This document shows positions 1-64,000 of a stretch of DNA of 64,000 nucleotides, in pieces. Origin of the DNA: Lachnospiraceae bacterium. Lineage in GTDB: Bacteria > Bacillota > Clostridia > Lachnospirales > Lachnospiraceae. The notes under the pieces are model-generated. The model had not been told where the DNA came from and ran no database searches. It was given only the letters and a program-made list of their open reading frames with translations. Numbering within the stretch: position 1 is the first letter of the stretch; the number at the start of each line of letters is the position of its first letter. The DNA lies in assembly GCA_017620255.1 (NCBI GenBank), contig JAFZQU010000022.1:1-64000 (forward strand), given 5' to 3'. The translations under genes and the position numbers were made by a program.

Positions 1-136
1 AGGGATTCCCGCCTAAGGAAAAGCTGAAGCTCCCAGGACAGCTATTCTAAAAACATAGCCCGTTGAACGGAATACTATTTTGAAGAGGATGTCTTTGGAA
101 CTGACGACAGACTGCTATAGTATTTCAATTAAAATA

Positions 137-150
137 CAAACAGACGTTCG
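137..150 (+). promoter_or_regulatory. Putative LexA (DinR-type) SOS box upstream of uvrB
   Basis: The 14-mer CAAACAGACGTTCG matches the Bacillus-type LexA/DinR consensus CGAACRNRYGTTYG at every defined position except the second (A instead of G). It lies 7 bases before the -35 box of the uvrB promoter, where a repressor would block transcription. uvrB is a classical LexA target in Firmicutes. That LexA binds here is inferred. Confidence 0.7.
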
Positions 151-157
151 ACATGCA

Positions 158-185
158 TTGAAAAAAGCCCGAAAAATGGTATACT
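158..185 (+). promoter_or_regulatory. Sigma-A type promoter for the uvrB operon
   Basis: TTGAAA at 158-163 and TATACT at 180-185 are separated by 16 bases, and the -10 box is preceded by TGG, an extended -10. The predicted start near 192 gives a leader of about 70 bases before the uvrB ATG at 263. Bases 1-136 show no gene, terminator or repeat that I can recognise. Confidence 0.7.
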
Positions 186-262
186 ATTCATGGTGTGCCA
201 TTTTCTGTTTTCAGGATTTTATATGGGAAATAATAGTATCAAACATAGGAATTTTGTGAGAA

Positions 263-2245
263 ATGGACTTTAAATTACATTCAGAATATCAACCTACAGG
301 CGATCAGCCGCAGGCCATAAAAGAACTCGTTGAAGGATTCAAGCAGGGCAATCAATTCCAGACTTTACTTGGGGTTACGGGTTCCGGCAAGACCTTCACG
401 ATGGCTAACGTGATCGCTGCTCTGAACAAGCCGACTCTGATCATTGCACATAATAAGACTCTGGCGGGGCAGCTGTACTCTGAAATGAAGGAATTCTTCC
501 CCGAGAACGCGGTGGAGTATTTTGTATCCTACTACGATTATTACCAGCCGGAAGCCTATGTGCCTTCAACGGACACCTATATTGAAAAAGATTCATCCGT
601 GAATGATGAGATCGATAAACTCAGACTGTCTGCAACCGCCTCTCTTTCCGAGAGACGGGATGTGGTGGTCGTCGCATCGGTTTCCTGTATCTACGGTCTG
701 GGCAGTCCGCAGGATTACCTGGATATGATCGTGTCCCTGCGGCCCGGCATGGTAAAGGACCGGGATGTGGTCGTGCGCGAACTGATCGATATCAATTACG
801 AACGCAACCAGATGGATTTCGGCCGCGGTAAATTCCGTGTGCTGGGAGATGTGATCGAACTGTTCCCGGCCTGGGATTCAGACCGGGCGGTCCGGATCGA
901 ATTCTTCGGGGATGAGATCGACAGGATCACGGAGATAGACGCACTGACCGGAGAAAAGAAAGCGGAATTAAGTCACTTTGCCGTCTTCCCTGCCTCCCAT
1001 TACGTGATCGCACCGGAAAAGATCGCACATGCCTGCGATACGATCGAGGCGGAACTGACAGAACGTGTAAAGTTCTTTCAGGGTGAGGAGAAACTGCTGG
1101 AAGCACAGCGCATTTCCGAACGCACGCATTACGATATCGAAATGCTTAAGGAAACCGGTTTCTGCTCGGGTATTGAGAATTATTCCAGACATCTGTACGG
1201 ACTTGAGCCCGGTGCAACGCCGTACACACTGATGAACTATTTTCCGGATGATTATCTCATCATTATCGATGAATCGCATATGACGATCCCGCAGATCAGG
1301 GGAATGTTCAACGGGGACCAGTCCAGGAAGACAACCCTGATCGATTACGGCTTCCGACTGCCCTCTGCAAAGGACAACCGCCCCTTGAACTTTGGCGAGT
1401 TTGAAGGTAAAATAGACCAGATGATGTTCGTCTCCGCAACGCCCGCCGAATATGAGACAGAGCACGAATTACTGCGGGTCGAACAGATCATACGTCCGAC
1501 AGGATTACTGGATCCGGAAGTGGTCGTGAAACCGACGGAAGGCCAGATCGATGACCTGATCGCCGAGATCCGCAAGGAGACCGGGCGCAACAATAAGGTG
1601 CTGGTCACCACGCTGACCAAGCGGATGGCCGAAGACCTGACCGACTATATGCGCGAAGTGGGAATCCGCGTCAAATACCTGCATTCCGATGTGGATACGC
1701 TGGAACGTGCGGAGATCATCAGGGACATGCGTCTGGATGTATTCGATGTGCTTGTCGGGATCAATCTGCTCAGGGAAGGACTGGATATTCCGGAGATCTC
1801 CCTGGTCGCGATCCTGGATGCGGATAAAGAAGGCTTTCTCCGTTCCGAAACGTCTCTTGTCCAGACGATCGGACGTGCGGCGCGTAATGTGGACGGCCAC
1901 GTGATCATGTATGCGGATACCATGACGGATTCCATGAAGAACGCGATATCCGAGACAGACCGCCGGCGCATGATACAGCAGAAATATAATGAAGAACACG
2001 GGATCACGCCGACCTCCATCAAAAAGGCCGTGCGCGACCTGATCAGTATCTCCAAAGAGATCGCAAAAGAAGAGATGCGGTTTGAAAAGGATCCGGAGTC
2101 CATGGACAGAAAGGAACTGGAGAAGCTGATCGGACAGGTGAAAAAGAAGATGCAGCAGGCTGCGGCTGATCTTGATTTTGAATCGGCGGCCATGCTGAGA
2201 GATAAGATGTTGTCGCTGCGCAAGCAGCTGGAGGATATCAAGTGA
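263..2245 (+). CDS. uvrB: UvrABC system protein B (excinuclease subunit, damage-verifying helicase)
   Basis: UvrB receives damaged DNA from UvrA, verifies the lesion with its beta-hairpin and recruits UvrC in nucleotide excision repair. The 660-residue length is normal for the family. Walker A GVTGSGKT is at residues 37-44, the tyrosine-rich hairpin motif [12 protein letters not shown] is near 91-102, and the DESH helicase motif is near 338. A C-terminal UVR motif near 622-657 ([14 protein letters not shown]) contacts UvrC. The ATG start fits the usual [16 protein letters not shown] opening. A LexA-like box and promoter lie upstream. The stop overlaps the GTG start of the next gene, so translation is coupled to a polysaccharide-type gene rather than to uvrA. 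Confidence 0.98.
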
Positions 2246-3006
2246 GCAGGATCTCCATCGTTGTTCCAACCTATAATGAAAAAGAGAATGTGGGTAATCT
2301 GGTCAACCAGATCGATTACGCCCTGCGCAATATCGACTATGAAGTGATCTTTGTGGATGATTCGACGGATGAAACGCCGGACATGATCCGCAAAGTCATG
2401 CAGGAAAACAGCAACGTGCGCATGGAACACAGGACTTTGGAAAAGGGCCTTGCCACAGCTGTGCTGAAGGGATTTTCGATGGCGGAAGGAGATTATATCG
2501 CCGTTATGGATGCGGATCTGCAGCACCCGCCGACAGTTCTCAGGTCCATGTATGCCGTACTTGAGAGCGGCGCTGATTTCTGCATTCCGAGCCGGTTCAT
2601 TCCCGGCGGATCGGATGGAGGACTCGGCCCGTACCGCAAACTTGTTTCGGGCGTGGCACGCTACATCGGCAAGATCCTGCTTCCCTGTTTAAGAAAGATA
2701 TCCGACCCGACAAGCGGCCTGTTCATGTTCAGAAAACAGGTGATCCGGGACGCGGACCTTCGGCCGATCGGATGGAAGATCCTGGTGGAAGTGCTTGCAA
2801 CAGGTACGTTCCGCACGGTTGTTGAGATCCCTTATAAGTTCCAGGCAAGACCTGCCGGAGAGTCCAAACTGTCATCCAAAGTGACTATGGAATATCTGAT
2901 GCAGATCCGGGATCTGATGAAGCGCGGCAAAAAGCAAAAAGGAATGAAAGTGATACGCTGGTCTTATGAAAGGATGAAGGCCGCGGAGAAACAATATGGT
3001 ATTTAG
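2242..3006 (+). CDS. Family 2 glycosyltransferase, dolichyl/polyprenyl-phosphate sugar synthase (DPM1) type
   Basis: This 254-residue cytosolic enzyme has a GT-A fold opening ([12 protein letters not shown]), the VDDSTDET loop near residue 35-42 and the DADLQHPP metal/nucleotide motif near 90, typical of DPM1-like enzymes that load a sugar on a polyprenyl phosphate. It lacks the C-terminal membrane helices found in GtrB/ArnC relatives. The start is GTG, forming a GTGA overlap with the uvrB stop, and the 3' end overlaps the MBOAT gene by 11 bases. Context suggests it supplies a lipid-linked sugar to the following O-acyltransferase cassette; the sugar is unknown. Confidence 0.88.
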
Positions 3007-4504
3007 TTCGCTCATTTTTCTGTGCATTTTTTTACCGGTCATGATCATCGGTTATTATGTGCTTCCTAAGAGCTGCAAGAATGTATTTCTGCTCTTGGGA
3101 AGTCTGTTTTTCTATGCCTGGGGAGAACCGGCATATATATTCCTGATGCTCTCATCCGTTATCGGGAATTATCTGTTTGGCATGCTGATCTATGCCATGG
3201 CCCGCAGGGAAGAAAAAAAGGGGATCGCTTCCACGGTAACCGGCCAGGCCGGACGCTCCGCCCTGCGCCGCCTGATGATGATCCTGGCCGTGGTCTTCAA
3301 TGTGGGCATTCTGATCTACTTCAAATACTTCACGCTTCTGGTGCAGACTGCGGATGATCTGTTCCATGCGAATCTGACCGTTCCCGAGATCGCTCTTCCG
3401 ATCGGTATCTCTTTCTATACGTTTCAGGGACTGTCCTATGTGATCGATGTATACCGCGCAGAGGGACGCCTTCTGGAAGACGGCAGCAGGGAAAGTCTGG
3501 TGCAGAAGAATTTCATCAATCTTGCCCTGTATATCTCCATGTTCCCGCAGCTGATCGCAGGGCCGATCGTACGCTACACGGACATCAGGGGATTCCTGAA
3601 AGAGAGAAAGATCTCAACGGATGATTTTGCCCGCGGGATCGAACGGTTCATTGTGGGACTGGCGAAAAAAGTCCTTCTTGCAAATACGATCGGAGAAGTG
3701 GCCGACAAGATCTTTTCCGGAAACGTGTCTTATATGGGAACGGGTGTTGCCTGGGTCGGTGCGCTTTGCTACACCCTGCAGATCTTTTATGATTTTTCCG
3801 GATATTCCGACATGGCGATCGGGCTTGGCCGGATATTCGGATTCCACTTTATGGAGAACTTCAACTTCCCGTATATTTCGAGATCGATCACGGAGTTCTG
3901 GCGCAGGTGGCATATTTCCCTGTCCACGTGGTTCCGTGATTATCTGTATATCCCGCTTGGCGGAAACCGCAAGGGAAATGTGTATCTGCATCTGCTGATC
4001 GTTTTCCTTGTGACCGGCATCTGGCACGGCGCGGCCTGGGGATACCTGGTATGGGGTCTCTGGCACGGCCTGTTTATGCTGATCGAACGGTCCTTCCGCG
4101 GGAAAAATGTGACCGCAAAAGTGCCCGGCATCCTGAAATGGCTGTACACGATGCTTGTTGTCATGTTCGGATGGGTGCTGTTTAAACTGGAGGAAGTACC
4201 GGCGGCGATCGCATACATCGGCCGGATGCTGCATATCGGCGTCGGCTCCTATACGGATTTCGGTGTGCGCTATTACCTGGATAACCGCACGATCTTTTTC
4301 CTGATCCTTGCGGTCCTTGCGGCGATCCCGTGGGCGGAAGTGCTGCCGCGGCGGCTCGGCTGCCGGGTTTCACAGATCGGGCTCTCTTCCGGTGCAAGCG
4401 TGCTCTGTGTCGTGAAACGGGTACTGCTGATCGCGCTGCTGTTAGTCTGCATGCTCTTTATCGTAAACAGTACCTATAACCCGTTTATATACTTCCGGTT
4501 CTGA
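2996..4504 (+). CDS. MBOAT-family membrane O-acyltransferase (AlgI/DltB-like)
   Basis: The 502-residue polytopic protein opens with the family signature [14 protein letters not shown] and has about ten membrane segments. It contains the conserved FWRRWHISLSTWFRDYLYIP motif near residue 300 and the putative catalytic histidine in TGIWHGAAWGYLVWGLWHG near 340. MBOAT proteins of this type pass acetyl groups across the membrane to extracellular glycans, usually together with an AlgX/AlgJ-like SGNH partner. The next gene encodes such a partner 8 bases downstream. The acceptor glycan cannot be read from sequence. Confidence 0.93.
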   Translation: MVFSSLIFLCIFLPVMIIGYYVLPKSCKNVFLLLGSLFFYAWGEPAYIFLMLSSVIGNYLFGMLIYAMARREEKKGIASTVTGQAGRSALRRLMMILAVVFNVGILIYFKYFTLLVQTADDLFHANLTVPEIALPIGISFYTFQGLSYVIDVYRAEGRLLEDGSRESLVQKNFINLALYISMFPQLIAGPIVRYTDIRGFLKERKISTDDFARGIERFIVGLAKKVLLANTIGEVADKIFSGNVSYMGTGVAWVGALCYTLQIFYDFSGYSDMAIGLGRIFGFHFMENFNFPYISRSITEFWRRWHISLSTWFRDYLYIPLGGNRKGNVYLHLLIVFLVTGIWHGAAWGYLVWGLWHGLFMLIERSFRGKNVTAKVPGILKWLYTMLVVMFGWVLFKLEEVPAAIAYIGRMLHIGVGSYTDFGVRYYLDNRTIFFLILAVLAAIPWAEVLPRRLGCRVSQIGLSSGASVLCVVKRVLLIALLLVCMLFIVNSTYNPFIYFRF

Positions 4505-4512
4505 GAAAAAAC

Positions 4513-6018
4513 ATGAAAACGAAAATCTTTAACATCGTATTCATAGTATTGTTCATGGCGGTTCTGATCGTTCCCGTGATCTTCATGAATACGAAGGAAA
4601 ATCAAATATCCGCGATCGATAACAAGATCCTGACCGAATGGCCCGGATTTTCGCCGGATCTGTCTTCCAGGGAAGAACTGGAAAACTATCTGAGCGACCG
4701 CATCGGTTTCCGTGAGCAGGCGATCGAAACCTATATCGAACTGAATGACAAACTGTTCTATGTGATGGTACATCCCTTGTTCATGTACGGGCAGGACGGC
4801 CATATCTTTTTCAAGGAAGATTCCTATATCGAGGGATACCAGCGCCTGAACACGGACGGCCCGTATCTGGATTCCATGGTGGATTTCCTGCAGCGGACCA
4901 CAGATTATCTTAACAGCAAGGATATCCGCTTCCTCTACTATCTGTGCCCCGATAAAAAATCGATCTATCCGGAGTATTTCCCCAAGAGTATTCACGTCAA
5001 CACGGAAAACGAGAGCGTGATCGATCATATGAAGAGCAGTCTGTCGAAAACGGATGTGGATTACATCATACCGACGGATGAACTGATCGCGGCCAAGCAG
5101 GACAGGGTGGTATACAACAAAAAATACGACGCCACGCACTGGAATGAGTTCGGTGCATTCCTGGGGCATAAGCTGATCGATGATAAGATCCAGCAGTGGT
5201 TTGATGATGTGCCGCCCCTTACGGAGGATGATTTTGACCTCACTTACGAAACGATGGAAACGCTGGATGTGGCAAAATTCCCGATCAACGAATCGGTGCC
5301 TGTTTACACGCTGAAAGAAGAGCGTGCGGAGGATTCGTCGGGCTATCTGGAGCCGTATCTGAAGTGCACGACGACGAATTTTTACACGCATTATAAGAAT
5401 CCGAACTGTCCAAACGACAGGATCCTTCTGGTATTCACGGACAGTTATTTTGCCAGTTATGTCCGTTTTTACACCAACCGGTTTAAGGAAGTCTATTTCA
5501 TACACAGGCAGAACTACGATTATCTGCAGTACATGGTCAATCTGACGTTCCCGGACATGGTGGTCTTTGAGACCGCGGAACGCTCGATCATGGGCGAAAT
5601 GGTATCGAATGCTGATTTTACCGACTATTACTATGAACCGCCTTATCCGGGCGTACAGGATCTGAAAAAGACGGAGGATGTAACTTATCTGGTGACATCC
5701 ACGGTGGGCGTCCGCAGGGACGGTGCCACCCTGTACCTGAATCCCGAAGTGGGAGAGAATATCATCTCCTTAAGCGGACGGATCAAAAAGACGGATCCCG
5801 ATAAAACCTACCGCATTTACGCGCATGTGCAGGAAGTCTACCTGGAAGCCGATTACTGTGCGCTGCACAGGATCGCGGAGTTTGACGGGCTGGATGAATT
5901 CTCCTTCAGTGTGCAGCGAAGGTACATGGCGCAGGGACCGATCGAACTGATCGCTGTGGATACAGACAGCGGTGAGCAGTTCCTGCTGGAAACATTTGAG
6001 GTCATATATGGGCAGTGA
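4513..6018 (+). CDS. DHHW/AlgX-like extracytoplasmic SGNH-type acetyltransferase partner
   Basis: A 501-residue protein with an N-terminal membrane anchor or uncleaved signal (residues about 7-27) and an extracytoplasmic domain. It carries FTDSYF near residue 316, a plausible nucleophilic serine, and the [12 protein letters not shown] motif near 200, giving the Asp/His-Trp pair of AlgX/DHHW proteins. Such proteins complete O-acetylation of glycans delivered by an AlgI-type MBOAT protein. The gene follows the MBOAT gene by 8 bases, and its 3' end overlaps the uvrA start by 11 bases. The C-terminal 120 residues, after the SGNH-like part, look like a beta-sandwich add-on whose role is unclear. 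Confidence 0.82.
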
Positions 6019-8839
6019 GACTAAATACATTCATATACGCGGTGCGAATGAGCACAATCTGAAAAACATCACGATCGATATCCCGCGGGACAAACTGGTG
6101 GTCTTGACCGGACTGAGCGGTTCCGGCAAATCCAGTCTCGCATTTGATACTATTTATGCGGAGGGACAGCGGCGGTACATGGAATCGCTGTCGTCCTATG
6201 CAAGGCAGTTCCTCGGTCAGATGGAGAAACCCGAAGTGGAAAGCATCGAAGGCCTGCCGCCGGCGATCTCCATCGATCAGAAATCGACAAACCGCAATCC
6301 CCGTTCCACGGTGGGTACCGTGACAGAGATCTATGATTATCTGCGTCTGCTGTATGCACGTATCGGAACACCGCATTGTCCGGAATGCGGCAAGGAGATC
6401 ACCAGACAGACCGTTGACCAGATGGTGGATGCGATCCTGCACCTGCCGGAAGGCAGCAGGATCCAGTTACTCGCGCCGGTCGTCCGCGGAAAGAAAGGAC
6501 GGCATGAGAAGGTACTCGACCGCGCAAAAAAGAGCGGTTATGTACGTGTGCGCGTGGACGGCAGCCTGTATGAACTGTCGGAAGAGATCGTTCTGGACAA
6601 GAATATCAAGCATGATATCGAGATCATCGTGGACAGATTGGTCGTAAAAGACGGGATACGCAAGCGTCTTACGGATTCACTCGAGACCGTCATGGAACTG
6701 ACGGACGGCCTGGTGTACGTGGATGTCGTTGACGGGGAACAGCTTACTTTTTCGCAGAGTTTTTCCTGTCCGGACTGCGGGATCAGTATCGATGAGATCG
6801 AACCGAGGAGTTTTTCCTTCAACAATCCGTTCGGTGCCTGTCCTGTCTGTGCGGGACTCGGTTATAAGATGGAATTTGACATAGACCTGATCATACCGGA
6901 TCCGTCCTTAAGCATTATGGAAGGGGCGATCACGGTCCCGGGCTGGCAGTCCTGTAACGATACGTCCAGTTTCACCTATGCGATCTTAAAGGCTCTCACG
7001 GAGAAATACCGCTTTGATCTGAATACGCCGTTTCAGGATTATCCGGCAAAGATCAAACGGATCCTGACGGACGGAACAGACGGGCAGGAAGTGAAAGTAC
7101 ACTACCGGGGAATGCGCGGGGAAGGCGTTTATGACATCGCGTTTGAAGGACTTATCCGGAATGTGGAGCGCAGATACCGCGAGACAGGTTCGGAAACCTC
7201 CAAGGCCGAATATGAGACGTTCATGCGGATCACGCCCTGTAATGAGTGCGGCGGTATGCGTCTGAAAAAGGGCGCGCTTGCCGTTACCGTGGGCGGATAT
7301 AACATTTATGAGATCACGACCCTTTCCATTCAGGATATGCTCGAGAAATTCAATCAGATAGAGTTTTCCAAGCAGCAGCTCCTGATCGGTCACAGGATCA
7401 TCAAGGAGATCAGACAGAGACTGGGCTTCCTGGTGCAGGTGGGACTTGACTACCTGACGCTGGCACGCAGTACGGGATCCCTTTCCGGTGGCGAAGCACA
7501 GCGGATCCGTCTTGCGACACAGATCGGTTCGGGCCTGGTAGGCGTTGCCTATATCCTGGATGAACCGAGTATCGGACTGCATCAGAGGGACAACGAGAAA
7601 CTGCTTGCCGCCCTGAAGGATCTGCGCGATCTGGGTAATACACTGATCGTAGTCGAGCACGATGAGGATACCATGCGCGCTGCAGATCATGTCGTGGATA
7701 TCGGACCGGGTGCCGGAGAACACGGCGGAGAGATCATTGCGCAGGGCACGGTGGAAGATATCATCGCGGCAAAGGATTCCATCACGGGCAAATATCTGAG
7801 CGGTGAACTGAAGATACCGGTTCCGGAAAAACGCCGTGTTCCGACGGGATATCTGGAAGTAAAGGGTGCGGCAGAAAACAATCTGAAGAATATCAACGTG
7901 AAGTTTCCGCTTGGCGTCTTTACATGCGTTACCGGAGTTTCCGGTTCCGGAAAATCATCGCTCGTCAATGAGATCCTGCATAAAAAACTCGCCAAGGTAC
8001 TGAACCGGGCGCGCCTGATCCCCGGCAAACATAAAGAAATCCTGGGAACAGAGCAGTTAGACAAGATCATCTGCATCGACCAGTCCCCGATCGGAAGAAG
8101 TCCCCGGTCAAACCCGGCAACCTACACCGGTCTGTTCGACCAGATCCGGGATCTGTTTGCATCGACGTCCGATGCAAAGGAACGCGGATACAGCAAGGGC
8201 AGGTTCAGTTTCAATGTCAAAGGCGGACGTTGCGAAGCCTGTGCAGGCGACGGGATCATCAAGATCGAAATGCACTTTCTGCCGGACGTATATGTGCCCT
8301 GTGAAGTCTGCCACGGAAAGCGGTACAACCGTGAAACGCTGGAAGTCAGATACAAGGGAAAGAACATTTATGATGTCCTGAACATGACCGTGGAAGAAGC
8401 ACTGCATTTCTTTGAGCATATACCTTCGATCCGCAGAAAGATCGAGACGCTCTATGATGTGGGACTTTCCTATATCCGTCTCGGACAGCCGTCAACGACG
8501 TTATCCGGCGGTGAGGCGCAGAGGGTGAAACTGGCAACGGAACTGAGCAGACGCAGCACGGGAAGGACCATCTATGTGCTGGATGAACCCACTACGGGAT
8601 TGCATTTTGCGGATGTCCACAAGCTGGTCGACATCCTGCAGAAGCTGACGGAAGGCGGAAATACCGTCATCGTGATCGAACACAATCTTGATGTGATCAA
8701 GACGGCGGATTATATTATTGATATGGGACCGGAAGGCGGCGCCCTCGGAGGAAAAGTCGTGGCGCAGGGCACACCGGAACAGGTTGCGAAGAACAAAAGA
8801 TCCTATACCGGATACTATATAGATCAGATGCTGAAATAG
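6008..8839 (+). CDS. uvrA: UvrABC system protein A (DNA damage sensor ATPase)
   Basis: UvrA is the tandem-ABC ATPase that finds distorted DNA and loads UvrB. From ATG 6008 the protein is 943 residues, the usual length; the frame also offers a start at 5972, but the opening [20 protein letters not shown] fits the family only from 6008. Walker [10 protein letters not shown] is near residue 31, a second Walker A (GVSGSGKSS) is near 644, and two LSGGEAQR signatures are visible. Zinc-binding CPDC/CPVC and CEAC/CEVC pairs are present. It overlaps the DHHW gene by 11 bases and shows no clear promoter of its own, so it probably depends on the uvrB promoter far upstream. Confidence 0.97.
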
Positions 8840-8870
8840 CTGATCGGAAGACGATAAAGGAGGCACATAC

Positions 8871-11108
8871 ATGAAGAAAGGATTGCTGATCGGACTGATC
8901 GCGGGCGTGCTGGTGCTCGGTGTCGCCATCGGTGCTGCAACTGCCGTGATCAAACATTTTCAGGCGAACCGCGCGATCACAAAAGTACAGGACGGGGACT
9001 CCTCTGACGATACGGATACGCTGGATGAGGATCTTCCGGATCTTGCCGCCCCGGCAGGCATGGAAAGACCTAAATTCCTGGCGGCGGAGCAGACAACCGT
9101 TTCCTATACACCAAGCGTGGCACCGTATCATACGGATATGCAGTTGTCCAATATTGTCAATAAGGATTATGTGTATCTGCAGGATGCGCAGTTAAAGAAG
9201 CTGGTGGAAAACAATTTTGTGGTTTCCGGCCGGTATGATACGGAATTTTTTGCGCAATATGAGGATAACCGTTATTTCCAGTTTCCGAATTTTGTCACGA
9301 CCGATTCCATGATGCATACCTACCATCTGTATTTTGCGATGCTGCAGAAAAAAACGGAAAAGAGGGAACTGTTTTCCAAAGTGGATGCGATGAGCAAAGC
9401 GATGCTTGAAGAGAGCAGGAAGCAGTACGAAACCCTGAAGGGCAGCGAATGGGAAGAAGCGGCGCTGCTCAACTACACATTCTTCACGGTAGGCGCAAAC
9501 CTTATGGATCCGTCTTCTTCCATTGACGCACCGGTATCGGAGCTGGCAGAGGCGGAGCTTTCGCTGATCAAAGCGGAAGGCGGAGTTTCAACTTCACCGC
9601 TCTTTAATGAATATGAGGATTATTCGCAGTACAAGCCCAGAGGATATTATGAGGGCGACGAACAGCTTGAACGTTATTTCCGCGGGATGATGTGGTACGG
9701 ACGGCGCAATTTCAGCCAGAAGAGTGAACTGCTCGACAGGAGTGCACTGCTTATGACGATGGCATTAAACGACTGCGCACTTTCCGAATGGGAATCCGTA
9801 TACGCCGTTACCGCTTTCTTTGCAGGCGCATCCGATGACAGCGGATATTATGAATATATGCCTCTCATCAGGGAAGCATTCGGAGAGGGCGTACAGACGG
9901 AGGACCTGATCGGAAACAAAAAGGGTTTCCAGAAGTTCCACAAGATGACAGCAACACTCGCTCCGCCGAAGATTAATTCCGTCCCGTTTGACGATGACGA
10001 AGGTAAGACCGATAAGACACAGGAAGCAAAAGGCTTCCGTTTCATGGGCCAGCGCTTCAGCCTGGATGAGGCGGTCTTTACGCAGCTGACATACAGCAAG
10101 GTGGAAGAAACCGCGGACGGAAAGCAGAGACTTTTGCCGGATGCACTGGATGTTCCCGCAGCTCTCGGATCGAAAAAGGCCTATGAGATCCTGAAAGAAG
10201 ACGGACAGACCGCTTATCCGAACTATGATGAGCAGCTTTCAAAGGCACAGGAGGAGATCTCCAAAATGCCGGAACTGTGGACAGGCAGCCTCTATGCGGC
10301 GTGGATGAATACGCTGAATCCGCTGCTGACCGAAAAGGGTGAGGGCTATCCCTCGTTCATGACAAATGACGAATGGACCAAAAAGAGTCTGGAAAGTTAT
10401 CTTGGCAGCTGGACGGAACTCAAGCATGACACGGTCCTTTATTCCAAGCAGATGATGGCGGAAATGGGCGGCGGCGATATCGAAGTGATCGATGACCGCG
10501 GCTATGTGGAGCCTGTGCCGGAGTTGTATGAACACCTGAAGAATCTGACGAAAGATACGGCAAACGGCTTAAAGCAGTACGGACTGCTCGATGCGCAGGA
10601 CGAAGAGGACTTAAACCGCCTCGCGGAACTGTCCGGATCGCTGTGCGAGATCTCCGTCAAGGAACTGCAGAATGAAAAACTGACGGATGACGAATACGAA
10701 CTGATCCGTGCATACGGTGGATCCCTGGAGCATTTCTGGAACGAGACCGTGAAGGCGACCACGGGAGAAGAGTATAACAATCCGGAAGAATTTCCCGCCT
10801 GCCTGGTTGTGGATGTGGCAACGGATCCGAACGGGAGTGTACTGGAAGAAGCAGTCGGCGGACTGAGCACGATCTACGTGGTCGTACCCGTGGACGGATC
10901 ACTGCGGGTTGCATCCGGTATCGTCTACAACTATTATCAGTTCACACAGCCGATCAGCGACAGACTGACGGATTCCGAATGGCGCCGCATGACCGGTCTG
11001 GAAATAGATGAGAATTACGAACGGCATGAAGATCCGGACCTGGAACTGAAAAAACCGGAATGGACGAAGAGTTACCGCCAGGATTACGTTTATGAAAGCA
11101 ACTGGTAA
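8871..11108 (+). CDS. DUF3160 family membrane-anchored lipoprotein-like protein of unknown function
   Basis: The 745-residue product has one N-terminal membrane segment (about residues 5-27), a short acidic linker, and a large extracytoplasmic domain carrying NFVTTDSMMHTYHLYFAM near residue 139, the hallmark of DUF3160 proteins. No enzymatic motif is evident. A good ribosome site (AAAGGAGG) sits 9 bases before the ATG. The 3' end overlaps the CapA-like gene by 17 bases, so the two are co-translated and may act together at the cell surface. Function is unknown; I assign only the family. Confidence 0.85.
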   Translation: MKKGLLIGLIAGVLVLGVAIGAATAVIKHFQANRAITKVQDGDSSDDTDTLDEDLPDLAAPAGMERPKFLAAEQTTVSYTPSVAPYHTDMQLSNIVNKDYVYLQDAQLKKLVENNFVVSGRYDTEFFAQYEDNRYFQFPNFVTTDSMMHTYHLYFAMLQKKTEKRELFSKVDAMSKAMLEESRKQYETLKGSEWEEAALLNYTFFTVGANLMDPSSSIDAPVSELAEAELSLIKAEGGVSTSPLFNEYEDYSQYKPRGYYEGDEQLERYFRGMMWYGRRNFSQKSELLDRSALLMTMALNDCALSEWESVYAVTAFFAGASDDSGYYEYMPLIREAFGEGVQTEDLIGNKKGFQKFHKMTATLAPPKINSVPFDDDEGKTDKTQEAKGFRFMGQRFSLDEAVFTQLTYSKVEETADGKQRLLPDALDVPAALGSKKAYEILKEDGQTAYPNYDEQLSKAQEEISKMPELWTGSLYAAWMNTLNPLLTEKGEGYPSFMTNDEWTKKSLESYLGSWTELKHDTVLYSKQMMAEMGGGDIEVIDDRGYVEPVPELYEHLKNLTKDTANGLKQYGLLDAQDEEDLNRLAELSGSLCEISVKELQNEKLTDDEYELIRAYGGSLEHFWNETVKATTGEEYNNPEEFPACLVVDVATDPNGSVLEEAVGGLSTIYVVVPVDGSLRVASGIVYNYYQFTQPISDRLTDSEWRRMTGLEIDENYERHEDPDLELKKPEWTKSYRQDYVYESNW

Positions 11109-12534
11109 ACAACAGATCTTTTACGGATTGGCAGCTGCCGCGGTCGTGGCGGCTGCCTTCTTATTGTTCCTTTGGAAGGGGGCTTTTTTACCGGACTCCA
11201 TTTCCTGGGATACGGAACAGTTTTCCCGGAACGGATATGAAGTGAAACTGCAGGATCGCCGGCTCTGTGTTTTTACGCAGGGAGAGAGAAGGTGGGTCTC
11301 TGACTGGGACTGGAGCGTACAGAGCTGCCGCAGCGCCGATCTGGATCGTGACGGTTGCGACGAACTGATACTCCTTGTCTGGAAACGGGGCAGTTACGGT
11401 TCGCACAGACCGTTCTGGGTAACGAAGAACGACAGAAACCTGAAGCAGCACATTTTTATCTACAGATACGAGCCGGAACGACAGGACCTGCTGCGGCCTA
11501 TCTGGATGTCTTCCGAGATCCCCTATCTCATCAACGGGCTGTATACGGACAGGGACCGTGTGGTGATCGAAAAGGGTGATCAGACCTACAGTCTGTGGGA
11601 ATGGGAAAACTTCGGACTGAAACTGCTGGCGGATGACCTGGAATGTGTACAGGTCATGGCCTGTGGAGACCAGCTTCTGCATAAAGCCGTGATCGCACGC
11701 GGTATGCGGGATGATGATTATTCCTACCTGTATGCGGGTATCCGCGATGTGATAGGGACGGCAGACCTTGCCAGCCTGAACCAGGAAACACCGCTTGTTT
11801 CAGACAAGGCACTCGTGTCTGACTATCCGAGATTCGGATCTCCCGCGGAGAGCGCAAAGGCTGTTGCCTCTCTCGGGATCGATATCGTGAGCACCGCGAA
11901 CAATCATGCGCTGGACCAGGGCATGTACGGGGTTGATACGACCCTGTCCGTTTATGAGGACCTTGGCATAGTTCCGGTCGGTACGCATGCTTCTGATGAT
12001 CCGGCGGATGACCCTGAAGATGCCGTACGGTTTTTGGACTGTAAAGATATCCGCCTTGCGTTGCTTTCGTTCACATACGGTACAAACGGGAACGTGATCC
12101 CTGCGTATCCGCATGCGGTTGAGAGACTTACGGAAGAAGACAGGATGCGTACAGCCCTCAGATATGCAAGGGAAAATGCGGATGCCGTGATCGTTTATGC
12201 GCACTGGGGAACGGAATACCGGCTACAGACGGATGAGATGCAGGCCTATTATACAGACCTGTTTGCAGAAGAAGGAGTGGATGTTGTCATCGGGACGCAT
12301 CCGCATGTACTGCAGGAATATGTACTGCAAAGGAACGAAACGGGGCATACCATGCTCGTATATTATTCACTGGGAAACCTGATCAGTGCACAGACCCGGG
12401 AAGAATGCAGGACCGGCGGTGTCGCATCTTTCGGTCTGGTAAGAACGGGGCGCGGGAGAGTTTGTATCCTTTCTCCCGAATTACTTGAAGTCATTACGGA
12501 ACAGGATAGCGTGCAATGGAAAGAAAGGCCTTAA
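11092..12534 (+). CDS. CapA-family (poly-gamma-glutamate synthesis type) metallophosphatase-like surface protein
   Basis: A 480-residue protein with a membrane anchor at about residues 9-29, an extra domain of about 150 residues, and a CapA/PgsA domain from about 186. Characteristic motifs are MACGDQLLHK near 188, NQETPL near 228, TANNHALDQG near 267, HWGTEY near 371 and GTHPH near 400, which place metal ligands as in calcineurin-like phosphoesterases. CapA proteins act outside the membrane in poly-gamma-glutamate or other surface-polymer synthesis. The partners CapB and CapC are absent here, so polyglutamate synthesis is not implied. It overlaps the genes on both sides, by 17 and 19 bases. 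Confidence 0.88.
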   Translation: MKATGKQQIFYGLAAAAVVAAAFLLFLWKGAFLPDSISWDTEQFSRNGYEVKLQDRRLCVFTQGERRWVSDWDWSVQSCRSADLDRDGCDELILLVWKRGSYGSHRPFWVTKNDRNLKQHIFIYRYEPERQDLLRPIWMSSEIPYLINGLYTDRDRVVIEKGDQTYSLWEWENFGLKLLADDLECVQVMACGDQLLHKAVIARGMRDDDYSYLYAGIRDVIGTADLASLNQETPLVSDKALVSDYPRFGSPAESAKAVASLGIDIVSTANNHALDQGMYGVDTTLSVYEDLGIVPVGTHASDDPADDPEDAVRFLDCKDIRLALLSFTYGTNGNVIPAYPHAVERLTEEDRMRTALRYARENADAVIVYAHWGTEYRLQTDEMQAYYTDLFAEEGVDVVIGTHPHVLQEYVLQRNETGHTMLVYYSLGNLISAQTREECRTGGVASFGLVRTGRGRVCILSPELLEVITEQDSVQWKERP

Positions 12535-13859
12535 ACCGGAAAATGTTCAAAAGCCTGGCGCTTCTGTCGCTGCCGACCATGCTCGAGTATCTTTTGTCTA
12601 CGCTGATGCAGTATGTGGACACCGCCATGGTCGGAAGACTGGGCGCGGATGCTACTGCGGCGGTCTCCACGACCACGACGATCACCTGGCTGACCGGAAA
12701 TATCTGTGCGGCCGTGGCTGTGGCTGTCCTTACAATGATCGCCATGCAGATCGGTGCGGGGCAGACGGATACCGTTAAGACAACGGCTGCACAGGCGCTC
12801 CTGCTTTCCGTTGCAACAGGGACCCTCATCATGGCCGTATCGGTCATTCTCAGTCCTTTCATTCCCGGCTGGATGGGTGTCGACCTGTCCGTGCGCGTGG
12901 AAGCGGCTGCCTATTTCCGCATCATAAGCCTGTCGATGGTGTTCCGTTCCATGAGTATCGTTTTAGGTGCTGCCGTCCGGGCTACGCATGACACCAAAAC
13001 ACCGATGATCATCAATCTGACGGCAAACGGTCTGAACGTATTGCTGAACGCACTTTTTATCTACGGACTCGATATGGGCGTGAGAGGCGCGGCAAGTGCC
13101 ACGGCACTTTCCACATCCGTGGCCGGTCTGTGGACGCTGGTCGTTTTTTTCAGGAACCGGATGCTCCGGTTTGAAAAAGAAAGGCTGAAACCGGATGCAA
13201 CGATCCTGAAAGAATGTACGCGCATCGGATCGCCGGTGCTTGCAACGGGCATCACTTCCTGTATGGGATATGTGGTCTTCGCAAGCATGATCACGCGGCT
13301 TGGGAACGTTATTTTTGCAGCACACTCCATAGCGGTCACGGCGGAAGAGTTTTTCTATCTTCCGGGATACGGGTTAAGGAGTGCCACACAGACAATGGTC
13401 GGAAACGCCGTGGGCGAAGAGGATACGGACAAACTGAAGTCGGTCAGCTTTGTCAGTATCTGTTTTACGGTCTTTCTGATGTGCTTAAGCGGCGGTGCAC
13501 TGTTTTTTGCAGCCGGACCGCTCATGCGTTTCTTTACCAGTTCGGATGAGGTGGCACTGATCGGTGCGGGACTGCTTAAGATGGTTGCGCTGTCCGAGCC
13601 GTTTTTCGGCCTGCAGGTGGTATTGGAAGGGATCTGCTACGGGCTCGGTAAAACAAAACTGCCTTTCTTCATCCATACGCTATCCATGTGGTGCGTGCGG
13701 ATCCTGTTCACTTATCTTTGCATACATGTCTGGGGCTTCGGGATCAGGGCCGTCTGGGTCTGCATGATCGCCGATAACCTGTGCAAGGCGCTGCTGTCGG
13801 CAGGCATGACAAAACACGTCTTCCGGGGTCTGTTTCAAAAAATCTCATCAGAGGTATAA
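12516..13859 (+). CDS. MATE family efflux transporter
   Basis: The 447-residue protein has about twelve membrane segments and the two-fold internal repeat of multidrug and toxic compound extrusion transporters. The first half opens with LLSLPTMLEYLLSTLMQYVDTAMVGRLG, shown here only in part: SLPTMLEYLL followed by the family's VDTAMVGRLG. The second half repeats the pattern from about residue 235 (GSPVLATGITS). MATE proteins export cationic compounds by sodium or proton antiport; the substrate is unknown. The gene overlaps the capA-like gene by 19 bases and is the last of the block before the terminator at 13927. Confidence 0.93.
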   Translation: MERKALNRKMFKSLALLSLPTMLEYLLSTLMQYVDTAMVGRLGADATAAVSTTTTITWLTGNICAAVAVAVLTMIAMQIGAGQTDTVKTTAAQALLLSVATGTLIMAVSVILSPFIPGWMGVDLSVRVEAAAYFRIISLSMVFRSMSIVLGAAVRATHDTKTPMIINLTANGLNVLLNALFIYGLDMGVRGAASATALSTSVAGLWTLVVFFRNRMLRFEKERLKPDATILKECTRIGSPVLATGITSCMGYVVFASMITRLGNVIFAAHSIAVTAEEFFYLPGYGLRSATQTMVGNAVGEEDTDKLKSVSFVSICFTVFLMCLSGGALFFAAGPLMRFFTSSDEVALIGAGLLKMVALSEPFFGLQVVLEGICYGLGKTKLPFFIHTLSMWCVRILFTYLCIHVWGFGIRAVWVCMIADNLCKALLSAGMTKHVFRGLFQKISSEV

Positions 13860-13926
13860 AGTATCCGGAAAAAGATCCGATATGTATATTGAGCGCAGGT
13901 AAACGGATATGCCTGTAAGATGAGCT

Positions 13927-13962
13927 GCAGGGAAGCAGGAAAGTCTTCCCTGCGCTTTTTTT
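13927..13962 (+). terminator. Rho-independent terminator closing the uvrB-MATE block
   Basis: GCAGGGAAG (13927-13935) pairs perfectly with CTTCCCTGC (13945-13953) across a 9-base loop, and a run of seven T follows at 13956-13962. An AGC/GCT extension lengthens the stem with one bulged base. Confidence 0.92.
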
Positions 13963-13981
13963 GTTCGTTTTTATAAACCCT

Positions 13982-14010
13982 TTGAAATGGTGAAAGTTAT
14001 GCGCTATAAT
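13982..14010 (+). promoter_or_regulatory. Sigma-A promoter for mbl
   Basis: TTGAAA at 13982-13987 and a perfect TATAAT at 14005-14010 are spaced by exactly 17 bases. The predicted start near 14017 leaves a leader of about 45 bases to the ATG at 14063. Confidence 0.85.
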
Positions 14011-14062
14011 ATATGTTGCATAATTATGTTTATAGTAACCATGAAAGGGGATATTGAACGTT

Positions 14063-15064
14063 ATGGTTTATACCGATATAGGAATCGACCTCGGAACAGC
14101 GAGTGTGCTTGTTTTTATCCGGGGAAAGGGAGTTGTCCTGAAAGAACCCAGTGTAGTTGCATTTGACAGGGACACGAACAGGATCAAGGCGATCGGAGAA
14201 GAAGCCAGACTGATGCTCGGAAGAACACCCGGCAATATCGTTGCGGTACGTCCGCTGAGACAGGGCGTTGTATCCGACTATACGGTTACCGAGAAAATGC
14301 TGAAGTACTTCATTCAGAAAGCGATCGGTAAGAAGAGTTTCCGCAAACCGCGTATCAGCGTCTGTGTACCGAGCGGCGTTACGGAAGTAGAGAAAAAAGC
14401 GGTAGAAGATGCAACCTATGCTGCCGGCGCAAGAGAAGTGGCGATCATCGAAGAGCCGATCGCAGCAGCCATCGGTGCAGGTATAGACATCAGCAAACCG
14501 TGTGGAAATATGATTGTGGATATCGGCGGCGGTACATCCGATATAGCCGTTATCTCACTTGGCGGAACAGTTGTCAGCACATCGATCAAGATCGCGGGGG
14601 ATGATTTTGACGAAGCGATCGTCAGATATATGCGTAAAAAGCACAACCTGCTGATCGGTGAAAGAACCGCCGAAGATCTGAAGATCAAGATCGGAACTGC
14701 ATTCAAGAGACCTGAAGTGGACTATCTCGATGTCAGGGGAAGAAACCTGGTAACGGGATTACCGAGAACCGTTAAGGTGTCGAGCGAAGAGACGGAAGAA
14801 GCCCTTCGCGAAACGACATCCCAGGTTGTGGAAGCGATCCATTCCGTTTTGGAAAGAACGCCTCCGGAACTTGCGGCGGATATCGCGGACCGCGGTATTG
14901 TATTGACGGGTGGCGGCAGCCTGCTGAGGGGACTGGAGGATCTGATCGCTTATAAAACGGGTATCAATACAATGACTGCAGAGGATCCGATGACGGCAGT
15001 CGCCATCGGAACCGGCAAGTTCGTAGAGTTCCTGGCGGGATATACGGAACCGGCTATGGAATAA
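14063..15064 (+). CDS. mbl: MreB/Mbl-type actin-like rod-shape determining protein
   Basis: This bacterial actin forms membrane-associated filaments that orient the elongasome. It is 333 residues from ATG 14063; AAAGGGG at 14044-14050 is better spaced for this ATG than for the in-frame TTG at 14054. Nucleotide-binding motifs are DIGIDLGTASV near residue 5, VDIGGGTSDIAVIS near 152 and VLTGGGSLLRG near 279. The stretch LLIGERTAEDLKIKIG is typical of MreB homologues. I prefer Mbl because the order mbl, then two flagellar rod genes, is the same as mbl-flhO-flhP of Bacillus subtilis. It has its own strong promoter. Confidence 0.93.
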   Translation: MVYTDIGIDLGTASVLVFIRGKGVVLKEPSVVAFDRDTNRIKAIGEEARLMLGRTPGNIVAVRPLRQGVVSDYTVTEKMLKYFIQKAIGKKSFRKPRISVCVPSGVTEVEKKAVEDATYAAGAREVAIIEEPIAAAIGAGIDISKPCGNMIVDIGGGTSDIAVISLGGTVVSTSIKIAGDDFDEAIVRYMRKKHNLLIGERTAEDLKIKIGTAFKRPEVDYLDVRGRNLVTGLPRTVKVSSEETEEALRETTSQVVEAIHSVLERTPPELAADIADRGIVLTGGGSLLRGLEDLIAYKTGINTMTAEDPMTAVAIGTGKFVEFLAGYTEPAME

Positions 15065-15088
15065 CAGGCAGAGAATAAGGGGTAAGAT

Positions 15089-15862
15089 ATGCTGAAAGGT
15101 TTGTATACTGCTTATACCGGCATGATCAACGAGCAGAACAGAGTGGATACGCTGTCCAACAATCTGGCCAATGCCGCGACGACCGGTTATAAGAAAGAGG
15201 GGACAACGGCACAGGCGTTCAAAGATGTTCTGGCATACAAGATCAAGGATACTTCCGAGCCGGGGATCGCGAGACGTCTGGGCACCATGAACATGGGCGT
15301 CAAGATCGGCGAGAACTATGTTGACTATTCACAGGGACCGTTTCATGAGACCGGCAATGATTTTGACCTGGCGCTTTCCGGCAGCGGATTCTTCGCGGTT
15401 GACTTTATGGACAAAGAAGGAAACTGCATCACGAAGTATACGCGGGACGGCGCGTTCACACTGAATGTGGACGGGGCGCTGGTCAACAAGAACGGTGACT
15501 ATCTGCTGAGCACAAATAATACACATATCATCCTTGATCCGACACAGGATTTCAAAGTCGACAGGGCAGGCGTCATCTATCAGAACGATATCGCGATGGC
15601 GCAGATCCAGTTGACGGATTTCGAAGACTACGATTATCTGGAACGATACGGCGAGAACTATTTCCAGCCGGTGGAGGGTGCTACCCCGATCGCGGCCGAG
15701 GCACAGGTCTACGGCGGCTATCTGGAGGCCTCTAATGTGCAGGTGGTACGGGAAATGGTGGACCTGATCTCCTTTACGAGAGCATATGAGTCCAACCAGA
15801 AGATCGTTCAGGCGTATGACGAGACACTCGGCAAAGCGGTTACGGAAGTAGGTAAGGTATAA
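15089..15862 (+). CDS. flgF: Flagellar basal-body rod protein, FlgF/FlhO type
   Basis: A 257-residue axial protein of the flagellar rod. The N-terminal motif LSNNLANAATTGYKK (residues about 21-35) and the C-terminal helix GGYLEASNVQVVREMVDLI with TRAYESNQKIVQAYDE form the coiled-coil pair typical of rod and hook proteins. It is exported by the flagellar type III apparatus without a cleaved signal. A ribosome site (AAGGGG) lies before the ATG. It sits between mbl and a second rod gene, matching FlhO in Bacillus; FlgF versus FlgG naming is uncertain at this similarity level. Confidence 0.9.
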   Translation: MLKGLYTAYTGMINEQNRVDTLSNNLANAATTGYKKEGTTAQAFKDVLAYKIKDTSEPGIARRLGTMNMGVKIGENYVDYSQGPFHETGNDFDLALSGSGFFAVDFMDKEGNCITKYTRDGAFTLNVDGALVNKNGDYLLSTNNTHIILDPTQDFKVDRAGVIYQNDIAMAQIQLTDFEDYDYLERYGENYFQPVEGATPIAAEAQVYGGYLEASNVQVVREMVDLISFTRAYESNQKIVQAYDETLGKAVTEVGKV

Positions 15863-15888
15863 CCGCTGCATAAAGAAAAGGAGATATT

Positions 15889-16710
15889 ATGGTAAGAGCA
15901 TTATGGACAGCAGCTTCCGGCATGATCGGCCAGCAGACGAACGTGGATACGATCGCGAACAACCTGGCGAACGTGAATACGGTTGCATACAAAACAGAAG
16001 TCAACGAGTTCAAATCCCTGCTGTATCAGACCATCCAGTCGAAGACGACCAGTGCGAACGGGGAACAGAAACCGGTCGGTGCACAGGTCGGTCTGGGTGT
16101 CAGGAACGCGGCGATCGTTTCCCAGTACACACAGGGTGCGCTGCTTGATTCCGAATCCGATACGGCTTTTGCGATCAACGGCGAGGGATTCTTCGCGGTA
16201 CGCGGAGAGGACGGAAAAGCGTATTATACCAGAAACGGTAACTTTGTTTTCGCACTCAATGCGGACAATTCAATGACACTTTCCAGTACGGACGGTTTTC
16301 CGGTACTGAATACGGGCGGAACGGCAATCACGATCCCTGCCACCTACATGTCGAACCTGATCAAGGTGGATACGAACGGACAATTGTGGTATCCGGATGC
16401 AAATAACAACCTGCAGCCGATCGCAGGCATGAAGATCGGTGTGTTCCAGTTCCAGAACCCGTCGGGTCTTGAGAAAAAGGGCGATACGCTGTATGAAGTA
16501 ACGGCAGCTTCCGGTGCGGCACTGAACGAGGAAACAAATGCAAACCTGAAGAAGAGTGAGATCCGCCAGGGATACCTGGAAGGCTCCAACGTACAGGTTG
16601 CGGATGAGATGGTCAATCTGATCATCGCACAGCGTGCTTACGAGATGAACTCCAAAGCGATCCAGGCTGCGGATACGATGATGCAGGAAGCAAATGAACT
16701 GAGGAGGTAA
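15889..16710 (+). CDS. flgG: Flagellar basal-body rod protein FlgG/FlhP type
   Basis: A 273-residue distal-rod type protein. It starts MVRALWTAASGMIGQQTNVD and continues with IANNLANVNTVAYK, the FlgG-type N-terminal signature. The C-terminus has QGYLEGSNVQVADEMVNLI and AQRAYEMNSKAIQAADTMM, nearly diagnostic of FlgG. AAAGGAG precedes the ATG at normal spacing, 26 bases after the upstream rod gene. It lies in the position of FlhP in the Bacillus mbl-flhO-flhP order. Confidence 0.93.
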   Translation: MVRALWTAASGMIGQQTNVDTIANNLANVNTVAYKTEVNEFKSLLYQTIQSKTTSANGEQKPVGAQVGLGVRNAAIVSQYTQGALLDSESDTAFAINGEGFFAVRGEDGKAYYTRNGNFVFALNADNSMTLSSTDGFPVLNTGGTAITIPATYMSNLIKVDTNGQLWYPDANNNLQPIAGMKIGVFQFQNPSGLEKKGDTLYEVTAASGAALNEETNANLKKSEIRQGYLEGSNVQVADEMVNLIIAQRAYEMNSKAIQAADTMMQEANELRR

Positions 16711-16716
16711 TCATTC

Positions 16717-17067
16717 ATGGATCTTAGTTCTTTAGATGCAATGTATACCGATTATCTGAAAAATACGAACACGGATTCTTCCAACAAGATCTCCCGCTTA
16801 TCGCAGGATGCGTTAAAAACAGCTTCCGATGAGGAGCTGATGGAAGCGTGTAAGCAGTTTGAAACGTATTTCATCGAGCAGGTACTGAAACATGCGCAGG
16901 TGGCCATGGTTCCCAAAGAGGAGAGCACAGACGGCGCCACACAGACACTGCTTGATTATTATAAGGATTCCCTCACATCGGAATATGCCAAGATGGCTTC
17001 CGATCAGCAGGACATGGGTCTTGCACAGATGCTGTATGAACAAATGAAGAGAAATTACGGGATTTAA
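16717..17067 (+). CDS. Rod-binding protein (FlgJ N-terminal domain type)
   Basis: The 116-residue protein contains the rod-binding domain seen at the N-terminus of FlgJ: EACKQFETYFIEQVLKHA near residue 42, followed by LDYYKDSLTSEYAKMASDQQDMGLAQMLYEQM. It lacks the muramidase domain of proteobacterial FlgJ, as is usual in Firmicutes. FlgJ acts as a scaffold for rod assembly in the periplasm or wall. The gene begins 6 bases after flgG, so it completes a small rod-assembly unit. Confidence 0.88.
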   Translation: MDLSSLDAMYTDYLKNTNTDSSNKISRLSQDALKTASDEELMEACKQFETYFIEQVLKHAQVAMVPKEESTDGATQTLLDYYKDSLTSEYAKMASDQQDMGLAQMLYEQMKRNYGI

Positions 17068-17075
17068 CCGGTTTC

Positions 17076-19304
17076 ATGGAAACACTTCAGGGCTTTATCG
17101 AGCACATCATCTTCCGGAATGATGAAAACGGATATACGGTATTGAATCTGATCGCTGACGCGGGTGAGATCACCTGCGTCGGCTTCTTTCGCTATGCGGA
17201 TGAAGGGGAAAACGTCAGTCTGCAGGGTGAATATACAGAGCACCCTGTCTACGGAAAACAATTCCAGGTAAAAGAATATGAGATCGTTCCGCCGCAGGAT
17301 AAGACGTCGATGATCCGGTATCTCGGCAGCGGCGCGATCAAAGGGATCGGCAGTTCGCTTGCGACACGCATCGTTTCCCATTTCGGCGAAGACACTTTCA
17401 AGATCATGGAAGAGGATCCGGAGCGTCTTTCGGAAGTGAAAGGGATCAGTGCGCGAAAAGCGAGGGAGATCGCGGTGCAGTTTGCCGACAAGCAGGATAT
17501 GCGCAAGATCATGGTCTTCCTGCAGCAGTACGGCATATCGAATTCGCTGGCCATGAAGATCCATGAACGTTACGGAACGGAAGCGTATGCGGTGATCTGT
17601 GAAAACCCCTATCGTCTGGCCGAGGATATAAACGGTGTCGGATTCAGGATCGCAGACGAGATCGCAACGCGCGTGGGTATCCGGCCCGATTCGGAATACC
17701 GGATCCGCAGCGGCATTCTCTATGTACTCCAGAATGCGGTCGCGGACGGACACTGCTATCTGCCCAAGGACCAGCTGTTGCAAAAAACGGTAGAGTTACT
17801 TGGGGCTTCGGAAGATGAGATCGACACGCAGATCATGAACCTGACCATGGAGAGCAGGCTTTCGCTGCGCGATCATGACGGGGAATGCCGTGCCTATATC
17901 CGCAGTTTCTGTGTCATGGAAACGCGCTGCGCCGAAATGCTGCATGATCTGGATGTTTATGATGACACGCCGGCAGACGTGATCCGGGACAAAGTCATCA
18001 AATATGCCGCCAAGGCAGGGATCGAACCGGATGAACTGCAGATCACGGCGGTGGTCGATGCGGTACGTCACGGGGTACTGATCATGACCGGCGGACCCGG
18101 TACCGGTAAAACGACGACGATCAATCTGATGATCCGTTATTTTGAATCGGAGGGCCTTGATTTTTATCTGGCAGCCCCGACGGGACGGGCGGCAAAACGG
18201 ATGACGGAAACCACGGGATACGATGCAGCGACGATCCAGAGGATCTTAAAACTGCAGCCGGCATCCGGCGACGGTTTGCGCTCCTTTACGTTTGAAAAGA
18301 ATGAAGAGGATCCGCTCGAAGCGGATGTCGTCATCATCGACGAGATGTCCATGGTAGACCTTCCCCTGTTCCACGCGCTCTTAAAGGCACTGGTGCCGGG
18401 TACGAGACTGATCATGGTCGGCGATATCAACCAGCTTCCGAGTGTCGGACCGGGAGCGGTCTTAAAGGATCTGATCCGTTCGGAGTGTTTCCGCGTCGTG
18501 GAACTGAAGAAGATCTTCCGGCAGTCCGAGAGAAGCGATATCGTCCTCAATGCGCATAAGATCAATGAGGGAAAGCACATCCGGCTGGATAATCAGAGTA
18601 AGGACTTTTTCTTCCTGCCCCGCACGGATGTCAATCATATCATGAAAAACCTGATCACGCTGATCAGCGAAAAGCTGCCGGGTTACGTCCATGCATCACC
18701 GTTTGACATACAGGTGCTGACACCGATGCGGAAGGGAGCGCTCGGCGTGGAAACCCTGAATCCGATCCTGCAGAAATACCTGAATCCGCCCGCAAAGGAC
18801 AAACGCGAAAAAGAATACGGCGATACGCTGTTTCGCGAAGGCGATAAGGTCATGCAGATCAAAAACGATTACCAGCTCGAATGGGAGATCACGGATTCAC
18901 ACGGCTTTGTACTCGACAAAGGCACCGGTGTCTTCAACGGGGACCTGGGCGTGGTGCGTGAGATCGACAGTTATATGGAGTGGATGTGCGTGGAGTTTGA
19001 AGACAAAAAGACGATCCGCTATCCGTTCTCGCAGCTTGAAGAACTGGAACTGGCTTATGCGGTCACGATCCATAAATCCCAGGGCAGTGAATATCCGGCA
19101 GTGCTCATGCCGCTGCTTTCGGGACCGCGGATGCTGTTTAACAGGAACCTGCTCTATACCGGTGTCACAAGAGCCAGACGCTGTGTAACGATCCTCGGAA
19201 GCGCTGCGGTCGTGTATGACATGATCGACAACGCGGATGAGCAGAAACGCTACACGGGGCTTAAGGATATGATCATTGACCGCTATCAAAGGAAAGGAAT
19301 CTGA
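17076..19304 (+). CDS. recD2: RecD2-type ATP-dependent DNA helicase
   Basis: RecD2 is a 5'-3' SF1B helicase that works without RecBC in replication-fork maintenance. The 742-residue length is normal. The N-terminal OB-like and helix-hairpin-helix part covers about 1-300. Walker A GGPGTGKTTT is near 337, Walker B VVIIDEMS near 417, and the C-terminal SF1 motifs HKSQGSEYPAVLMPL and LLYTGVTRAR are near 665-700. It starts 8 bases after the flagellar gene, so it may be co-transcribed with the mbl-flagellar unit although functionally separate. Its stop is followed by the TTG start of comF after 1 base. Confidence 0.95.
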   Translation: METLQGFIEHIIFRNDENGYTVLNLIADAGEITCVGFFRYADEGENVSLQGEYTEHPVYGKQFQVKEYEIVPPQDKTSMIRYLGSGAIKGIGSSLATRIVSHFGEDTFKIMEEDPERLSEVKGISARKAREIAVQFADKQDMRKIMVFLQQYGISNSLAMKIHERYGTEAYAVICENPYRLAEDINGVGFRIADEIATRVGIRPDSEYRIRSGILYVLQNAVADGHCYLPKDQLLQKTVELLGASEDEIDTQIMNLTMESRLSLRDHDGECRAYIRSFCVMETRCAEMLHDLDVYDDTPADVIRDKVIKYAAKAGIEPDELQITAVVDAVRHGVLIMTGGPGTGKTTTINLMIRYFESEGLDFYLAAPTGRAAKRMTETTGYDAATIQRILKLQPASGDGLRSFTFEKNEEDPLEADVVIIDEMSMVDLPLFHALLKALVPGTRLIMVGDINQLPSVGPGAVLKDLIRSECFRVVELKKIFRQSERSDIVLNAHKINEGKHIRLDNQSKDFFFLPRTDVNHIMKNLITLISEKLPGYVHASPFDIQVLTPMRKGALGVETLNPILQKYLNPPAKDKREKEYGDTLFREGDKVMQIKNDYQLEWEITDSHGFVLDKGTGVFNGDLGVVREIDSYMEWMCVEFEDKKTIRYPFSQLEELELAYAVTIHKSQGSEYPAVLMPLLSGPRMLFNRNLLYTGVTRARRCVTILGSAAVVYDMIDNADEQKRYTGLKDMIIDRYQRKGI

Positions 19305-19305
19305 A

Positions 19306-20010
19306 TTGCGTACGCTCACGGACCTGTTTTTTCCACCAAGATGTGTGGTCTGTGACGGGATCTTAAGGGACTTTGAACATGGTATATGCATGCGCTGCAG
19401 ACCGGCCGTCCATCAGATCGGCGCGCCCTACTGCATGAAATGCGGCAAGGAACTCAGAGACGATGCACAGATATACTGTGCGGACTGTCAGGTGCATGCG
19501 CATGATTTTGACAGCGGGCGTTCCCTGCTTTTGTACAATGAACCCATGCGGAAGAGTATCTACCGTTTCAAATATGACGGCAGGAAAGAATATGCCGCCT
19601 ATTACGGACAGATCCTGGCACAAACCTTCGCACAGTGGATCGCATCGGTAAACCCCGATGTTCTGATCCCGATCCCCCTTCATAAAGACAGACTGAAAAA
19701 AAGAGGTTACAACCAGGCGGAGCTGATCGCAAACGCGCTTTCCGCCTATGTTTCCGTGCCCGTTAACAACCGTCTGCTCATACGCGGCATACGGACGGAA
19801 AAGCAGAAAGAATTGAATGTTTCGGAGCGCGAAAATAATTTGAAAAAGGCTTTTAAATCCACGGAAAATGATGTAAAATTATATTCAGCCCTATTGATCG
19901 ATGACATTTACACGACCGGCGCAACGGCAGACGCTGCGGCCGCCTGTCTGAAAGAGGCGGGCATCCGTCGTGTTCACATATTGACATTGTGTATAGGCAG
20001 AAACACATAG
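19306..20010 (+). CDS. comF: ComF family protein (amidophosphoribosyltransferase-like competence protein)
   Basis: A 234-residue ComFC-type protein with an N-terminal zinc ribbon (CVVCDG and CMRC, then CMKCGKE and CADC within the first 65 residues) and a C-terminal phosphoribosyltransferase fold. The PRPP loop is ALLIDDIYTTGATADA near residue 197. The ComF family takes part in DNA uptake or processing. I chose the TTG at 19306 because AAAGGAAAGGA (19288-19298) sits 8 bases upstream and the protein then opens LRTLTDLFFPPRCVVC; the in-frame ATG at 19276 lies inside recD2. Next comes a YvyF-like gene, as in the Bacillus comF operon. Confidence 0.9.
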   Translation: MRTLTDLFFPPRCVVCDGILRDFEHGICMRCRPAVHQIGAPYCMKCGKELRDDAQIYCADCQVHAHDFDSGRSLLLYNEPMRKSIYRFKYDGRKEYAAYYGQILAQTFAQWIASVNPDVLIPIPLHKDRLKKRGYNQAELIANALSAYVSVPVNNRLLIRGIRTEKQKELNVSERENNLKKAFKSTENDVKLYSALLIDDIYTTGATADAAAACLKEAGIRRVHILTLCIGRNT

Positions 20011-20022
20011 GAGGATTGGTTT

Positions 20023-20433
20023 ATGAACGCAAGAAATTGCAGAAAATGCGGAAGAGTGTTTAACTATGTTGCCGGACTGCCGCTCTGCCCGGCTTGCCGC
20101 GAGGAAATGGAAGCGAAGTTCCAGGAAGTCAAGGAATATATCCAGAACAATAAAGATACAACGCTCAAGACCGTTGCGGAAGCATGCGAAGTGGACGAAG
20201 CTCAGATCAGGCAGTGGGTCAGAGAGGAACGTCTTGTATTCGCTGACGATTCCGGCATTGTTCTGCAGTGTGAGATCTGCGGCGCCGCGATCCGTACGGG
20301 ACGTTACTGCGATAAGTGCAAACAGGATACCATGCGCTCCCTGGCAGGTGCAGGCAGACAGCCTGTGAAGCCGCAGGTTCAGAAGAAAGAGACCAAAGAT
20401 AATCCGAGGATGCGTTTTCTGGACAATCGTTGA
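20023..20433 (+). CDS. YvyF-like flagellar-operon zinc-finger protein
   Basis: A 136-residue protein with two CxxC-CxxC zinc ribbons: CRKCGR with CPAC near residues 5-27, and CEICGA with CDKC near 84-99. Between them lies a MerR-like helix (TLKTVAEACEVDEAQIRQWV). This is the architecture of YvyF, which lies between comFC and flgM in Bacillus subtilis. The position next to comF supports the call. YvyF relatives are linked to flagellar gene control, but the exact role is not established from sequence. No flgM follows here; instead two unknown membrane proteins do. Confidence 0.85.
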   Translation: MNARNCRKCGRVFNYVAGLPLCPACREEMEAKFQEVKEYIQNNKDTTLKTVAEACEVDEAQIRQWVREERLVFADDSGIVLQCEICGAAIRTGRYCDKCKQDTMRSLAGAGRQPVKPQVQKKETKDNPRMRFLDNR

Positions 20434-20467
20434 ACGTCCGGTTGCGTAACAGACAGGAAACCAAGAT

Positions 20468-20872
20468 ATGCTGAACAGTGAAAAGATCAGACTGATGACC
20501 CGTATGGCATCGTTTGACGAGGTGGAAGGGAAAAAAGATCTTGCCGTAAACGGTTATTTCAGAGGCGATTACATCAGTCTTCAGGTTTTGAAATCCGCCA
20601 TTTACGGCACCATCGGGTTCGCGGTTGTGCTGGCGCTGTATGTGCTGTATAACCTGGAAACGTTTTTATCGGATTTCTACAAGATGGACCTGATGGCTTT
20701 CGCCAAGGACTGGCTGACTAAATATGTGATCGTTCTGCTGATCTACCTTCTGATCTCGTATTTTGTATATGCATTTCGATTTAGCCGTTCCAAGCGGAGA
20801 ATACGGGCATATCAGCAACAGTTAAAAAAGCTCCATCAAATATATGAAGAGGAAAACGAGCGTCGCCGTTGA
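20468..20872 (+). CDS. Unknown small membrane protein, two helices
   Basis: I do not recognise this 134-residue protein. It has a soluble N-terminus of about 37 residues, membrane segments at about 42-63 and 84-107, and a strongly basic and coiled C-terminus (FRFSRSKRRIRAYQQQLKKL, then EEENERRR). Both ends are predicted to be cytosolic. It lies 34 bases after the YvyF-like gene and 53 bases before a second unknown membrane protein, all co-directional. Composition and codon use look like those of its neighbours, so it is a real gene, but no function can be given. Confidence 0.75.
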   Translation: MLNSEKIRLMTRMASFDEVEGKKDLAVNGYFRGDYISLQVLKSAIYGTIGFAVVLALYVLYNLETFLSDFYKMDLMAFAKDWLTKYVIVLLIYLLISYFVYAFRFSRSKRRIRAYQQQLKKLHQIYEEENERRR

Positions 20873-20925
20873 TACTGCGACGCATTTGCGCGTATATACC
20901 GATATATCGCATGTGAGGTTGTTTC

Positions 20926-21900
20926 ATGACTAATATTCTGGTAATCAAAGAGCAGATCATAAAATATTATGCACGGTTTGAGATCTATATCACACCGGTG
21001 CTGAAATTCCTGGTAATGCTGATCTCGCTGATCGCGATCAATGCCAACGTGGGATACATGACGAAGCTGAAGAATCCCGCGATCGTGCTGATCATTGCAT
21101 TGCTCAGTTCTTTCCTGCCGGTCAACGTGATGATCGTTTTGGCTGCGCTTGTGATCGTGGCGCATATGTATGCGCTCTCTATGTCCTGCGCAGCGGTTGT
21201 GGGCCTGGTCTTTCTGATCATGTTTGTACTGTATTTCCGGTTCACACCCAAGGAAGCGATCGCCGTTCTGATCACACCGATCTGTTTCGTTTTAAAGATC
21301 CCTTACCTGGTCCCGTTAGCGATGGGATTTTTAGGCGGACCGTTATCCTGCATTTCGGTGGCCTGCGGGACGATCGCCTTCTACATCATGCACAATGTGA
21401 AGAAGAGTTCGGAGCAGATGGGCGGTGGTGAAGGCGTTGAAAATGCGTTGACGGGATTTAGGTATGTGATCGATACCATCATCAAAGACCGGACCATGAT
21501 CCTGCTGACCATCGCATTCTGCATCACGATCGTGGTCGTCTATCTGATCCGCAGACTGCGCGTCAATTATTCCTGGTATATCGCGCTGGGCTTCGGTGCG
21601 GTCGTGAACATCCTCGTGATCCTGATCGGAGCCGTTTCGACGGACGCGGATGTCAGTGCGATCGGCGTGATATTCGGCACGATCATCTCTGCGGGCCTTG
21701 TTCTGGTCCTGCAGTTCTTTATCCACAACCTGGATTATTCCCGTACGGAATATGTGCAGTTTGAGGACGATGAATATTATTATTACGTGAAAGCAATTCC
21801 CAAGATCTCCATGGAGGCGCCGCAGAACAAAGTACGGCGGATCAATCCGCAGCAGACGCCCCTGGCGAGCAGGAGAAATCATTCCATAGATGACGAGTAG
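20926..21900 (+). CDS. Unknown polytopic membrane protein upstream of cdaA
   Basis: The 324-residue protein has about eight membrane segments between residues 20 and 270 and a cytosolic tail that is tyrosine-rich and acidic (FEDDEYYYYVKAIPK near 285) and ends in a basic stretch. I see no catalytic motif. The gene stops 6 bases before cdaA, so it is likely translated with the c-di-AMP genes and could modulate or respond to them; this is inference from order alone. GAGG lies 7 bases before the ATG. Confidence 0.75.
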   Translation: MTNILVIKEQIIKYYARFEIYITPVLKFLVMLISLIAINANVGYMTKLKNPAIVLIIALLSSFLPVNVMIVLAALVIVAHMYALSMSCAAVVGLVFLIMFVLYFRFTPKEAIAVLITPICFVLKIPYLVPLAMGFLGGPLSCISVACGTIAFYIMHNVKKSSEQMGGGEGVENALTGFRYVIDTIIKDRTMILLTIAFCITIVVVYLIRRLRVNYSWYIALGFGAVVNILVILIGAVSTDADVSAIGVIFGTIISAGLVLVLQFFIHNLDYSRTEYVQFEDDEYYYYVKAIPKISMEAPQNKVRRINPQQTPLASRRNHSIDDE

Positions 21901-21906
21901 TGTAGC

Positions 21907-22797
21907 ATGGGAGACATTTTAGGCCGCATCAGTACATTTTCAGACCGGTTCCTGACCGGGTTATCGATCCCGCATTTCATGTGGACGGACGGCGTGGAGA
22001 TTTTGATCATCGCCTTCCTGTTCTATCATCTCTTTGTGTGGATCCGCAATACCAAGGCATGGTCGCTGACAAAAGGGTTAGCCATCATCCTTGGCTTTGT
22101 TATTGTTGCCAATCTGCTCCATATGACTACGATCCTCTGGATCGTGGAACGTATCTTCGGCGTGGCCGTCACGGCGCTTGTTGTCGTGTTCCAGCCGGAA
22201 CTCAGAAGAGCTCTCGAACAACTTGGAAGAAGAAATATCCTCTCATCATGGTTCCGCTTTGACAGTACGCGGATCACGGGGGAACTGTTTTCGGATCATA
22301 CGATCGAAGAGATCATCAAAGCCAGTTATGCCATGGGGCGTGCCAGGACCGGTGCGCTGATCGTGATCGAGAACAGGGATTCCCTGACGGACTATGAAAA
22401 GACAGGTATCAAGACAGACTCGGTATTATCAAGTGCCCTGCTGATCAATATCTTTGAGCACAATACACCGTTGCATGACGGGGCCGTGATCGTACGCGGA
22501 AACCGTATCGTATCGGCAACCTGTTATCTCCCTCTTTCGGACAACATGGAACTGTCAAAGGACCTCGGGACCAGACACCGTGCGGGCGTCGGGATCTCGG
22601 AAATGACGGATTCCTTAACGATCATCGTCTCCGAAGAAACGGGGCGTGTTTCCATTGCACAGGAAGGGGCGCTTTACCCCAATGTCGATATGGAATTCCT
22701 GCGCGAAAAACTGATGCAGCTGCAGAATAAAGTAGTGGAAGAAAAGAGATTATTCTTCCGGAAAGGAAGGCCGAAGAATGAAAAAACTTCTGACTGA
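21907..22797 (+). CDS. cdaA: Diadenylate cyclase CdaA (c-di-AMP synthase)
   Basis: CdaA condenses two ATP to cyclic di-AMP at the membrane, a messenger for potassium, osmolyte and wall homeostasis. The 296-residue protein has three N-terminal membrane segments (about 30-100) and a DAC domain. The catalytic DGA motif (PLHDGAVIVRGNRI) is near residue 190 and the RHR motif (LGTRHRAGVG) near 222. It overlaps cdaR by 20 bases, the usual CdaA-CdaR arrangement. No glmM gene follows in the window, unlike the common cdaA-cdaR-glmM order. Confidence 0.95.
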   Translation: MGDILGRISTFSDRFLTGLSIPHFMWTDGVEILIIAFLFYHLFVWIRNTKAWSLTKGLAIILGFVIVANLLHMTTILWIVERIFGVAVTALVVVFQPELRRALEQLGRRNILSSWFRFDSTRITGELFSDHTIEEIIKASYAMGRARTGALIVIENRDSLTDYEKTGIKTDSVLSSALLINIFEHNTPLHDGAVIVRGNRIVSATCYLPLSDNMELSKDLGTRHRAGVGISEMTDSLTIIVSEETGRVSIAQEGALYPNVDMEFLREKLMQLQNKVVEEKRLFFRKGRPKNEKTSD

Positions 22798-24091
22798 CAA
22801 TATCGGCCTGAAAATCCTTGCACTTGTTGCAGCGACGATCATGTGGCTGGTTGTGGTCAACGTCGATGATCCGGTGGTGGAAAAAAGATTTTCCGGGATC
22901 AATGTAGAAGTGGCCAACGACGAAGCAATCACAAGGCAGAACAAGACCTATGAGATCCTGGATGATACGGATACCATTACAGTCATCGTAAAAGGCAAAC
23001 GGTCCGTGCTCGACCAGATGAGCAAGGATTATATCAAGGCGACTGCCGATATCAAGAACCTGACGATCATGGATACCGTTCCGATCGAGGTGCGGTCCAC
23101 AAGGCTGTCCGACAGGCTGGAAAGCATTGTCCCGACGACCAAGAATCTGAAGGTGCATATAGAGGAACTGGACAGAAAACAGATAGAGATCCTGGTATCC
23201 GCAACGGGTACGGTAAATGCGGGAAGCGTGCTCGGCACGATCAAACCGGATGTCAACATCCTGTCGGTTTCCGGACCTGTTTCCGTAGTGCAGAATATTG
23301 CCTATGCGAAAGCGGAGATCGATGTGACGGGACTCGGCAAGGACGTTTCCACAACGGCTGCCGTCCATCTGTATGATGCGGACGACAATCTCATTACGGA
23401 CCAGCGGATCAAGAGTACGGTCACATCCGTTCATGTGGATGCGCAGATCCTGGAAACAAAACAGGTTGAAGTTTCCGCCATCACTTCGGGAAATCCGGCG
23501 GAAGGATACGCCCTGACAGGCATCGTTAACTGCGATCCTTCCACGGTCCTTGTTGCCGGAAGAGGAACCGCGTTCCAGGAACTGAACAGGATCGTGATCC
23601 CTGAAAATGTGGTCTCCGTTGCAGGGGCAACGGATGACGTCACGCAGTATGTCGATATCGCCGGATATCTGCCGGAGGGCATACGGCTTGCAGACAGGGA
23701 ATTTGACGGCAGTATCGAAGTATATGTACAGGTTGAAAAGATGATGTCGATCGAAATGGATATTCCGGTTGAGAATATCTCCATCATCAATGTTCCGGAC
23801 GGATATACCGCACATCTCGTTGAGATCGGTCCGACCAAACGGATCGAGATCCAGGGGATCTCCACGGCGCTCGTTCAGGCGAACGCTTCCCTGATCACCG
23901 GTACGATCGACGCTTCCACCCTGTCTCCGCGGATCACGGATCCGGAAGAGCAGGATACGGAAGGTGTGCGTTCCGGTTCCAATGACGGTACGGTAACGTT
24001 CAGTGTACCGACGGGGATCAGTGTGATCGGCCCGGTCTACATGGAAGTGATCCTGATGCCTGTATCTGCAGAGGAAGGAACGACAGAATAA
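22778..24091 (+). CDS. cdaR: CdaR-like YbbR-domain regulator of CdaA
   Basis: A 437-residue protein with one membrane helix (about residues 8-27, LKILALVAATIMWLVVVNV) and an extracytoplasmic part with about four YbbR repeats. Repeat-like strands such as TIPIEV-type segments and VAGRGTAFQELNRI recur through the chain. CdaR proteins bind CdaA and adjust its activity. The 20-base overlap with cdaA supports a stoichiometric partner. The C-terminal 30 residues are acidic and threonine-rich and are probably disordered. A 494-residue antisense frame covering this gene is judged a shadow. Confidence 0.9.
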   Translation: MKKLLTDNIGLKILALVAATIMWLVVVNVDDPVVEKRFSGINVEVANDEAITRQNKTYEILDDTDTITVIVKGKRSVLDQMSKDYIKATADIKNLTIMDTVPIEVRSTRLSDRLESIVPTTKNLKVHIEELDRKQIEILVSATGTVNAGSVLGTIKPDVNILSVSGPVSVVQNIAYAKAEIDVTGLGKDVSTTAAVHLYDADDNLITDQRIKSTVTSVHVDAQILETKQVEVSAITSGNPAEGYALTGIVNCDPSTVLVAGRGTAFQELNRIVIPENVVSVAGATDDVTQYVDIAGYLPEGIRLADREFDGSIEVYVQVEKMMSIEMDIPVENISIINVPDGYTAHLVEIGPTKRIEIQGISTALVQANASLITGTIDASTLSPRITDPEEQDTEGVRSGSNDGTVTFSVPTGISVIGPVYMEVILMPVSAEEGTTE

Positions 24092-24099
24092 ATACCTTC

Positions 24100-24128
24100 T
24101 TTCCATGCGGGTAGTGTTATGCTATAAT
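24100..24128 (+). promoter_or_regulatory. Extended -10 promoter for the HPr gene
   Basis: TGCTATAAT at 24120-24128 gives a TGn-extended, perfect -10 box. The -35 region at 24100-24105 (TTTCCA) is weak, as often with extended -10 promoters. The predicted start near 24135 gives a leader of about 40 bases. Confidence 0.7.
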
Positions 24129-24177
24129 GTGTTTGCCGTTTAGGCGGCGCCATGATCTTATGGAGGTACAGAAAAAG

Positions 24178-24441
24178 ATGGTTAGTCAGAAGGTAGTGAT
24201 CAAGAACCCTACAGGGTTGCATTTGAGACCGGCAGGGATCCTGTGTAAAGAAGCTATGCAGTTTAAATCACTGATTACCTTCAATTTCCGTGACAATACA
24301 GCAAATGCAAAGAGTGTCCTAAGCGTCCTGGGTGCTTGCGTCAAATGTGGAGATGAAGTTGAGTTTGTGTGCGAAGGCGAAGATGAAGCAGAGGCCCTGA
24401 AGACGCTGATCGATGCGATCGAAAGCGGTTTAGGCGAATAA
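24178..24441 (+). CDS. ptsH: Phosphocarrier protein HPr of the PTS
   Basis: HPr carries phosphate from enzyme I to sugar-specific EIIA proteins and, when phosphorylated on Ser46 by HPr kinase, serves CcpA in catabolite control. From ATG 24178 the protein is 87 residues, the standard length; GGAGG at 24162-24166 serves this start. His15 lies in NPTGLHLRPAG and Ser46 in ANAKSVLSVLG. A CVKC pair at residues 54-57 occupies the segment that is usually Gly/Ala/Lys-rich. It is monocistronic, between its own promoter and a terminator; no ptsI gene is in the window. Confidence 0.95.
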   Translation: MVSQKVVIKNPTGLHLRPAGILCKEAMQFKSLITFNFRDNTANAKSVLSVLGACVKCGDEVEFVCEGEDEAEALKTLIDAIESGLGE

Positions 24442-24473
24442 AACGGAGCCGGTTGTGCCGGCTCCGTTTTTTT
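24442..24473 (+). terminator. Rho-independent terminator after HPr
   Basis: CGGAGCCGG (24444-24452) pairs with CCGGCTCCG (24458-24466) across the loop TTGTG and is followed by seven T (24467-24473). Confidence 0.95.
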
Positions 24474-24519
24474 AGCGGTATTGAGGAGTACAAGATATTA
24501 TACAGACGGAGGATGAGAA

Positions 24520-26196
24520 ATGCTTAACTACAAACGGTATCAGAGAAATCCGGTGCTTGCGTATCCGGAGAGAGAATGGCCGAACAAGGAGATCGAAAAG
24601 GCACCGGTCTGGTGCAGTGTGGATCTTCGGGACGGAAACCAGGCGCTGATCGATCCCATGGTCGTATCAGAGAAAATGGAATTCTATGACCTCCTTCTGA
24701 AACTGGGATTTAAAGAGATCGAGATCGGCTTTCCGGCTGCTTCACAGATCGAATATGATTTTCTGCGTCAGCTCGTGGACCGCAAAAAGATCCCGGAAGG
24801 TGTCTGGATGCAGGTTCTGACACAGTGCCGCGAAGAACTGATCGACCGGACGTTTGAAGCGATCGAAGGGATCGATCAGGTGATCTTTCATATTTACAAT
24901 TCCACGTCCGTACTGCAGCGGGATGTTGTCTTCCATAAGAACAAGGAAGAGATCATCAAGATCGCAGTGGACGGAACGCGCATGGTAAAAGAGCGTGCAA
25001 AGAATTTCCCGGGAAAGATCATTCTCGAGTATTCTCCCGAAAGCTTTACGGGAACGGAAATGGAGTTTGCGCTGGAGATCTGTACGGCCGTACAGGAAGC
25101 GTGGGGCGCCACAAAAGACAATCCGGTCATTTTCAACCTGCCTGCGACCGTGGAGATGAACACGCCGAACGTGTATGCGGACCAGATCGAGTGGATGAAC
25201 AAGCACTTTAAGGATCGTGAGAGCATCATCTTAAGTGTCCACCCGCACAACGACAGGGGAACGGGCGTTGCGGCAACGGAACTGGCTCTGCTTGCCGGAG
25301 CGGACCGCGTGGAAGGCACACTTTTTGGAAACGGGGAACGTACCGGAAACGTGGACCTGTTAAATATCGCTTACAATATGTTCTCCCAGGGGATCGATCC
25401 CTGTCTGAACATTGAACAGATCAACGAGATCATAGATGTATATGAACGCTGCTGTAAGATGACGATCGATGAACGCCATCCCTACGCCGGAAAACTGGTC
25501 TTTACCGCTTTCTCCGGTTCGCACCAGGATGCGATCAACAAAGGCGTTCACGCCATGAAAGAGAGACAGCAGGAGATCTGGCAGGTACCTTATCTGCCGA
25601 TCGATCCGGCCGACATCGGCAGGGAATACGAGCCGATCGTGCGGATCAATTCCCAGTCAGGCAAGGGCGGTGTTGCTTATATCATGGATGCATATTTCGG
25701 TTTCAAGCTGCCGAAGGGCATGCACAAGGAATTTGCAAATGTGATCCAGGCTCAGTCCGAAAAACAGGGAGAGGTTTCTCCGGAAGAGATCATGGATGCA
25801 TTCCGTGCCTGCTATATTGATAAAAAGGAGCCGTTGCATTTCCGCAAGCTGCACGTGAACGATCTGAACGATACCGTGGACAGCGCGTTCGATACAAAGA
25901 TCGAACTGACATACACGCTGCACGATGTGGAACACTCCTTCGAGGCCATCGGAAACGGCCCGATCGATGCGATCCTGCGCGGCTTAAGAGAAGCTCTGGA
26001 TCTGAACATAAAGGTACTGGATTACGAGGAACATGCCCTGCAGGGCGGTGCGAATGCACAGGCGGCGGCTTACATCCATCTGCTGGCGGCAGACGACGGA
26101 CAGGTCACCTACGGTGTGGGCGTAAGCTCCAACATCACAAGAGCCTCGGCCAGAGCGATCTTCAGTGCGATCAACAGGCTGCAGCTGGTCAAATAA
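24520..26196 (+). CDS. leuA: 2-isopropylmalate synthase
   Basis: LeuA condenses acetyl-CoA with 2-oxoisovalerate in the first committed step of leucine synthesis. The 558-residue length and the opening PVWCSVDLRDGNQALIDPM (catalytic RDGNQ near residue 37) place it in the long LeuA type 2 class. The metal ligands HPHND are near 241 and GNGERTGNVD is near 276. The C-terminal allosteric domain (about 430-558) ends with SNITRASARAIFSAIN, so feedback control by leucine is expected. GGAGG precedes the ATG. No T-box or leader peptide is visible in the 46 bases between the HPr terminator and the gene. Confidence 0.96.
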   Translation: MLNYKRYQRNPVLAYPEREWPNKEIEKAPVWCSVDLRDGNQALIDPMVVSEKMEFYDLLLKLGFKEIEIGFPAASQIEYDFLRQLVDRKKIPEGVWMQVLTQCREELIDRTFEAIEGIDQVIFHIYNSTSVLQRDVVFHKNKEEIIKIAVDGTRMVKERAKNFPGKIILEYSPESFTGTEMEFALEICTAVQEAWGATKDNPVIFNLPATVEMNTPNVYADQIEWMNKHFKDRESIILSVHPHNDRGTGVAATELALLAGADRVEGTLFGNGERTGNVDLLNIAYNMFSQGIDPCLNIEQINEIIDVYERCCKMTIDERHPYAGKLVFTAFSGSHQDAINKGVHAMKERQQEIWQVPYLPIDPADIGREYEPIVRINSQSGKGGVAYIMDAYFGFKLPKGMHKEFANVIQAQSEKQGEVSPEEIMDAFRACYIDKKEPLHFRKLHVNDLNDTVDSAFDTKIELTYTLHDVEHSFEAIGNGPIDAILRGLREALDLNIKVLDYEEHALQGGANAQAAAYIHLLAADDGQVTYGVGVSSNITRASARAIFSAINRLQLVK

Positions 26197-26201
26197 AGAT
26201 C

Positions 26202-26240
26202 ACAGGCGGATTCAGATCAGGATCCGCCTGTTTTCTTTTT
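26202..26240 (+). terminator. Rho-independent terminator after leuA
   Basis: ACAGGCGGAT (26202-26211) pairs perfectly with ATCCGCCTGT (26222-26231), followed by a T-rich tract. The 3' arm lies within the last codons of the convergent minus-strand gene, so the gap between the two genes is only 15 bases. Confidence 0.88.
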
Positions 26241-27732
26241 TTTGCAGAAAACGCAGCAACTGCAGTGCAAGCAGAAGCAGATAGAAATATGCCGTTATAT
26301 AAACGGGGAAATAGTACTTGAAATAAGATGCGGGCGCAAGGATGAATACGATGAACCAGTGCGCGAGCACCCCGCCGGTCAGGAAAAAGGAAAACCAGCG
26401 TTTCCTGAAAAGGGAATACACACACAGGATGAAAATAACTGCCAGAGGCAGGAACAGGTTGTAGGAAACGGTTTTTACAAGGCTTATGAGCAGGGACACG
26501 GCACCGCCGTCCCTCTCGATATGATAGGGAAGAGCAGCATAGCAGAAGGCCCCGATCCTGGTTTTCAGGAAAACATCCGGGTTATGCAGAAAGATCCGTT
26601 TCAGGGCCGCGGCATACTCAAAGAAATCGGTCACGGTCGCTTCTTCGCGGACACCGACATAACCGTCCTGATACAGGATCAGCACGTCTTCATAATTGAT
26701 ATCCCCGTAATAGTCATTGATCGCATCGATCTTGTCCAGGGAAAGATATCTGTCCACGATAGCTAGATCTTCTGCGTTTGCCTCCCGGTCAAGACCGTTC
26801 CGGAACATATTGGTGATCGTGTAGGCATAAAAAGGTTTCATCCGGTCATCGGCGGCTGCGTCCATTTCTTTCGCGACCAGACCGTTTTGCGGAACAGAGA
26901 CAATGTACTGGATCACAAGACCTGCCAGGATCAGGGCAAAGACAGACTTTTTCGTCCTGAGGCAGGGATAGGCCAACAGGAGCAGAACCGGCAGCAGGAT
27001 CAGCAGATAGATCCCTTCCGTGCGCCACTGCGTCAGGATCGCACCGACAAAGAGCAGCCAGAGTGCGCGCGGCCATGACAGCGGTTTTTGTTCGATCGCA
27101 TCAAAGAGCAGAACACTGACCAGATAGAGATACAGCAGAAAATACACCGGCAGCCGGTGTGCGCTGGTCGTATAGGCAAGGACCGGATAGAGCAGGAATA
27201 AAAGGTAACCGAACAGGTGGTATGGCTTTCCGAAGACATCGCGGATCCTTAGGATCACATATCCGACGATCAGGAATTCGATCAGGAGTTTTACAAGGAT
27301 CGGTCCGACATAAACCGGTATGAGCATGAAGCAGATGATATAAAACCAGGTGGTCAGGTAATAGAACCATGTATAATGCTCCAGCTGCAGGGCAGAAGCC
27401 GCGATCAGCGTCTCATCGTTGGAAAGATATCCCTGCGGCAGTTTGAAGGCTGCGGCACATAAGATCACGGCAAGATAAGGCAGGGCACACCGGATCAGGA
27501 GACAGAACCGGTCATTTTTCCTGTCTTTGCAAAACAAAAGAACCGCAAGTCCGTAATAGATCGCAAAGAAAGCGAAAAGAGAGAGGATCTTGCAGGGGAT
27601 ATAATCTGCAGGGTTTTCGGCAGGCGATACCGTAAAGATCCGGCGGTCTGTCACAAAACTGATGCCCCAGTGGATCAGTGCCAAAACAGAGGCGGTCAGA
27701 GGGCATAAATGAATTTTTATAAAATTTCGCAT
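26212..27732 (-). CDS. Polytopic membrane protein, GT-C-like, function unknown
   Basis: A 506-residue protein with about eleven membrane segments. After the third segment the loop contains YLSNDETLIAASALQLEHYTW (residues about 108-128, quoted in part as SNDETLIAA), resembling the acidic first loop of GT-C glycosyltransferases that use polyprenyl-phosphate sugars. The segment TQWRTEGIYLL near 240 and a soluble stretch of about 110 residues near 300-410 precede the last membrane helices. I cannot place it in a named family. It is alone on the minus strand and divergent from rmlD, with an intergenic palindrome AGTATACT. Confidence 0.7.
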   Translation of the reverse strand: MRNFIKIHLCPLTASVLALIHWGISFVTDRRIFTVSPAENPADYIPCKILSLFAFFAIYYGLAVLLFCKDRKNDRFCLLIRCALPYLAVILCAAAFKLPQGYLSNDETLIAASALQLEHYTWFYYLTTWFYIICFMLIPVYVGPILVKLLIEFLIVGYVILRIRDVFGKPYHLFGYLLFLLYPVLAYTTSAHRLPVYFLLYLYLVSVLLFDAIEQKPLSWPRALWLLFVGAILTQWRTEGIYLLILLPVLLLLAYPCLRTKKSVFALILAGLVIQYIVSVPQNGLVAKEMDAAADDRMKPFYAYTITNMFRNGLDREANAEDLAIVDRYLSLDKIDAINDYYGDINYEDVLILYQDGYVGVREEATVTDFFEYAAALKRIFLHNPDVFLKTRIGAFCYAALPYHIERDGGAVSLLISLVKTVSYNLFLPLAVIFILCVYSLFRKRWFSFFLTGGVLAHWFIVFILAPASYFKYYFPVYITAYFYLLLLALQLLRFLQKKENRRILI

Positions 27733-27774
27733 GATAATACCTCATTCCGAGATTGCATTCGAAAATCGTTTTAA

Positions 27775-27786
27775 GTATACTATAAT
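27775..27786. promoter_or_regulatory. Divergent promoter region between the GT-C-like gene and rmlD
   Basis: The plus strand has TATAAT at 27781-27786. The overlapping palindrome AGTATACT (27775-27782) also gives TATACT on the minus strand. No convincing -35 is present for either (TTCGAA at 27758 is the best for plus). Two back-to-back promoters sharing this core are likely but not certain. Confidence 0.45.
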
Positions 27787-27822
27787 TTAGTGATAAGTAA
27801 AATACAAAAGAGGGGACCCAAG

Positions 27823-28695
27823 ATGGCAAAAAAGTTATTGATCACAGGAAGTAACGGGCAGCTGGGCCGTGCGCTTTCAAGGCTCTATGAAAAGGAGTCC
27901 GCTTTTGAGCTGATCAACACGGACTTCGGTGTGGAAGGGGTACAGGACCTTGATATCACCGACCTTGACAGCGTACTGAAATGCGTCAGGGAGATCAGGC
28001 CGTATGCGGTGATCAACTGTGCCGCGCTCACCAATGTGGACGGCTGTGAAAAACAGAGAGATGCGGCATTTAAACTGAACGCACTCGGCCCGAGGAACTT
28101 AAGCATCGCGGCAACGGAATGCGGAGCCAGACTGGTGCATATCTCAACGGATTATGTGTTCCCGGGCACCTCGGAAACGCCCCTCACCGAATTCGATCCG
28201 ACGGGACCGAAAAGCGTATACGGCAGCACGAAGCTTGCCGGGGAAGAGTTTGTAAAGCAGTTTGCAAACCGTTACTATATGATCAGGACCGCCTGGCTTT
28301 ACGGGGACGGAAAGAACTTTGTCAAAACGATGCTGCGTCTTTCGGAAGATCACGATAAGATCACGGTGGTAAATGACCAGATCGGCTCTCCGACGAGTGC
28401 GGCGGAACTGGCACGCGCCATTGCGTATCTGCTTGAGACCGATCAGTTCGGGCTGTACCACGGGACATGCGAAGGAAGCTGCAGCTGGGCTGATTTTGCC
28501 GCAGAGATCTTCCGTTGCAAGGGAAAGCAGACGGAAGTGGTCCCTGTGACAAGCGCGGCATACAAGGAAATGAACCCTGCGTCTGCCGACAGACCGGCGT
28601 TCTCCGTTCTTGACAACTATATGTTCAGACTGACCGGCGGTTATGCCTTCTCGCACTGGCATGACGCCATGGAAACATATTTGCGCGAAATATAA
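27823..28695 (+). CDS. rfbD: dTDP-4-dehydrorhamnose reductase (RmlD family)
   Basis: RmlD reduces dTDP-4-keto-L-rhamnose to dTDP-L-rhamnose. The 290-residue protein from ATG 27823 has the nucleotide motif ITGSNGQLGRAL at residues 6-17, HISTDYVFPG near 103 and the SDR pair Tyr/Lys in VYGSTKLAGEEF near 133. AGAGGGG lies 8 bases before this ATG; the in-frame GTG at 27790 has no comparable site. rmlA, rmlB and rmlC are not in the window, so either they lie elsewhere or this is a related sugar-nucleotide reductase. A TetR gene follows after 20 bases. Confidence 0.85.
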   Translation: MAKKLLITGSNGQLGRALSRLYEKESAFELINTDFGVEGVQDLDITDLDSVLKCVREIRPYAVINCAALTNVDGCEKQRDAAFKLNALGPRNLSIAATECGARLVHISTDYVFPGTSETPLTEFDPTGPKSVYGSTKLAGEEFVKQFANRYYMIRTAWLYGDGKNFVKTMLRLSEDHDKITVVNDQIGSPTSAAELARAIAYLLETDQFGLYHGTCEGSCSWADFAAEIFRCKGKQTEVVPVTSAAYKEMNPASADRPAFSVLDNYMFRLTGGYAFSHWHDAMETYLREI

Positions 28696-28715
28696 CAGCA
28701 GAAAGGAAGAGAGAA

Positions 28716-29360
28716 ATGCCTCCGAAACCAAAATACACAAAAGACCAGCTGATAGATGTTGCAGTGGATATCATCCGCGCAGACGGGATCAAGGCGATCA
28801 CGGCACAGTCGCTGGCTGCAAAACTTCATGTAACTCCGCCTTCGGTATTTTCACATTTCAGTACCGTGGAGGATATCCGGGAAGCCGCCATTGAGAGGAC
28901 CCGTGAGATCTATGATACGTATGTCCAGAAAGGGCTGTCCATGAATCCGCCCTTTAAGGGATTTGCCATGCAGTTTGTACAGTTTGCGGTGGATGAACCC
29001 ATGCTGTTCCAGCTTTTGTTTGCCAGCCGGAAAGACGATCCCCGGTTCGAGGAATACAGTCTGATGGAAGGGCATACGGAATTTATCCTGAAGGCGATCC
29101 GTGACACGTTCCCGCTCACAGAGGAAGAATGCCAGGAACTGTATATCTATACGTCGATCTTTACACACGGGATCGCATCCATGACCGCGACAGGCGCCTG
29201 CCTGTTCTCGGAAGAGGAAACGGCGGAACTGCTCGGAAAATCCTGCCGCGGCTTTCTGATGGCCATTCATGCGCCGGAAGATGCGCATACGGACATGATC
29301 CCAAGGAGCGGCGGGCATGTTGACCGGATCGACGCCGCGAAGTACCTGCGTAGGAAGTAG
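28716..29360 (+). CDS. TetR/AcrR-family transcriptional regulator
   Basis: The 214-residue protein has an N-terminal TetR DNA-binding domain. The helix-turn-helix is about residues 28-50 (ITAQSLAAKLHVTPPSVFSH), followed by the family's FSTVEDIREAAIE. The C-terminal ligand/dimer domain contains FVQFAVDEPMLFQLLFAS, as in WHG-type TetR proteins. The ligand and targets are unknown. It sits between rmlD and a PAP2-like gene, all co-directional, so it may control the local polysaccharide genes; that is inference. Confidence 0.88.
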   Translation: MPPKPKYTKDQLIDVAVDIIRADGIKAITAQSLAAKLHVTPPSVFSHFSTVEDIREAAIERTREIYDTYVQKGLSMNPPFKGFAMQFVQFAVDEPMLFQLLFASRKDDPRFEEYSLMEGHTEFILKAIRDTFPLTEEECQELYIYTSIFTHGIASMTATGACLFSEEETAELLGKSCRGFLMAIHAPEDAHTDMIPRSGGHVDRIDAAKYLRRK

Positions 29361-29364
29361 TAAA

Positions 29365-29835
29365 ATGCAATACGTAACAGATCTGCTGAACAACCGGATC
29401 CTGATCATATCGGGAACCTCGTGGATCACGGCACAGATCATCAAAACGATCATTGACGTGATCATCAATAAAGAATTGAACCCGGAAAGACTGGTGGGAG
29501 CGGGTGGCATGCCAAGCTGCCATTCCGCGACCGTCTGTGCGCTGGCGACTTCCAGCGCCCTGACTTACGGCCTCCAGTCTTTTGAATTTGCCGTCTCCAC
29601 CCTGCTCGCCATCATTGTGATGTATGATGCGAGGGGCGTCAGAAGGGAAACCGGCAATCAGGCAGTCCTTTTAAACAACATCATGGAATATTTCAAGACT
29701 CAGGAAATACCGCAGTGGAAGCTCGAGTTCAATCAGGAAAAATTAAAAGAGCTCATCGGACACACCCCACTGCAGGTGGTCGTCGGAGCTCTTCTTGGGA
29801 TCGGTATCGCATTTTTCATGTGCTCTTTCTTATAA
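29365..29835 (+). CDS. Divergent PAP2-family (DUF212/YuiD-like) membrane protein
   Basis: The 156-residue protein from ATG 29365 has about four membrane helices and the family motifs [15 protein letters not shown] near residue 50 and [19 protein letters not shown] near 86, which retain acid-phosphatase-like His, Asp and Arg residues. Relatives are annotated as divergent PAP2 proteins and may act on polyprenyl phosphates; activity is unproven. The upstream in-frame ATG at 29317 lies inside the TetR gene, and AGGAAG before 29365 supports the shorter start. Its stop overlaps the stop region of fcl on the other strand by 6 bases. Confidence 0.85.
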
Positions 29836-30771
29836 CTTGGCCTGATCGATGTTCTCCGTGAACCAGTCATAAGCCAGTTTCACGCCTTCTTCCAGGTCCA
29901 CTTTGTGTTTCCAGCCGAGAGAATGCAGATAATTCACATCCGTCAGTTTGCGGGGCGTTCCGTCCGGCATATCGGCGTTCCATACGATGTCGCCTTCATA
30001 ACCGACGATCCGTTTGACTGTTTCAGCCAGCTCACGGATCGTTACTTCTTTTCCGGTACCGATGTTCACATGGGTCAGACCGCTGTAGTTTTCCAGCAGG
30101 AAAACACATGCATCGGCCATATCATCCACATAGAGGAATTCACGCAGCGGCTTTCCGCTTCCCCACAGTTCCACATGGTCTGCTTTATTGACCTTGGCTT
30201 CGTGGAATTTACGGATCATCGCGGGCATGACGTGTGAATTGTTCAGGTCATAATTATCGTGCGGCCCGTACAGGTTTGTGGGCATGCAGCTGATAAAATC
30301 ATCCCCGTACTGCATCTTAAAGAACTTACACATTTCAAGACCCGAGATCTTGGCGATGGCATAGGCTTCGTTCGTCACTTCCAGGGGGCCGGTCAAAAGC
30401 GCATCCTCCGGAATGGGCTGTGGCGCCATACGCGGATAGATGCAGGTGCTGCCGAGGAACAACAGTTTTTTCACCTGATGATCGTGTGCGCATTTGATCA
30501 CGTTGCACTGGATCTGCATATTGATATAGGCAAAATCAGCCGGCGTGGTATTGTTGGCGTTGATACCGCCGACTTTGGCAGCTGCCAGAACAACGTATTC
30601 CGGCTTTTCTTCTTCAAAGAAAGAGCGGACCGCCGCCTGATCGGTCAGATCGAGCTCTGCGTGCGTCCTTCCTATGATGTTTGTATATCCTTTGGACTGT
30701 AAGTTGCGTACGATGGCACTGCCGACAAGACCGCGGTGCCCCGCAACATAGATTTTGGCATCTTTATTCAT
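29830..30771 (-). CDS. fcl: GDP-L-fucose synthase
   Basis: Fcl (WcaG) epimerises and reduces GDP-4-keto-6-deoxymannose to GDP-L-fucose with NADPH. The 313-residue protein has [12 protein letters not shown] at residues 9-20, the SDR pair in [14 protein letters not shown] near 131-144, and [13 protein letters not shown] near 160, a strong family signature. It follows gmd by 28 bases on the minus strand, so the two form a two-gene operon for GDP-fucose. The gene converges on the PAP2-like gene with overlapping ends and no visible terminator. Confidence 0.95.
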
Positions 30772-30799
30772 CTTAAGGTTCTCTTTTCTAGGAACCGGA

Positions 30800-31864
30800 C
30801 TACCGGTTTCTGTATTCCTCAGCGCTCATTCCGGCGATCGCCTTCATATCCGAGTCAACCATCATGGAAACCAGCTGCTGGAAGTTCACTTTCCGTTTCC
30901 AGCCGAGTTCCTTTTCGGCCTTCGAGCAGTCACCCCACAGGAATTCCACTTCGGCAGGTCTGAAATAGCGCGGATTGACATCCACGAGCAGGCGTCCGGT
31001 CTTGGTATCGTATCCTTTTTCGTCAACGCCGCTGCCCTTCCATTCGATCTCAACGCCGACCTCTTTGAACGCACATTCCACGAATTCGCGGACAGTATGT
31101 GTCTCGTTGGTGGCGAGCACGTAATCGCCCGGTTTATCCTGCTGCAGCATCCGCCACATACCTTCCACGTAATCACCGGCAAAGCCCCAGTCACGCTTGG
31201 CATTCAGGTTACCGAGAGAGAGTTTTTCGCGCTCATCGGCCATGATCGAGGCAACGGCCCTAGTGATCTTACGCGTTACGAAGGTTTCGCCGCGTCTCGG
31301 GGATTCGTGGTTGAACAGGATCCCGTTGCAGGCAAACAGTCCGTATGCCTCACGGTAGTTGACTGTGATCCAGTAAGCATACAGTTTTGCCGCACCGTAC
31401 GGACTCTTGGGATAGAAAGGCGTCTTTTCGCTCTGCGGTGCGGTCTCCGGCAGCCCGCCGAACAGTTCGGACGTGGAAGCCTGATAAAACCTGCAGTTTA
31501 CGCCGCTTTTTTTGATGGCGTCCAGAAGACGCAGCGTTCCGATACCCGTTGTTTCCGCGGTATATTCGGGAACCTCAAAGGATACGGCCACGTGAGACTG
31601 TGCGGCCAGATTATAGATCTCCGTCGGCTGAACCTGTTCGATCAGACGGTTTAAGTTACTGGAGTCGGTCAGATCCCCGTGATGCAGGAACATAGTCTTG
31701 TCACGGATATCCCTGTTGTAATATAAATGATCGATACGGTCGGTGCTGATCGTTGAGTGCCGGCGAATGATGCCGTGCACTTCATAGCCCTTTTCAAGCA
31801 GCAGGTCGGCAAGATAAGAACCGTCCTGTCCCGTGATACCGGTGATCAAAGCAACATTTTTCAT
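30800..31864 (-). CDS. gmd: GDP-mannose 4,6-dehydratase
   Basis: Gmd converts GDP-D-mannose to GDP-4-keto-6-deoxy-D-mannose, the substrate of Fcl downstream. The 354-residue protein has [18 protein letters not shown] at residues 5-22, the GDP-mannose loop RRHSTIST near 35, and the catalytic Tyr/Lys in [12 protein letters not shown] near 153, all typical. AAGGAG precedes its ATG on the minus strand. No mannose-1-phosphate guanylyltransferase is in the window, so GDP-mannose must come from elsewhere. Confidence 0.96.
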
Positions 31865-31908
31865 GTGTATTCTCCTTTTTCAGATCTTGTAAATGGATCT
31901 ACATACTT

Positions 31909-31938
31909 TATATATCATAACACATCCGGCAATGTTAA
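31909..31938 (-). promoter_or_regulatory. Promoter for gmd-fcl
   Basis: On the minus strand TTAACA (31938-31933) and TATATA (31914-31909) are 18 bases apart, and the -10 is preceded by TGA, an extended -10. The leader to the gmd ATG would be about 38 bases. Confidence 0.6.
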
Positions 31939-31973
31939 AAAACAGGAAAAAAATTTATTATGCATATGATCTA

Positions 31974-31982
31974 TGCTATAAT
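31974..31982 (+). promoter_or_regulatory. Extended -10 box before the 32000 gene
   Basis: TGCTATAAT at 31974-31982 is a perfect extended -10 with no good -35. A start near 31989 would place the ribosome site CGGAG (31988-31992) at the very 5' end of the mRNA, so the leader would be only about 11 bases. Confidence 0.5.
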
Positions 31983-31999
31983 GGGAACGGAGCAAAATC

Positions 32000-32638
32000 A
32001 TGCGGGAAATCATATCCAGTTTTTTTGCCGCGTACGGAACGGCGTTCGGGAGAGGGAAACTTATTCCGCTGTTTCTCGTGGCATTGATCGTATTGATCGC
32101 CATAGAAAAAAAGAGCAGGAGCAGAGTGAATCCGCTCCTATTTGTGTTGTCCGTATGGACCGGGATCTCCTACGCCTTTGTACGCCTGTTTGAACGGCTT
32201 TCCAAGAGGTGGGAAAAGGTATTCGTTGCCGTACTGCTTCTGGTGCTGGTCATCTTTTCGGGCACCCTGATCTGGATGTCTCCCATCCATGAGACGGGCG
32301 AGGCGCGTGCACAGAGAGAAGCAGGCTACCGGGAAGTCTTTGAAACGATCCTTCAGGCGGATCCGCAGGCAAAGGTGATCGCGGAACCGGATATCATGCC
32401 GTATTTTAATGCCTATTCCCCTGACTTTACACCACTGTATGAGGCGGAAGACATTCTCTCGGTACAAAATCCCGATTTTGAGAAACTCGGACGCGTATGC
32501 CGGAAAGAGGGGCGTTTTTTTGCCGTGATCGACAAGGAGGATACGTGGCCCGAGAAAATGTATGAGAATGATTTTGACTTAATGACCACGATCGGTCACT
32601 ATGATATTTACGTATTCAGCGGAGGTGCTCATGAGTAA
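32000..32638 (+). CDS. Unknown membrane-anchored protein with C-terminal extracytoplasmic domain
   Basis: A 212-residue protein with three membrane segments (about 22-37, 45-62 and 73-92) and a C-terminal soluble domain of about 115 residues. The soluble part has ILQADPQAKVIAEPDIMPY near 116 and ends GHYDIYVFSGGAHE. The layout matches the C-terminal half of the protein at 34652, which also has a last helix followed by a similar domain (IHADADDVYSKAFL, then a final beta strand). I do not know a function. It overlaps the next gene by 8 bases. Confidence 0.65.
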   Translation: MREIISSFFAAYGTAFGRGKLIPLFLVALIVLIAIEKKSRSRVNPLLFVLSVWTGISYAFVRLFERLSKRWEKVFVAVLLLVLVIFSGTLIWMSPIHETGEARAQREAGYREVFETILQADPQAKVIAEPDIMPYFNAYSPDFTPLYEAEDILSVQNPDFEKLGRVCRKEGRFFAVIDKEDTWPEKMYENDFDLMTTIGHYDIYVFSGGAHE

Positions 32639-33575
32639 GCGTTTCCGGCTGATCCCGTGGATTCTTTGCATACTGTTTATCGCGGCCCAGACGGTGATCG
32701 CGGCTTTCTATACGGTTCCTGACACTGCATCTGTGGGATACCTGAAAGACGCGTCGCAGGTGGCGTATGCAGGCGGCTTTGTGTTTACGTCGCCGCTCAT
32801 GAGCCTTTGGGGTCTCCTTTGCAGGCTGTTTCATGTGAGCGTACTCACCTTTGCGCTGCATGTTCTGCCGTTTGTGCTGATCCCCGCCTGTTACGGCGCT
32901 TATGTTTTTGCCATCCTGTCGCTCCCGGATGCACGGGACAGGGGCGGATGGATGCTGTTTGTTGTCTGCATGCTGCATCTGTTCGGATATCAGGCAGATG
33001 CTTTTTCACCATTCACGCTGTTGCTTGGATGGTATACCGGCTACGCACTGATCCTGCATCTGATCGCACCGCTTCTTTTGGGAGTGATGATCCGCGTGGC
33101 ACTGAGTCGGAAAGAAGAGACGGAGCAGGATTTAACTGCGGCCGGACCGGAGGATGAAGATATGAAACATAAATACCTGAATGTCAGAAATCTGGCGATC
33201 GTTTTTGTACTGTTTGCCGTGCTGGCAGCCGCAGCGCTGTTCGTACTGAACAGGAAGATCAACAATCTGCACGCTGCAACGGAAAACCTGCAGAGATCCA
33301 TAGCGGAAAAAGGAGATCTGATAGAGTTTCGCGGGAAAAAGGGCGACGTGCTCAAAGGGTATGTCCTGAACGGATCCGACGGAGGCGTTTCCGTTGTGTT
33401 TGGAGGGGATGAGGAAGACGGTCCGGCGCTGGCGGAACTGCTTGGCGGTTTGGGAAACCGGGTTGATTCCTGGTATGTGAAAGAAGGGGAAGACGGTGCC
33501 CTTAACTATTGCAGAAAACAGGGGATCGCCGTTTCACATGTATATGTTTTGGAGGGAATGAGGGAGCTTCCATGA
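32631..33575 (+). CDS. Unknown polytopic membrane protein with C-terminal soluble domain
   Basis: From ATG 32631, overlapping the previous stop, the product is 314 residues. It has about five membrane segments in the first 160 residues, a charged linker (EETEQDLTAAGPEDEDMKHK), a further helix near 190-207, a short coiled stretch (NNLHAATENLQRSI) and a soluble domain of about 80 residues (VLNGSDGGVSVVFGGDEEDG). No family is recognised. It forms an ATGA-type overlap with the next gene, so the genes from 32000 onward are translationally coupled, most likely as parts of one membrane system serving the surface polysaccharide locus. Confidence 0.65.
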   Translation: MSKRFRLIPWILCILFIAAQTVIAAFYTVPDTASVGYLKDASQVAYAGGFVFTSPLMSLWGLLCRLFHVSVLTFALHVLPFVLIPACYGAYVFAILSLPDARDRGGWMLFVVCMLHLFGYQADAFSPFTLLLGWYTGYALILHLIAPLLLGVMIRVALSRKEETEQDLTAAGPEDEDMKHKYLNVRNLAIVFVLFAVLAAAALFVLNRKINNLHAATENLQRSIAEKGDLIEFRGKKGDVLKGYVLNGSDGGVSVVFGGDEEDGPALAELLGGLGNRVDSWYVKEGEDGALNYCRKQGIAVSHVYVLEGMRELP

Positions 33576-34642
33576 TGCCGGTCTTAACGGTCATAATCGG
33601 CGTGATCGCAAATTTCATCATCTATCTTGCGTTCGGATCGCTGCTGACAAAAAACAAAAACGGGGAAATACAGCTGGCTCTTGCGCTGCCGGTAGGCTTT
33701 TTTGCGTATTACAGCCTGTTTTTCTTTGTGTGCATTCCCGTTATGAAATGGTTCCGGCCGCTGTCCCTGCTGACGGCGATCTGGGTTCCCATCGTGGCTG
33801 TGATCGTTCTGGTCTCGCTGATCCTGAACGGACGCGCCCTGTATGAAAAGGGCAGGGAGCTGTTTGCGCGCATCCGGAAGGACCCGTTGACGGCCCTGCT
33901 GTTGGTCGCGATCGTTGCCGTACAGATCTTTATCGTCACGACTTCCTATAACTTTACGCTGGATGCTTCCTACTATGTGGCGGGTGTTGCGACCAACGTG
34001 GACACCAACATGATCAATGTCTACGATCCTTTTACCGGCGCGTGGCAGGACCATTTTGAGATGCGCTATTTCTTTGCGACCTATCCGGTCTCGGACGCGG
34101 TGGTCTGCCAGTTGACGCATATCCCGGCACTCGTGCAGACAAAATCGATCATGGCGAGTGTGGTGATCCTGCTCACAAATCTGGTCTATTACCTGATCGC
34201 GGGACTTCTGTTTGAAGGAAAAGAGAGGGCGCGTGTCCTGATGCTTGCCTTCATGCTTTTCATGAACCTGATGTTCATCACGATCTATACGCCGTCCCTC
34301 TTCCTGTTTACAAGAACCTATGAAGGAAAAGCGATCGTGGGCAATCTGTCCATCATCACGATCCTGTATTTCTTCATTCTGCTCGTCAAAGACAAAAAAC
34401 CGCGCATGTACTGGCTGCTGCTGTTTTTGGTCTGCTTTGGCTCCACGACCGTTTCTTCCACGGCCAATATGCTGATCCCGGCGGAACTGTCCATCCTGTT
34501 TCTGCCGGACATGCTCATGAAAAAACGGTTCAGGGAACTGATCCCCTATGCGCTCTGCATTCTGCCGGGGATCCTGCTGGCCCTGACTTTTGTTGCGTAT
34601 GTGAAAGGAAAGTTTGTCTTTTATACATATCCCGTGTGGTAG
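33572..34642 (+). CDS. GT-C-like polytopic membrane protein, N-terminal part of an amber-split frame
   Basis: A 356-residue protein from ATG 33572 (ATGA overlap with the previous stop) with about nine membrane segments. The loop after segment four reads YNFTLDASYYVAGVATNVDT (about residues 126-145), an acidic extracytoplasmic loop as in GT-C glycosyltransferases. The frame ends at TAG 34640-34642 directly after a membrane segment (FYTYPVW). The same frame resumes three codons later as the next gene, so this may be the front half of one 648-residue protein. Either half could still function separately. Confidence 0.65.
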   Translation: MMPVLTVIIGVIANFIIYLAFGSLLTKNKNGEIQLALALPVGFFAYYSLFFFVCIPVMKWFRPLSLLTAIWVPIVAVIVLVSLILNGRALYEKGRELFARIRKDPLTALLLVAIVAVQIFIVTTSYNFTLDASYYVAGVATNVDTNMINVYDPFTGAWQDHFEMRYFFATYPVSDAVVCQLTHIPALVQTKSIMASVVILLTNLVYYLIAGLLFEGKERARVLMLAFMLFMNLMFITIYTPSLFLFTRTYEGKAIVGNLSIITILYFFILLVKDKKPRMYWLLLFLVCFGSTTVSSTANMLIPAELSILFLPDMLMKKRFRELIPYALCILPGILLALTFVAYVKGKFVFYTYPVW

Positions 34643-34651
34643 GGTGACTTT

Positions 34652-35518
34652 ATGACAGTTTTGAACGTGGCCGAACAGGGATTGAAATACCTTTTCGCCT
34701 GCCTGAATCTTTATACCGAGAACTGTGCATTCCCGATGCTGTATTTTGCGGCACTGATCTTTTTGTGTGTCAGGGGGAACGAAGAGGAACGAAGACTCTT
34801 TCTGCCCGGCGCCGTTGTGATGCTGCTTACGATCTATAACCCCGTATCGCCGGTCATCCTGATGCACTTTTTTGATGTCAACAGCGAGTATTACCGCTTT
34901 TTCTGGATCACGCCGGTCATTGTCCTTGTGCCGTATGTTTCGGCCAGGCTGATCCTTATGCAGGAAACGGGCAAAGGCAAAGCGGTATTTGCGATCCTTC
35001 TGGCACTCCTCTTTGTCTTATCCGGCAATTTCCTCTATGCGAACGGGTATGAACGGGCGGAAAACGGGTACAAGATGCCTGCGGAGCTCATCGAGATCTC
35101 CGGGATCATCCATGCGGATGCGGACGATGTGTATTCCAAGGCTTTTCTGGAATATGACTACAATATGCAGATGCGCCAGTACGATCCGAAGATCCTGCTG
35201 ACGATCGACCGCGAAGATTACATGAATGCGAACCAGTATGATTATTCTCCCGAGATGCTTGAAGACGAAGATCATCCGCAGTACCGGATCCTCGCGGCGC
35301 TCGTACGCTTTCAGGATGTGGAGCCCGGGAAATTTGCCGAGGCGCTTGAGAAGACGCATACGGAATATGTGGTGCTGAACAAAGCACACCCGATGCTTTC
35401 CTACCTGTCTGAAGCGGGACTCAGGCAGATCGGTGAAACAGGGGAGCGCGTGGTATATAAATATGACCTGGCAGAGCCTTATCACTTTGAACTGGTCGAT
35501 TATTCGGTGGTTTACTGA
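34652..35518 (+). CDS. Membrane protein with C-terminal extracytoplasmic domain, C-terminal part of the amber-split frame
   Basis: The 288-residue product has about four membrane segments in the first 135 residues and a soluble domain of about 150 residues (EISGIIHADADDVYSKAF to the end). It is in the same frame as the gene before it, separated by TAG GGT GAC TTT. The start has only a modest ribosome site (AGGGTG). The C-terminal domain resembles that of the 32000 gene in layout. Function is unknown; together with the upstream part it would look like a GT-C enzyme with an extra domain. Confidence 0.6.
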   Translation: MTVLNVAEQGLKYLFACLNLYTENCAFPMLYFAALIFLCVRGNEEERRLFLPGAVVMLLTIYNPVSPVILMHFFDVNSEYYRFFWITPVIVLVPYVSARLILMQETGKGKAVFAILLALLFVLSGNFLYANGYERAENGYKMPAELIEISGIIHADADDVYSKAFLEYDYNMQMRQYDPKILLTIDREDYMNANQYDYSPEMLEDEDHPQYRILAALVRFQDVEPGKFAEALEKTHTEYVVLNKAHPMLSYLSEAGLRQIGETGERVVYKYDLAEPYHFELVDYSVVY

Positions 35519-35520
35519 CA

Positions 35521-36381
35521 ATGAAACTGACGGTTTTTACACCCACCTACAACAGAAGAGAACTGCTGGCAAAAGCATATGAGAGCCTGTGCATGCAGAC
35601 GGACAGATCGTTTGTCTGGCTGATCGTGGATGACGGATCGGACGATGATACGGAAAGTCTCGTAAAAGAGTGGATCCGGGAGCATAAGATCGAGATCCGT
35701 TATGACTATTGCAAAAACGGCGGCAAGATGCGTGCGCACAACAGGGGCGTTGCCCTGTGCGACACGGAATGGTTTTTGTGCCTGGACTCCGATGACATAT
35801 TGGTTCCGACAGCGGTTGAACAGATCCTTGCATGTGAATCTTATCTGAAGGATGAGAAGGTGGCCGGGATCGTGGCGCATAAAGGCAGAAGCGAAACGGA
35901 GACACTGTATGACGCCGCATTTCCCGCAAGCGGCTATTCGACGCTGTACGGGCTGTATCTGAAAGGGTTTCGCGGGGAAACAACCCTCGTATTCAAAACG
36001 GAGATCCTCCGCGCCTATCCGTTTCCCGAGATCGCAGGCGAAAAATACGTGCCTGAGGACTATATTTATGATAAAATAGATGAAAACCATGTTCTTTATA
36101 TCCTCCCGGAGATCTTAACGGTTTGCGAACTGGTCTCGGAAGGGTACACGGACCGCCTGAAACAGATCAGGGATGAGAATCCGCGCGCATGGTTTTTATA
36201 CTATGAACAGAGAGCAAGGATCACCCCGGTCTCTTTTCGCAAATGGAAATATCTGGGGTATTATATCCGCTATGCAAAGAGATGTCACGAACCGCTTATG
36301 AAAAACGGCGCGATATCTCCGGTTTTTGTGCTTACCGCCTATCCGGCTGCATGGTTTCTGAAGTGGACAGGAAGGGCTTAG
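35521..36381 (+). CDS. Family 2 glycosyltransferase
   Basis: A 286-residue GT-A enzyme starting MKLTVFTPTYNRRELL, with VDDGSDDDTESLV near residue 37 and the DxD-like motif LCLDSDDILVP near 86-96. It starts 3 bases after the previous stop and opens polysaccharide block A. The region near 170-190 (YVPEDYIYDKI) carries the acidic residues expected for the catalytic base. The donor and acceptor sugars are unknown. Confidence 0.9.
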   Translation: MKLTVFTPTYNRRELLAKAYESLCMQTDRSFVWLIVDDGSDDDTESLVKEWIREHKIEIRYDYCKNGGKMRAHNRGVALCDTEWFLCLDSDDILVPTAVEQILACESYLKDEKVAGIVAHKGRSETETLYDAAFPASGYSTLYGLYLKGFRGETTLVFKTEILRAYPFPEIAGEKYVPEDYIYDKIDENHVLYILPEILTVCELVSEGYTDRLKQIRDENPRAWFLYYEQRARITPVSFRKWKYLGYYIRYAKRCHEPLMKNGAISPVFVLTAYPAAWFLKWTGRA

Positions 36382-36385
36382 GGCG

Positions 36386-37759
36386 TTGAACAGGGAACAG
36401 GCAAAAAAACGCATATACGGCTTTTTGATGGCATTTCTGATCGTTGCCATAGAGACGGCGATCGTGACTTTTGTATGGGTGAACTACTATAACACCGAAC
36501 TGCCCAAAGCATATTACTTCTGGGGCCATGTATTTATCGCAACGGTATATATGGTCCTGCTTTTCTTTACTTCCGCCATGTACGGCGGGCTGAAGATCGG
36601 CTCCTACCGGATGCTGGAACTGATGTTTTCCCAGTCCATCGCAACGGTCATCACCAATCTGATCTTCTACGCCATCATCTCCCTTTTGGCTTATCATTTT
36701 CCCACGCCCCTGCCTCTGATCCTCGGCACCCTGCTGCAGGGTATTCTGATCGGCGGCTGGATCGTGGTCGCCACCTATATTTTCCGCAGTTTATTCCCGC
36801 CGCTGGATGTTCTGCTGATCTATGACGGCCTGCATAAGGATATGTTTGTGGAAAAAGTCAAGACCAGACGGCACCAGTTTTCCATCAACGAATCCCTGCG
36901 CGCGAATGTTCCTTTCGAGGAGATCTGCGCGGCTGTTGACAGACATGCCGGTGTCATGCTCTGGGACGTGTCAACACGCGACCGCAATCAGATCTTTAAA
37001 TACTGCTATGAGCGGTCGGTGGAGATCTATGTGATGCCCAAGATCATGGATATCATCCTGCGGGGTGCGCAGCCCCTGCACTTTTTCGATACACCCCTGC
37101 TGCTGACAAAGAGTTCTCCCATCGAAGCGGAGCAGCTTTTCATCAAACGCGCGTTTGACATTCTTTTTTCGCTGCTGCTGATCGTGATCACGTCTCCGTT
37201 CATGCTGCTGACGGCACTCGCGGTCAAGTGCTATGACGGGGGTCCCGTTTTCTACAGGCAGATCCGCTGCACACGCGATGATAAGGAATTCAGGATCGTC
37301 AAATTCAGAAGTATGATCGTCGGAGCGGAAAAAGACGGAAGGGCAAGACTCGCATCGCAGCACGACGACAGGATCACGCCGGTCGGCAGACTGATCCGCA
37401 AGATCCGTCTTGATGAGCTGCCGCAGCTCTTCAATGTGCTGTCCGGCTCCATGTCCTTTGTCGGCCCGCGGCCCGAGCGGCCGGAACTCATCCGGAAGTA
37501 TACGGAGGATATGCCGGAGTTCCGGTACCGCACCAAAGTCAAAGCAGGACTTACAGGATATGCGCAGGTCTACGGCAAATACAACACCAGACCGAATGAC
37601 AAGCTGAAGCTTGATCTGTACTATATCGAGAATTTCTCCGTGTGGCTGGATCTGGCACTGATCATCCAGACCGTGAAGATCATCTTCAAACCGGAAAGCA
37701 CGGAAGGCGTAGCGGCCGGAAATATCACACCGATAGAGAGGGAAGAGGGGCATGAATGA
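36386..37759 (+). CDS. Polytopic initiating sugar transferase (polyprenyl glycosylphosphotransferase, WbaP/CpsE type)
   Basis: This 457-residue enzyme would start glycan assembly by transferring a sugar phosphate from a UDP-sugar to undecaprenyl phosphate. The N-terminal 130 residues hold about four membrane helices, followed by a Rossmann-like middle domain. The C-terminal bacterial sugar transferase domain (about 255-445) has KRAFDILFSLLLIVI, YRQIRCTRDDKEF, the catalytic DE in IRLDELPQLFNVLSG and SFVGPRPERPE. The start is TTG at 36386 with AGGGCG just before; an ATG at 36428 is possible but would cut the first helix. It is the first of two initiating enzymes in the locus. Confidence 0.92.
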   Translation: MNREQAKKRIYGFLMAFLIVAIETAIVTFVWVNYYNTELPKAYYFWGHVFIATVYMVLLFFTSAMYGGLKIGSYRMLELMFSQSIATVITNLIFYAIISLLAYHFPTPLPLILGTLLQGILIGGWIVVATYIFRSLFPPLDVLLIYDGLHKDMFVEKVKTRRHQFSINESLRANVPFEEICAAVDRHAGVMLWDVSTRDRNQIFKYCYERSVEIYVMPKIMDIILRGAQPLHFFDTPLLLTKSSPIEAEQLFIKRAFDILFSLLLIVITSPFMLLTALAVKCYDGGPVFYRQIRCTRDDKEFRIVKFRSMIVGAEKDGRARLASQHDDRITPVGRLIRKIRLDELPQLFNVLSGSMSFVGPRPERPELIRKYTEDMPEFRYRTKVKAGLTGYAQVYGKYNTRPNDKLKLDLYYIENFSVWLDLALIIQTVKIIFKPESTEGVAAGNITPIEREEGHE

Positions 37760-38519
37760 GGAAATGGTCAGCATTGTGATCCCTGTATACAATGCTTCCG
37801 CTTATATCGCGGACACGATCCTGTCTGTAAAGAGCCAGACTTACACCGATTGGGAACTGCTTCTGGTGGATGACGGTTCAACGGATAACAGTCTGTCGAT
37901 CATGCAGGAGCTTGCCGCGGATCTGAACAAAGAAAAAGAACGTGTTCATATCATCGAACTCGGTGGAAACAGCAAGGCCGCCAAAGCACGGAATGCCGGG
38001 ATAAAAGCGGCAGCAGGACGTTACCTTGCATTTCTGGATGCAGACGATCTCTGGGATCCCGAAAAACTGAAAAAACAGGTCGCCATGATGCGGGAAAACG
38101 ACTGTGCCTTCAGTTTCACCGGCTATGAGTTCGCGGACGAGGACGGGATCGGCGTACAGAAGATCGTGCATGTCCCGCAAAAGATCAATTACCGCAGGGC
38201 TGTGAAGAACACAACGATCTTTACGAGTACCGTGATGTTCGATCTTACGAAACTGTCCAAAGAGGAGGTCGAAATGCCGGATGTCCCGAGCGAGGATACG
38301 GCGACCTGGTGGAAGGTTTTGAAGATCGTACCTTACGCCTACGGACTCGACGAAGACTTAACGCTGTACCGCAGAAGCGGCGCCACCCTTTCAAGCAACA
38401 AGATCGAAGCAGTGAAACGCACGTGGAACCTGTACCGGAATGTGGAGCATTTCGGGCCGGTAAAAAGCGCATACTGCTTTTGCTGTTATCTGATCCACGC
38501 CATCATCCGGAGAATGTGA
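37752..38519 (+). CDS. Family 2 glycosyltransferase
   Basis: The 255-residue enzyme begins MNEEMVSIVIPVYNASAYI and has the GT-A motifs VDDGSTDNSL near residue 39 and AFLDADDLWDPEKL near 94-107. It overlaps the upstream sugar transferase by 8 bases, pointing to coupled expression; it may add an early sugar to the lipid-linked primer. GAGGG lies upstream. The acceptor is not known. Confidence 0.92.
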   Translation: MNEEMVSIVIPVYNASAYIADTILSVKSQTYTDWELLLVDDGSTDNSLSIMQELAADLNKEKERVHIIELGGNSKAAKARNAGIKAAAGRYLAFLDADDLWDPEKLKKQVAMMRENDCAFSFTGYEFADEDGIGVQKIVHVPQKINYRRAVKNTTIFTSTVMFDLTKLSKEEVEMPDVPSEDTATWWKVLKIVPYAYGLDEDLTLYRRSGATLSSNKIEAVKRTWNLYRNVEHFGPVKSAYCFCCYLIHAIIRRM

Positions 38520-38521
38520 AC

Positions 38522-39316
38522 ATGACGCTGCAGGTATTGTTATCCGCGATGCATCTTGCGGATGAAAGTTATATTGATTCACTGCATATCCTTTCGGATG
38601 CCGTTGTGATCAACCAGTGCGACAGGACGTCGCGCCGGGAGGTGGAACGTAAGACCGGCAGGGGTATACAGCATGTAACCTATATTGAATCCACGCAGAG
38701 AGGACTGAGCAGAAGCCGCAACATGGCGATCCGCAATGCGCGTGCGGATATCTGTATCCTCTGTGACAATGACGTGGAATATGCTGATGACTATGAAGAG
38801 AAGATCCTGTCTGCGTTCGAAGAACACCCGGATGCGGATCTGATCGTTTTTTATATTCAGAGAAAAGAAAAGCCCGAACCGAATTATCCGACCAAACGCT
38901 GGATGGGATATCTCTCCGTTATGAAGATCTTTTCCCCGGAGATCGCGTTCAGGCGCAGATCCGTACAGGGCCTGACTTTCAACGAGTCATTCGGGGCCGG
39001 AAGCGGAAAATACCTGATGGGTGAAGAGAACATCTTCCTGTATGACTGCCTGAAGGCGCGCAGGAAGATTCTGTATGTGCCGGAAAAGATCGCAACGCTC
39101 AGGGAAGAGGAATCCACCTGGTTTCAGGGCTACAACAAGGCATTCTTCCTGTCGCGGGGCGCCGGTTACGCAGCGATGAGCCGTTTCTTTTCGCACGTCC
39201 TGATCTGGCAGTTTGCCCTGCGTAAGCGGGAACTTTACCGGAAGGAAATGCGGACGATCACGGCTCTGACCTATATGTACCGGGGGAGATCGGAATATTT
39301 AAGGGAACAGTCATGA
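38522..39316 (+). CDS. Family 2-like glycosyltransferase
   Basis: From ATG 38522, two bases after the previous stop, the product is 264 residues; the longer open frame upstream only shadows the preceding gene. It has a GT-A-like core with CILCDNDVEYADDYEE near residue 78-93 (the DND replaces the usual DxD) and GAGSGKYLMGEENIFLYDCL near 158, a conserved acceptor-side motif. The N-terminus MTLQVLLSAMHL differs from the common IVVPxYN opening. It overlaps the next gene by 4 bases. Confidence 0.85.
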   Translation: MTLQVLLSAMHLADESYIDSLHILSDAVVINQCDRTSRREVERKTGRGIQHVTYIESTQRGLSRSRNMAIRNARADICILCDNDVEYADDYEEKILSAFEEHPDADLIVFYIQRKEKPEPNYPTKRWMGYLSVMKIFSPEIAFRRRSVQGLTFNESFGAGSGKYLMGEENIFLYDCLKARRKILYVPEKIATLREEESTWFQGYNKAFFLSRGAGYAAMSRFFSHVLIWQFALRKRELYRKEMRTITALTYMYRGRSEYLREQS

Positions 39317-40305
39317 AGGTATTTCTCATAGGCGATTACAGAAGCGGAACGGGTCCTGCCAATGTGACGCTGCAGTATAAAAACCGAATGAAGTACGGCC
39401 TTATCCTGCGTGCGGGATCGAAGGCGTGCCGCGCCGTGGAAATGCTCCTTAAGATGCCGTTTTGCGACGTCGTTTTACTGTCGGGGCACTCAAAGCAGAA
39501 TCTGCTTGCGCTTGATCTGGCACACAGGTTTCGGAAAAAGACCGCATTTCTGATGCACGGCTGCGTGGAACATGAGAATGCGATCAATGGCGTTCCCAGT
39601 GCGGACATGACGGAAACGGAGAAAAAGACACTTGCGGGCGCCGATGCGGTCTATGCGGTATCGGAGCGGTTTGCAGACTGGCTGAAAGAGCGTTATCCCG
39701 CCTATGCGGATAAGATCAGTGCGATGCCAAACGGACTGGAACCCCTGCCGGTATGCACGGGGGATGCGCCTGAGAAGATCAGGCACAGGCTGATCTCGAT
39801 CGGCGGCGGGATGCCGAGAAAACAGATCCGCTATATCGCGGAGGCTGTCATGCTGCTGAAAGAGGAGCCGGCATACGCGGATGCGGAACTGGTCGTGATC
39901 GGGGACAAGGGGCTTGATACGGATGCACTCAATGCATTTCCCTGCGTTCAGAACCTGGGACTGGTTTCCTATGCGGAGACCCTGCGGCTTTTGCAGAGTG
40001 CAGAACTTTTTATACAGAACAGCTGCTTTGAGACGTTCGGCCTTGCGCCGCTCGAAGCACTTTCCATGGGAGATTCCCTTCTGCTCAGTAAGGAAGTGGG
40101 TGCCCTGGAACTGTTTTCACACACGGAAGAAGGCGATCTGATCACGGACACCAAAAACCCGGAAGAGATCGCCGGAAAGATCAAAGGATTACTGGAGAGC
40201 GGCAACCATGACCGGCTGCTTTCCTCGATCGATATGGAGTCTGTTTCATGGAACGTAAGATACGACCAACTCATGCGGAAACTGCAGGAACTGACAAAAG
40301 GATAA
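39313..40305 (+). CDS. Family 4 glycosyltransferase
   Basis: A 330-residue GT-B enzyme. The C-terminal nucleotide-sugar domain has ISIGGGMPRKQIRYIAEAV near residue 160 and the retaining-GT4 motif SCFETFGLAPLEALSMGD near 237-254, with the E(x7)E catalytic glutamates. The N-terminal domain is shorter than usual, but SGHSKQNLLALDLA and LMHGCVEHENA are typical. It overlaps the previous gene by 4 bases and the next by 58 bases, an unusually long overlap. Confidence 0.9.
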   Translation: MKVFLIGDYRSGTGPANVTLQYKNRMKYGLILRAGSKACRAVEMLLKMPFCDVVLLSGHSKQNLLALDLAHRFRKKTAFLMHGCVEHENAINGVPSADMTETEKKTLAGADAVYAVSERFADWLKERYPAYADKISAMPNGLEPLPVCTGDAPEKIRHRLISIGGGMPRKQIRYIAEAVMLLKEEPAYADAELVVIGDKGLDTDALNAFPCVQNLGLVSYAETLRLLQSAELFIQNSCFETFGLAPLEALSMGDSLLLSKEVGALELFSHTEEGDLITDTKNPEEIAGKIKGLLESGNHDRLLSSIDMESVSWNVRYDQLMRKLQELTKG

Positions 40306-41447
40306 GGAACAGGCAGATCCTTTGCAGCGCTGTATTCTTTACGGTGCTTGCGGGCTACGCACTGACCTTCCTGATCCCGAAATTCTACGGGATGACGGAT
40401 GCGTATGTGGGCGTTTTTGTCTTCTGTATGTTCTCCATTCTGCTGTTTACGTCCGCCGGATTTGTCACGAGAGTGAAAAACCTGGAAAAAGATGCGATCC
40501 TGCTGATCGTCCTGCTGTTATTGACCGGGGTCAATATTTTGATCGTGTCCTCCGGCAAGGGCGCTTTTTTTGTTCTGGCGGATTTCCTGCTGGCCTTTTA
40601 TCTTTCGGATAAGCTTCCGATCTCCAAAACGCAGGTAAAATGGTATTCCGGCGCATACTTCGTCCTGCTTTTTGTCTGGCTGCTGTTTGTCTATCCGAAG
40701 ATGTTTGCCGAATACGGATTCTACGGATACAACACAAACACGGCGGCAACGTTCACGATCTACACGCTGCTGCTCGCATTTCTGTTTGTGCAGAGCCATA
40801 TGAAACGGTTTGCGGCTGCAGGATTCTTTGCCGTGCTGCTGATCGTGAAGGGTGTGCAACTTGCACTGTATCACAGGGCGCGCGGCGCGTTTGTCATGCT
40901 GCTCGCGTTCCTTTTGTTTTATTACATCCTGCCGCGCAGATGGTGGCTCAAGAAGACCGTCTTCAGGGTCATCTATGTACTTGCGACGCTGGGATCCCTG
41001 CTGTTTGTGGCGCTCTATACGGTCGCAGGTACCCTGGGCGTGAATTTCCGGCTGCCCTTCTTCTACAAGGAACTGTTTTCCGGCAGAGAAGAGATCTGGA
41101 TGGAATTCTTCCGCCTGTTCTTAAAAAAACCGCTGACAGGCATCGGCACGAATGTGCAGATCACCTCGTTTTTTGAGTTCAATGTGCACAATGCCATGTA
41201 CAACATCCTGGTCGTATACGGCATAGTGGTGTTCATCCTCACCCTGTGCCTGCTGTATATGCGCCTTGAAAAGATGCGGGAGAAGGCACTTTCCGATGAA
41301 ACGGCTTTTTGTGCGCTTTCGATCCTGATCGCCGTATTTTTCGAATCGTTTTTCGATGTCGACCTGTTGTGGGTTGATTATGCGTTGAATCTGCTGTTTT
41401 TACTTCTGGTTGTGAATCATGAGCAAGATCAAATATCTGGCCAATAA
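40248..41447 (+). CDS. O-antigen ligase/polymerase-like membrane protein (Wzy-like, copy 1)
   Basis: The 399-residue protein has about eleven membrane segments and a large external loop. YHRARGAFVMLLAF near residue 203-216 and FYKELFSGREEIW near 268 with KPLTGIGTNVQI near 295 match the Wzy_C/O-antigen ligase pattern. I keep ATG 40248 because GGAG lies 8 bases upstream, although it starts 58 bases inside the previous gene. It is clearly similar to the protein at 42865. It probably polymerises or ligates the lipid-linked repeat outside the membrane. Confidence 0.83.
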   Translation: MERKIRPTHAETAGTDKRIRNRQILCSAVFFTVLAGYALTFLIPKFYGMTDAYVGVFVFCMFSILLFTSAGFVTRVKNLEKDAILLIVLLLLTGVNILIVSSGKGAFFVLADFLLAFYLSDKLPISKTQVKWYSGAYFVLLFVWLLFVYPKMFAEYGFYGYNTNTAATFTIYTLLLAFLFVQSHMKRFAAAGFFAVLLIVKGVQLALYHRARGAFVMLLAFLLFYYILPRRWWLKKTVFRVIYVLATLGSLLFVALYTVAGTLGVNFRLPFFYKELFSGREEIWMEFFRLFLKKPLTGIGTNVQITSFFEFNVHNAMYNILVVYGIVVFILTLCLLYMRLEKMREKALSDETAFCALSILIAVFFESFFDVDLLWVDYALNLLFLLLVVNHEQDQISGQ

Positions 41448-42861
41448 TATAGCGCTTTTTTCGATCAGCAACTTCGTCTCGAAGATCCTGGTCTTTCTGC
41501 TTGTACCCCTGTACACCAACGTACTGACCACGCAGGAATACGGGATCGCGGATGTGTTTCAGGTGACGCTGCTCCTTTTGGTCCCCGCACTTACGGTCAA
41601 TGCGGGAGAGGGTGCACTGCGCTTTGGGATCGAATACAGGGAAAAGCGCGGCTCCATCCTCTACGGCGGGTTGAAATTCACGTTTTTTGCGGCAGCACTT
41701 GTTGCGGTCCTTTGCGGAGCGGGTGCGGTCTTTGCACCGGAGCCGCTGCGTCTTTACCTGCTGTTTTTCATGGTGCTGTTTTTGACCAATGCGATGTATG
41801 AGTTTCTGATCCTGTATTTTCAGGGCAGCGAACTGGTACCGGTGGTCGTTGCGGGAAGTGTTTTCTCCACGCTCATCATGATCCTTTGCAATATTTTCTT
41901 CCTGCTCGTCATCCGCATCGGGCTGAACGGATACCTGTTTTCACAGATGATCGCATACGGGAGCGCTGCGCTCCTGATGGTGGCCCTAGGCGTCAGCCGG
42001 CAAAAGAAGGAGGATGATTTTCACGTAATAACGGATCCCGAAATGGAGCGCGAGATGCTCTCTTACGGGAAACCGCTGATCCTGTATTCCACCGGCAGCT
42101 GGGTCAACAACGCAGCGGACCGGTATCTTGTGCTCTACCTGTGCGGCGCTGCCGTGAACGGACTTTACGGCGTTGCCTATAAGATCCCGGCGATCCTGAT
42201 GGTATTTCAGCGGATCTTTGCGCAGGCCTGGCAGATGTCGGCGACCAAGACCTACCGGGACGAACAGAGCGATGCATTCTTTTCGTTCATGTACACGGCT
42301 TATCATACCTTCATGGTGATCGGCTGTTCCCTGCTGATCCTGGTCCTGCGGCCGGTTGCCGCCTTTTTGTTCCGGAAGGATTTTTATGATGCCTGGATGT
42401 TTGTCCCGCCGCTTCTGATCTCCGTGATCTTCGGTGCGCTGACAGGCTTTCTCGGGTCCATCGCACTGGCGCACAAGGACTCAAGATCCATGGGGATCGC
42501 GACCGGACTCGGTGCCGTGCTGAACGTTATCTTAAATCTTTTGCTCATACCCCGCATGGGGGCGATGGGTGCCGCCCTTGCAACAGCGGTCTCCTATTTT
42601 ACCATGTATTTTGCCGCGCTTTGCATCACACGCAAACACGTGAAGATCCGGGCGCGTTTTGTAAGGGATTATCTGGCATACATACTTCTTGCGGCAGAAG
42701 CGGCTATCCTGATCATTCTGAAAACAGGCGTGCTCTGCTACCTTCTGACCGGTACGGTTGTTGCCGTGCTGATCCTGCTGCATGTGCGCGAACTGGCAGA
42801 CATTCTCCGCAGAGTGCCGGAGATGCTGCCGCATAAGAAAACAACGGAAGCGGTGGATTAA
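41419..42861 (+). CDS. Polysaccharide flippase, Wzx/MOP type
   Basis: A 480-residue transporter with about fourteen membrane helices of the MOP superfamily. It opens KYLANNIALFSISNFVSKILVFLLVPLYTN, of which NIALFSISNFVSKILVF is typical for Wzx. It should flip lipid-linked oligosaccharide repeat units across the membrane. It lies between two polymerase-like genes, overlapping the first by 29 bases and leaving 3 bases to the second. It is the only flippase in the window, so both polysaccharide blocks may share it. Confidence 0.92.
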   Translation: MSKIKYLANNIALFSISNFVSKILVFLLVPLYTNVLTTQEYGIADVFQVTLLLLVPALTVNAGEGALRFGIEYREKRGSILYGGLKFTFFAAALVAVLCGAGAVFAPEPLRLYLLFFMVLFLTNAMYEFLILYFQGSELVPVVVAGSVFSTLIMILCNIFFLLVIRIGLNGYLFSQMIAYGSAALLMVALGVSRQKKEDDFHVITDPEMEREMLSYGKPLILYSTGSWVNNAADRYLVLYLCGAAVNGLYGVAYKIPAILMVFQRIFAQAWQMSATKTYRDEQSDAFFSFMYTAYHTFMVIGCSLLILVLRPVAAFLFRKDFYDAWMFVPPLLISVIFGALTGFLGSIALAHKDSRSMGIATGLGAVLNVILNLLLIPRMGAMGAALATAVSYFTMYFAALCITRKHVKIRARFVRDYLAYILLAAEAAILIILKTGVLCYLLTGTVVAVLILLHVRELADILRRVPEMLPHKKTTEAVD

Positions 42862-42864
42862 GGA

Positions 42865-44079
42865 ATGGATACCGTGATCACGCAAAAAAGAAAATCGATC
42901 GCCGCAGCCCTGCTCTTTGCTGGCATTTTCATCATGACGGCGGCGGAATGGAATTTTTACAGCTGGTATACGGCAGTCACGCCATACGGGACGCTCTTTG
43001 CATCCCTGATCCTGACGGCCTGTTTTTTCTGCTGTGTCAATGTAAGCGATGCGCTGAAAGATCCTGTTTTCTATCTGATGGCAGGTACGGACGTATTGGC
43101 ACTTGTCAATCTCTTTCTGGTAAAGTCACACTACGGGGCGATCCTTACGATCGCCGATCTGCTTCTGATCTGTTATCTTGCCAACAAAATGACGGTTTCT
43201 AAAAAGTGGTTTCCGCTGTTTGCCGCCCTGCCTGCGTTCTATTTTTTCTATTGGACCGTTGACGTGAAGGGATACTTCAAGGGATACAACACCAACTACG
43301 GCGGTCTGATCCTGATCACCGGTTTTTCCTGCCTGATGATCCTGCTCACGCATGTGAGGGAAGAGTGTAAACGCAGGTGGCCTGAAAGGTACAGAGTCCT
43401 GAAATGGATCCTGTTGATCCTGCAGCTGTTCTTTTTCGCGCTCGGTTACAATATCATCGCCTGGTACAGGAGCCGGTGCGCCCTTGTGGGGCTTGTCACC
43501 GTGACGATCCTGATCCTGCTCCCGAAGCAGGTCTTCAAAAGCAGGATATTGTATGCCATGGTCTGCTTTTTTACCACGTTCGGCGCTGTCCTCGTTTCGG
43601 CCGTTTATGTGTGGCTTGGCAGGATGAAGGATGTGTTTGAGATCCGCATTTTCTATAAAGACATTCTCTCCGGCAGGGAAGAACTGTGGGGAGAACTGTG
43701 GAATGCGTACCTGCAGAAACCGTTCACGGGGATCGGGAGCGCCTATGAGATGCAGGTGGATTTTATGCGCGGGGCTTTTGAAGTGCATAACGGCCTGCTG
43801 GATATCCTGTTCGTGCACGGTCTTCCCGTGTTCATCATTGCCTGCGTATTCCTGTTTGTAAGACTGCTTAATCTGCGCACCTGTGTGGCAGGTGATGAGG
43901 CAGGTAAAGTCATCTTTGCAGCCATGGCAGCGATCCTGTGCACATCCTTTTTTGAGAATTTTGTCATCGTTCCCCCGTTTTCGATGATCTTCCTGGTTTT
44001 ATTCATGCTGATGAACTGCAGGATCGAAGATCTTACAGAAGCGTCCGGGACTAGGCGGGAGAGCGAAAATTTGGTATAA
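42865..44079 (+). CDS. O-antigen ligase/polymerase-like membrane protein (Wzy-like, copy 2)
   Basis: A 404-residue protein with about eleven membrane helices and the same motifs as the 40248 product: GYNTNYGGLILITG near residue 138, AWYRSRCALVGLV near 199, FYKDILSGREELW near 262 and KPFTGIGSAYEMQ near 287, followed by EVHNGLLDILFVHGL. The two proteins are paralogues. One may polymerise repeats and the other ligate the chain, or each may serve its own glycan. The last two codons and the stop overlap the -10 box of the block B promoter. Confidence 0.83.
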   Translation: MDTVITQKRKSIAAALLFAGIFIMTAAEWNFYSWYTAVTPYGTLFASLILTACFFCCVNVSDALKDPVFYLMAGTDVLALVNLFLVKSHYGAILTIADLLLICYLANKMTVSKKWFPLFAALPAFYFFYWTVDVKGYFKGYNTNYGGLILITGFSCLMILLTHVREECKRRWPERYRVLKWILLILQLFFFALGYNIIAWYRSRCALVGLVTVTILILLPKQVFKSRILYAMVCFFTTFGAVLVSAVYVWLGRMKDVFEIRIFYKDILSGREELWGELWNAYLQKPFTGIGSAYEMQVDFMRGAFEVHNGLLDILFVHGLPVFIIACVFLFVRLLNLRTCVAGDEAGKVIFAAMAAILCTSFFENFVIVPPFSMIFLVLFMLMNCRIEDLTEASGTRRESENLV

Positions 44080-44080
44080 T
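44072..44080 (+). promoter_or_regulatory. Extended -10 promoter for polysaccharide block B
   Basis: TGGTATAAT at 44072-44080 is a perfect extended -10; the TAA stop of the preceding gene is inside it. No good -35 is seen. The predicted start near 44087 is followed directly by the leader hairpin at 44092. Confidence 0.65.
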
Positions 44081-44091
44081 ATACTGATTAT

Positions 44092-44117
44092 GTTTTTGAC
44101 AGGTGTCTGTCGGAAAC
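44092..44117 (+). other. Leader hairpin at the start of block B mRNA
   Basis: GTTTTTGACAG (44092-44102) can pair with CTGTCGGAAAC (44107-44117) through eleven pairs, two of them G-U, around the loop GTGT. The DNA core is the inverted repeat GACAG-GTGT-CTGTC. No T-tract follows, so this is not an intrinsic terminator. It could be a protein or RNA-regulatory element, for example a processive antitermination site, or a simple operator. Confidence 0.5.
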
Positions 44118-44145
44118 AAAACGATATCCGGAGTATACCCGTATC

Positions 44146-46059
44146 ATGAAAGATTTATGGATGGAAAAAAGACAGATCACGATCAGAAGAGCGGTCCTGA
44201 TCCTTTATGACATCATTGCGGTGGCGCTTGCCACCTATCTCGGCCTGATCGCGCGTTTTGATTTCAGGCCGGGCGATATCGCTGACCAGCGGTTTGTACA
44301 GACGGCATGGAATTATCTGCCGTTCAGTATCGTGATCACGATCCTTTTGTTCTGGGTCTTCAAGATGTACCAGAGCCTCTGGGAATTTGCCGGGACGCAT
44401 GAAGTTGTGAACATGGGTGTGGCTTGCTTCTTCTCCGCCTTTTCCCAGATGATCATCGTGCATGTGATCCTGCACTGGAGTTATCCGAGAAGTTCCTATC
44501 TCTTTTACGGCGGCTTCCTGCTCGTGCTGATCGCGATCAGCCGGTTCTTCTACAGGGCATTGCGCGCATTTGTGGAAAAACGTACGGCAGGCGCACAGGC
44601 CGTGAACGTCATGGTGATCGGTGCCGGTGAGGCCGGGAATTCCCTGATCAGGGAAATGCGTTCTTCCAGTTACATCCAGAAGAACGCGCTCTGCGTGATC
44701 GACGATGACAAGAGCAAGACAGGCAGTTATATCCACGGCGTCAAGGTTGTCGGCGGCAGGGAAAAGATCCTTGAGAATGTTGCAAAATATCATATCGACG
44801 AGATCATCATCGCGATCCCGTCCGCACCCAAGGCAACGATCAGAGAGATCCTGGAGATCTGCAAGCAGACCAAGTGCGAACTGAAAACGCTGCCCGGTAT
44901 TTACCAGCTGGTGAACGGGGAAGTCAACGTTTCCCAGCTGCGGAAGGTGGATGTGGCCGACCTGCTCGGCAGAGAGCAGATCCGTGTGGACCTCGATTCC
45001 ATCATGGGCTATGTAAAAGACAAGGTTGTGCTCGTGACGGGCGGAGGCGGATCCATCGGATCGGAACTGTGCCGTCAGCTTGCAGCCAACCAGCCCAGAC
45101 AGCTGATCATTTTTGATATCTATGAAAACGGTGCTTATGACATCCAGCAGGAACTGCGCAGATCCCATCCGGAACTGCAGCTTGAAGTGATGATCGGATC
45201 CGTGCGCAACAGCAGACGTGTGAACCGGATCTTCGAGCAGTACCGGCCGGATATCGTATATCACGCAGCGGCGCACAAGCATGTGCCGTTAATGGAGGAT
45301 TCCCCGAACGAGGCGATCAAGAACAATGTACTCGGCACCTGGAAGGTCGCGGAAGCGGCCGTCGCATACGGCGCAGAGAAATTTGTGATGATCTCCACGG
45401 ATAAGGCGGTCAACCCGACCAATATCATGGGTGCGAGCAAACGTATCTGTGAGATGATCGTACAGGCTTATAACGGCAGGGGAAAAACGGATTTCGTCGC
45501 GGTCCGTTTCGGCAACGTGCTCGGCAGCAACGGCAGCGTGATCCCGCTGTTTAAAAAACAGATCGCGGAGGGCGGTCCCGTTACGGTCACGCATCCGAAC
45601 ATCATCCGGTATTTCATGACGATCCCGGAGGCGGTATCCCTGGTACTGCAGGCCGGCGCCTATGCAAAAGGCGGAGAGATCTTTGTACTGGAGATGGGGG
45701 AACCGGTGCGGATCTTGGACCTTGCGATCAACCTGATCCGCCTGTCCGGTTTTGTACCGGGAGAGGACATCAAGATCAAATTCACGGGCCTGCGTCCCGG
45801 CGAAAAACTCTATGAGGAAATGCTCATGGAAGAAGAGGGACTGCAGGAGACGGCGAACAAACTGATCCATATCGGTAAGCCGATCGAGTTCGACGAAAAA
45901 GAGTTTTTCGAACAGTTAAACGAATTAAAAGAAGAAGCATATGAGGAAGCGGATCCGGAGACGATCCGCGAATGGGTAAAACGCCTGGTACCGACCTATA
46001 TGCTGAAGGCGGACGAGCGGCATCCCGTTGTGGATGCGGCCGTACATATAGACGACTGA
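44146..46059 (+). CDS. PglF/CapD-like UDP-GlcNAc 4,6-dehydratase, membrane-bound
   Basis: The 637-residue protein has four N-terminal membrane helices (about 15-145), a Rossmann-like domain (about 150-260, MVIGAGEAGNSLIREM), and an extended SDR domain from about 295. This has VTGGGGSIGSELCRQL near 296-311, AAAHKHVPLMEDSP near 372 and MGASKRICEMI near 428, where Met replaces the usual catalytic Tyr as in PglF and FlaA1-like dehydratases. PglF makes the 4-keto-6-deoxy sugar that a PglE-type aminotransferase uses. Such an enzyme follows 16 bases later, followed by a PglC-like transferase, the same functional series as in bacillosamine synthesis. Confidence 0.92.
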   Translation: MKDLWMEKRQITIRRAVLILYDIIAVALATYLGLIARFDFRPGDIADQRFVQTAWNYLPFSIVITILLFWVFKMYQSLWEFAGTHEVVNMGVACFFSAFSQMIIVHVILHWSYPRSSYLFYGGFLLVLIAISRFFYRALRAFVEKRTAGAQAVNVMVIGAGEAGNSLIREMRSSSYIQKNALCVIDDDKSKTGSYIHGVKVVGGREKILENVAKYHIDEIIIAIPSAPKATIREILEICKQTKCELKTLPGIYQLVNGEVNVSQLRKVDVADLLGREQIRVDLDSIMGYVKDKVVLVTGGGGSIGSELCRQLAANQPRQLIIFDIYENGAYDIQQELRRSHPELQLEVMIGSVRNSRRVNRIFEQYRPDIVYHAAAHKHVPLMEDSPNEAIKNNVLGTWKVAEAAVAYGAEKFVMISTDKAVNPTNIMGASKRICEMIVQAYNGRGKTDFVAVRFGNVLGSNGSVIPLFKKQIAEGGPVTVTHPNIIRYFMTIPEAVSLVLQAGAYAKGGEIFVLEMGEPVRILDLAINLIRLSGFVPGEDIKIKFTGLRPGEKLYEEMLMEEEGLQETANKLIHIGKPIEFDEKEFFEQLNELKEEAYEEADPETIREWVKRLVPTYMLKADERHPVVDAAVHIDD

Positions 46060-46075
46060 TAAGGAGAACCGTATT

Positions 46076-47200
46076 TTGAAAAGGATCTATCTTTCTTCCC
46101 CGACCATGCACGGGGAAGAACTGCAATTTGTACAGGAAGCGTTTGATACCAACTGGATCGCACCGCTTGGACCGAATGTGGCCGGGTTTGAAGAGGAGTT
46201 TGCGGCTTTTCTGCAGGGAGGCGCACATACGGCTGCGCTCAGTGCCGGGTCTGCCGCCATTCATCTTGCGATGATCTTAAGCGGCGTCGGACGGGACGAT
46301 ATCGTGTTCGGTTCCGACCTGACTTTTGCGGCCACCGTGAACCCGATCACGTATGTCGGTGCGAAGCCGGTCTTTATCGATTCGGAGAGGGATACATGGA
46401 ATATGGATCCTGTAGCGCTCGAGGCCGCGTTTGAACGTTATCCGCAGGTAAAAGCCGTGATCTGTGCAAACCTGTACGGAACCCCGGCGAAACTGGATGA
46501 GATCGCGAAGATCTGCAGGGCACATCGGGTCCCTTTCATTGAGGATGCGGCGGAATCCCTCGGCGCGACGCTTCACGGAAAACAGACGGGACTGTTTGGC
46601 GATATCGGGATCTTCTCCTTCAACGGAAACAAGATCATCACCACGTCAGGCGGCGGGATGTTAGTCAGCAGGGATGAAACCGTTACGAAAAAAGCGACCT
46701 TCCTTGCAACACAGGCCAGAGAGCCGGCAAGACATTACGAGCATAAAGAGATTGGTTTTAACTACCGCATGAGCAATATTGTGGCAGGCGTCGGCAGGGG
46801 GCAGTTAAAGCACCTTGAAGAGCATATCGCAGCCAAGAAAAAGATCTATATGCAGTACCGGGATGCCTTTTCGGATATCCCTGCAATCCGCATGAATCCG
46901 TACCTTGAAGAGAGCGAGCCGAATTTCTGGTTAAGCTGCATCACGATCGACCCTGTGAGCCCCGTAAAACCGCTTGCGATCATGGAAGCGTTTGATAAAG
47001 AGAACATCGAATGTCGTCCGATCTGGAAGCCGATGCATATGCAGCCCGTATATGCGGAGAATGCATATGTGACGGCAAAAGAGGGCAGCAGCGTTTCGGA
47101 AGAGATCTATTCGACAGGCCTGTGCCTGCCTTCGGACATCAAGAACACGGAGGCCGACATGGAGCGGATCATCGGCGTTGTCAGGAGTTTCTTCTCATGA
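46076..47200 (+). CDS. PglE-like DegT/DnrJ/EryC1 sugar aminotransferase
   Basis: This 374-residue PLP enzyme is expected to aminate the 4-keto sugar made by the upstream dehydratase. The opening RIYLSSPTMHGEELQFVQEAF and LGPNVAGFEEEFA match PglE-type enzymes. The PLP lysine is in FSFNGNKIITTSGGGMLV near residue 187, and EDAAESLGA near 157 holds the PLP-stacking and pyridine-binding residues. The start is TTG 46076 with AAGGAG 9 bases before it. It overlaps the PglC-like gene by 4 bases. Confidence 0.9.
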   Translation: MKRIYLSSPTMHGEELQFVQEAFDTNWIAPLGPNVAGFEEEFAAFLQGGAHTAALSAGSAAIHLAMILSGVGRDDIVFGSDLTFAATVNPITYVGAKPVFIDSERDTWNMDPVALEAAFERYPQVKAVICANLYGTPAKLDEIAKICRAHRVPFIEDAAESLGATLHGKQTGLFGDIGIFSFNGNKIITTSGGGMLVSRDETVTKKATFLATQAREPARHYEHKEIGFNYRMSNIVAGVGRGQLKHLEEHIAAKKKIYMQYRDAFSDIPAIRMNPYLEESEPNFWLSCITIDPVSPVKPLAIMEAFDKENIECRPIWKPMHMQPVYAENAYVTAKEGSSVSEEIYSTGLCLPSDIKNTEADMERIIGVVRSFFS

Positions 47201-47865
47201 TCTATGCAAAAGGCGTCAAAAGAATCCTGGATGTCCTGATCGCGGCAGTATGTATTCTGCTGCTGTCCTGGCTGTATCTGATCCTTGCGCTGATCATACG
47301 GATCAGGCTCGGCAGTCCCGTGATCTTTCATCAGGACAGGCCCGGCAGGGGCGGAAAGATCTTTCCGCTGTATAAATTCAGGTCCATGTCCAATGAACGC
47401 GATGCGGAGGGAAATCTGCTGCCGGATGAAAAGCGCCTGACTTCTTTCGGAAAGAAACTGCGTGCAAGCAGCCTGGACGAACTTCCGGAACTGTTCAACA
47501 TCCTGAAGGGAGATATGAGCCTGATCGGTCCGAGACCGCTGCTCATCAGGTATCTGCCGTATTATACAAAAGAAGAATTCAGAAGGCATGATGTCAGACC
47601 GGGACTTACGGGACTGGCGCAGGTCAACGGCAGGAACGCACTCGGCTGGGAAGACAGATTCCGCTATGACCTTGCGTATGTGGACCATCTTACCTTCCTG
47701 ACAGACCTAAAGATCGTGTTTGCGTCCGTTGGCAAGGTGCTTAAGGGATCCGGCTCTCTTTCGGGAGATGCGCAGACCGTGGCGGACCTGGACGCATACA
47801 GAAGAGAACAGATCGAAACGGGACAGATCGACAGAAACGATCTCATGGGAGACCAATATGAATAA
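47197..47865 (+). CDS. PglC-like monotopic phosphoglycosyl transferase
   Basis: From ATG 47197 (ATGA overlap) the protein is 222 residues, the compact PglC size: one re-entrant N-terminal helix (about 8-30) and the catalytic domain. The Asp-Glu dyad lies in ASSLDELPELFNILKGD near residue 91-107, with SLIGPRPLLIRYLP and GLTGLAQVNGRNALGWEDR after it. PglC transfers a diacetamido-bacillosamine-type sugar phosphate to undecaprenyl phosphate. This is the second initiating enzyme in the locus and is likely specific for the sugar made by the two genes before it. It overlaps the next gene by 8 bases. Confidence 0.93.
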   Translation: MIYAKGVKRILDVLIAAVCILLLSWLYLILALIIRIRLGSPVIFHQDRPGRGGKIFPLYKFRSMSNERDAEGNLLPDEKRLTSFGKKLRASSLDELPELFNILKGDMSLIGPRPLLIRYLPYYTKEEFRRHDVRPGLTGLAQVNGRNALGWEDRFRYDLAYVDHLTFLTDLKIVFASVGKVLKGSGSLSGDAQTVADLDAYRREQIETGQIDRNDLMGDQYE

Positions 47866-48823
47866 GATCGCGCTGTTTGAGCATCCGCTCAGATCAACGC
47901 CGCTCGTGGAATGCGCGGGCCAGTATTGTGACAACCGCATATGGATCAAACGGGATGATCTGATCCCTTTCTGTTTCGGCGGAAACAAGGCAAGAAAAGC
48001 CGCCGAGTTTTATCATGTCCTGAAAGAAACGGACACGGATCTGTTAATGACCTACGGAAGCAACTGCAGCAATCATTGCAGGGTGATCGCCAATCTGGCT
48101 TTTGCGCTCGGTGTGCATTGTCATATCATCTCTCCCGATTCAAAGGAAGAGGATTCCTTTAACCGTCTGATGACGGAACAGTTCGGTGCAACGGTGGAAA
48201 CCTGTCCCGTATCGGAAGTGTCCGATACGATCGACCGTGCCATGGCATCCTTTACGGAAAAGGGCAGAAAGCCCTACTTTATCATGGGCGGCGGACACGG
48301 CATACCCGGCTGCAATGCATATGTGAAGGCCTATGAAGAGATCCTTCTGCAGCAGCTGGAATACGGTGTTGATTTTGACCTGATCTGTCATGCATCGGGT
48401 ACCGGCTCCACACAGGCAGGGCTCACCTGCGGCAGGCTCATGCATGCACATTCCGGAAAAAAATGCCCGCAGGTGGTCGGGATCAGTATCGCAAGAGAAG
48501 CAAAACGTGGCAGAGAGGTGATAAGGGAGAGCATCGCCGAATATCTCGGTGAGCGTTATGAAGAACTGTACCGGGATGCGGACCTGATCTTTACGGATAA
48601 ATACCGCCTGGGCGGTTACGGCAATTATAACGAAGAGGTCGCACAGCTGATCGGCAAGGTCATGTCCCACGAGGGGATCCCCATGGATACGACCTATGTC
48701 GGAAAAGCGTTCTGCGGGATGTTGAAATACCTGCGCGAAAAGCGCATCAGCGGAAAGAACATCCTGTTCATCCACACGGGCGGAACGCCGCTGTATTTTG
48801 ATCATCTGAAAGGACTGTCATGA
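47858..48823 (+). CDS. PLP-dependent enzyme, ACC deaminase/D-cysteine desulfhydrase family
   Basis: From ATG 47858 the product is 321 residues and has fold-type II PLP motifs: KRDDLIPFCFGGNKARKAAE (about residues 28-47, PLP lysine near 44), YGSNCSNHCRVIANLA near 66-81 (phosphate side), and GTGSTQAGLTCGR near 182-194. The longer frame upstream is rejected because GGGAG and an 8-base overlap with the PglC-like gene serve the ATG. Family members act on ACC, D-cysteine or other small amino acids. In this setting it may make or process an amino or keto acid used to decorate a sugar, because an ATP-grasp gene overlaps it by 4 bases. The substrate is unknown. Confidence 0.88.
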   Translation: MNKIALFEHPLRSTPLVECAGQYCDNRIWIKRDDLIPFCFGGNKARKAAEFYHVLKETDTDLLMTYGSNCSNHCRVIANLAFALGVHCHIISPDSKEEDSFNRLMTEQFGATVETCPVSEVSDTIDRAMASFTEKGRKPYFIMGGGHGIPGCNAYVKAYEEILLQQLEYGVDFDLICHASGTGSTQAGLTCGRLMHAHSGKKCPQVVGISIAREAKRGREVIRESIAEYLGERYEELYRDADLIFTDKYRLGGYGNYNEEVAQLIGKVMSHEGIPMDTTYVGKAFCGMLKYLREKRISGKNILFIHTGGTPLYFDHLKGLS

Positions 48824-49803
48824 ATATTCTGATCTTAAGCGCCGGCACGCGCAACAAAGTAGTGCAGGCATTTAAAACGGCATTACACGGAAAAGGCCGC
48901 GTGATCGCGACGGACTGCTCCAATCTGGCGCCTGCGATCTATGAGGCCGATGCGTATTATATCGTGCCGCGGATCACGGAAGAGGGGTATATCGAAAAGA
49001 TCCTGGATATCTGCAGAAGAGAACAGATCACGGGCGTCTTTTCCCTGATCGACCCGGAACTGTCCCTGCTCGCAAAAGAGAGAGACCGGTTTTTGGAGAT
49101 CGGTACGACACCCGTTGTTTCCGACTATGATCTGGTGGAAACCTGTTTTGACAAATACCGTTTTTACAAGCTGATGAAAAAGATGAAGATCCCGACGGCA
49201 AAGTGCTATACGGATCTGTATAAATTTCTCGATGATCTTGACCATGCAAAGATCCTCTATCCGGTCTTTGCAAAGCCGGTCTGCGGAAGCGCGAGCATCA
49301 ACATCAGCCGCGTGGAAAGCGATGATGAGGCGGCCGTGCTCTTTGCAAGACATGATGACCTGATGATCCAGGAATTCATGGACGGACAGGAATACGGTGC
49401 GGATGTATATGTGGATCTGATCAGCGGAAAGTGCACGCACATCTTTCTCAAGAAAAAGATCAAGATGCGCGCGGGCGAAACGGACAAAGCCGTTTCCGTG
49501 AAGAATGAGGCGCTCTTTGCAAAGATCGTTTCGCTGGTGGAACAACTGCCGTTTAAGGGCATGATCGATATCGACCTTTTTGATATGGACGGAACGTTTT
49601 ACTTCTCGGAGATCAATCCCCGTTTCGGCGGCGGCTATCCGCACGCATATGCCTGCGGCGTGGATTTTCCGGCACTCCTTGTGAGAAATCTGGAAGGACT
49701 TGAAAATCAGCCTGCGATCGGGAAATATGCGGAAAACATCTGCATGATGAAATACAATGAAGTGTGCATCCGTGATTTTAACGGAAAGGAGATCATTCCG
49801 TAG
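48820..49803 (+). CDS. ATP-grasp carboxylate-amine ligase-like protein
   Basis: The 327-residue protein has a pre-ATP-grasp N-terminal domain (MNILILSAGTRNKVVQAF) and an ATP-grasp domain with CFDKYRFYKLMKKM near residue 107, YPVFAKPVCGSASINI near 147 and the Mg-binding INPRFGGGYPHAY near 265-277. ATP-grasp ligases of this kind join a carboxylate to an amine. Placed after PglF, PglE and PglC homologues and a PLP enzyme, it may acylate the 4-amino sugar, as the ATP-grasp domain of Neisseria PglB2 does with glycerate. This is inference. No PglD acetyltransferase is present in the window. Confidence 0.88.
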   Translation: MNILILSAGTRNKVVQAFKTALHGKGRVIATDCSNLAPAIYEADAYYIVPRITEEGYIEKILDICRREQITGVFSLIDPELSLLAKERDRFLEIGTTPVVSDYDLVETCFDKYRFYKLMKKMKIPTAKCYTDLYKFLDDLDHAKILYPVFAKPVCGSASINISRVESDDEAAVLFARHDDLMIQEFMDGQEYGADVYVDLISGKCTHIFLKKKIKMRAGETDKAVSVKNEALFAKIVSLVEQLPFKGMIDIDLFDMDGTFYFSEINPRFGGGYPHAYACGVDFPALLVRNLEGLENQPAIGKYAENICMMKYNEVCIRDFNGKEIIP

Positions 49804-49804
49804 G

Positions 49805-50986
49805 ATGAAGATCCTTTATTTAACGCTCAGCAGGATCGACCTGAAAAAACAGGGGATCTATTCCGACCTGATCAACGCGCTGAAAGACGCGGGACATGCG
49901 GTAACGCTTGTGCAGGTAATGGAAAGCGGCAAAAAGGAGCAGACAGGCCTCTCCAACGAGGAGGATGTTACGATCCTGAGAGTCGCGGTCGGAGCGCTGT
50001 TTAACGTCAATTTCATCACGAAGGGCATCAATACGGTCAAGATCGGACCGCTTGTGAAGGCAGCGATCAAAAAATATCTAAAGGATGCGGATTTCGACCT
50101 GGTCCTTTATGCGACACCGCCCATCACCTTTGCGGGCGTTGTGAAATATGCGAAAAAAAGATACGGCTGCAGATCCTTCCTGATGCTGAAGGACATCTTC
50201 CCGCAGAATGCGGCGGATATCGGATTGTTTTCCGAAAAAGGCCCGCTCTACCTGTATTTCCGTGGCAGGGAACGCGCGCTCTATGCGCTTTCCGACCGGA
50301 TCGGCTGTATGTCCGCGGGTAACAGGGAATACCTTCTTGCCCACAATCCGTCCCTGCCGCCCGAAAAAGTATCGATCTTTCCAAACACCATGCGGGTATC
50401 GGAAAGGACCGGTGAGCCCTATGTCAGGAAGAGCGGCGAACCCCTGCGGGTTGTGTTTGGCGGCAATTTCGGAAGGCCGCAGGCGATCGGCTTTCTGATC
50501 GACGCGATCGCAGATCCCGGGATGCAGGAGATCAACGCGAGATTCCTTTTCGTCGGCAACGGATCGGAGACGGAGAAAGTCAGGGAAGCGGCAGAGAGAC
50601 TTCCCAACATGGAATACATACCCTTTATGGAACCGGATAAATATGACGCGTTCATGCAGTCCTGCGATGTCGGCCTGATCTCGCTTGACCACAGGTTCAC
50701 GATCCCGAATTATCCGTCCAGGATCTTAAGTTATATGGCGATGGCCAAGCCGGTGATCGCCTGCACGGATCCGGTGACGGACATGCGCAAACTGGTCGAG
50801 GAAGAGGCCGGATGCGGGCTGTGGTGTGAAAGCAACGACACGGATGCCTTCAGGGAATGCGTCAGGAAACTGGAAGCAGACCCTGCGTTTGCGGCAAAAC
50901 TAGGCGAATGCGGCAGACAGTATCTGGAAACACATTTTGATGTGGCAGGATCTGTGAAAAAGATCGAAGAAATGATGAAAGGATAA
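49805..50986 (+). CDS. WbuB-like family 4 glycosyltransferase
   Basis: From ATG 49805, one base after the previous stop, the GT-B enzyme is 393 residues. It has MKILYLTLSRIDLKKQGIYS at the N-terminus (here cut to 20 residues), the nucleotide-sugar domain from about 195 with VVFGGNFGRPQAIGFL near 218, and the C-terminal conserved stretch NYPSRILSYMAMAKPVIAC near 301-319. WbuB in E. coli O26 transfers N-acetyl-L-fucosamine; the UDP-FucNAc genes lie directly downstream, which fits. AAGGAG is 13 bases upstream. The specificity is an inference from order. Confidence 0.86.
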   Translation: MKILYLTLSRIDLKKQGIYSDLINALKDAGHAVTLVQVMESGKKEQTGLSNEEDVTILRVAVGALFNVNFITKGINTVKIGPLVKAAIKKYLKDADFDLVLYATPPITFAGVVKYAKKRYGCRSFLMLKDIFPQNAADIGLFSEKGPLYLYFRGRERALYALSDRIGCMSAGNREYLLAHNPSLPPEKVSIFPNTMRVSERTGEPYVRKSGEPLRVVFGGNFGRPQAIGFLIDAIADPGMQEINARFLFVGNGSETEKVREAAERLPNMEYIPFMEPDKYDAFMQSCDVGLISLDHRFTIPNYPSRILSYMAMAKPVIACTDPVTDMRKLVEEEAGCGLWCESNDTDAFRECVRKLEADPAFAAKLGECGRQYLETHFDVAGSVKKIEEMMKG

Positions 50987-50995
50987 AAGAGAGCG

Positions 50996-52021
50996 ATGTT
51001 TGAGAACAAGACACTTCTGATCACAGGCGGGACCGGATCGTTCGGAAATGCGGTACTGAACCGTTTCCTGGAAACAGAGATCGGAGAGATCCGTATTTTC
51101 TCGCGTGATGAAAAAAAGCAGGACGACATGCGGCATCTCTACAAGAATCCGAAGATCAAATACTATATCGGAGACGTGCGCAATCCGCAGAGTTTAAAGG
51201 ACGCCATGCATGGCGTGGATTATATATTCCATGCGGCTGCCCTCAAACAGGTGCCGAGCTGTGAATTCTTCCCGATGGAAGCAGTCAGGACCAACGTGAT
51301 CGGAACCGATAATATGCTCAACGCCGCGATCGAAGCGGGTGTCAAAAAAGTCATCTGCCTCTCGACGGATAAGGCGGCATACCCGATCAACGCGATGGGG
51401 ACGAGCAAGGCGATGATGGAAAAGGTGTTCGTGGCAAAATCACGGACCGTGGACCCTGAGAAAACGATGATCTGCGGGACCAGATACGGCAACGTGATGT
51501 GCTCGAGAGGTTCCGTGATCCCGCTCTTCATTGAGCAGATCAAGGCAGGGGAAGCGCTCACGGTGACAGAGCCCAAAATGACACGTTTCATCATGAGTCT
51601 GGAAGAAGCGGTGGAACTCGTGATCTTCGCGTTTGAAAACGCACAGGCAGGCGATATCATGGTACAGAAAGCACCGGCCTGCACGATCGAAGTGCTTGCA
51701 CAGGCGGTACGTGAACTGTTCCATGCGGATAACGAGATCAGGGTGATCGGGATCAGGCATGGCGAAAAAATGTATGAGACGCTCTTAACCAACGAGGAAT
51801 GCGCAAGGGCAACAGACCTGGGCGCATACTACAGAGTGCCGGCTGACCAGCGCGATCTCAACTATGACAAATACTTTACGCAGGGCAATGCCGAGCGGAG
51901 CAAATTAACGGAGTTTAATTCGAACAATACAACGATCCTTGATGTGGAGCAGGTGAAGGAAAAACTGCTCAAGCTGCAGTACATCCGGGATGAACTGGCC
52001 GAATGGGAGATGAACAGATAA
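50996..52021 (+). CDS. capE: CapE/FnlA-type UDP-GlcNAc 4,6-dehydratase/epimerase
   Basis: The first enzyme of UDP-N-acetyl-L-fucosamine synthesis, converting UDP-GlcNAc to 4-keto-6-deoxy products with inversion at C5 and C3. The 341-residue protein has ITGGTGSFGNAVLNRFL at residues 8-24, FSRDEKKQDDMR near 40, and NAMGTSKAMMEKVF near 132-145 with Met in place of the usual Tyr, a CapE/FnlA feature. CapF and CapG homologues follow directly, so the set of three is complete. ATG 50996 is 9 bases after the previous stop. Confidence 0.93.
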   Translation: MFENKTLLITGGTGSFGNAVLNRFLETEIGEIRIFSRDEKKQDDMRHLYKNPKIKYYIGDVRNPQSLKDAMHGVDYIFHAAALKQVPSCEFFPMEAVRTNVIGTDNMLNAAIEAGVKKVICLSTDKAAYPINAMGTSKAMMEKVFVAKSRTVDPEKTMICGTRYGNVMCSRGSVIPLFIEQIKAGEALTVTEPKMTRFIMSLEEAVELVIFAFENAQAGDIMVQKAPACTIEVLAQAVRELFHADNEIRVIGIRHGEKMYETLLTNEECARATDLGAYYRVPADQRDLNYDKYFTQGNAERSKLTEFNSNNTTILDVEQVKEKLLKLQYIRDELAEWEMNR

Positions 52022-53170
52022 ATGAAAAACGACCGGAAGATCCTCGTGACAGGAGCGCTTGGGTTCATCGGCAGAAACCTGATCACGGAACTGCATAACC
52101 GCGGATATGATAATATCTGTGAATGCGACCGGGAGACAACGGCAGAAGAACTGGACGCATATCTGGCTGACTGCTCGTTTGTTTTTCATCTGGCGGGGAT
52201 TAACCGACCGAAGGTCGAGAGTGAATTTACGGAAGGAAACCGTGACTTCACAGAGACCCTGCTGACGGGCCTGCAGCGAGCGGATAATCCCTGTGGCGTC
52301 CTGATCTCCTCCTCGATCCAGGCGGAACTGGACAACCCGTACGGCAAGAGCAAGCTTGCGGCGGAAGGACTTGTTTCTTCCTATGCGCGGCAGACGGGTG
52401 CGCCCGTTTTCATCTACCGTCTTCCGGGGGTGTTCGGGAAGTGGTGCCGGCCGAATTACAACAGCGTGGTCGCCACGTTCTGCTATCAGATCGCGAGAGG
52501 ACTTCCCATCACGGTCAACGATCCGGATAAGGTCATTTCCCTGGTGTATATCGATGACGTGGTAAATGCGTTCATCACTACCATGGAAGGACGGGGTGAT
52601 TTTGACGGGACATTCTGCAGGGTAAGCCCCGTGCACGAGATCTCGCTGCGTTCTCTTGCCGAAAGCATTCAGGCTTTCCGTGAGAGCAGATCCAGCCTGT
52701 TTGTACCGGATCTCGGAGACCCGTTGCAAAAGAAACTCTACAGCACCTATTTAAGTTACCTGGCGGAGGATGATTTTGCCTATCCGCTGAACATGCATAA
52801 GGATGCACGCGGATCCTTTACCGAGTTCCTGAAAACGGAACAGTTCGGGCAGGTATCCGTAAATGTGGCGCACCCCGGGATCACCAAGGGAAACCACTGG
52901 CATCATACCAAAAACGAAAAGTTCCTTGTGGTCAAGGGACAAGCCTGCCTCCGTTTCAGGAAGGTGGGAGAGACCGAGGTCATTTCCTATAACGTGAGCG
53001 GTGAGGACCTGCAGGTGATCGATATCCCGACAGGCTATACGCACAGCATCACGAACACGGGAGAGGAAGACCTGGTCACGATCATCTGGGCCAACGAGAC
53101 ATTTGATCCGGAGAGACCGGATACCTATTTTGAAGAAGTTCTGATCAGTCCACAGGAGGGAGAAGCATGA
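52022..53170 (+). CDS. capF: CapF/FnlB-type bifunctional reductase with cupin domain
   Basis: CapF epimerises and reduces the CapE product toward UDP-N-acetyl-L-6-deoxytalosamine. The 382-residue protein combines an SDR reductase (GALGFIGRNLITEL near residue 11, NPYGKSKLAAEGL near 105 with Tyr/Lys) and a C-terminal cupin (HPGITKGNHWHHTKNEKFLV near 285, whose histidines bind the metal). This fusion is typical only of CapF/FnlB. The ATG directly follows the CapE stop, and it overlaps CapG by 4 bases. Confidence 0.94.
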   Translation: MKNDRKILVTGALGFIGRNLITELHNRGYDNICECDRETTAEELDAYLADCSFVFHLAGINRPKVESEFTEGNRDFTETLLTGLQRADNPCGVLISSSIQAELDNPYGKSKLAAEGLVSSYARQTGAPVFIYRLPGVFGKWCRPNYNSVVATFCYQIARGLPITVNDPDKVISLVYIDDVVNAFITTMEGRGDFDGTFCRVSPVHEISLRSLAESIQAFRESRSSLFVPDLGDPLQKKLYSTYLSYLAEDDFAYPLNMHKDARGSFTEFLKTEQFGQVSVNVAHPGITKGNHWHHTKNEKFLVVKGQACLRFRKVGETEVISYNVSGEDLQVIDIPTGYTHSITNTGEEDLVTIIWANETFDPERPDTYFEEVLISPQEGEA

Positions 53171-54294
53171 GCAAACTGAAACTGATGACCATCGTCGGAA
53201 CGAGACCGGAGATCATCCGGTTGTCCGAAGTCATCAAATGTGCAGACAGGTATTTTGATCATATTCTGGTGCATACGGGACAGAACTATGACTATACGCT
53301 GAACCAGATCTTTTTTGAGGACTTAAAGCTCAGGGAGCCGGATCACTATCTGGAATGCGTCGGTGCGGACCTGGGCGAGACCATGGGAAACATCATCGCA
53401 AAATCCTATGCGATCCTCTCAAAGGAACGGCCGGACGCCCTGCTGATCCTCGGCGATACGAATTCGGCACTCAGCGCGATCAGTGCAAAACGCCTGAAGA
53501 TCCCCATTTTTCACATGGAAGCGGGTAACCGCTGCTGGGACTTCAACGTATCCGAGATGATCAACCGTAAGATCGTGGACCATATTTCCGACATCAACCT
53601 GCCCTACACGGAGCATTCGCGCCGTTACCTGCTTTCGGAAGGCGTCGACGGCAAGACGGTCTTTGTCACGGGATCTCCGATGCAGGAAGTGCTGAATGTT
53701 CATGCGGACCGGATCAAAAACAGCGACGTGCTTGACCGCCTTAACCTTACAGGCGGGCAGTACATCCTTGTTTCCGCCCACAGGGAGGAAAACATCGACA
53801 TAGAGAAGAATTTCATGGATCTGATGGAGGCGATCAACGCCATTGCGGAGACCTATCAGATGCCGGTCATTTATTCCACGCATCCGAGATCGCGCAAGTT
53901 CATCGAGGAGCGGCATTTTACTTTCCATCCGCTCGTGCAGTCGCTTAAGCCCTTCGGATTCTTTGATTATAACCATCTGCAGATGAATGCGTTCTGCGTG
54001 CTTTCCGACAGCGGAACCCTTTCCGAGGAATCGGCCATGCTGCACTTCCCGGGCGTCCTGATCCGCACCAGTACGGAGCGGCCGGAGGTTCTAGACCGCG
54101 GGTCGGTTGTGATCGGCGGGATCAAAAAAGAGGATGTTCTGCAGGCAACGGAGCTGGCGGTCGCCATGTTCCGAAACGACGAGCCTGTTGCGACCGTACC
54201 CGACTACACAGACACCAATGTCTCCGTCAAGGTGGTCAAACTGATCGAGAGTTACACCAAGATCGTGAACAAAACGGTCTGGCTGAAGGATTGA
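53167..54294 (+). CDS. capG: CapG/FnlC-type UDP-sugar 2-epimerase, non-hydrolysing
   Basis: The third enzyme gives UDP-N-acetyl-L-fucosamine by 2-epimerisation. The 375-residue GT-B-like epimerase has IVGTRPEIIRLSEV at residues 9-22, VHTGQNYDYTLNQIFF near 37, MEAGNRCWD near 117, SAHREENID near 200 and DSGTLSEESAMLHFPGV near 280, all family signatures. It belongs to the CapEFG unit and starts inside the CapF stop (ATGA). A simple WecB-type role is possible but less likely in this context. Confidence 0.93.
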   Translation: MSKLKLMTIVGTRPEIIRLSEVIKCADRYFDHILVHTGQNYDYTLNQIFFEDLKLREPDHYLECVGADLGETMGNIIAKSYAILSKERPDALLILGDTNSALSAISAKRLKIPIFHMEAGNRCWDFNVSEMINRKIVDHISDINLPYTEHSRRYLLSEGVDGKTVFVTGSPMQEVLNVHADRIKNSDVLDRLNLTGGQYILVSAHREENIDIEKNFMDLMEAINAIAETYQMPVIYSTHPRSRKFIEERHFTFHPLVQSLKPFGFFDYNHLQMNAFCVLSDSGTLSEESAMLHFPGVLIRTSTERPEVLDRGSVVIGGIKKEDVLQATELAVAMFRNDEPVATVPDYTDTNVSVKVVKLIESYTKIVNKTVWLKD

Positions 54295-54297
54295 TCT

Positions 54298-55377
54298 ATG
54301 CGGATACTTGTAAACGATATCGCGGCAAGCAAAACAGGAGCCCTGTCCATCCTGAAAGATTTCCATGCCTACCTTCAGGAACATGCGGACGACAATGAAT
54401 GGATCTTTCTGCTGAGCGATCATTATCTTGAGGAGACCGGGAATATCCGTGTACAGATCCTGCCGCAGGTCAAAAAGGGATGGCTGCACCGCCTTGCGTT
54501 CGATCTTTTCTACGGGAAAAAGGTGGTACGGGAATACGATCCCGACGTGTATTTTTCCATGCAGAACACGCTGCCTTTCGGATACCGCGGAAAACAGGCC
54601 CTGTATGTGCACCAGCCGCTCGGGTTTCAGAAGACAAAACGGTTTTCCCTGCTTTTGAAACGGGAAAGAGAATACGCCGTTTACCAGCACCTCATCGGAA
54701 AACTGATCAATGCCTCCGTAAGAAAGGCAGATCTTACCATCGTACAGACGGAGTGGATGAAAAAAGCCCTGACAGAGGTTGCGCACGCAGATCCTGCGAA
54801 AGTGCAAAAGGTTCTGCCGACCATGCCGGATCTTTCCGCATATGCGCAGTCCGTTCAACCGGATACGCATACTTTTTTCTATCCTTCAGGCTCCATGCTC
54901 TATAAAAATCACAGCCTGCTGTATGAAGCCGCAGGACTGCTTTATGAGAAAGGTTACAGGGATTTTAAGATCCGTCTGACACTCACGAAGGAAGAACTTT
55001 CAGATGTGCTTGGGACCGGCCGGGACCGCATCCCGGACTGCTTTGACTGTATGGGAAGGATTGACAGGGAGCGCGTTTACGAGCTGTATCAGCGCTCTGT
55101 CCTGCTTTTCCCGTCTTACATAGAGACCTTCGGATATCCGCCTGCAGAGGCGTCCGCCATCGGGACGATCGTGCTGGCATCCGACTGCCCGTTCTGCCAT
55201 GAAGTGCTGGACGGATATCCCAACGCCCGCTTCTTTGATCCGTTTGACGCAGCAGCCCTTGCCGGATCTATGGAAGCCGTGATGAAGGGTGAGATCCGCT
55301 GTCTCAAGACAGAACAGACAGCCGGGAACACGGCAAACAGCTGGGCAGAAGTCGTGGAACTGGTCACGGGGCTGTGA
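54298..55377 (+). CDS. Family 4 glycosyltransferase
   Basis: A 359-residue GT-B enzyme, 3 bases after capG. The N-terminal domain includes YVHQPLGFQKTKRFSLLLK near residue 103 and TIVQTEWMKKAL near 147. The C-terminal domain has PSGSMLYKNHSLLYEA near 199 and the GT4 motif YIETFGYPPAEASAIGTIVL near 274-293 with the two glutamates. The motif IAASKTGALSILKDF at the N-terminus is common in capsule GT4 enzymes. It may add a sugar to the FucNAc-containing unit. The specificity is unknown. Confidence 0.9.
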   Translation: MRILVNDIAASKTGALSILKDFHAYLQEHADDNEWIFLLSDHYLEETGNIRVQILPQVKKGWLHRLAFDLFYGKKVVREYDPDVYFSMQNTLPFGYRGKQALYVHQPLGFQKTKRFSLLLKREREYAVYQHLIGKLINASVRKADLTIVQTEWMKKALTEVAHADPAKVQKVLPTMPDLSAYAQSVQPDTHTFFYPSGSMLYKNHSLLYEAAGLLYEKGYRDFKIRLTLTKEELSDVLGTGRDRIPDCFDCMGRIDRERVYELYQRSVLLFPSYIETFGYPPAEASAIGTIVLASDCPFCHEVLDGYPNARFFDPFDAAALAGSMEAVMKGEIRCLKTEQTAGNTANSWAEVVELVTGL

Positions 55378-55432
55378 GTCAAAAACATAAAAGATACTAA
55401 TAATTATCATAAGCAAAATAAGTGACACTTAT

Positions 55433-56521
55433 ATGAAGCCAATCTGTATGTATCTGCCACAATATCATACTTTCCCGGAGAACGACGAATGGTGGGGAAG
55501 AGGCTATACGGAATGGACGGCCGTCAAGAGTGCCGAGCCGCTCTATCCTTCCCACATCCAGCCGCGCGTACCCCTGGAGCACCGCTACTATGATCTGGTA
55601 AATGAAGCGGTAACGACGTTCACCTGGCAGGCATCTCTTGCAAAAAAATACGGGATCTACGGATTCAGTATCTACCAGTACTGGTTTAAGGGTGCACAGC
55701 TGATGGAGCAGCCGATGGAGATCCTGCGGGAGCATCCGGAGATCGACCTGCGCTACTGTATCTGCTGGGCAAACGAATCGTGGACGAGAACCTGGTACGG
55801 GCTTGCCAACCAGGTCCTGATGCAGCAGACCTACGGAACCGAGGAAGACTGGAGGGAGCACTTTGACTATCTGCTCCGTTTCTTTAGCGACGATCGTTAC
55901 ATCAAAGTCGGCAACAGGCCGCTGCTGCAGATCTATCGTACAGCAGATATAGAAGACCTTGGTAAGATGCGGCAACTGTTTGATACATGGGCTAAGGAAG
56001 CCGGCTTTGACGGGATCTTTCTCATCGGCGCAAAGACGGCAGGCGAAGCAGACATGCGGGATGGGATCTTAGACGGCTACTACTATTTTGAACCCGGCTA
56101 TTCGCTGAAGCATGATCTAAGTGCTATCCGCAGGTTTTCCTATAACGCATCGGTTCTGCTGCGTTCCTTTGCAAACCGCTTCCGGAAGAAGAAAAGGCTG
56201 GAGCGCATGATCCCTGCGGAATGGATCTATGAAGCGATCGAGCGGCGCGAGTATGCCGGCAACGAGTTCCCGGGACTGCTTCCGAACTGGGACAATACCC
56301 CGCGCAGGAAATACAAGGGCCTGGTATATAAGGGAACGAATCCGGCCCGGTTTGAATCGGTCCTTCGCAAACTGTCGGAAAAGGTAGCCGGCAGGGACAA
56401 TGATTTTGTCTTCATCAACGCCTGGAACGAATGGGGCGAAGGCGCCGTGATGGAGCCGGATGAGGCGGACGGTTACGGATACCTGAACGCGGTGGCTTCG
56501 GTCATGGGACTCACCCCTTAA
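55433..56521 (+). CDS. WbsX-like glycosyltransferase/GH99-like domain protein
   Basis: The 362-residue protein matches the WbsX family: PICMYLPQYHTFPENDEWWG at residues 3-22, GYTEWTAVKSAEPLY near 24, GIYGFSIYQYWFKG near 75, ICWANESWTRTW near 107-118 and INAWNEWGEGAVMEPD near 325. The fold is GH99-like; family members occur in O-antigen and capsule clusters and are often called transferases, but the activity is not settled. It lies after an AT-rich gap of 55 bases, the longest break inside block B, and 10 bases before the next GT2 gene. Confidence 0.88.
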   Translation: MKPICMYLPQYHTFPENDEWWGRGYTEWTAVKSAEPLYPSHIQPRVPLEHRYYDLVNEAVTTFTWQASLAKKYGIYGFSIYQYWFKGAQLMEQPMEILREHPEIDLRYCICWANESWTRTWYGLANQVLMQQTYGTEEDWREHFDYLLRFFSDDRYIKVGNRPLLQIYRTADIEDLGKMRQLFDTWAKEAGFDGIFLIGAKTAGEADMRDGILDGYYYFEPGYSLKHDLSAIRRFSYNASVLLRSFANRFRKKKRLERMIPAEWIYEAIERREYAGNEFPGLLPNWDNTPRRKYKGLVYKGTNPARFESVLRKLSEKVAGRDNDFVFINAWNEWGEGAVMEPDEADGYGYLNAVASVMGLTP

Positions 56522-56531
56522 GGAGAACGGA

Positions 56532-57530
56532 TTGGAACCAAAGAAGATCAGCATCATTTCGATCATATATCAGGTGGAGCCCTATTTGCGGCAATGTCTG
56601 GACAGTTTACTTGCACAGACCTATTCGGACCTCGAATTTATCCTGGTCGTCGGCGTGCATGAGGATGCGGCAAAAAACGACCGCTGCCTTGAGATCTGTG
56701 AAGAATATGCCAAACGGGATGCGCGCATCATACTCGTTAAAAGACCTGCGAAAGGGATCGCGGATGCAAGGAATGCAGGGATTGAAGCGGCACACGGAGA
56801 CCTGATCGGCTTTGTGGACGGAGACGACTGGGTAGAGCCGGATATGTTTGCAGTCCTTGTAGATGACATGGATAGCACCGGAAGTGATGTCGCGGTCTGC
56901 GGAAGATATTACGAGTTTCAAAATCACACAAAGCAGGATCCCGTATCCGATCCCGTCGTGCAGACCGGTGAGGAGAGTATGCGCATGATCTTAAGCGGGA
57001 CAGGCTATTTCCTGCATCTGTGGGACAAGCTCTTTGTGCGCCGCCTGTGGGAAGGCGTTGTCTTCCCGACGGACTTTGTGGTGGAGGACAGGATCATTGT
57101 CGGAAAACTGCTCGGATCGGCAGAGAGGATCTGCTATCGCAGTACCCCGAAATACCATTTCAGGGAACGCGGCGGCTCCAATTCCAAACGGAGCGGGATG
57201 GAGTTCTATAACGCGGAGGCGAACCGGCTGCTCTGTGAACAGGCGGGGAAGATGTTTCCGGGACTCAAAGACGAGATCGGACGGTTTTACCTGCAGGAAA
57301 CGCTGACATCCCTGCAAAACCTTCTTCTGGTAAAGGACCGTGATCCTGCGGAAGTGAAGAAATTCGTGCGCGAGATCCGGAGCATTGCAAAAGAAAATGC
57401 GGATAATCCGCTGATCGGAAAGACACTAAAGATCAAAACGCAGCTTGCCAGATTTTGTCCGGCGCTGCTTCAATGCATAACCCGTTCGCATCAGAAACGG
57501 GACAAGGGAGAGAACATACGGTATGAGTGA
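56532..57530 (+). CDS. Family 2 glycosyltransferase
   Basis: The 332-residue enzyme starts at TTG 56532 with AAGGAG six bases upstream. It has SIISIIYQVEPYLRQCLDSL near residue 7-26, a recognisable GT-A opening, then NAGIEAAHGDLIGFVDGDDW near 82-101 with the DxD motif. A C-terminal extension of about 80 helical residues follows the catalytic domain. It overlaps the next gene by 8 bases. The substrate is unknown. Confidence 0.9.
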   Translation: MEPKKISIISIIYQVEPYLRQCLDSLLAQTYSDLEFILVVGVHEDAAKNDRCLEICEEYAKRDARIILVKRPAKGIADARNAGIEAAHGDLIGFVDGDDWVEPDMFAVLVDDMDSTGSDVAVCGRYYEFQNHTKQDPVSDPVVQTGEESMRMILSGTGYFLHLWDKLFVRRLWEGVVFPTDFVVEDRIIVGKLLGSAERICYRSTPKYHFRERGGSNSKRSGMEFYNAEANRLLCEQAGKMFPGLKDEIGRFYLQETLTSLQNLLLVKDRDPAEVKKFVREIRSIAKENADNPLIGKTLKIKTQLARFCPALLQCITRSHQKRDKGENIRYE

Positions 57531-59133
57531 ACCGCAGATCTTTCAGAATAAAAGGATCCTGTTCGTGTGCAGGGAAACCTATTCCAAACCCCTGTGGTTT
57601 GTGGCCAGGGATTATATCGAGGCAGGCAATGAGGTGGCTGCCTTCTTTATCATGTCCTCGGAGTGTTCTTACCGGAAATGTTACTACAACGAAAACACCT
57701 ACTACCGGTTCAAAGAGGAACTGCCGGGACTGAAACTCTATGACGTAAGGGACATCTGCGATACATACACGGCACGCCTGCATGAGAAGCAGCCGGCCGC
57801 CGACATGGAATATCTGGCCTCGATCGAGGAAAAGTATTCACACTTTAAGAACCTCAACATGCAGTTAATGTGTTCGCAGGAGAATACAAAGCACTATCAC
57901 TGGCGCTATTACTGGACGGTCACGAATTTCGAAGAGAACATGATCTGGCTGGAACTCAACTACAAAAAGATCCTGTCTGTTTTTGATGAGTTTAAGCCGG
58001 ATATGATCCTGGATTTTGACAACGCGGAGCTGCAACGTACGATCATCAATGAAGTTGCTTACGCAAAGGGTATACCGTATATCACGGTCGAGTATTCCAA
58101 GTTCGGCTACTATAAATACCCGACATTCCAGAATACGATCGGGATCGATGACTATGTCCGGGAAACCTATGAGAAGAATCTGAAGAAATCCAAAGAAGAA
58201 ATGGCGGAATCCTATGCGTACATAGAAGATTACCGGAACCGTTCCACGATCATGAACAAGGAGTTTGCGGGAACCGTGACGGCACAGTACAAGCGGGATT
58301 CGCTGATCTGGATCCTGCGTGTGATGCGTGGAAAAGTCCACTATTTCTGGAACATGGACATCTCGGCCGGGAATCTGAAGCTGAAAAAGACCAATAAGAT
58401 CCTTTATGCACCGAGCCTGCCTTATATCCGGCACTATCTGCAGACAATGCTGATCCGTCGGAAATACATGGGTAAAAACAAACTGTTTGAAGCACCGGTT
58501 GCCGGAGAAGACTATGTCTACATGCCGCTGCACCTGATCCCCGAATCCACCGTTTTTGTCAAGGCTTCCTACTACGTGGATGAACTGAACCTGATCGAAC
58601 AGGTCAGCAAGTCGCTTCCCGCAGGCTGGAAACTGTATGTGAAAGAACACCAGGCCATGCTTGGCGAGCGCGGGATCGATTTTTACAAAAAAGTCAGGGA
58701 ACTGCATAATGTCAGACTGGTACAGGTGAATTATTACGACGATCCGAAACCGTGGATCACCGGCGCAAAAGGTGTGGTCACGATCGTAGGGACAACCGCG
58801 TTTGAAGAAGCACTGATGGGAAGAAGATCCGTGATCTTCGGCGATGTGCCGTTCGAGCTGATCAACGGGATCGACAAGATCAGTGATTTTGAAGAACTGC
58901 CGGAAAAGATCCGGGCATTCGGAGAGATCGACAACATCCATTCCTGCGCGGCGTATCTGGAGACGATCAAGGAGATCGGCGTGGAGATCGACCTGTTCTA
59001 CCTGATGGACGAAGCGGACAAAGTGCTTGGTAAAAAGGTTGAAGAAAGTGAGAAATTCAAGGACCAGATCGGGAGGCTGAAGGAGTTCTACCACAAGGGC
59101 TACAGCAGGTATCTGGCAGAAAAGGAAAGATAA
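57523..59133 (+). CDS. Capsule polysaccharide synthesis family protein (retaining Kdo-transferase/KpsC-like fold)
   Basis: A 536-residue soluble protein. The C-terminal half has MPLHLIPESTVFVKASYYVD near residue 329-348, LYVKEHQAMLGERG near 370 and VGTTAFEEALMGRRSVIFGD near 422-441. Together with WKLYVKEH these are typical of the capsule-synthesis superfamily that includes KpsC/KpsS-like transferases. It is the last gene of block B. The window has no KpsMT-type ABC transporter and no Kdo synthesis genes, so it is likely a glycosyltransferase of another specificity. A terminator follows at 59151. Confidence 0.82.
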   Translation: MSEPQIFQNKRILFVCRETYSKPLWFVARDYIEAGNEVAAFFIMSSECSYRKCYYNENTYYRFKEELPGLKLYDVRDICDTYTARLHEKQPAADMEYLASIEEKYSHFKNLNMQLMCSQENTKHYHWRYYWTVTNFEENMIWLELNYKKILSVFDEFKPDMILDFDNAELQRTIINEVAYAKGIPYITVEYSKFGYYKYPTFQNTIGIDDYVRETYEKNLKKSKEEMAESYAYIEDYRNRSTIMNKEFAGTVTAQYKRDSLIWILRVMRGKVHYFWNMDISAGNLKLKKTNKILYAPSLPYIRHYLQTMLIRRKYMGKNKLFEAPVAGEDYVYMPLHLIPESTVFVKASYYVDELNLIEQVSKSLPAGWKLYVKEHQAMLGERGIDFYKKVRELHNVRLVQVNYYDDPKPWITGAKGVVTIVGTTAFEEALMGRRSVIFGDVPFELINGIDKISDFEELPEKIRAFGEIDNIHSCAAYLETIKEIGVEIDLFYLMDEADKVLGKKVEESEKFKDQIGRLKEFYHKGYSRYLAEKER

Positions 59134-59150
59134 AGAAATATAATAAAATG

Positions 59151-59192
59151 AGACGGTTCTTTTGTCGATATAGATAAGAGACCGTCTTTTTT
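59151..59192 (+). terminator. Rho-independent terminator of polysaccharide block B
   Basis: AGACGGTTCTT pairs with AAGAGACCGTCT (one bulged G) and is followed by six T. It lies 17 bases after the last gene of block B and separates it from the surface protein gene. Confidence 0.9.
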
Positions 59193-59244
59193 GTTAACTC
59201 CTGAGCAGACAGTTTTCGTATATAAAGATGTGCGAGGATGAGAT

Positions 59245-62200
59245 ATGAAAAATAAGATCAAAACCATTTTCTGCATGATCATGGCATTGATGCTTCTCCT
59301 GACGATGTTTCCGTACGCGGATCCTGTTCATGCGGAGGAAGCCGGGGATGTTTTGCAGGAGGAAACCCCAGTCCCCATACAGGAGGCGGAAGGGGATCTT
59401 CTTTCTGAAGCGGCGGAAGATACCCAGCCCGAAGAACAGACAGAAGATGGGGAAAGACTCGGTCTCAATAAGGAAACCGTCACGAATGCCCTGACCGGCG
59501 CGCAGTATTCCTATGTTGCAGGAACACATACCCATACATACAGACTTACTGAGAATGTAGCCCTTTTGGAGCCGCTCGTACTGCATTCGGATACGGCCGG
59601 AGAGACGGTCGTGGTCGACTTAAACGGCTACACGATCACGGGCGCTGCGGGAGTATCAGGTGCATATGAAGACTCTGAAGCGGGAAGGGAAAACGCCAGA
59701 GGAAAGGCTGCGATCCTGATCGAAGCCGCAAAGTTCAATGTTACGATCAAAGGCCCTGGGACAATTGTAGGGGGCAAAGGAGCTGTTTTTCAGAATTCCG
59801 ATACCGGATACCGATTCGGGTGCAGGGGCGGGAATGCGATCCTCTTAACCTGCGGGGATGACACCTATTACCCGGAAAATGAACTGGAATATGCCCTGAC
59901 GGTTACGGGCGGCGCGCAGATCCTGGGCGGCGACGGCGGAGACGTTACTTATGAGGACTGGGAACAAAATCTGAGAGTCAACGGTGAGGGAATGTCTTCG
60001 GCAGACGCCGGAGACGGCGGCTGCGGGATCACACAGGTCTGCAACGGCTCTTATACCCCGGAATACAGATCACAGAACGCATACCGGGAGAAGGTTTTCT
60101 TAAAATATCTGATCGAGAATGCAGAGGTGTCCGGCGGAAAGGGGGGCTGCTTCCTTGGCGGTGACCATTCTTTTTCTCATTATGCACTTCGAAACAACGC
60201 TCTGATCAAAGAATATCTGCAAAATGGCGAGCACCCTCTCAGTAACATCGGTGCCGGCCTGGGTGCCGGGAACGGCGGCAGCGGGATCGAGTACTACTGG
60301 GGTAGAAAATATATTTATATCGGGGAAGATTCACACATATCCGGCGGAACGGGCGGACAGGTGATCCTTTCGGATACAGCGGCGTTAACAAATAAGGCAG
60401 GCATCAGTAACGGAGAAGGCGGTGCCGGGATCATGGCCTGCGGGGATATCGGCCTTACCAACACTGCACCGACGCTTTCCCTGTTATCAGAGAGCGATGC
60501 TTATTGGACAAAGAAGGATAAAGACAGTCCGGATATCGGTCTTTGGATCGATGGGACCGTCACCGGCGGAAATACAGCCGATGCTTTTACCAGACAGCAG
60601 TCTTCCGAATATGCGGGACATGCCATCCTGATGGATGGGGATGCGTGGCATACCGAGTATGACTACTATGGGTGTTACAACGGCGTATGGGGGATCATTG
60701 CGGTAGGAGAGACCGGAACCGTAGCGGGCGGAAATGCCGGGAACGCCGTTTGGGGAGATGGAGGGCCCGGAGGGAGCGGGTTTTTTGAAAACCGGGATGA
60801 TAACGGACGATACGCCCAGTGTGACTGTTTTATCATCAGGGGAAAGGTTTCGGGTGGAAACGGAGGCAATTCTCTTTGCGGCAGTAACAATTCGGGAAGT
60901 CAGTACGGGTTTTCGACAAGCCTCGCGGAGATCGGACAGCCGGGAAGCGGCGGTCATGGTTTCCGCTATGATCAATATAAAAGGGCCGGTGTGACGATCG
61001 CGGGAGACGGAGAGATCAGCGCCGGGACGGGCGGGCATACCTCCAGACGCGGCGGTGAGAATGCTCCCGCTTTTTATGATACCTATTATGAACCCTGGTA
61101 TACGGGCAGTGCCGTGGAGGAAGCGGTTAATTATCTGTCAGAGACAGGAAGTTTCTGTGATCCGGCGCTGACACTTCATGATGAAAAATCCCTGTATATC
61201 GATGAAATGGATGCGACAGGACTCAGTGCAACAGCTTCCATGGATCCGTTCAGTTGGTTCTGGAATGATGAGAAGAAAAGCGGAGATGTCACGCTGTCTG
61301 ATGATACGAGAATCTGGGTGGAGACCACGCTGCCTGACGGATATGAAGGAAAGGTCTATTATGATTGGCGCGCTGTCTTTTCGGATACTAGGACCGGTGA
61401 GGTGACGAATTTTACAGTGGGGTACGGTCGCTATGAAACGGATCTCGGAAGCAGCCGCGCTTTTACATTTGGAGAAGCGGAGCTTCCGTTGGATGATTTT
61501 ATTAAATTCGCATCACTCCTGGGAAATAACGGGAATGCAAAGACCACGTTCTACTGCTATATCATGCTCGAAGACGGGCGGTATGTAAAGAGCAGCCCGG
61601 TTATCTTTTATAATAACGGCCGGGGTTACGGCAACGGAGACAATCCGGGTCCGGGACCCGGCCCCGGACCGATCATCGATCCCCTGCCCGTAGAGGATGA
61701 TGAAGACGTTACCGGGGTGACTTTGAACACGGATGCTCTGACACTGTATCCCGGCGACACAAGCAGGCTTTATGCCATCATAAATCCGGCAGGGGCGGCG
61801 GATAAGACCCTATGGTGGGAATGTAGCGATGAGGACGGAGAGTTTGTCACGGTGGATGACGGTCTTGTCACGGCGATCAAAGCCGGCACCGATCCGGAGG
61901 ATCCCGGGAAACAGACCCCCGTTTCCGTAACGGTCATTGCCTATGCAAACGGTGCAGCAGAAGGAGAAGAGGTATCTGATCAGTGTATCGTGACGGTTTT
62001 GCCCTCGGAAGTGACGGACAAAGACGAAGAGGGTCAGCCGATCGAGCCGGGGCCGGAACTGACAACCGATAATGAAACAGGCCTTGCCAGGATCTGGGTG
62101 TCCGGTCTGAAAGAGGAATACTACTATACGGGCAATGCCGTAAAACCGGAGATCCATGTCTATAACGGTCATCGGCTGCTTGAAGCAGGAAAAGACTATA

Positions 62201-63885
62201 CGGTCAGATATCAGAACAATACAAAGATCGCGGATAAAGATACCTTGAATAATAAAGGGGTAAAAACCGGACCGCAGATCATTCTTGAGATGAAGGGCAG
62301 TTGCGCCGGGAAAAAGACATTGTACTTCAGTATTGTTCCCATGCCGTTGGAGAAACTCTCTGCCAATGATGCGACACTCACTGCAGCATACAAAAATAAT
62401 ACAAAGAACAAACTGAAACCTGTTTTGACCTATGAAGGAACAAAGATCACGTATAAACCTGCCGACCTGACTTTTAAATGGTTTGAAACGGATGAAAACG
62501 GGGATGCAACGGAGCAGGAGAGTGACTGCATCAATGAGGGAACCTATGCGGTTAAAGTGTATGCCGGAAACAGCGGAAACTTTACGGATGCTACTGCAAC
62601 CGGCAGGCAGATCGCTACGATCTCCGTGCATGTGCAGCCCCTGATGAGTAACGTGAAGATAAGCTGGTTTAAAAAATCGCTCCCCTACAAGAACGGGGAA
62701 GCAGTCAGACAGGATGCACTTGTCCTGTCCTTAAAGGATAAAAACGGAACGAATACATATACGGAAAACACGTCCGAAGATCCGGAAAACCCGAACGGGG
62801 ATTATACGGTAACCTATGAGAACAATCATGACCTTGGCACCGCGACAATGACCTTGGAGGCTGTTAAGGACAGTGACGGAAAATATACGGGAAGACTCAG
62901 AGGAAAAATCATAAAGACCTTTACGATCACCGGCAAATATACGCTGACGACGGGAGAGGGCGGCAACTGTACGGTGGATCTGTCTTCCGAAACATTTAAG
63001 TTCACGAACGCAGCGATCACGCCTGCTGTTACCGTGCGGGCATCTTTAGCGGACCCGGACGGGACAGTCCGTATAAGGACATTGAAACAGGGAAAGGATT
63101 ATACCGTCAGTTATAAGAACAATAAGGCTGTGGCAAGTGCCGATGAACGGAACAAAAACGGTAAGGATATCGCACCGCAGGTCATTATCAAAGGAAAAGG
63201 CAGTTATGTATTTGCCGATACCCCGGATCTGAAGCAGGGTATAGTGAAACGCTTTGCGATCACAAAGACCGCGTTAAAAGATCTGGTACTCACGATCAGT
63301 GATGTGCCGTACAACCGGCAGGCGAATAAATATTTAAACGCAAAGATCCTGTTCACGGATAAAAATTACAGGGATCTGAAACTGAAGAAAGACAAGGATT
63401 ATACGGTCACCTATACCACTTCTGACGGTACGGATGCGCCTAAGGCCGGACAGAGGGTCAGCGTTAAGATCACGGCAACAGAGGCCGGCAGTTATACGGG
63501 AAGCGTTACCGGCAGTTACCGGATCACGGATCCTTCCCTGCATACGGATATTTCCAAAGCCAATGTTGTGATCAACCCGGATACAAAAGGAAAGACGCAG
63601 GCCTGCCTTTATACCGGACGTGGGATCGAACCGGGAAATGAAAACGAGCCGGAGTTGAAACTTACGATCGGAAGAGGTTCAAACTTAAGGGAACTGGAAC
63701 CTGCAGCCTATGGAGCGGGTGACTATGAGATCATCGGTTACTTTAATAACGTGAACCCGGGAAATTCGGCTATTATCCTGATCCGTGGAATTGGCGATTT
63801 CAGAGGCGTCCGGGCAGTAAAATTCAAAATAACGACACGTAAAGAGGCGTCCTGGTGGGGCGGGATCTTCGGCAGAAATGAGTAG
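59245..63885 (+). CDS. Large secreted surface protein with glycine-rich beta-helix-like region, Big_2 domain and tandem DYTV-motif repeats
   Basis: The 1546-residue product has a signal peptide (1-30, cleavage after VHA), an acidic linker, and a glycine-rich region (about 75-640) with recurring turns such as ISGGTGGQVIL, VSGGNGGNSLCG and ISAGTGGHTS, as in beta-helix proteins. A Pro-Gly linker near 801-811 is followed by a Big_2 Ig-like domain (GVTLNTDALTLYPGDTSRLY, about 822-905). About five divergent copies of a domain of 80-100 residues follow, marked by AGKDYTVRYQNN, GDYTVTYENN, GKDYTVSYKNN and KDYTVTYTTS. It ends RKEASWWGGIFGRNE, with no LPxTG or membrane anchor. It is probably an extracellular adhesin or matrix protein; function unknown. 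No strong promoter is seen between the block B terminator and the gene. Confidence 0.82.
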   Translation: MKNKIKTIFCMIMALMLLLTMFPYADPVHAEEAGDVLQEETPVPIQEAEGDLLSEAAEDTQPEEQTEDGERLGLNKETVTNALTGAQYSYVAGTHTHTYRLTENVALLEPLVLHSDTAGETVVVDLNGYTITGAAGVSGAYEDSEAGRENARGKAAILIEAAKFNVTIKGPGTIVGGKGAVFQNSDTGYRFGCRGGNAILLTCGDDTYYPENELEYALTVTGGAQILGGDGGDVTYEDWEQNLRVNGEGMSSADAGDGGCGITQVCNGSYTPEYRSQNAYREKVFLKYLIENAEVSGGKGGCFLGGDHSFSHYALRNNALIKEYLQNGEHPLSNIGAGLGAGNGGSGIEYYWGRKYIYIGEDSHISGGTGGQVILSDTAALTNKAGISNGEGGAGIMACGDIGLTNTAPTLSLLSESDAYWTKKDKDSPDIGLWIDGTVTGGNTADAFTRQQSSEYAGHAILMDGDAWHTEYDYYGCYNGVWGIIAVGETGTVAGGNAGNAVWGDGGPGGSGFFENRDDNGRYAQCDCFIIRGKVSGGNGGNSLCGSNNSGSQYGFSTSLAEIGQPGSGGHGFRYDQYKRAGVTIAGDGEISAGTGGHTSRRGGENAPAFYDTYYEPWYTGSAVEEAVNYLSETGSFCDPALTLHDEKSLYIDEMDATGLSATASMDPFSWFWNDEKKSGDVTLSDDTRIWVETTLPDGYEGKVYYDWRAVFSDTRTGEVTNFTVGYGRYETDLGSSRAFTFGEAELPLDDFIKFASLLGNNGNAKTTFYCYIMLEDGRYVKSSPVIFYNNGRGYGNGDNPGPGPGPGPIIDPLPVEDDEDVTGVTLNTDALTLYPGDTSRLYAIINPAGAADKTLWWECSDEDGEFVTVDDGLVTAIKAGTDPEDPGKQTPVSVTVIAYANGAAEGEEVSDQCIVTVLPSEVTDKDEEGQPIEPGPELTTDNETGLARIWVSGLKEEYYYTGNAVKPEIHVYNGHRLLEAGKDYTVRYQNNTKIADKDTLNNKGVKTGPQIILEMKGSCAGKKTLYFSIVPMPLEKLSANDATLTAAYKNNTKNKLKPVLTYEGTKITYKPADLTFKWFETDENGDATEQESDCINEGTYAVKVYAGNSGNFTDATATGRQIATISVHVQPLMSNVKISWFKKSLPYKNGEAVRQDALVLSLKDKNGTNTYTENTSEDPENPNGDYTVTYENNHDLGTATMTLEAVKDSDGKYTGRLRGKIIKTFTITGKYTLTTGEGGNCTVDLSSETFKFTNAAITPAVTVRASLADPDGTVRIRTLKQGKDYTVSYKNNKAVASADERNKNGKDIAPQVIIKGKGSYVFADTPDLKQGIVKRFAITKTALKDLVLTISDVPYNRQANKYLNAKILFTDKNYRDLKLKKDKDYTVTYTTSDGTDAPKAGQRVSVKITATEAGSYTGSVTGSYRITDPSLHTDISKANVVINPDTKGKTQACLYTGRGIEPGNENEPELKLTIGRGSNLRELEPAAYGAGDYEIIGYFNNVNPGNSAIILIRGIGDFRGVRAVKFKITTRKEASWWGGIFGRNE

Positions 63886-63907
63886 TCCGGCAGGCTAAAA
63901 CATTGAT

Positions 63908-63956
63908 AAACCCCGTGATCTATGCTATTTTAATTATGCATGGTCACGGGGTTTTT
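63908..63956 (+). terminator. Rho-independent terminator after the surface protein
   Basis: AAACCCCGTGA (63908-63918) pairs perfectly with TCACGGGGTTT (63944-63954) across a 25-base AT-rich loop, and the T-tract runs to 63956. The rest of the window (63957-64000) holds no gene that I can see. Confidence 0.88.
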
Positions 63957-64000
63957 GTGAGGTGTCGGGGTCCGCGGAATCCGCGCTGATCTGAACGTGA

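Follow-up and report, generated by a model that had tools for sequence, protein, structure and literature searches.

Here we describe a locus in which a two-gene unit seems to stand in for PglD, the usual acetylating enzyme of bacillosamine synthesis; this unit would make a special amino acid and then fix it to the sugar, and it is also found in many other bacteria. The locus (44146..54294) lies in a 64-kb stretch of DNA from a Lachnospiraceae bacterium (the window), and on balance we favour reading it as a surface-polysaccharide cassette that makes an aminoacylated bacillosamine-type sugar.

All genes of the locus are on the forward strand. The first encodes a PglF-like membrane UDP-GlcNAc 4,6-dehydratase (44146..46059, 637 amino acids; PF02719 and PF13727) whose best solved match is 5bju at 1.5e-87; this is named WlaL, which we take to be C. 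jejuni PglF. There follow a PglE-like UDP-4-keto-sugar aminotransferase with a TTG start (46076..47200; best solved matches 1o61 at 2e-80 and 4ztc at 1e-79, both presumably C. jejuni PglE) and a PglC-like phosphoglycosyl transferase (47197..47865; PF02397, 198 bits), whose best solved match, 8e37/8g1n (2.7e-66; 8e37 presumably from C. concisus), is named N,N'-diacetylbacillosaminyl-1-phosphate transferase. Next come a fold-type II PLP enzyme (47858..48823; PF00291 at 111 bits, above the Pfam cut-off) and an ATP-grasp carboxylate-amine ligase of the NF009406/PRK12767 type (48820..49803) with a PylC-like N domain (PF21360). The open reading frames bear out the original prediction of PglF-PglE-PglC homologues followed by this pair, and its overlaps are exact: 8 bases between the PglC and PLP enzyme genes (47858-47865) and 4 between the PLP enzyme and ligase genes (48820-48823). 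The PglE and PglC genes also overlap by 4 bases (47197-47200).

PglF-, PglE- and PglC-type enzymes thus occur together, as in the bacillosamine (Pgl) pathway up to the 4-amino sugar. At the level of enzyme families, PglF and PglE would almost certainly yield a bacillosamine-type 4-amino sugar, converting UDP-GlcNAc to UDP-2-acetamido-4-amino-2,4,6-trideoxyhexose, and PglC would transfer the sugar phosphate to undecaprenyl phosphate. The PglE-like gene is the sole close copy found in the genome, other matches being 27-31% identical. While the nearest solved structures of all three enzymes are Campylobacter-type, the window differs from the Campylobacter PglF-PglE-PglD-PglC set in having the ATP-grasp ligase and PLP enzyme instead of PglD.

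The absence of PglD from the locus, also part of the original prediction, was confirmed. Neither a PglD profile nor TIGR03570 found a PglD-type open reading frame in the 64 kb, the profile matching the PglF frame alone and weakly (2e-5) and TIGR03570 giving only a weak match to the same frame on the window's contig; a GNAT profile had no match in the 64-kb window. Both profiles, for PglD and for GNAT, derive from sequences gathered in the analysis, and genes at contig ends may be hidden. The locus therefore lacks the PglD-type N-acetyltransferase expected for a diNAcBac product.

Across 34 PglE-PglC loci in 299 genomes, PglD is present in 16, an ATP-grasp ligase in 8, both in none and neither in 10. 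The exclusion gives a two-sided Fisher p of 0.0031, with related genomes counted as independent and the table read by eye; three of the eight ligases (L171, L176 and L181) belong to a more divergent type at 30-32%, and with only the five close ones (at least 42% identity to the window's) p is 0.046. Of 57 PglE matches, the best 41 (at least 47% identity) gave this set, the 16 weaker being left out; it includes one PglC-like gene on the opposite strand (L167) and one just 34% identical (L182). In L061, one of the weaker PglE matches (42%), an ATP-grasp gene adjoins the aminotransferase, and no PglC-like gene is among the open reading frames listed. Because PglD and the ligase never coincide, these comparisons support a replacement of PglD by the ligase beside PglE-PglC, as expected for PglB2-type acylation. 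It also occupies this slot in L051, where neither a PLP enzyme nor a GNAT was found, and in L052, where the sole GNAT match is 7.7 kb away; these two loci rule out a GNAT as the general PglD substitute.

A PglD-type enzyme acting on this sugar from elsewhere in the genome would refute the original prediction. One PglD-like gene above the curated cut-off does exist, at the end of contig 10, and its product carries PglD_N and hexapeptide domains; its action on the window's sugar stays putative. It is compatible with a 4-amine that is acetylated in trans by this protein, or else left free as in AATGal, with the ligase and PLP enzyme modifying something else. However, the contig-10 gene belongs to a different polysaccharide-type locus (glycosyltransferase and flippase neighbours, labelled by eye), and the replacement pattern across the 34 loci makes such an arrangement distinctly improbable.

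The ligase itself scores 489.5 bits against NF009406 (PRK12767.1-5; cut-off 271), and all 31 sequences of the ligase alignment A2, drawn from 59 available, match this and four sister PRK12767 models at E 1e-10 or better. It is thus a member of the 'carbamoyl phosphate synthase-like' family, with 45% identity to 2pn1 by Foldseek, although the family name gives a name only and the amino-sugar ligase role is our proposal. The predicted structure (pLDDT 93.4) matches 2pn1 first, then PylC (4ffl/4ffr), then biotin-dependent carboxylases; the amino acid ligases 3vot and 4wd3 are at Foldseek ranks 11 and 47, and amino acid ligases come next in the profile search. PylC joins the carboxylate of a D-amino acid (3-methyl-D-ornithine) to an amine, and it shares with the window's ligase the ATP-grasp layout and the N domain. 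Nevertheless, the resemblance is one of fold: the ligase is 19% identical to PylC and reaches 35 bits where the PylC cut-off is 248, and biotin-dependent carboxylases score nearly as high as PylC, which counts against the argument from PylC. In the GATDH pathway of Neisseria, PglB2 likewise ties an ATP-grasp domain to a PglC-type domain, and passages of two reports hold that domain responsible for giving a sugar of this type a non-acetyl acyl group (PMC11130364, PMC6959607). PglB2 is, however, one fused protein with a glyceramido product, whereas the window has a separate ligase with a PLP partner, and its relatives have amine caps. Taken together, the ligase likely acts on N4, where it would activate an amino acid carboxylate as the acyl phosphate and form an amide with the 4-amine in place of PglD acetylation.

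The pairing of PLP enzyme and ligase was counted over 81 loci, the window's and those of the best 80 of at least 434 confirmed relatives; gene labels such as RmlA, flippase and dehydrogenase were assigned by eye. In 77 of these 81 PLP-clade loci an ATP-grasp partner lies within 3.3 kb or is fused: 53 are of the window type, 10 of a distant PRK12767 type, 12 of an amino-acid-ligase type and 2 are ATP-grasp-PLP fusions, found in two Blautia-type genomes. No ATP-grasp was found in the other four (L089, and L116, L118 and L119 from Izimaplasma). With short flanks, an ATP-grasp accompanies 72 of the 81 PLP-clade genes versus 1 of 27 ordinary DCyD-like genes (L009-L035, the best matches after the three closest, with flanks of about 1.5 kb). 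The PLP enzyme thus appears to be a dedicated partner of ATP-grasp ligases, and the original view of the two as a functional unit is upheld. Two further species of the genus share the gene order, with about 80% identity to the window for the PLP enzyme and 82-85% for the ligase, and amino-acid changes are under purifying selection (dN/dS about 0.07-0.13, a rough estimate with dS above 1). The kept gene order, the dN/dS values and the near-constant pairing rule out a chance neighbourhood.

The pairing might still have proved widespread without amino-sugar genes, which would have spoken against the original prediction. For the 53 window-type loci among the 81 this is not so: a PglC-like gene is present in all 53, a sugar aminotransferase within 6 kb in 48 and a PglE-like one (at least 43% identity) in 44, and a PglD-like gene lies within 3 kb in just one. 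For the 24 loci of the same 81 with other ligase types the answer is mixed, 11 being without an aminotransferase match within 6 kb.

The PLP enzyme belongs to the D-cysteine desulfhydrase/ACC deaminase branch and falls below the cut-offs of all eight NCBIfam models that it matched, reaching at best 140 of 429 bits for DCyD and 119 of 392 and 131 of 550 bits for ACC deaminase. Its clade separates from the 27 ordinary DCyD-like proteins with support of 100/100 in a tree of the window, 79 of the best 80 of at least 434 relatives and those 27 (L141 is missing, its PLP gene being in two pieces). The predicted structure (pLDDT 94.9) has D-cysteine desulfhydrase as its best fold match. In the 34 of 79 available sequences used for the clade model, Lys51, Ser78, Asn79, Tyr261 and Tyr287 (StDCyD numbering) are always kept; the position of Gln77 is occupied by S, R, C, K, T or A, never by the Gln that confers D-Cys specificity, and His80 varies (H 24, L 9, M 1). 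The residue after the catalytic Tyr is Thr in 24 and Val in 10, in place of the Glu of ACC deaminase, presumably Glu295. Passages of the StDCyD study report that Gln77 is needed for D-Cys, and that Lys and Tyr face opposite sides of the substrate, and they include a T288E mutant (PMC3344862). All 34 sequences keep the opposite-facing Lys and Tyr without that Gln. The enzyme therefore shares its fold and core catalytic residues with D-cysteine desulfhydrase, ACC deaminase and CuyA, but differs in its separate clade, the missing specificity Gln and its tie to a ligase. That ordinary D-cysteine or ACC catabolism genes lie in the operon by accident would agree with the sequence family, yet it is hardly credible for a clade of its own with a near-constant ligase partner; simple catabolism of either substrate was rejected on the NCBIfam scores, the residues and the separate clade.

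Instead, we lean towards the PLP enzyme making the donor: it would supply the amino acid, probably an unusual one, and would most likely do so by racemisation or another conversion of a common amino acid. This may be why it occurs in only some ligase loci. A D-configured donor is possible, if doubtful. DCyD-family enzymes are mostly lyases, which counts against the racemase proposal, and we know of no racemase in this clade.

The nature of the acyl group is suggested by neighbouring genes. Of the 53 window-type loci among the best 80 of at least 434 relatives and the window, 28 have in their cassette an enzyme of an amine-capping kind or else a second ligase (the label of L095 was set by hand, its second ATP-grasp being below the script cut-off and shown by Pfam). 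In the same 81 loci, a GNAT is fused N-terminally to the PLP enzyme in 6 window-type loci (Pfam-checked in 3) and C-terminally in 2 of other ligase type. Two GNATs occur in L107 and L113, one of which might acetylate the sugar itself. These capping enzymes and fusions make an amino acid the probable acyl group, in contrast to the hydroxy acid of PglB2. The original proposal of ATP-grasp acylation of the 4-amino group with an acid is supported by the ligase's occupation of PglD's slot, the acid more probably being an amino acid, and its suggestion that the PLP enzyme might trim an acid is disfavoured by the caps and their PLP fusions.

Two other schemes must be considered here. The PLP enzyme could be a lyase giving a keto acid, or a hydroxy acid made from it, for the ligase to attach to the 4-amine; the nearest named relatives of the PLP enzyme (D-cysteine desulfhydrase, the CuyA sulfo-lyase and ACC deaminase) do eliminate or deaminate, and a passage on PglB2 describes it as thought to attach a glycerate-derived group (PMC11130364). 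Nevertheless, amine-capping partners and GNAT-PLP fusions fit best with a remaining amine, and no conserved reductase stands out in the cassette by cluster labels, making this scheme unlikely. Alternatively, the pair could amidate the carboxyl of a uronic acid with an amino acid, the 4-amine being free or GNAT-acetylated. A UDP-sugar dehydrogenase cluster (by eye) is indeed present in 24 of the 81 loci, though absent from the window stretch compared, and PseH, an enzyme that acetylates a 4-amine, is matched by the L036 and L053 GNATs, though below the PseH cut-off and with a spermidine acetyltransferase model ranking ahead of it. We consider this quite unlikely, as no UDP-sugar dehydrogenase lies within six genes either side in the window, L063 or L064, and the ligase occupies PglD's slot, never together with PglD in the 34 loci and also in L051 and L052.

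The preferred reading, aminoacylation of N4, has structural parallels. The O-antigen of E. coli O121 carries Qui4N(N-acetylglycyl), as does that of Shigella dysenteriae 7. In the E. coli O121 cluster, genes for an aminotransferase, WbqC and a GNAT stand in a row, and WbqC would attach glycine; there too an amino-sugar amine bears an N-acetylated amino acid, but the sugar is dTDP-linked and WbqC takes the role of PLP enzyme and ATP-grasp ligase. Aminoacylated amino sugars are known from Gram-negative O-antigen structures, including N-acetyl-D-alanyl on Qui3N and Qui4N and N-acetylglycyl on Qui4N, according to passages of PMC3210612. Kinship with the taurine-peptidyl glycan on C. difficile flagellin was considered and dropped, as passages of PMC5207245 gave no gene link.

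Downstream, a GT4 glycosyltransferase (49805..50986; PF13692/PF00534) probably adds a second sugar; a gene of its cluster (c19) also follows the ligase in L063, L064, L075, L086, L104, L108 and L109. UDP-L-FucNAc-type genes (FnlA-, FnlB/WbjC- and FnlC/WecB-like; 50996..54294) likely supply that sugar, probably L-FucNAc, judging by model scores: 536 bits for TIGR04130 FnlA (cut-off 730), 449 for NF047837 (cut-off 500) and 224.8 for TIGR00236 wecB, above its cut-off of 210.

Once the amino acid is attached, a GNAT, a formyltransferase or a FemAB-like enzyme would cap its amino group in many relatives. No capping gene lies beside the pair in the window's lineage, and therefore the sugar may carry a free amine there, with the proviso that 12 of the 20 named loci in the window's clade (among the best 80 of at least 434 relatives) have a gene matching the GNAT profile 8-10 kb upstream, so that 'uncapped' may not fit all. 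More tentatively, with confidence just short of even, we propose a modular system in which the PLP clade provides an unusual, perhaps D-, amino acid, one or other of several ATP-grasp ligases couples it to UDP- or dTDP-amino sugars at their amine, and acetyl, formyl or aminoacyl caps are interchangeable. At the level of titles and abstract openings, the open-access full-text literature yielded no ATP-grasp plus PLP route to aminoacylated amino sugars.

Looking ahead, the locus offers a testable enzyme pair and a rule predicting which loci make aminoacylated sugars, and the ligase and PLP enzyme could serve as tools to attach amino acids to sugars. The ligase route would give a reason for the missing PglD in a share of Bacillota PglE-PglC loci, and an amine on the first sugar, whether free or capped, would alter the charge and antigenicity of the polysaccharide. 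If the modular system is true, it would comprise two branches, one for bacillosamine in Bacillota and one of Qui4N type reaching Pseudomonadota plasmids, and would for the first time give the genes and enzymes behind bacterial surface amino sugars that bear D-aminoacyl or other unusual aminoacyl groups.

The ORF check placed all five genes of the cassette on the forward strand where they had been predicted, in the order PglF-like (44146-46059), PglE-like (46076-47200), PglC-like (47197-47865), fold-type II PLP enzyme (P0002, 47858..48823) and ATP-grasp ligase (P0003, 48820..49803). The last three genes do overlap by exactly 8 and 4 bases, and the PglE-like and PglC-like genes likewise overlap by 4 bases. 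The nearest solved structures were 5bju ('WlaL') for the PglF-like protein, 1o61/4ztc for the PglE-like protein and the diacetylbacillosaminyl-1-phosphate transferase 8e37/8g1n for the PglC-like protein; we take these to be Campylobacter PglF, PglE and PglC, respectively. The contig containing the window is 171 kb long and belongs to a 2.93-Mb genome (48 contigs, 99.8% complete) in which no second close PglE-like copy was found, other matches lying at 27-31%. Among the relatives listed, its nearest two named kin are Lachnospiraceae metagenome genomes, one of them from sheep rumen. Two proteins encoded further along the window, of 536 aa (57523-59133) and 1546 aa (59245-63885), had no Pfam match at 1e-5. 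Directly downstream, just beyond the window (L153:4032-8213, on G000:C29), are NeuB-like and nucleotidyltransferase-like genes, so labelled by eye, which hint that this region also concerns a nonulosonic acid.

For the window and the best 80 of at least 434 confirmed P0002 relatives in the genome collection, genes were assigned from ORFs and homology. Cultured bacteria among the named relatives include Virgibacillus senegalensis, Oceanobacillus bengalensis, Halobacillus faecis and Lachnospiraceae bacterium NK3A20. The overlaps had been read as the mark of a functional unit, and the association is real and conserved: at 77 of these 81 loci an ATP-grasp ligase is encoded within 3.3 kb of the PLP enzyme or fused to it. 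The ligase is of the window type, like P0003 (at least 49% identity), at 53 of the 77, of a distant PRK12767 type (24-36%) at 10, and of an amino-acid-ligase type, assigned by similarity to an L122 protein that is itself Pfam LAL_C2, at 12. At the other two, both from Blautia-type genomes, the PLP domain itself carries a fused ATP-grasp on its N side (L122:8765-10975 and L125:8729-10975); a second ATP-grasp, of amino-acid-ligase type, adjoins each fusion, together with small membrane proteins that resemble EmrE when judged by eye. With short flanks of ~1.5 kb, an ATP-grasp was present at 1/27 ordinary loci resembling D-cysteine desulfhydrase (DCyD), and with similar flanks at 72/81 loci of the PLP clade. 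Of 299 genomes from the phylum, 65 encode P0002-like proteins (E 1e-20) and 23 encode P0003-like ones (E 1e-25); in 4 the two are adjacent by position.

No ATP-grasp was found at 4 of the 81 loci, namely L089 and the Izimaplasma loci L116, L118 and L119. The next gene in the latter three belongs to one common cluster, and in L119 an M55 D-aminopeptidase (DppA-like, 10921-11730) directly follows the PLP enzyme in a stretch without sugar-gene matches, a hint of D-amino acids. Three further loci carry a protein of ~510 aa between PLP enzyme and ligase (L084:7073-8602, L111:9273-10799, L141:10879-12429); it resembles an asparagine-synthetase-type ATP pyrophosphatase by eye, and a Pfam scan of the L084 and L111 proteins gave no match.

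Whether the pair is widespread without amino-sugar genes depends on the ligase. Within the same sample of 81, a PglC-like gene is present at all 53 window-type loci, a PglE-like aminotransferase (at least 43% identity) at 44, any sugar aminotransferase within 6 kb at 48 (L077, L078, L092, L106 and L112 had none detected in that range) and a PglF-related gene upstream at 38; a PglD-like gene, for the N-acetyltransferase of the bacillosamine series, occurs anywhere in the stretch at 5/53 and within 3 kb at 1/53. The 24 loci with other ligase types divide into 13 with an aminotransferase within 6 kb, several of them beside dTDP-sugar genes by eye, and 11 without; for these types there is therefore a weaker case for linking the PLP clade to amino sugars.

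The original prediction held that a ligase stands where PglD is missing, and counts across genomes bear this out. The strongest 41 of 57 PglE matches (at least 47% identity) in the 299 genomes were taken with the window and L050-L053, and 34 of these loci had a PglC-like gene in the available stretch. PglD was present at 16, a P0003-kind ATP-grasp at 8, both at 0 and neither at 10, so that PglD accompanied 0/8 ligases (Fisher p 0.0031 two-sided, for a table compiled by eye that counts related genomes as independent; p 0.046 counting only the 5 close ligases). A PglD/NeuD-like acetyltransferase is encoded elsewhere in the genome, at the end of contig 10 (L149, G000:C10:12341-12934; 181 bits, cut-off 160.8), and could in principle act on the window's sugar; it adjoins ORFs that, judged by eye, encode glycosyltransferases and a flippase, in another polysaccharide-type locus. 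Because some ligase loci lack the PLP enzyme (L050-L053, L171, L176, L181), the ligase is the constant element and the PLP enzyme optional. This would fit ligases of two sorts, some taking ordinary acids or amino acids and the rest dependent on a special one. Between its PglC-like gene and ligase, L050 has three similar genes in tandem (10853-13906) and no PLP enzyme; the one scanned was weakly FemAB-like.

P0003 scored 489.5 bits against NF009406 (cut-off 271), a model named just 'carbamoyl phosphate synthase-like', and its N domain is PylC-like (PF21360). Its AlphaFold model (mean pLDDT 93.4) matched 2pn1 and then PylC (4ffl, 4ffr) in Foldseek, with biotin-dependent carboxylases close behind; two amino acid ligases, 3vot and 4wd3, ranked 11th and 47th. 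When solved sequences were searched with a profile, 2pn1 and carbamoyl-phosphate synthase ranked ahead of an L-amino acid ligase and VanA/Ddl ligases. One would naturally guess a carboxylate-amine ligase that acts on amino acids. The substrate of PylC is the D-form of 3-methylornithine; NCBIfam labels the enzyme 3-methylornithine--L-lysine ligase. The more distant PRK12767 ATP-grasps of L055, L056, L057, L058 and L059 lie beside HAD hydrolase-like and nonulosonic-acid-like genes (labels by eye) and perhaps serve a different acyl group.

P0002 has a PALP fold of the DCyD/ACC deaminase branch and falls below the cut-off of all 8 NCBIfam models that it matched; with 79 relatives it forms a single clade apart from 27 ordinary DCyD-like proteins (support 100/100). 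In StDCyD, Tyr287 abstracts the alpha proton from D-substrates, that of L-Ser would face Lys51, and Gln77 and Ser78 determine D-Cys specificity (PMC3344862). All 34 of 34 aligned clade sequences conserve the Lys, Ser and Asn positions and both Tyr positions; the Gln77 position is Gln in 0/34 (S 18, R 9, C 3, K 2, T 1, A 1) and the His80 position is H in 24, L in 9 and M in 1. As catalytic positions are kept and Gln77 is never Gln, the clade is, from its sequences, probably a working enzyme acting on an amino acid, and D-cysteine desulfhydrase is probably not its identity. With Lys and Tyr facing each other across the substrate, the active site would be suited to racemisation.

Among the 53 window-type loci of the 81 surveyed, 28 have an amine-acylating enzyme or second ATP-grasp in the cassette: a GNAT in 24 (fused to the PLP enzyme N-terminus in 6), a FemAB-like protein in L085, a formyltransferase in L086, and in L095 and L110 a second ATP-grasp instead. 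The latter gene and one other separate the PLP enzyme from the PglC-like gene (L095:8256-10023, L110:8337-10005); the following gene is HAD phosphatase-like in L095 (Pfam), and that of L110 is in the same cluster. Some loci of other types have a different GNAT fused to the PLP enzyme C-terminus (L037/L121, a single locus, and L137) or a formyltransferase-like match (L124). As GNAT and PLP enzyme occur fused in either order, the cap is tied to what the PLP enzyme makes, and this product should keep an amine. In the window's own clade of 21, the 2.7 kb upstream of the PLP gene contain no cap, and the GNAT profile found none in the 64-kb window or two further stretches of its contig, which would leave the amine uncapped; however, 12/20 named members of the clade have a GNAT-profile match 8-10 kb upstream, which counts against this reading. 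L107 and L113 have two GNATs each, one of which might acetylate the sugar itself, a point against an aminoacyl group.

A GNAT-PLP-ATP-grasp cassette also occurs on E. coli plasmids (four records sharing >=99% identity, 4/5426 E. coli genomes). On one small plasmid an O-antigen-type cluster flanked by insertion-sequence genes (L196, NZ_LR890610.1 13691-36700) contains rfbA, dTDP-glucose dehydratase, LPS-biosynthesis, aminotransferase, GNAT, PLP, ATP-grasp and glycosyltransferase genes, and over its initial 587 bases the aminotransferase gene shares 68.5% identity with vioA (Qui4N). Genes for a sugar transferase, a PLP enzyme, a GNAT, an ATP-grasp and an aminotransferase are present on a Sphingobium plasmid, and in the E. 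coli O121 cluster an aminotransferase, WbqC and a GNAT are consecutive. Known polysaccharides include some with 4-(N-acetyl-D-alanyl)- and 3-(N-acetyl-D-alanyl)-amino sugars, such as those of Pseudoalteromonas strains with N-acetyl-D-alanyl Qui3N or Qui4N, and others with N-acetylglycyl Qui4N, E. coli O121 Qui4N being N-acetylglycylated (PMC3210612). The ATP-grasp/phosphoglycosyl transferase PglB2 is responsible for GATDH (PMC11130364), and its C-terminal domain is 'proposed' to transfer a glycerol moiety (PMC6959607).

Taken together, acylation is likely to have been guessed correctly as the reaction class, but the analogy to a hydroxy acid gives way: the acyl group is now likelier to be an amino acid, with the PLP enzyme its likely maker. 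Because D-Ala is a product of every cell wall pathway, only a rarer amino acid would call for the PLP enzyme. The window cassette would be a variant of Pgl-type N-acylation, a known kind of reaction.
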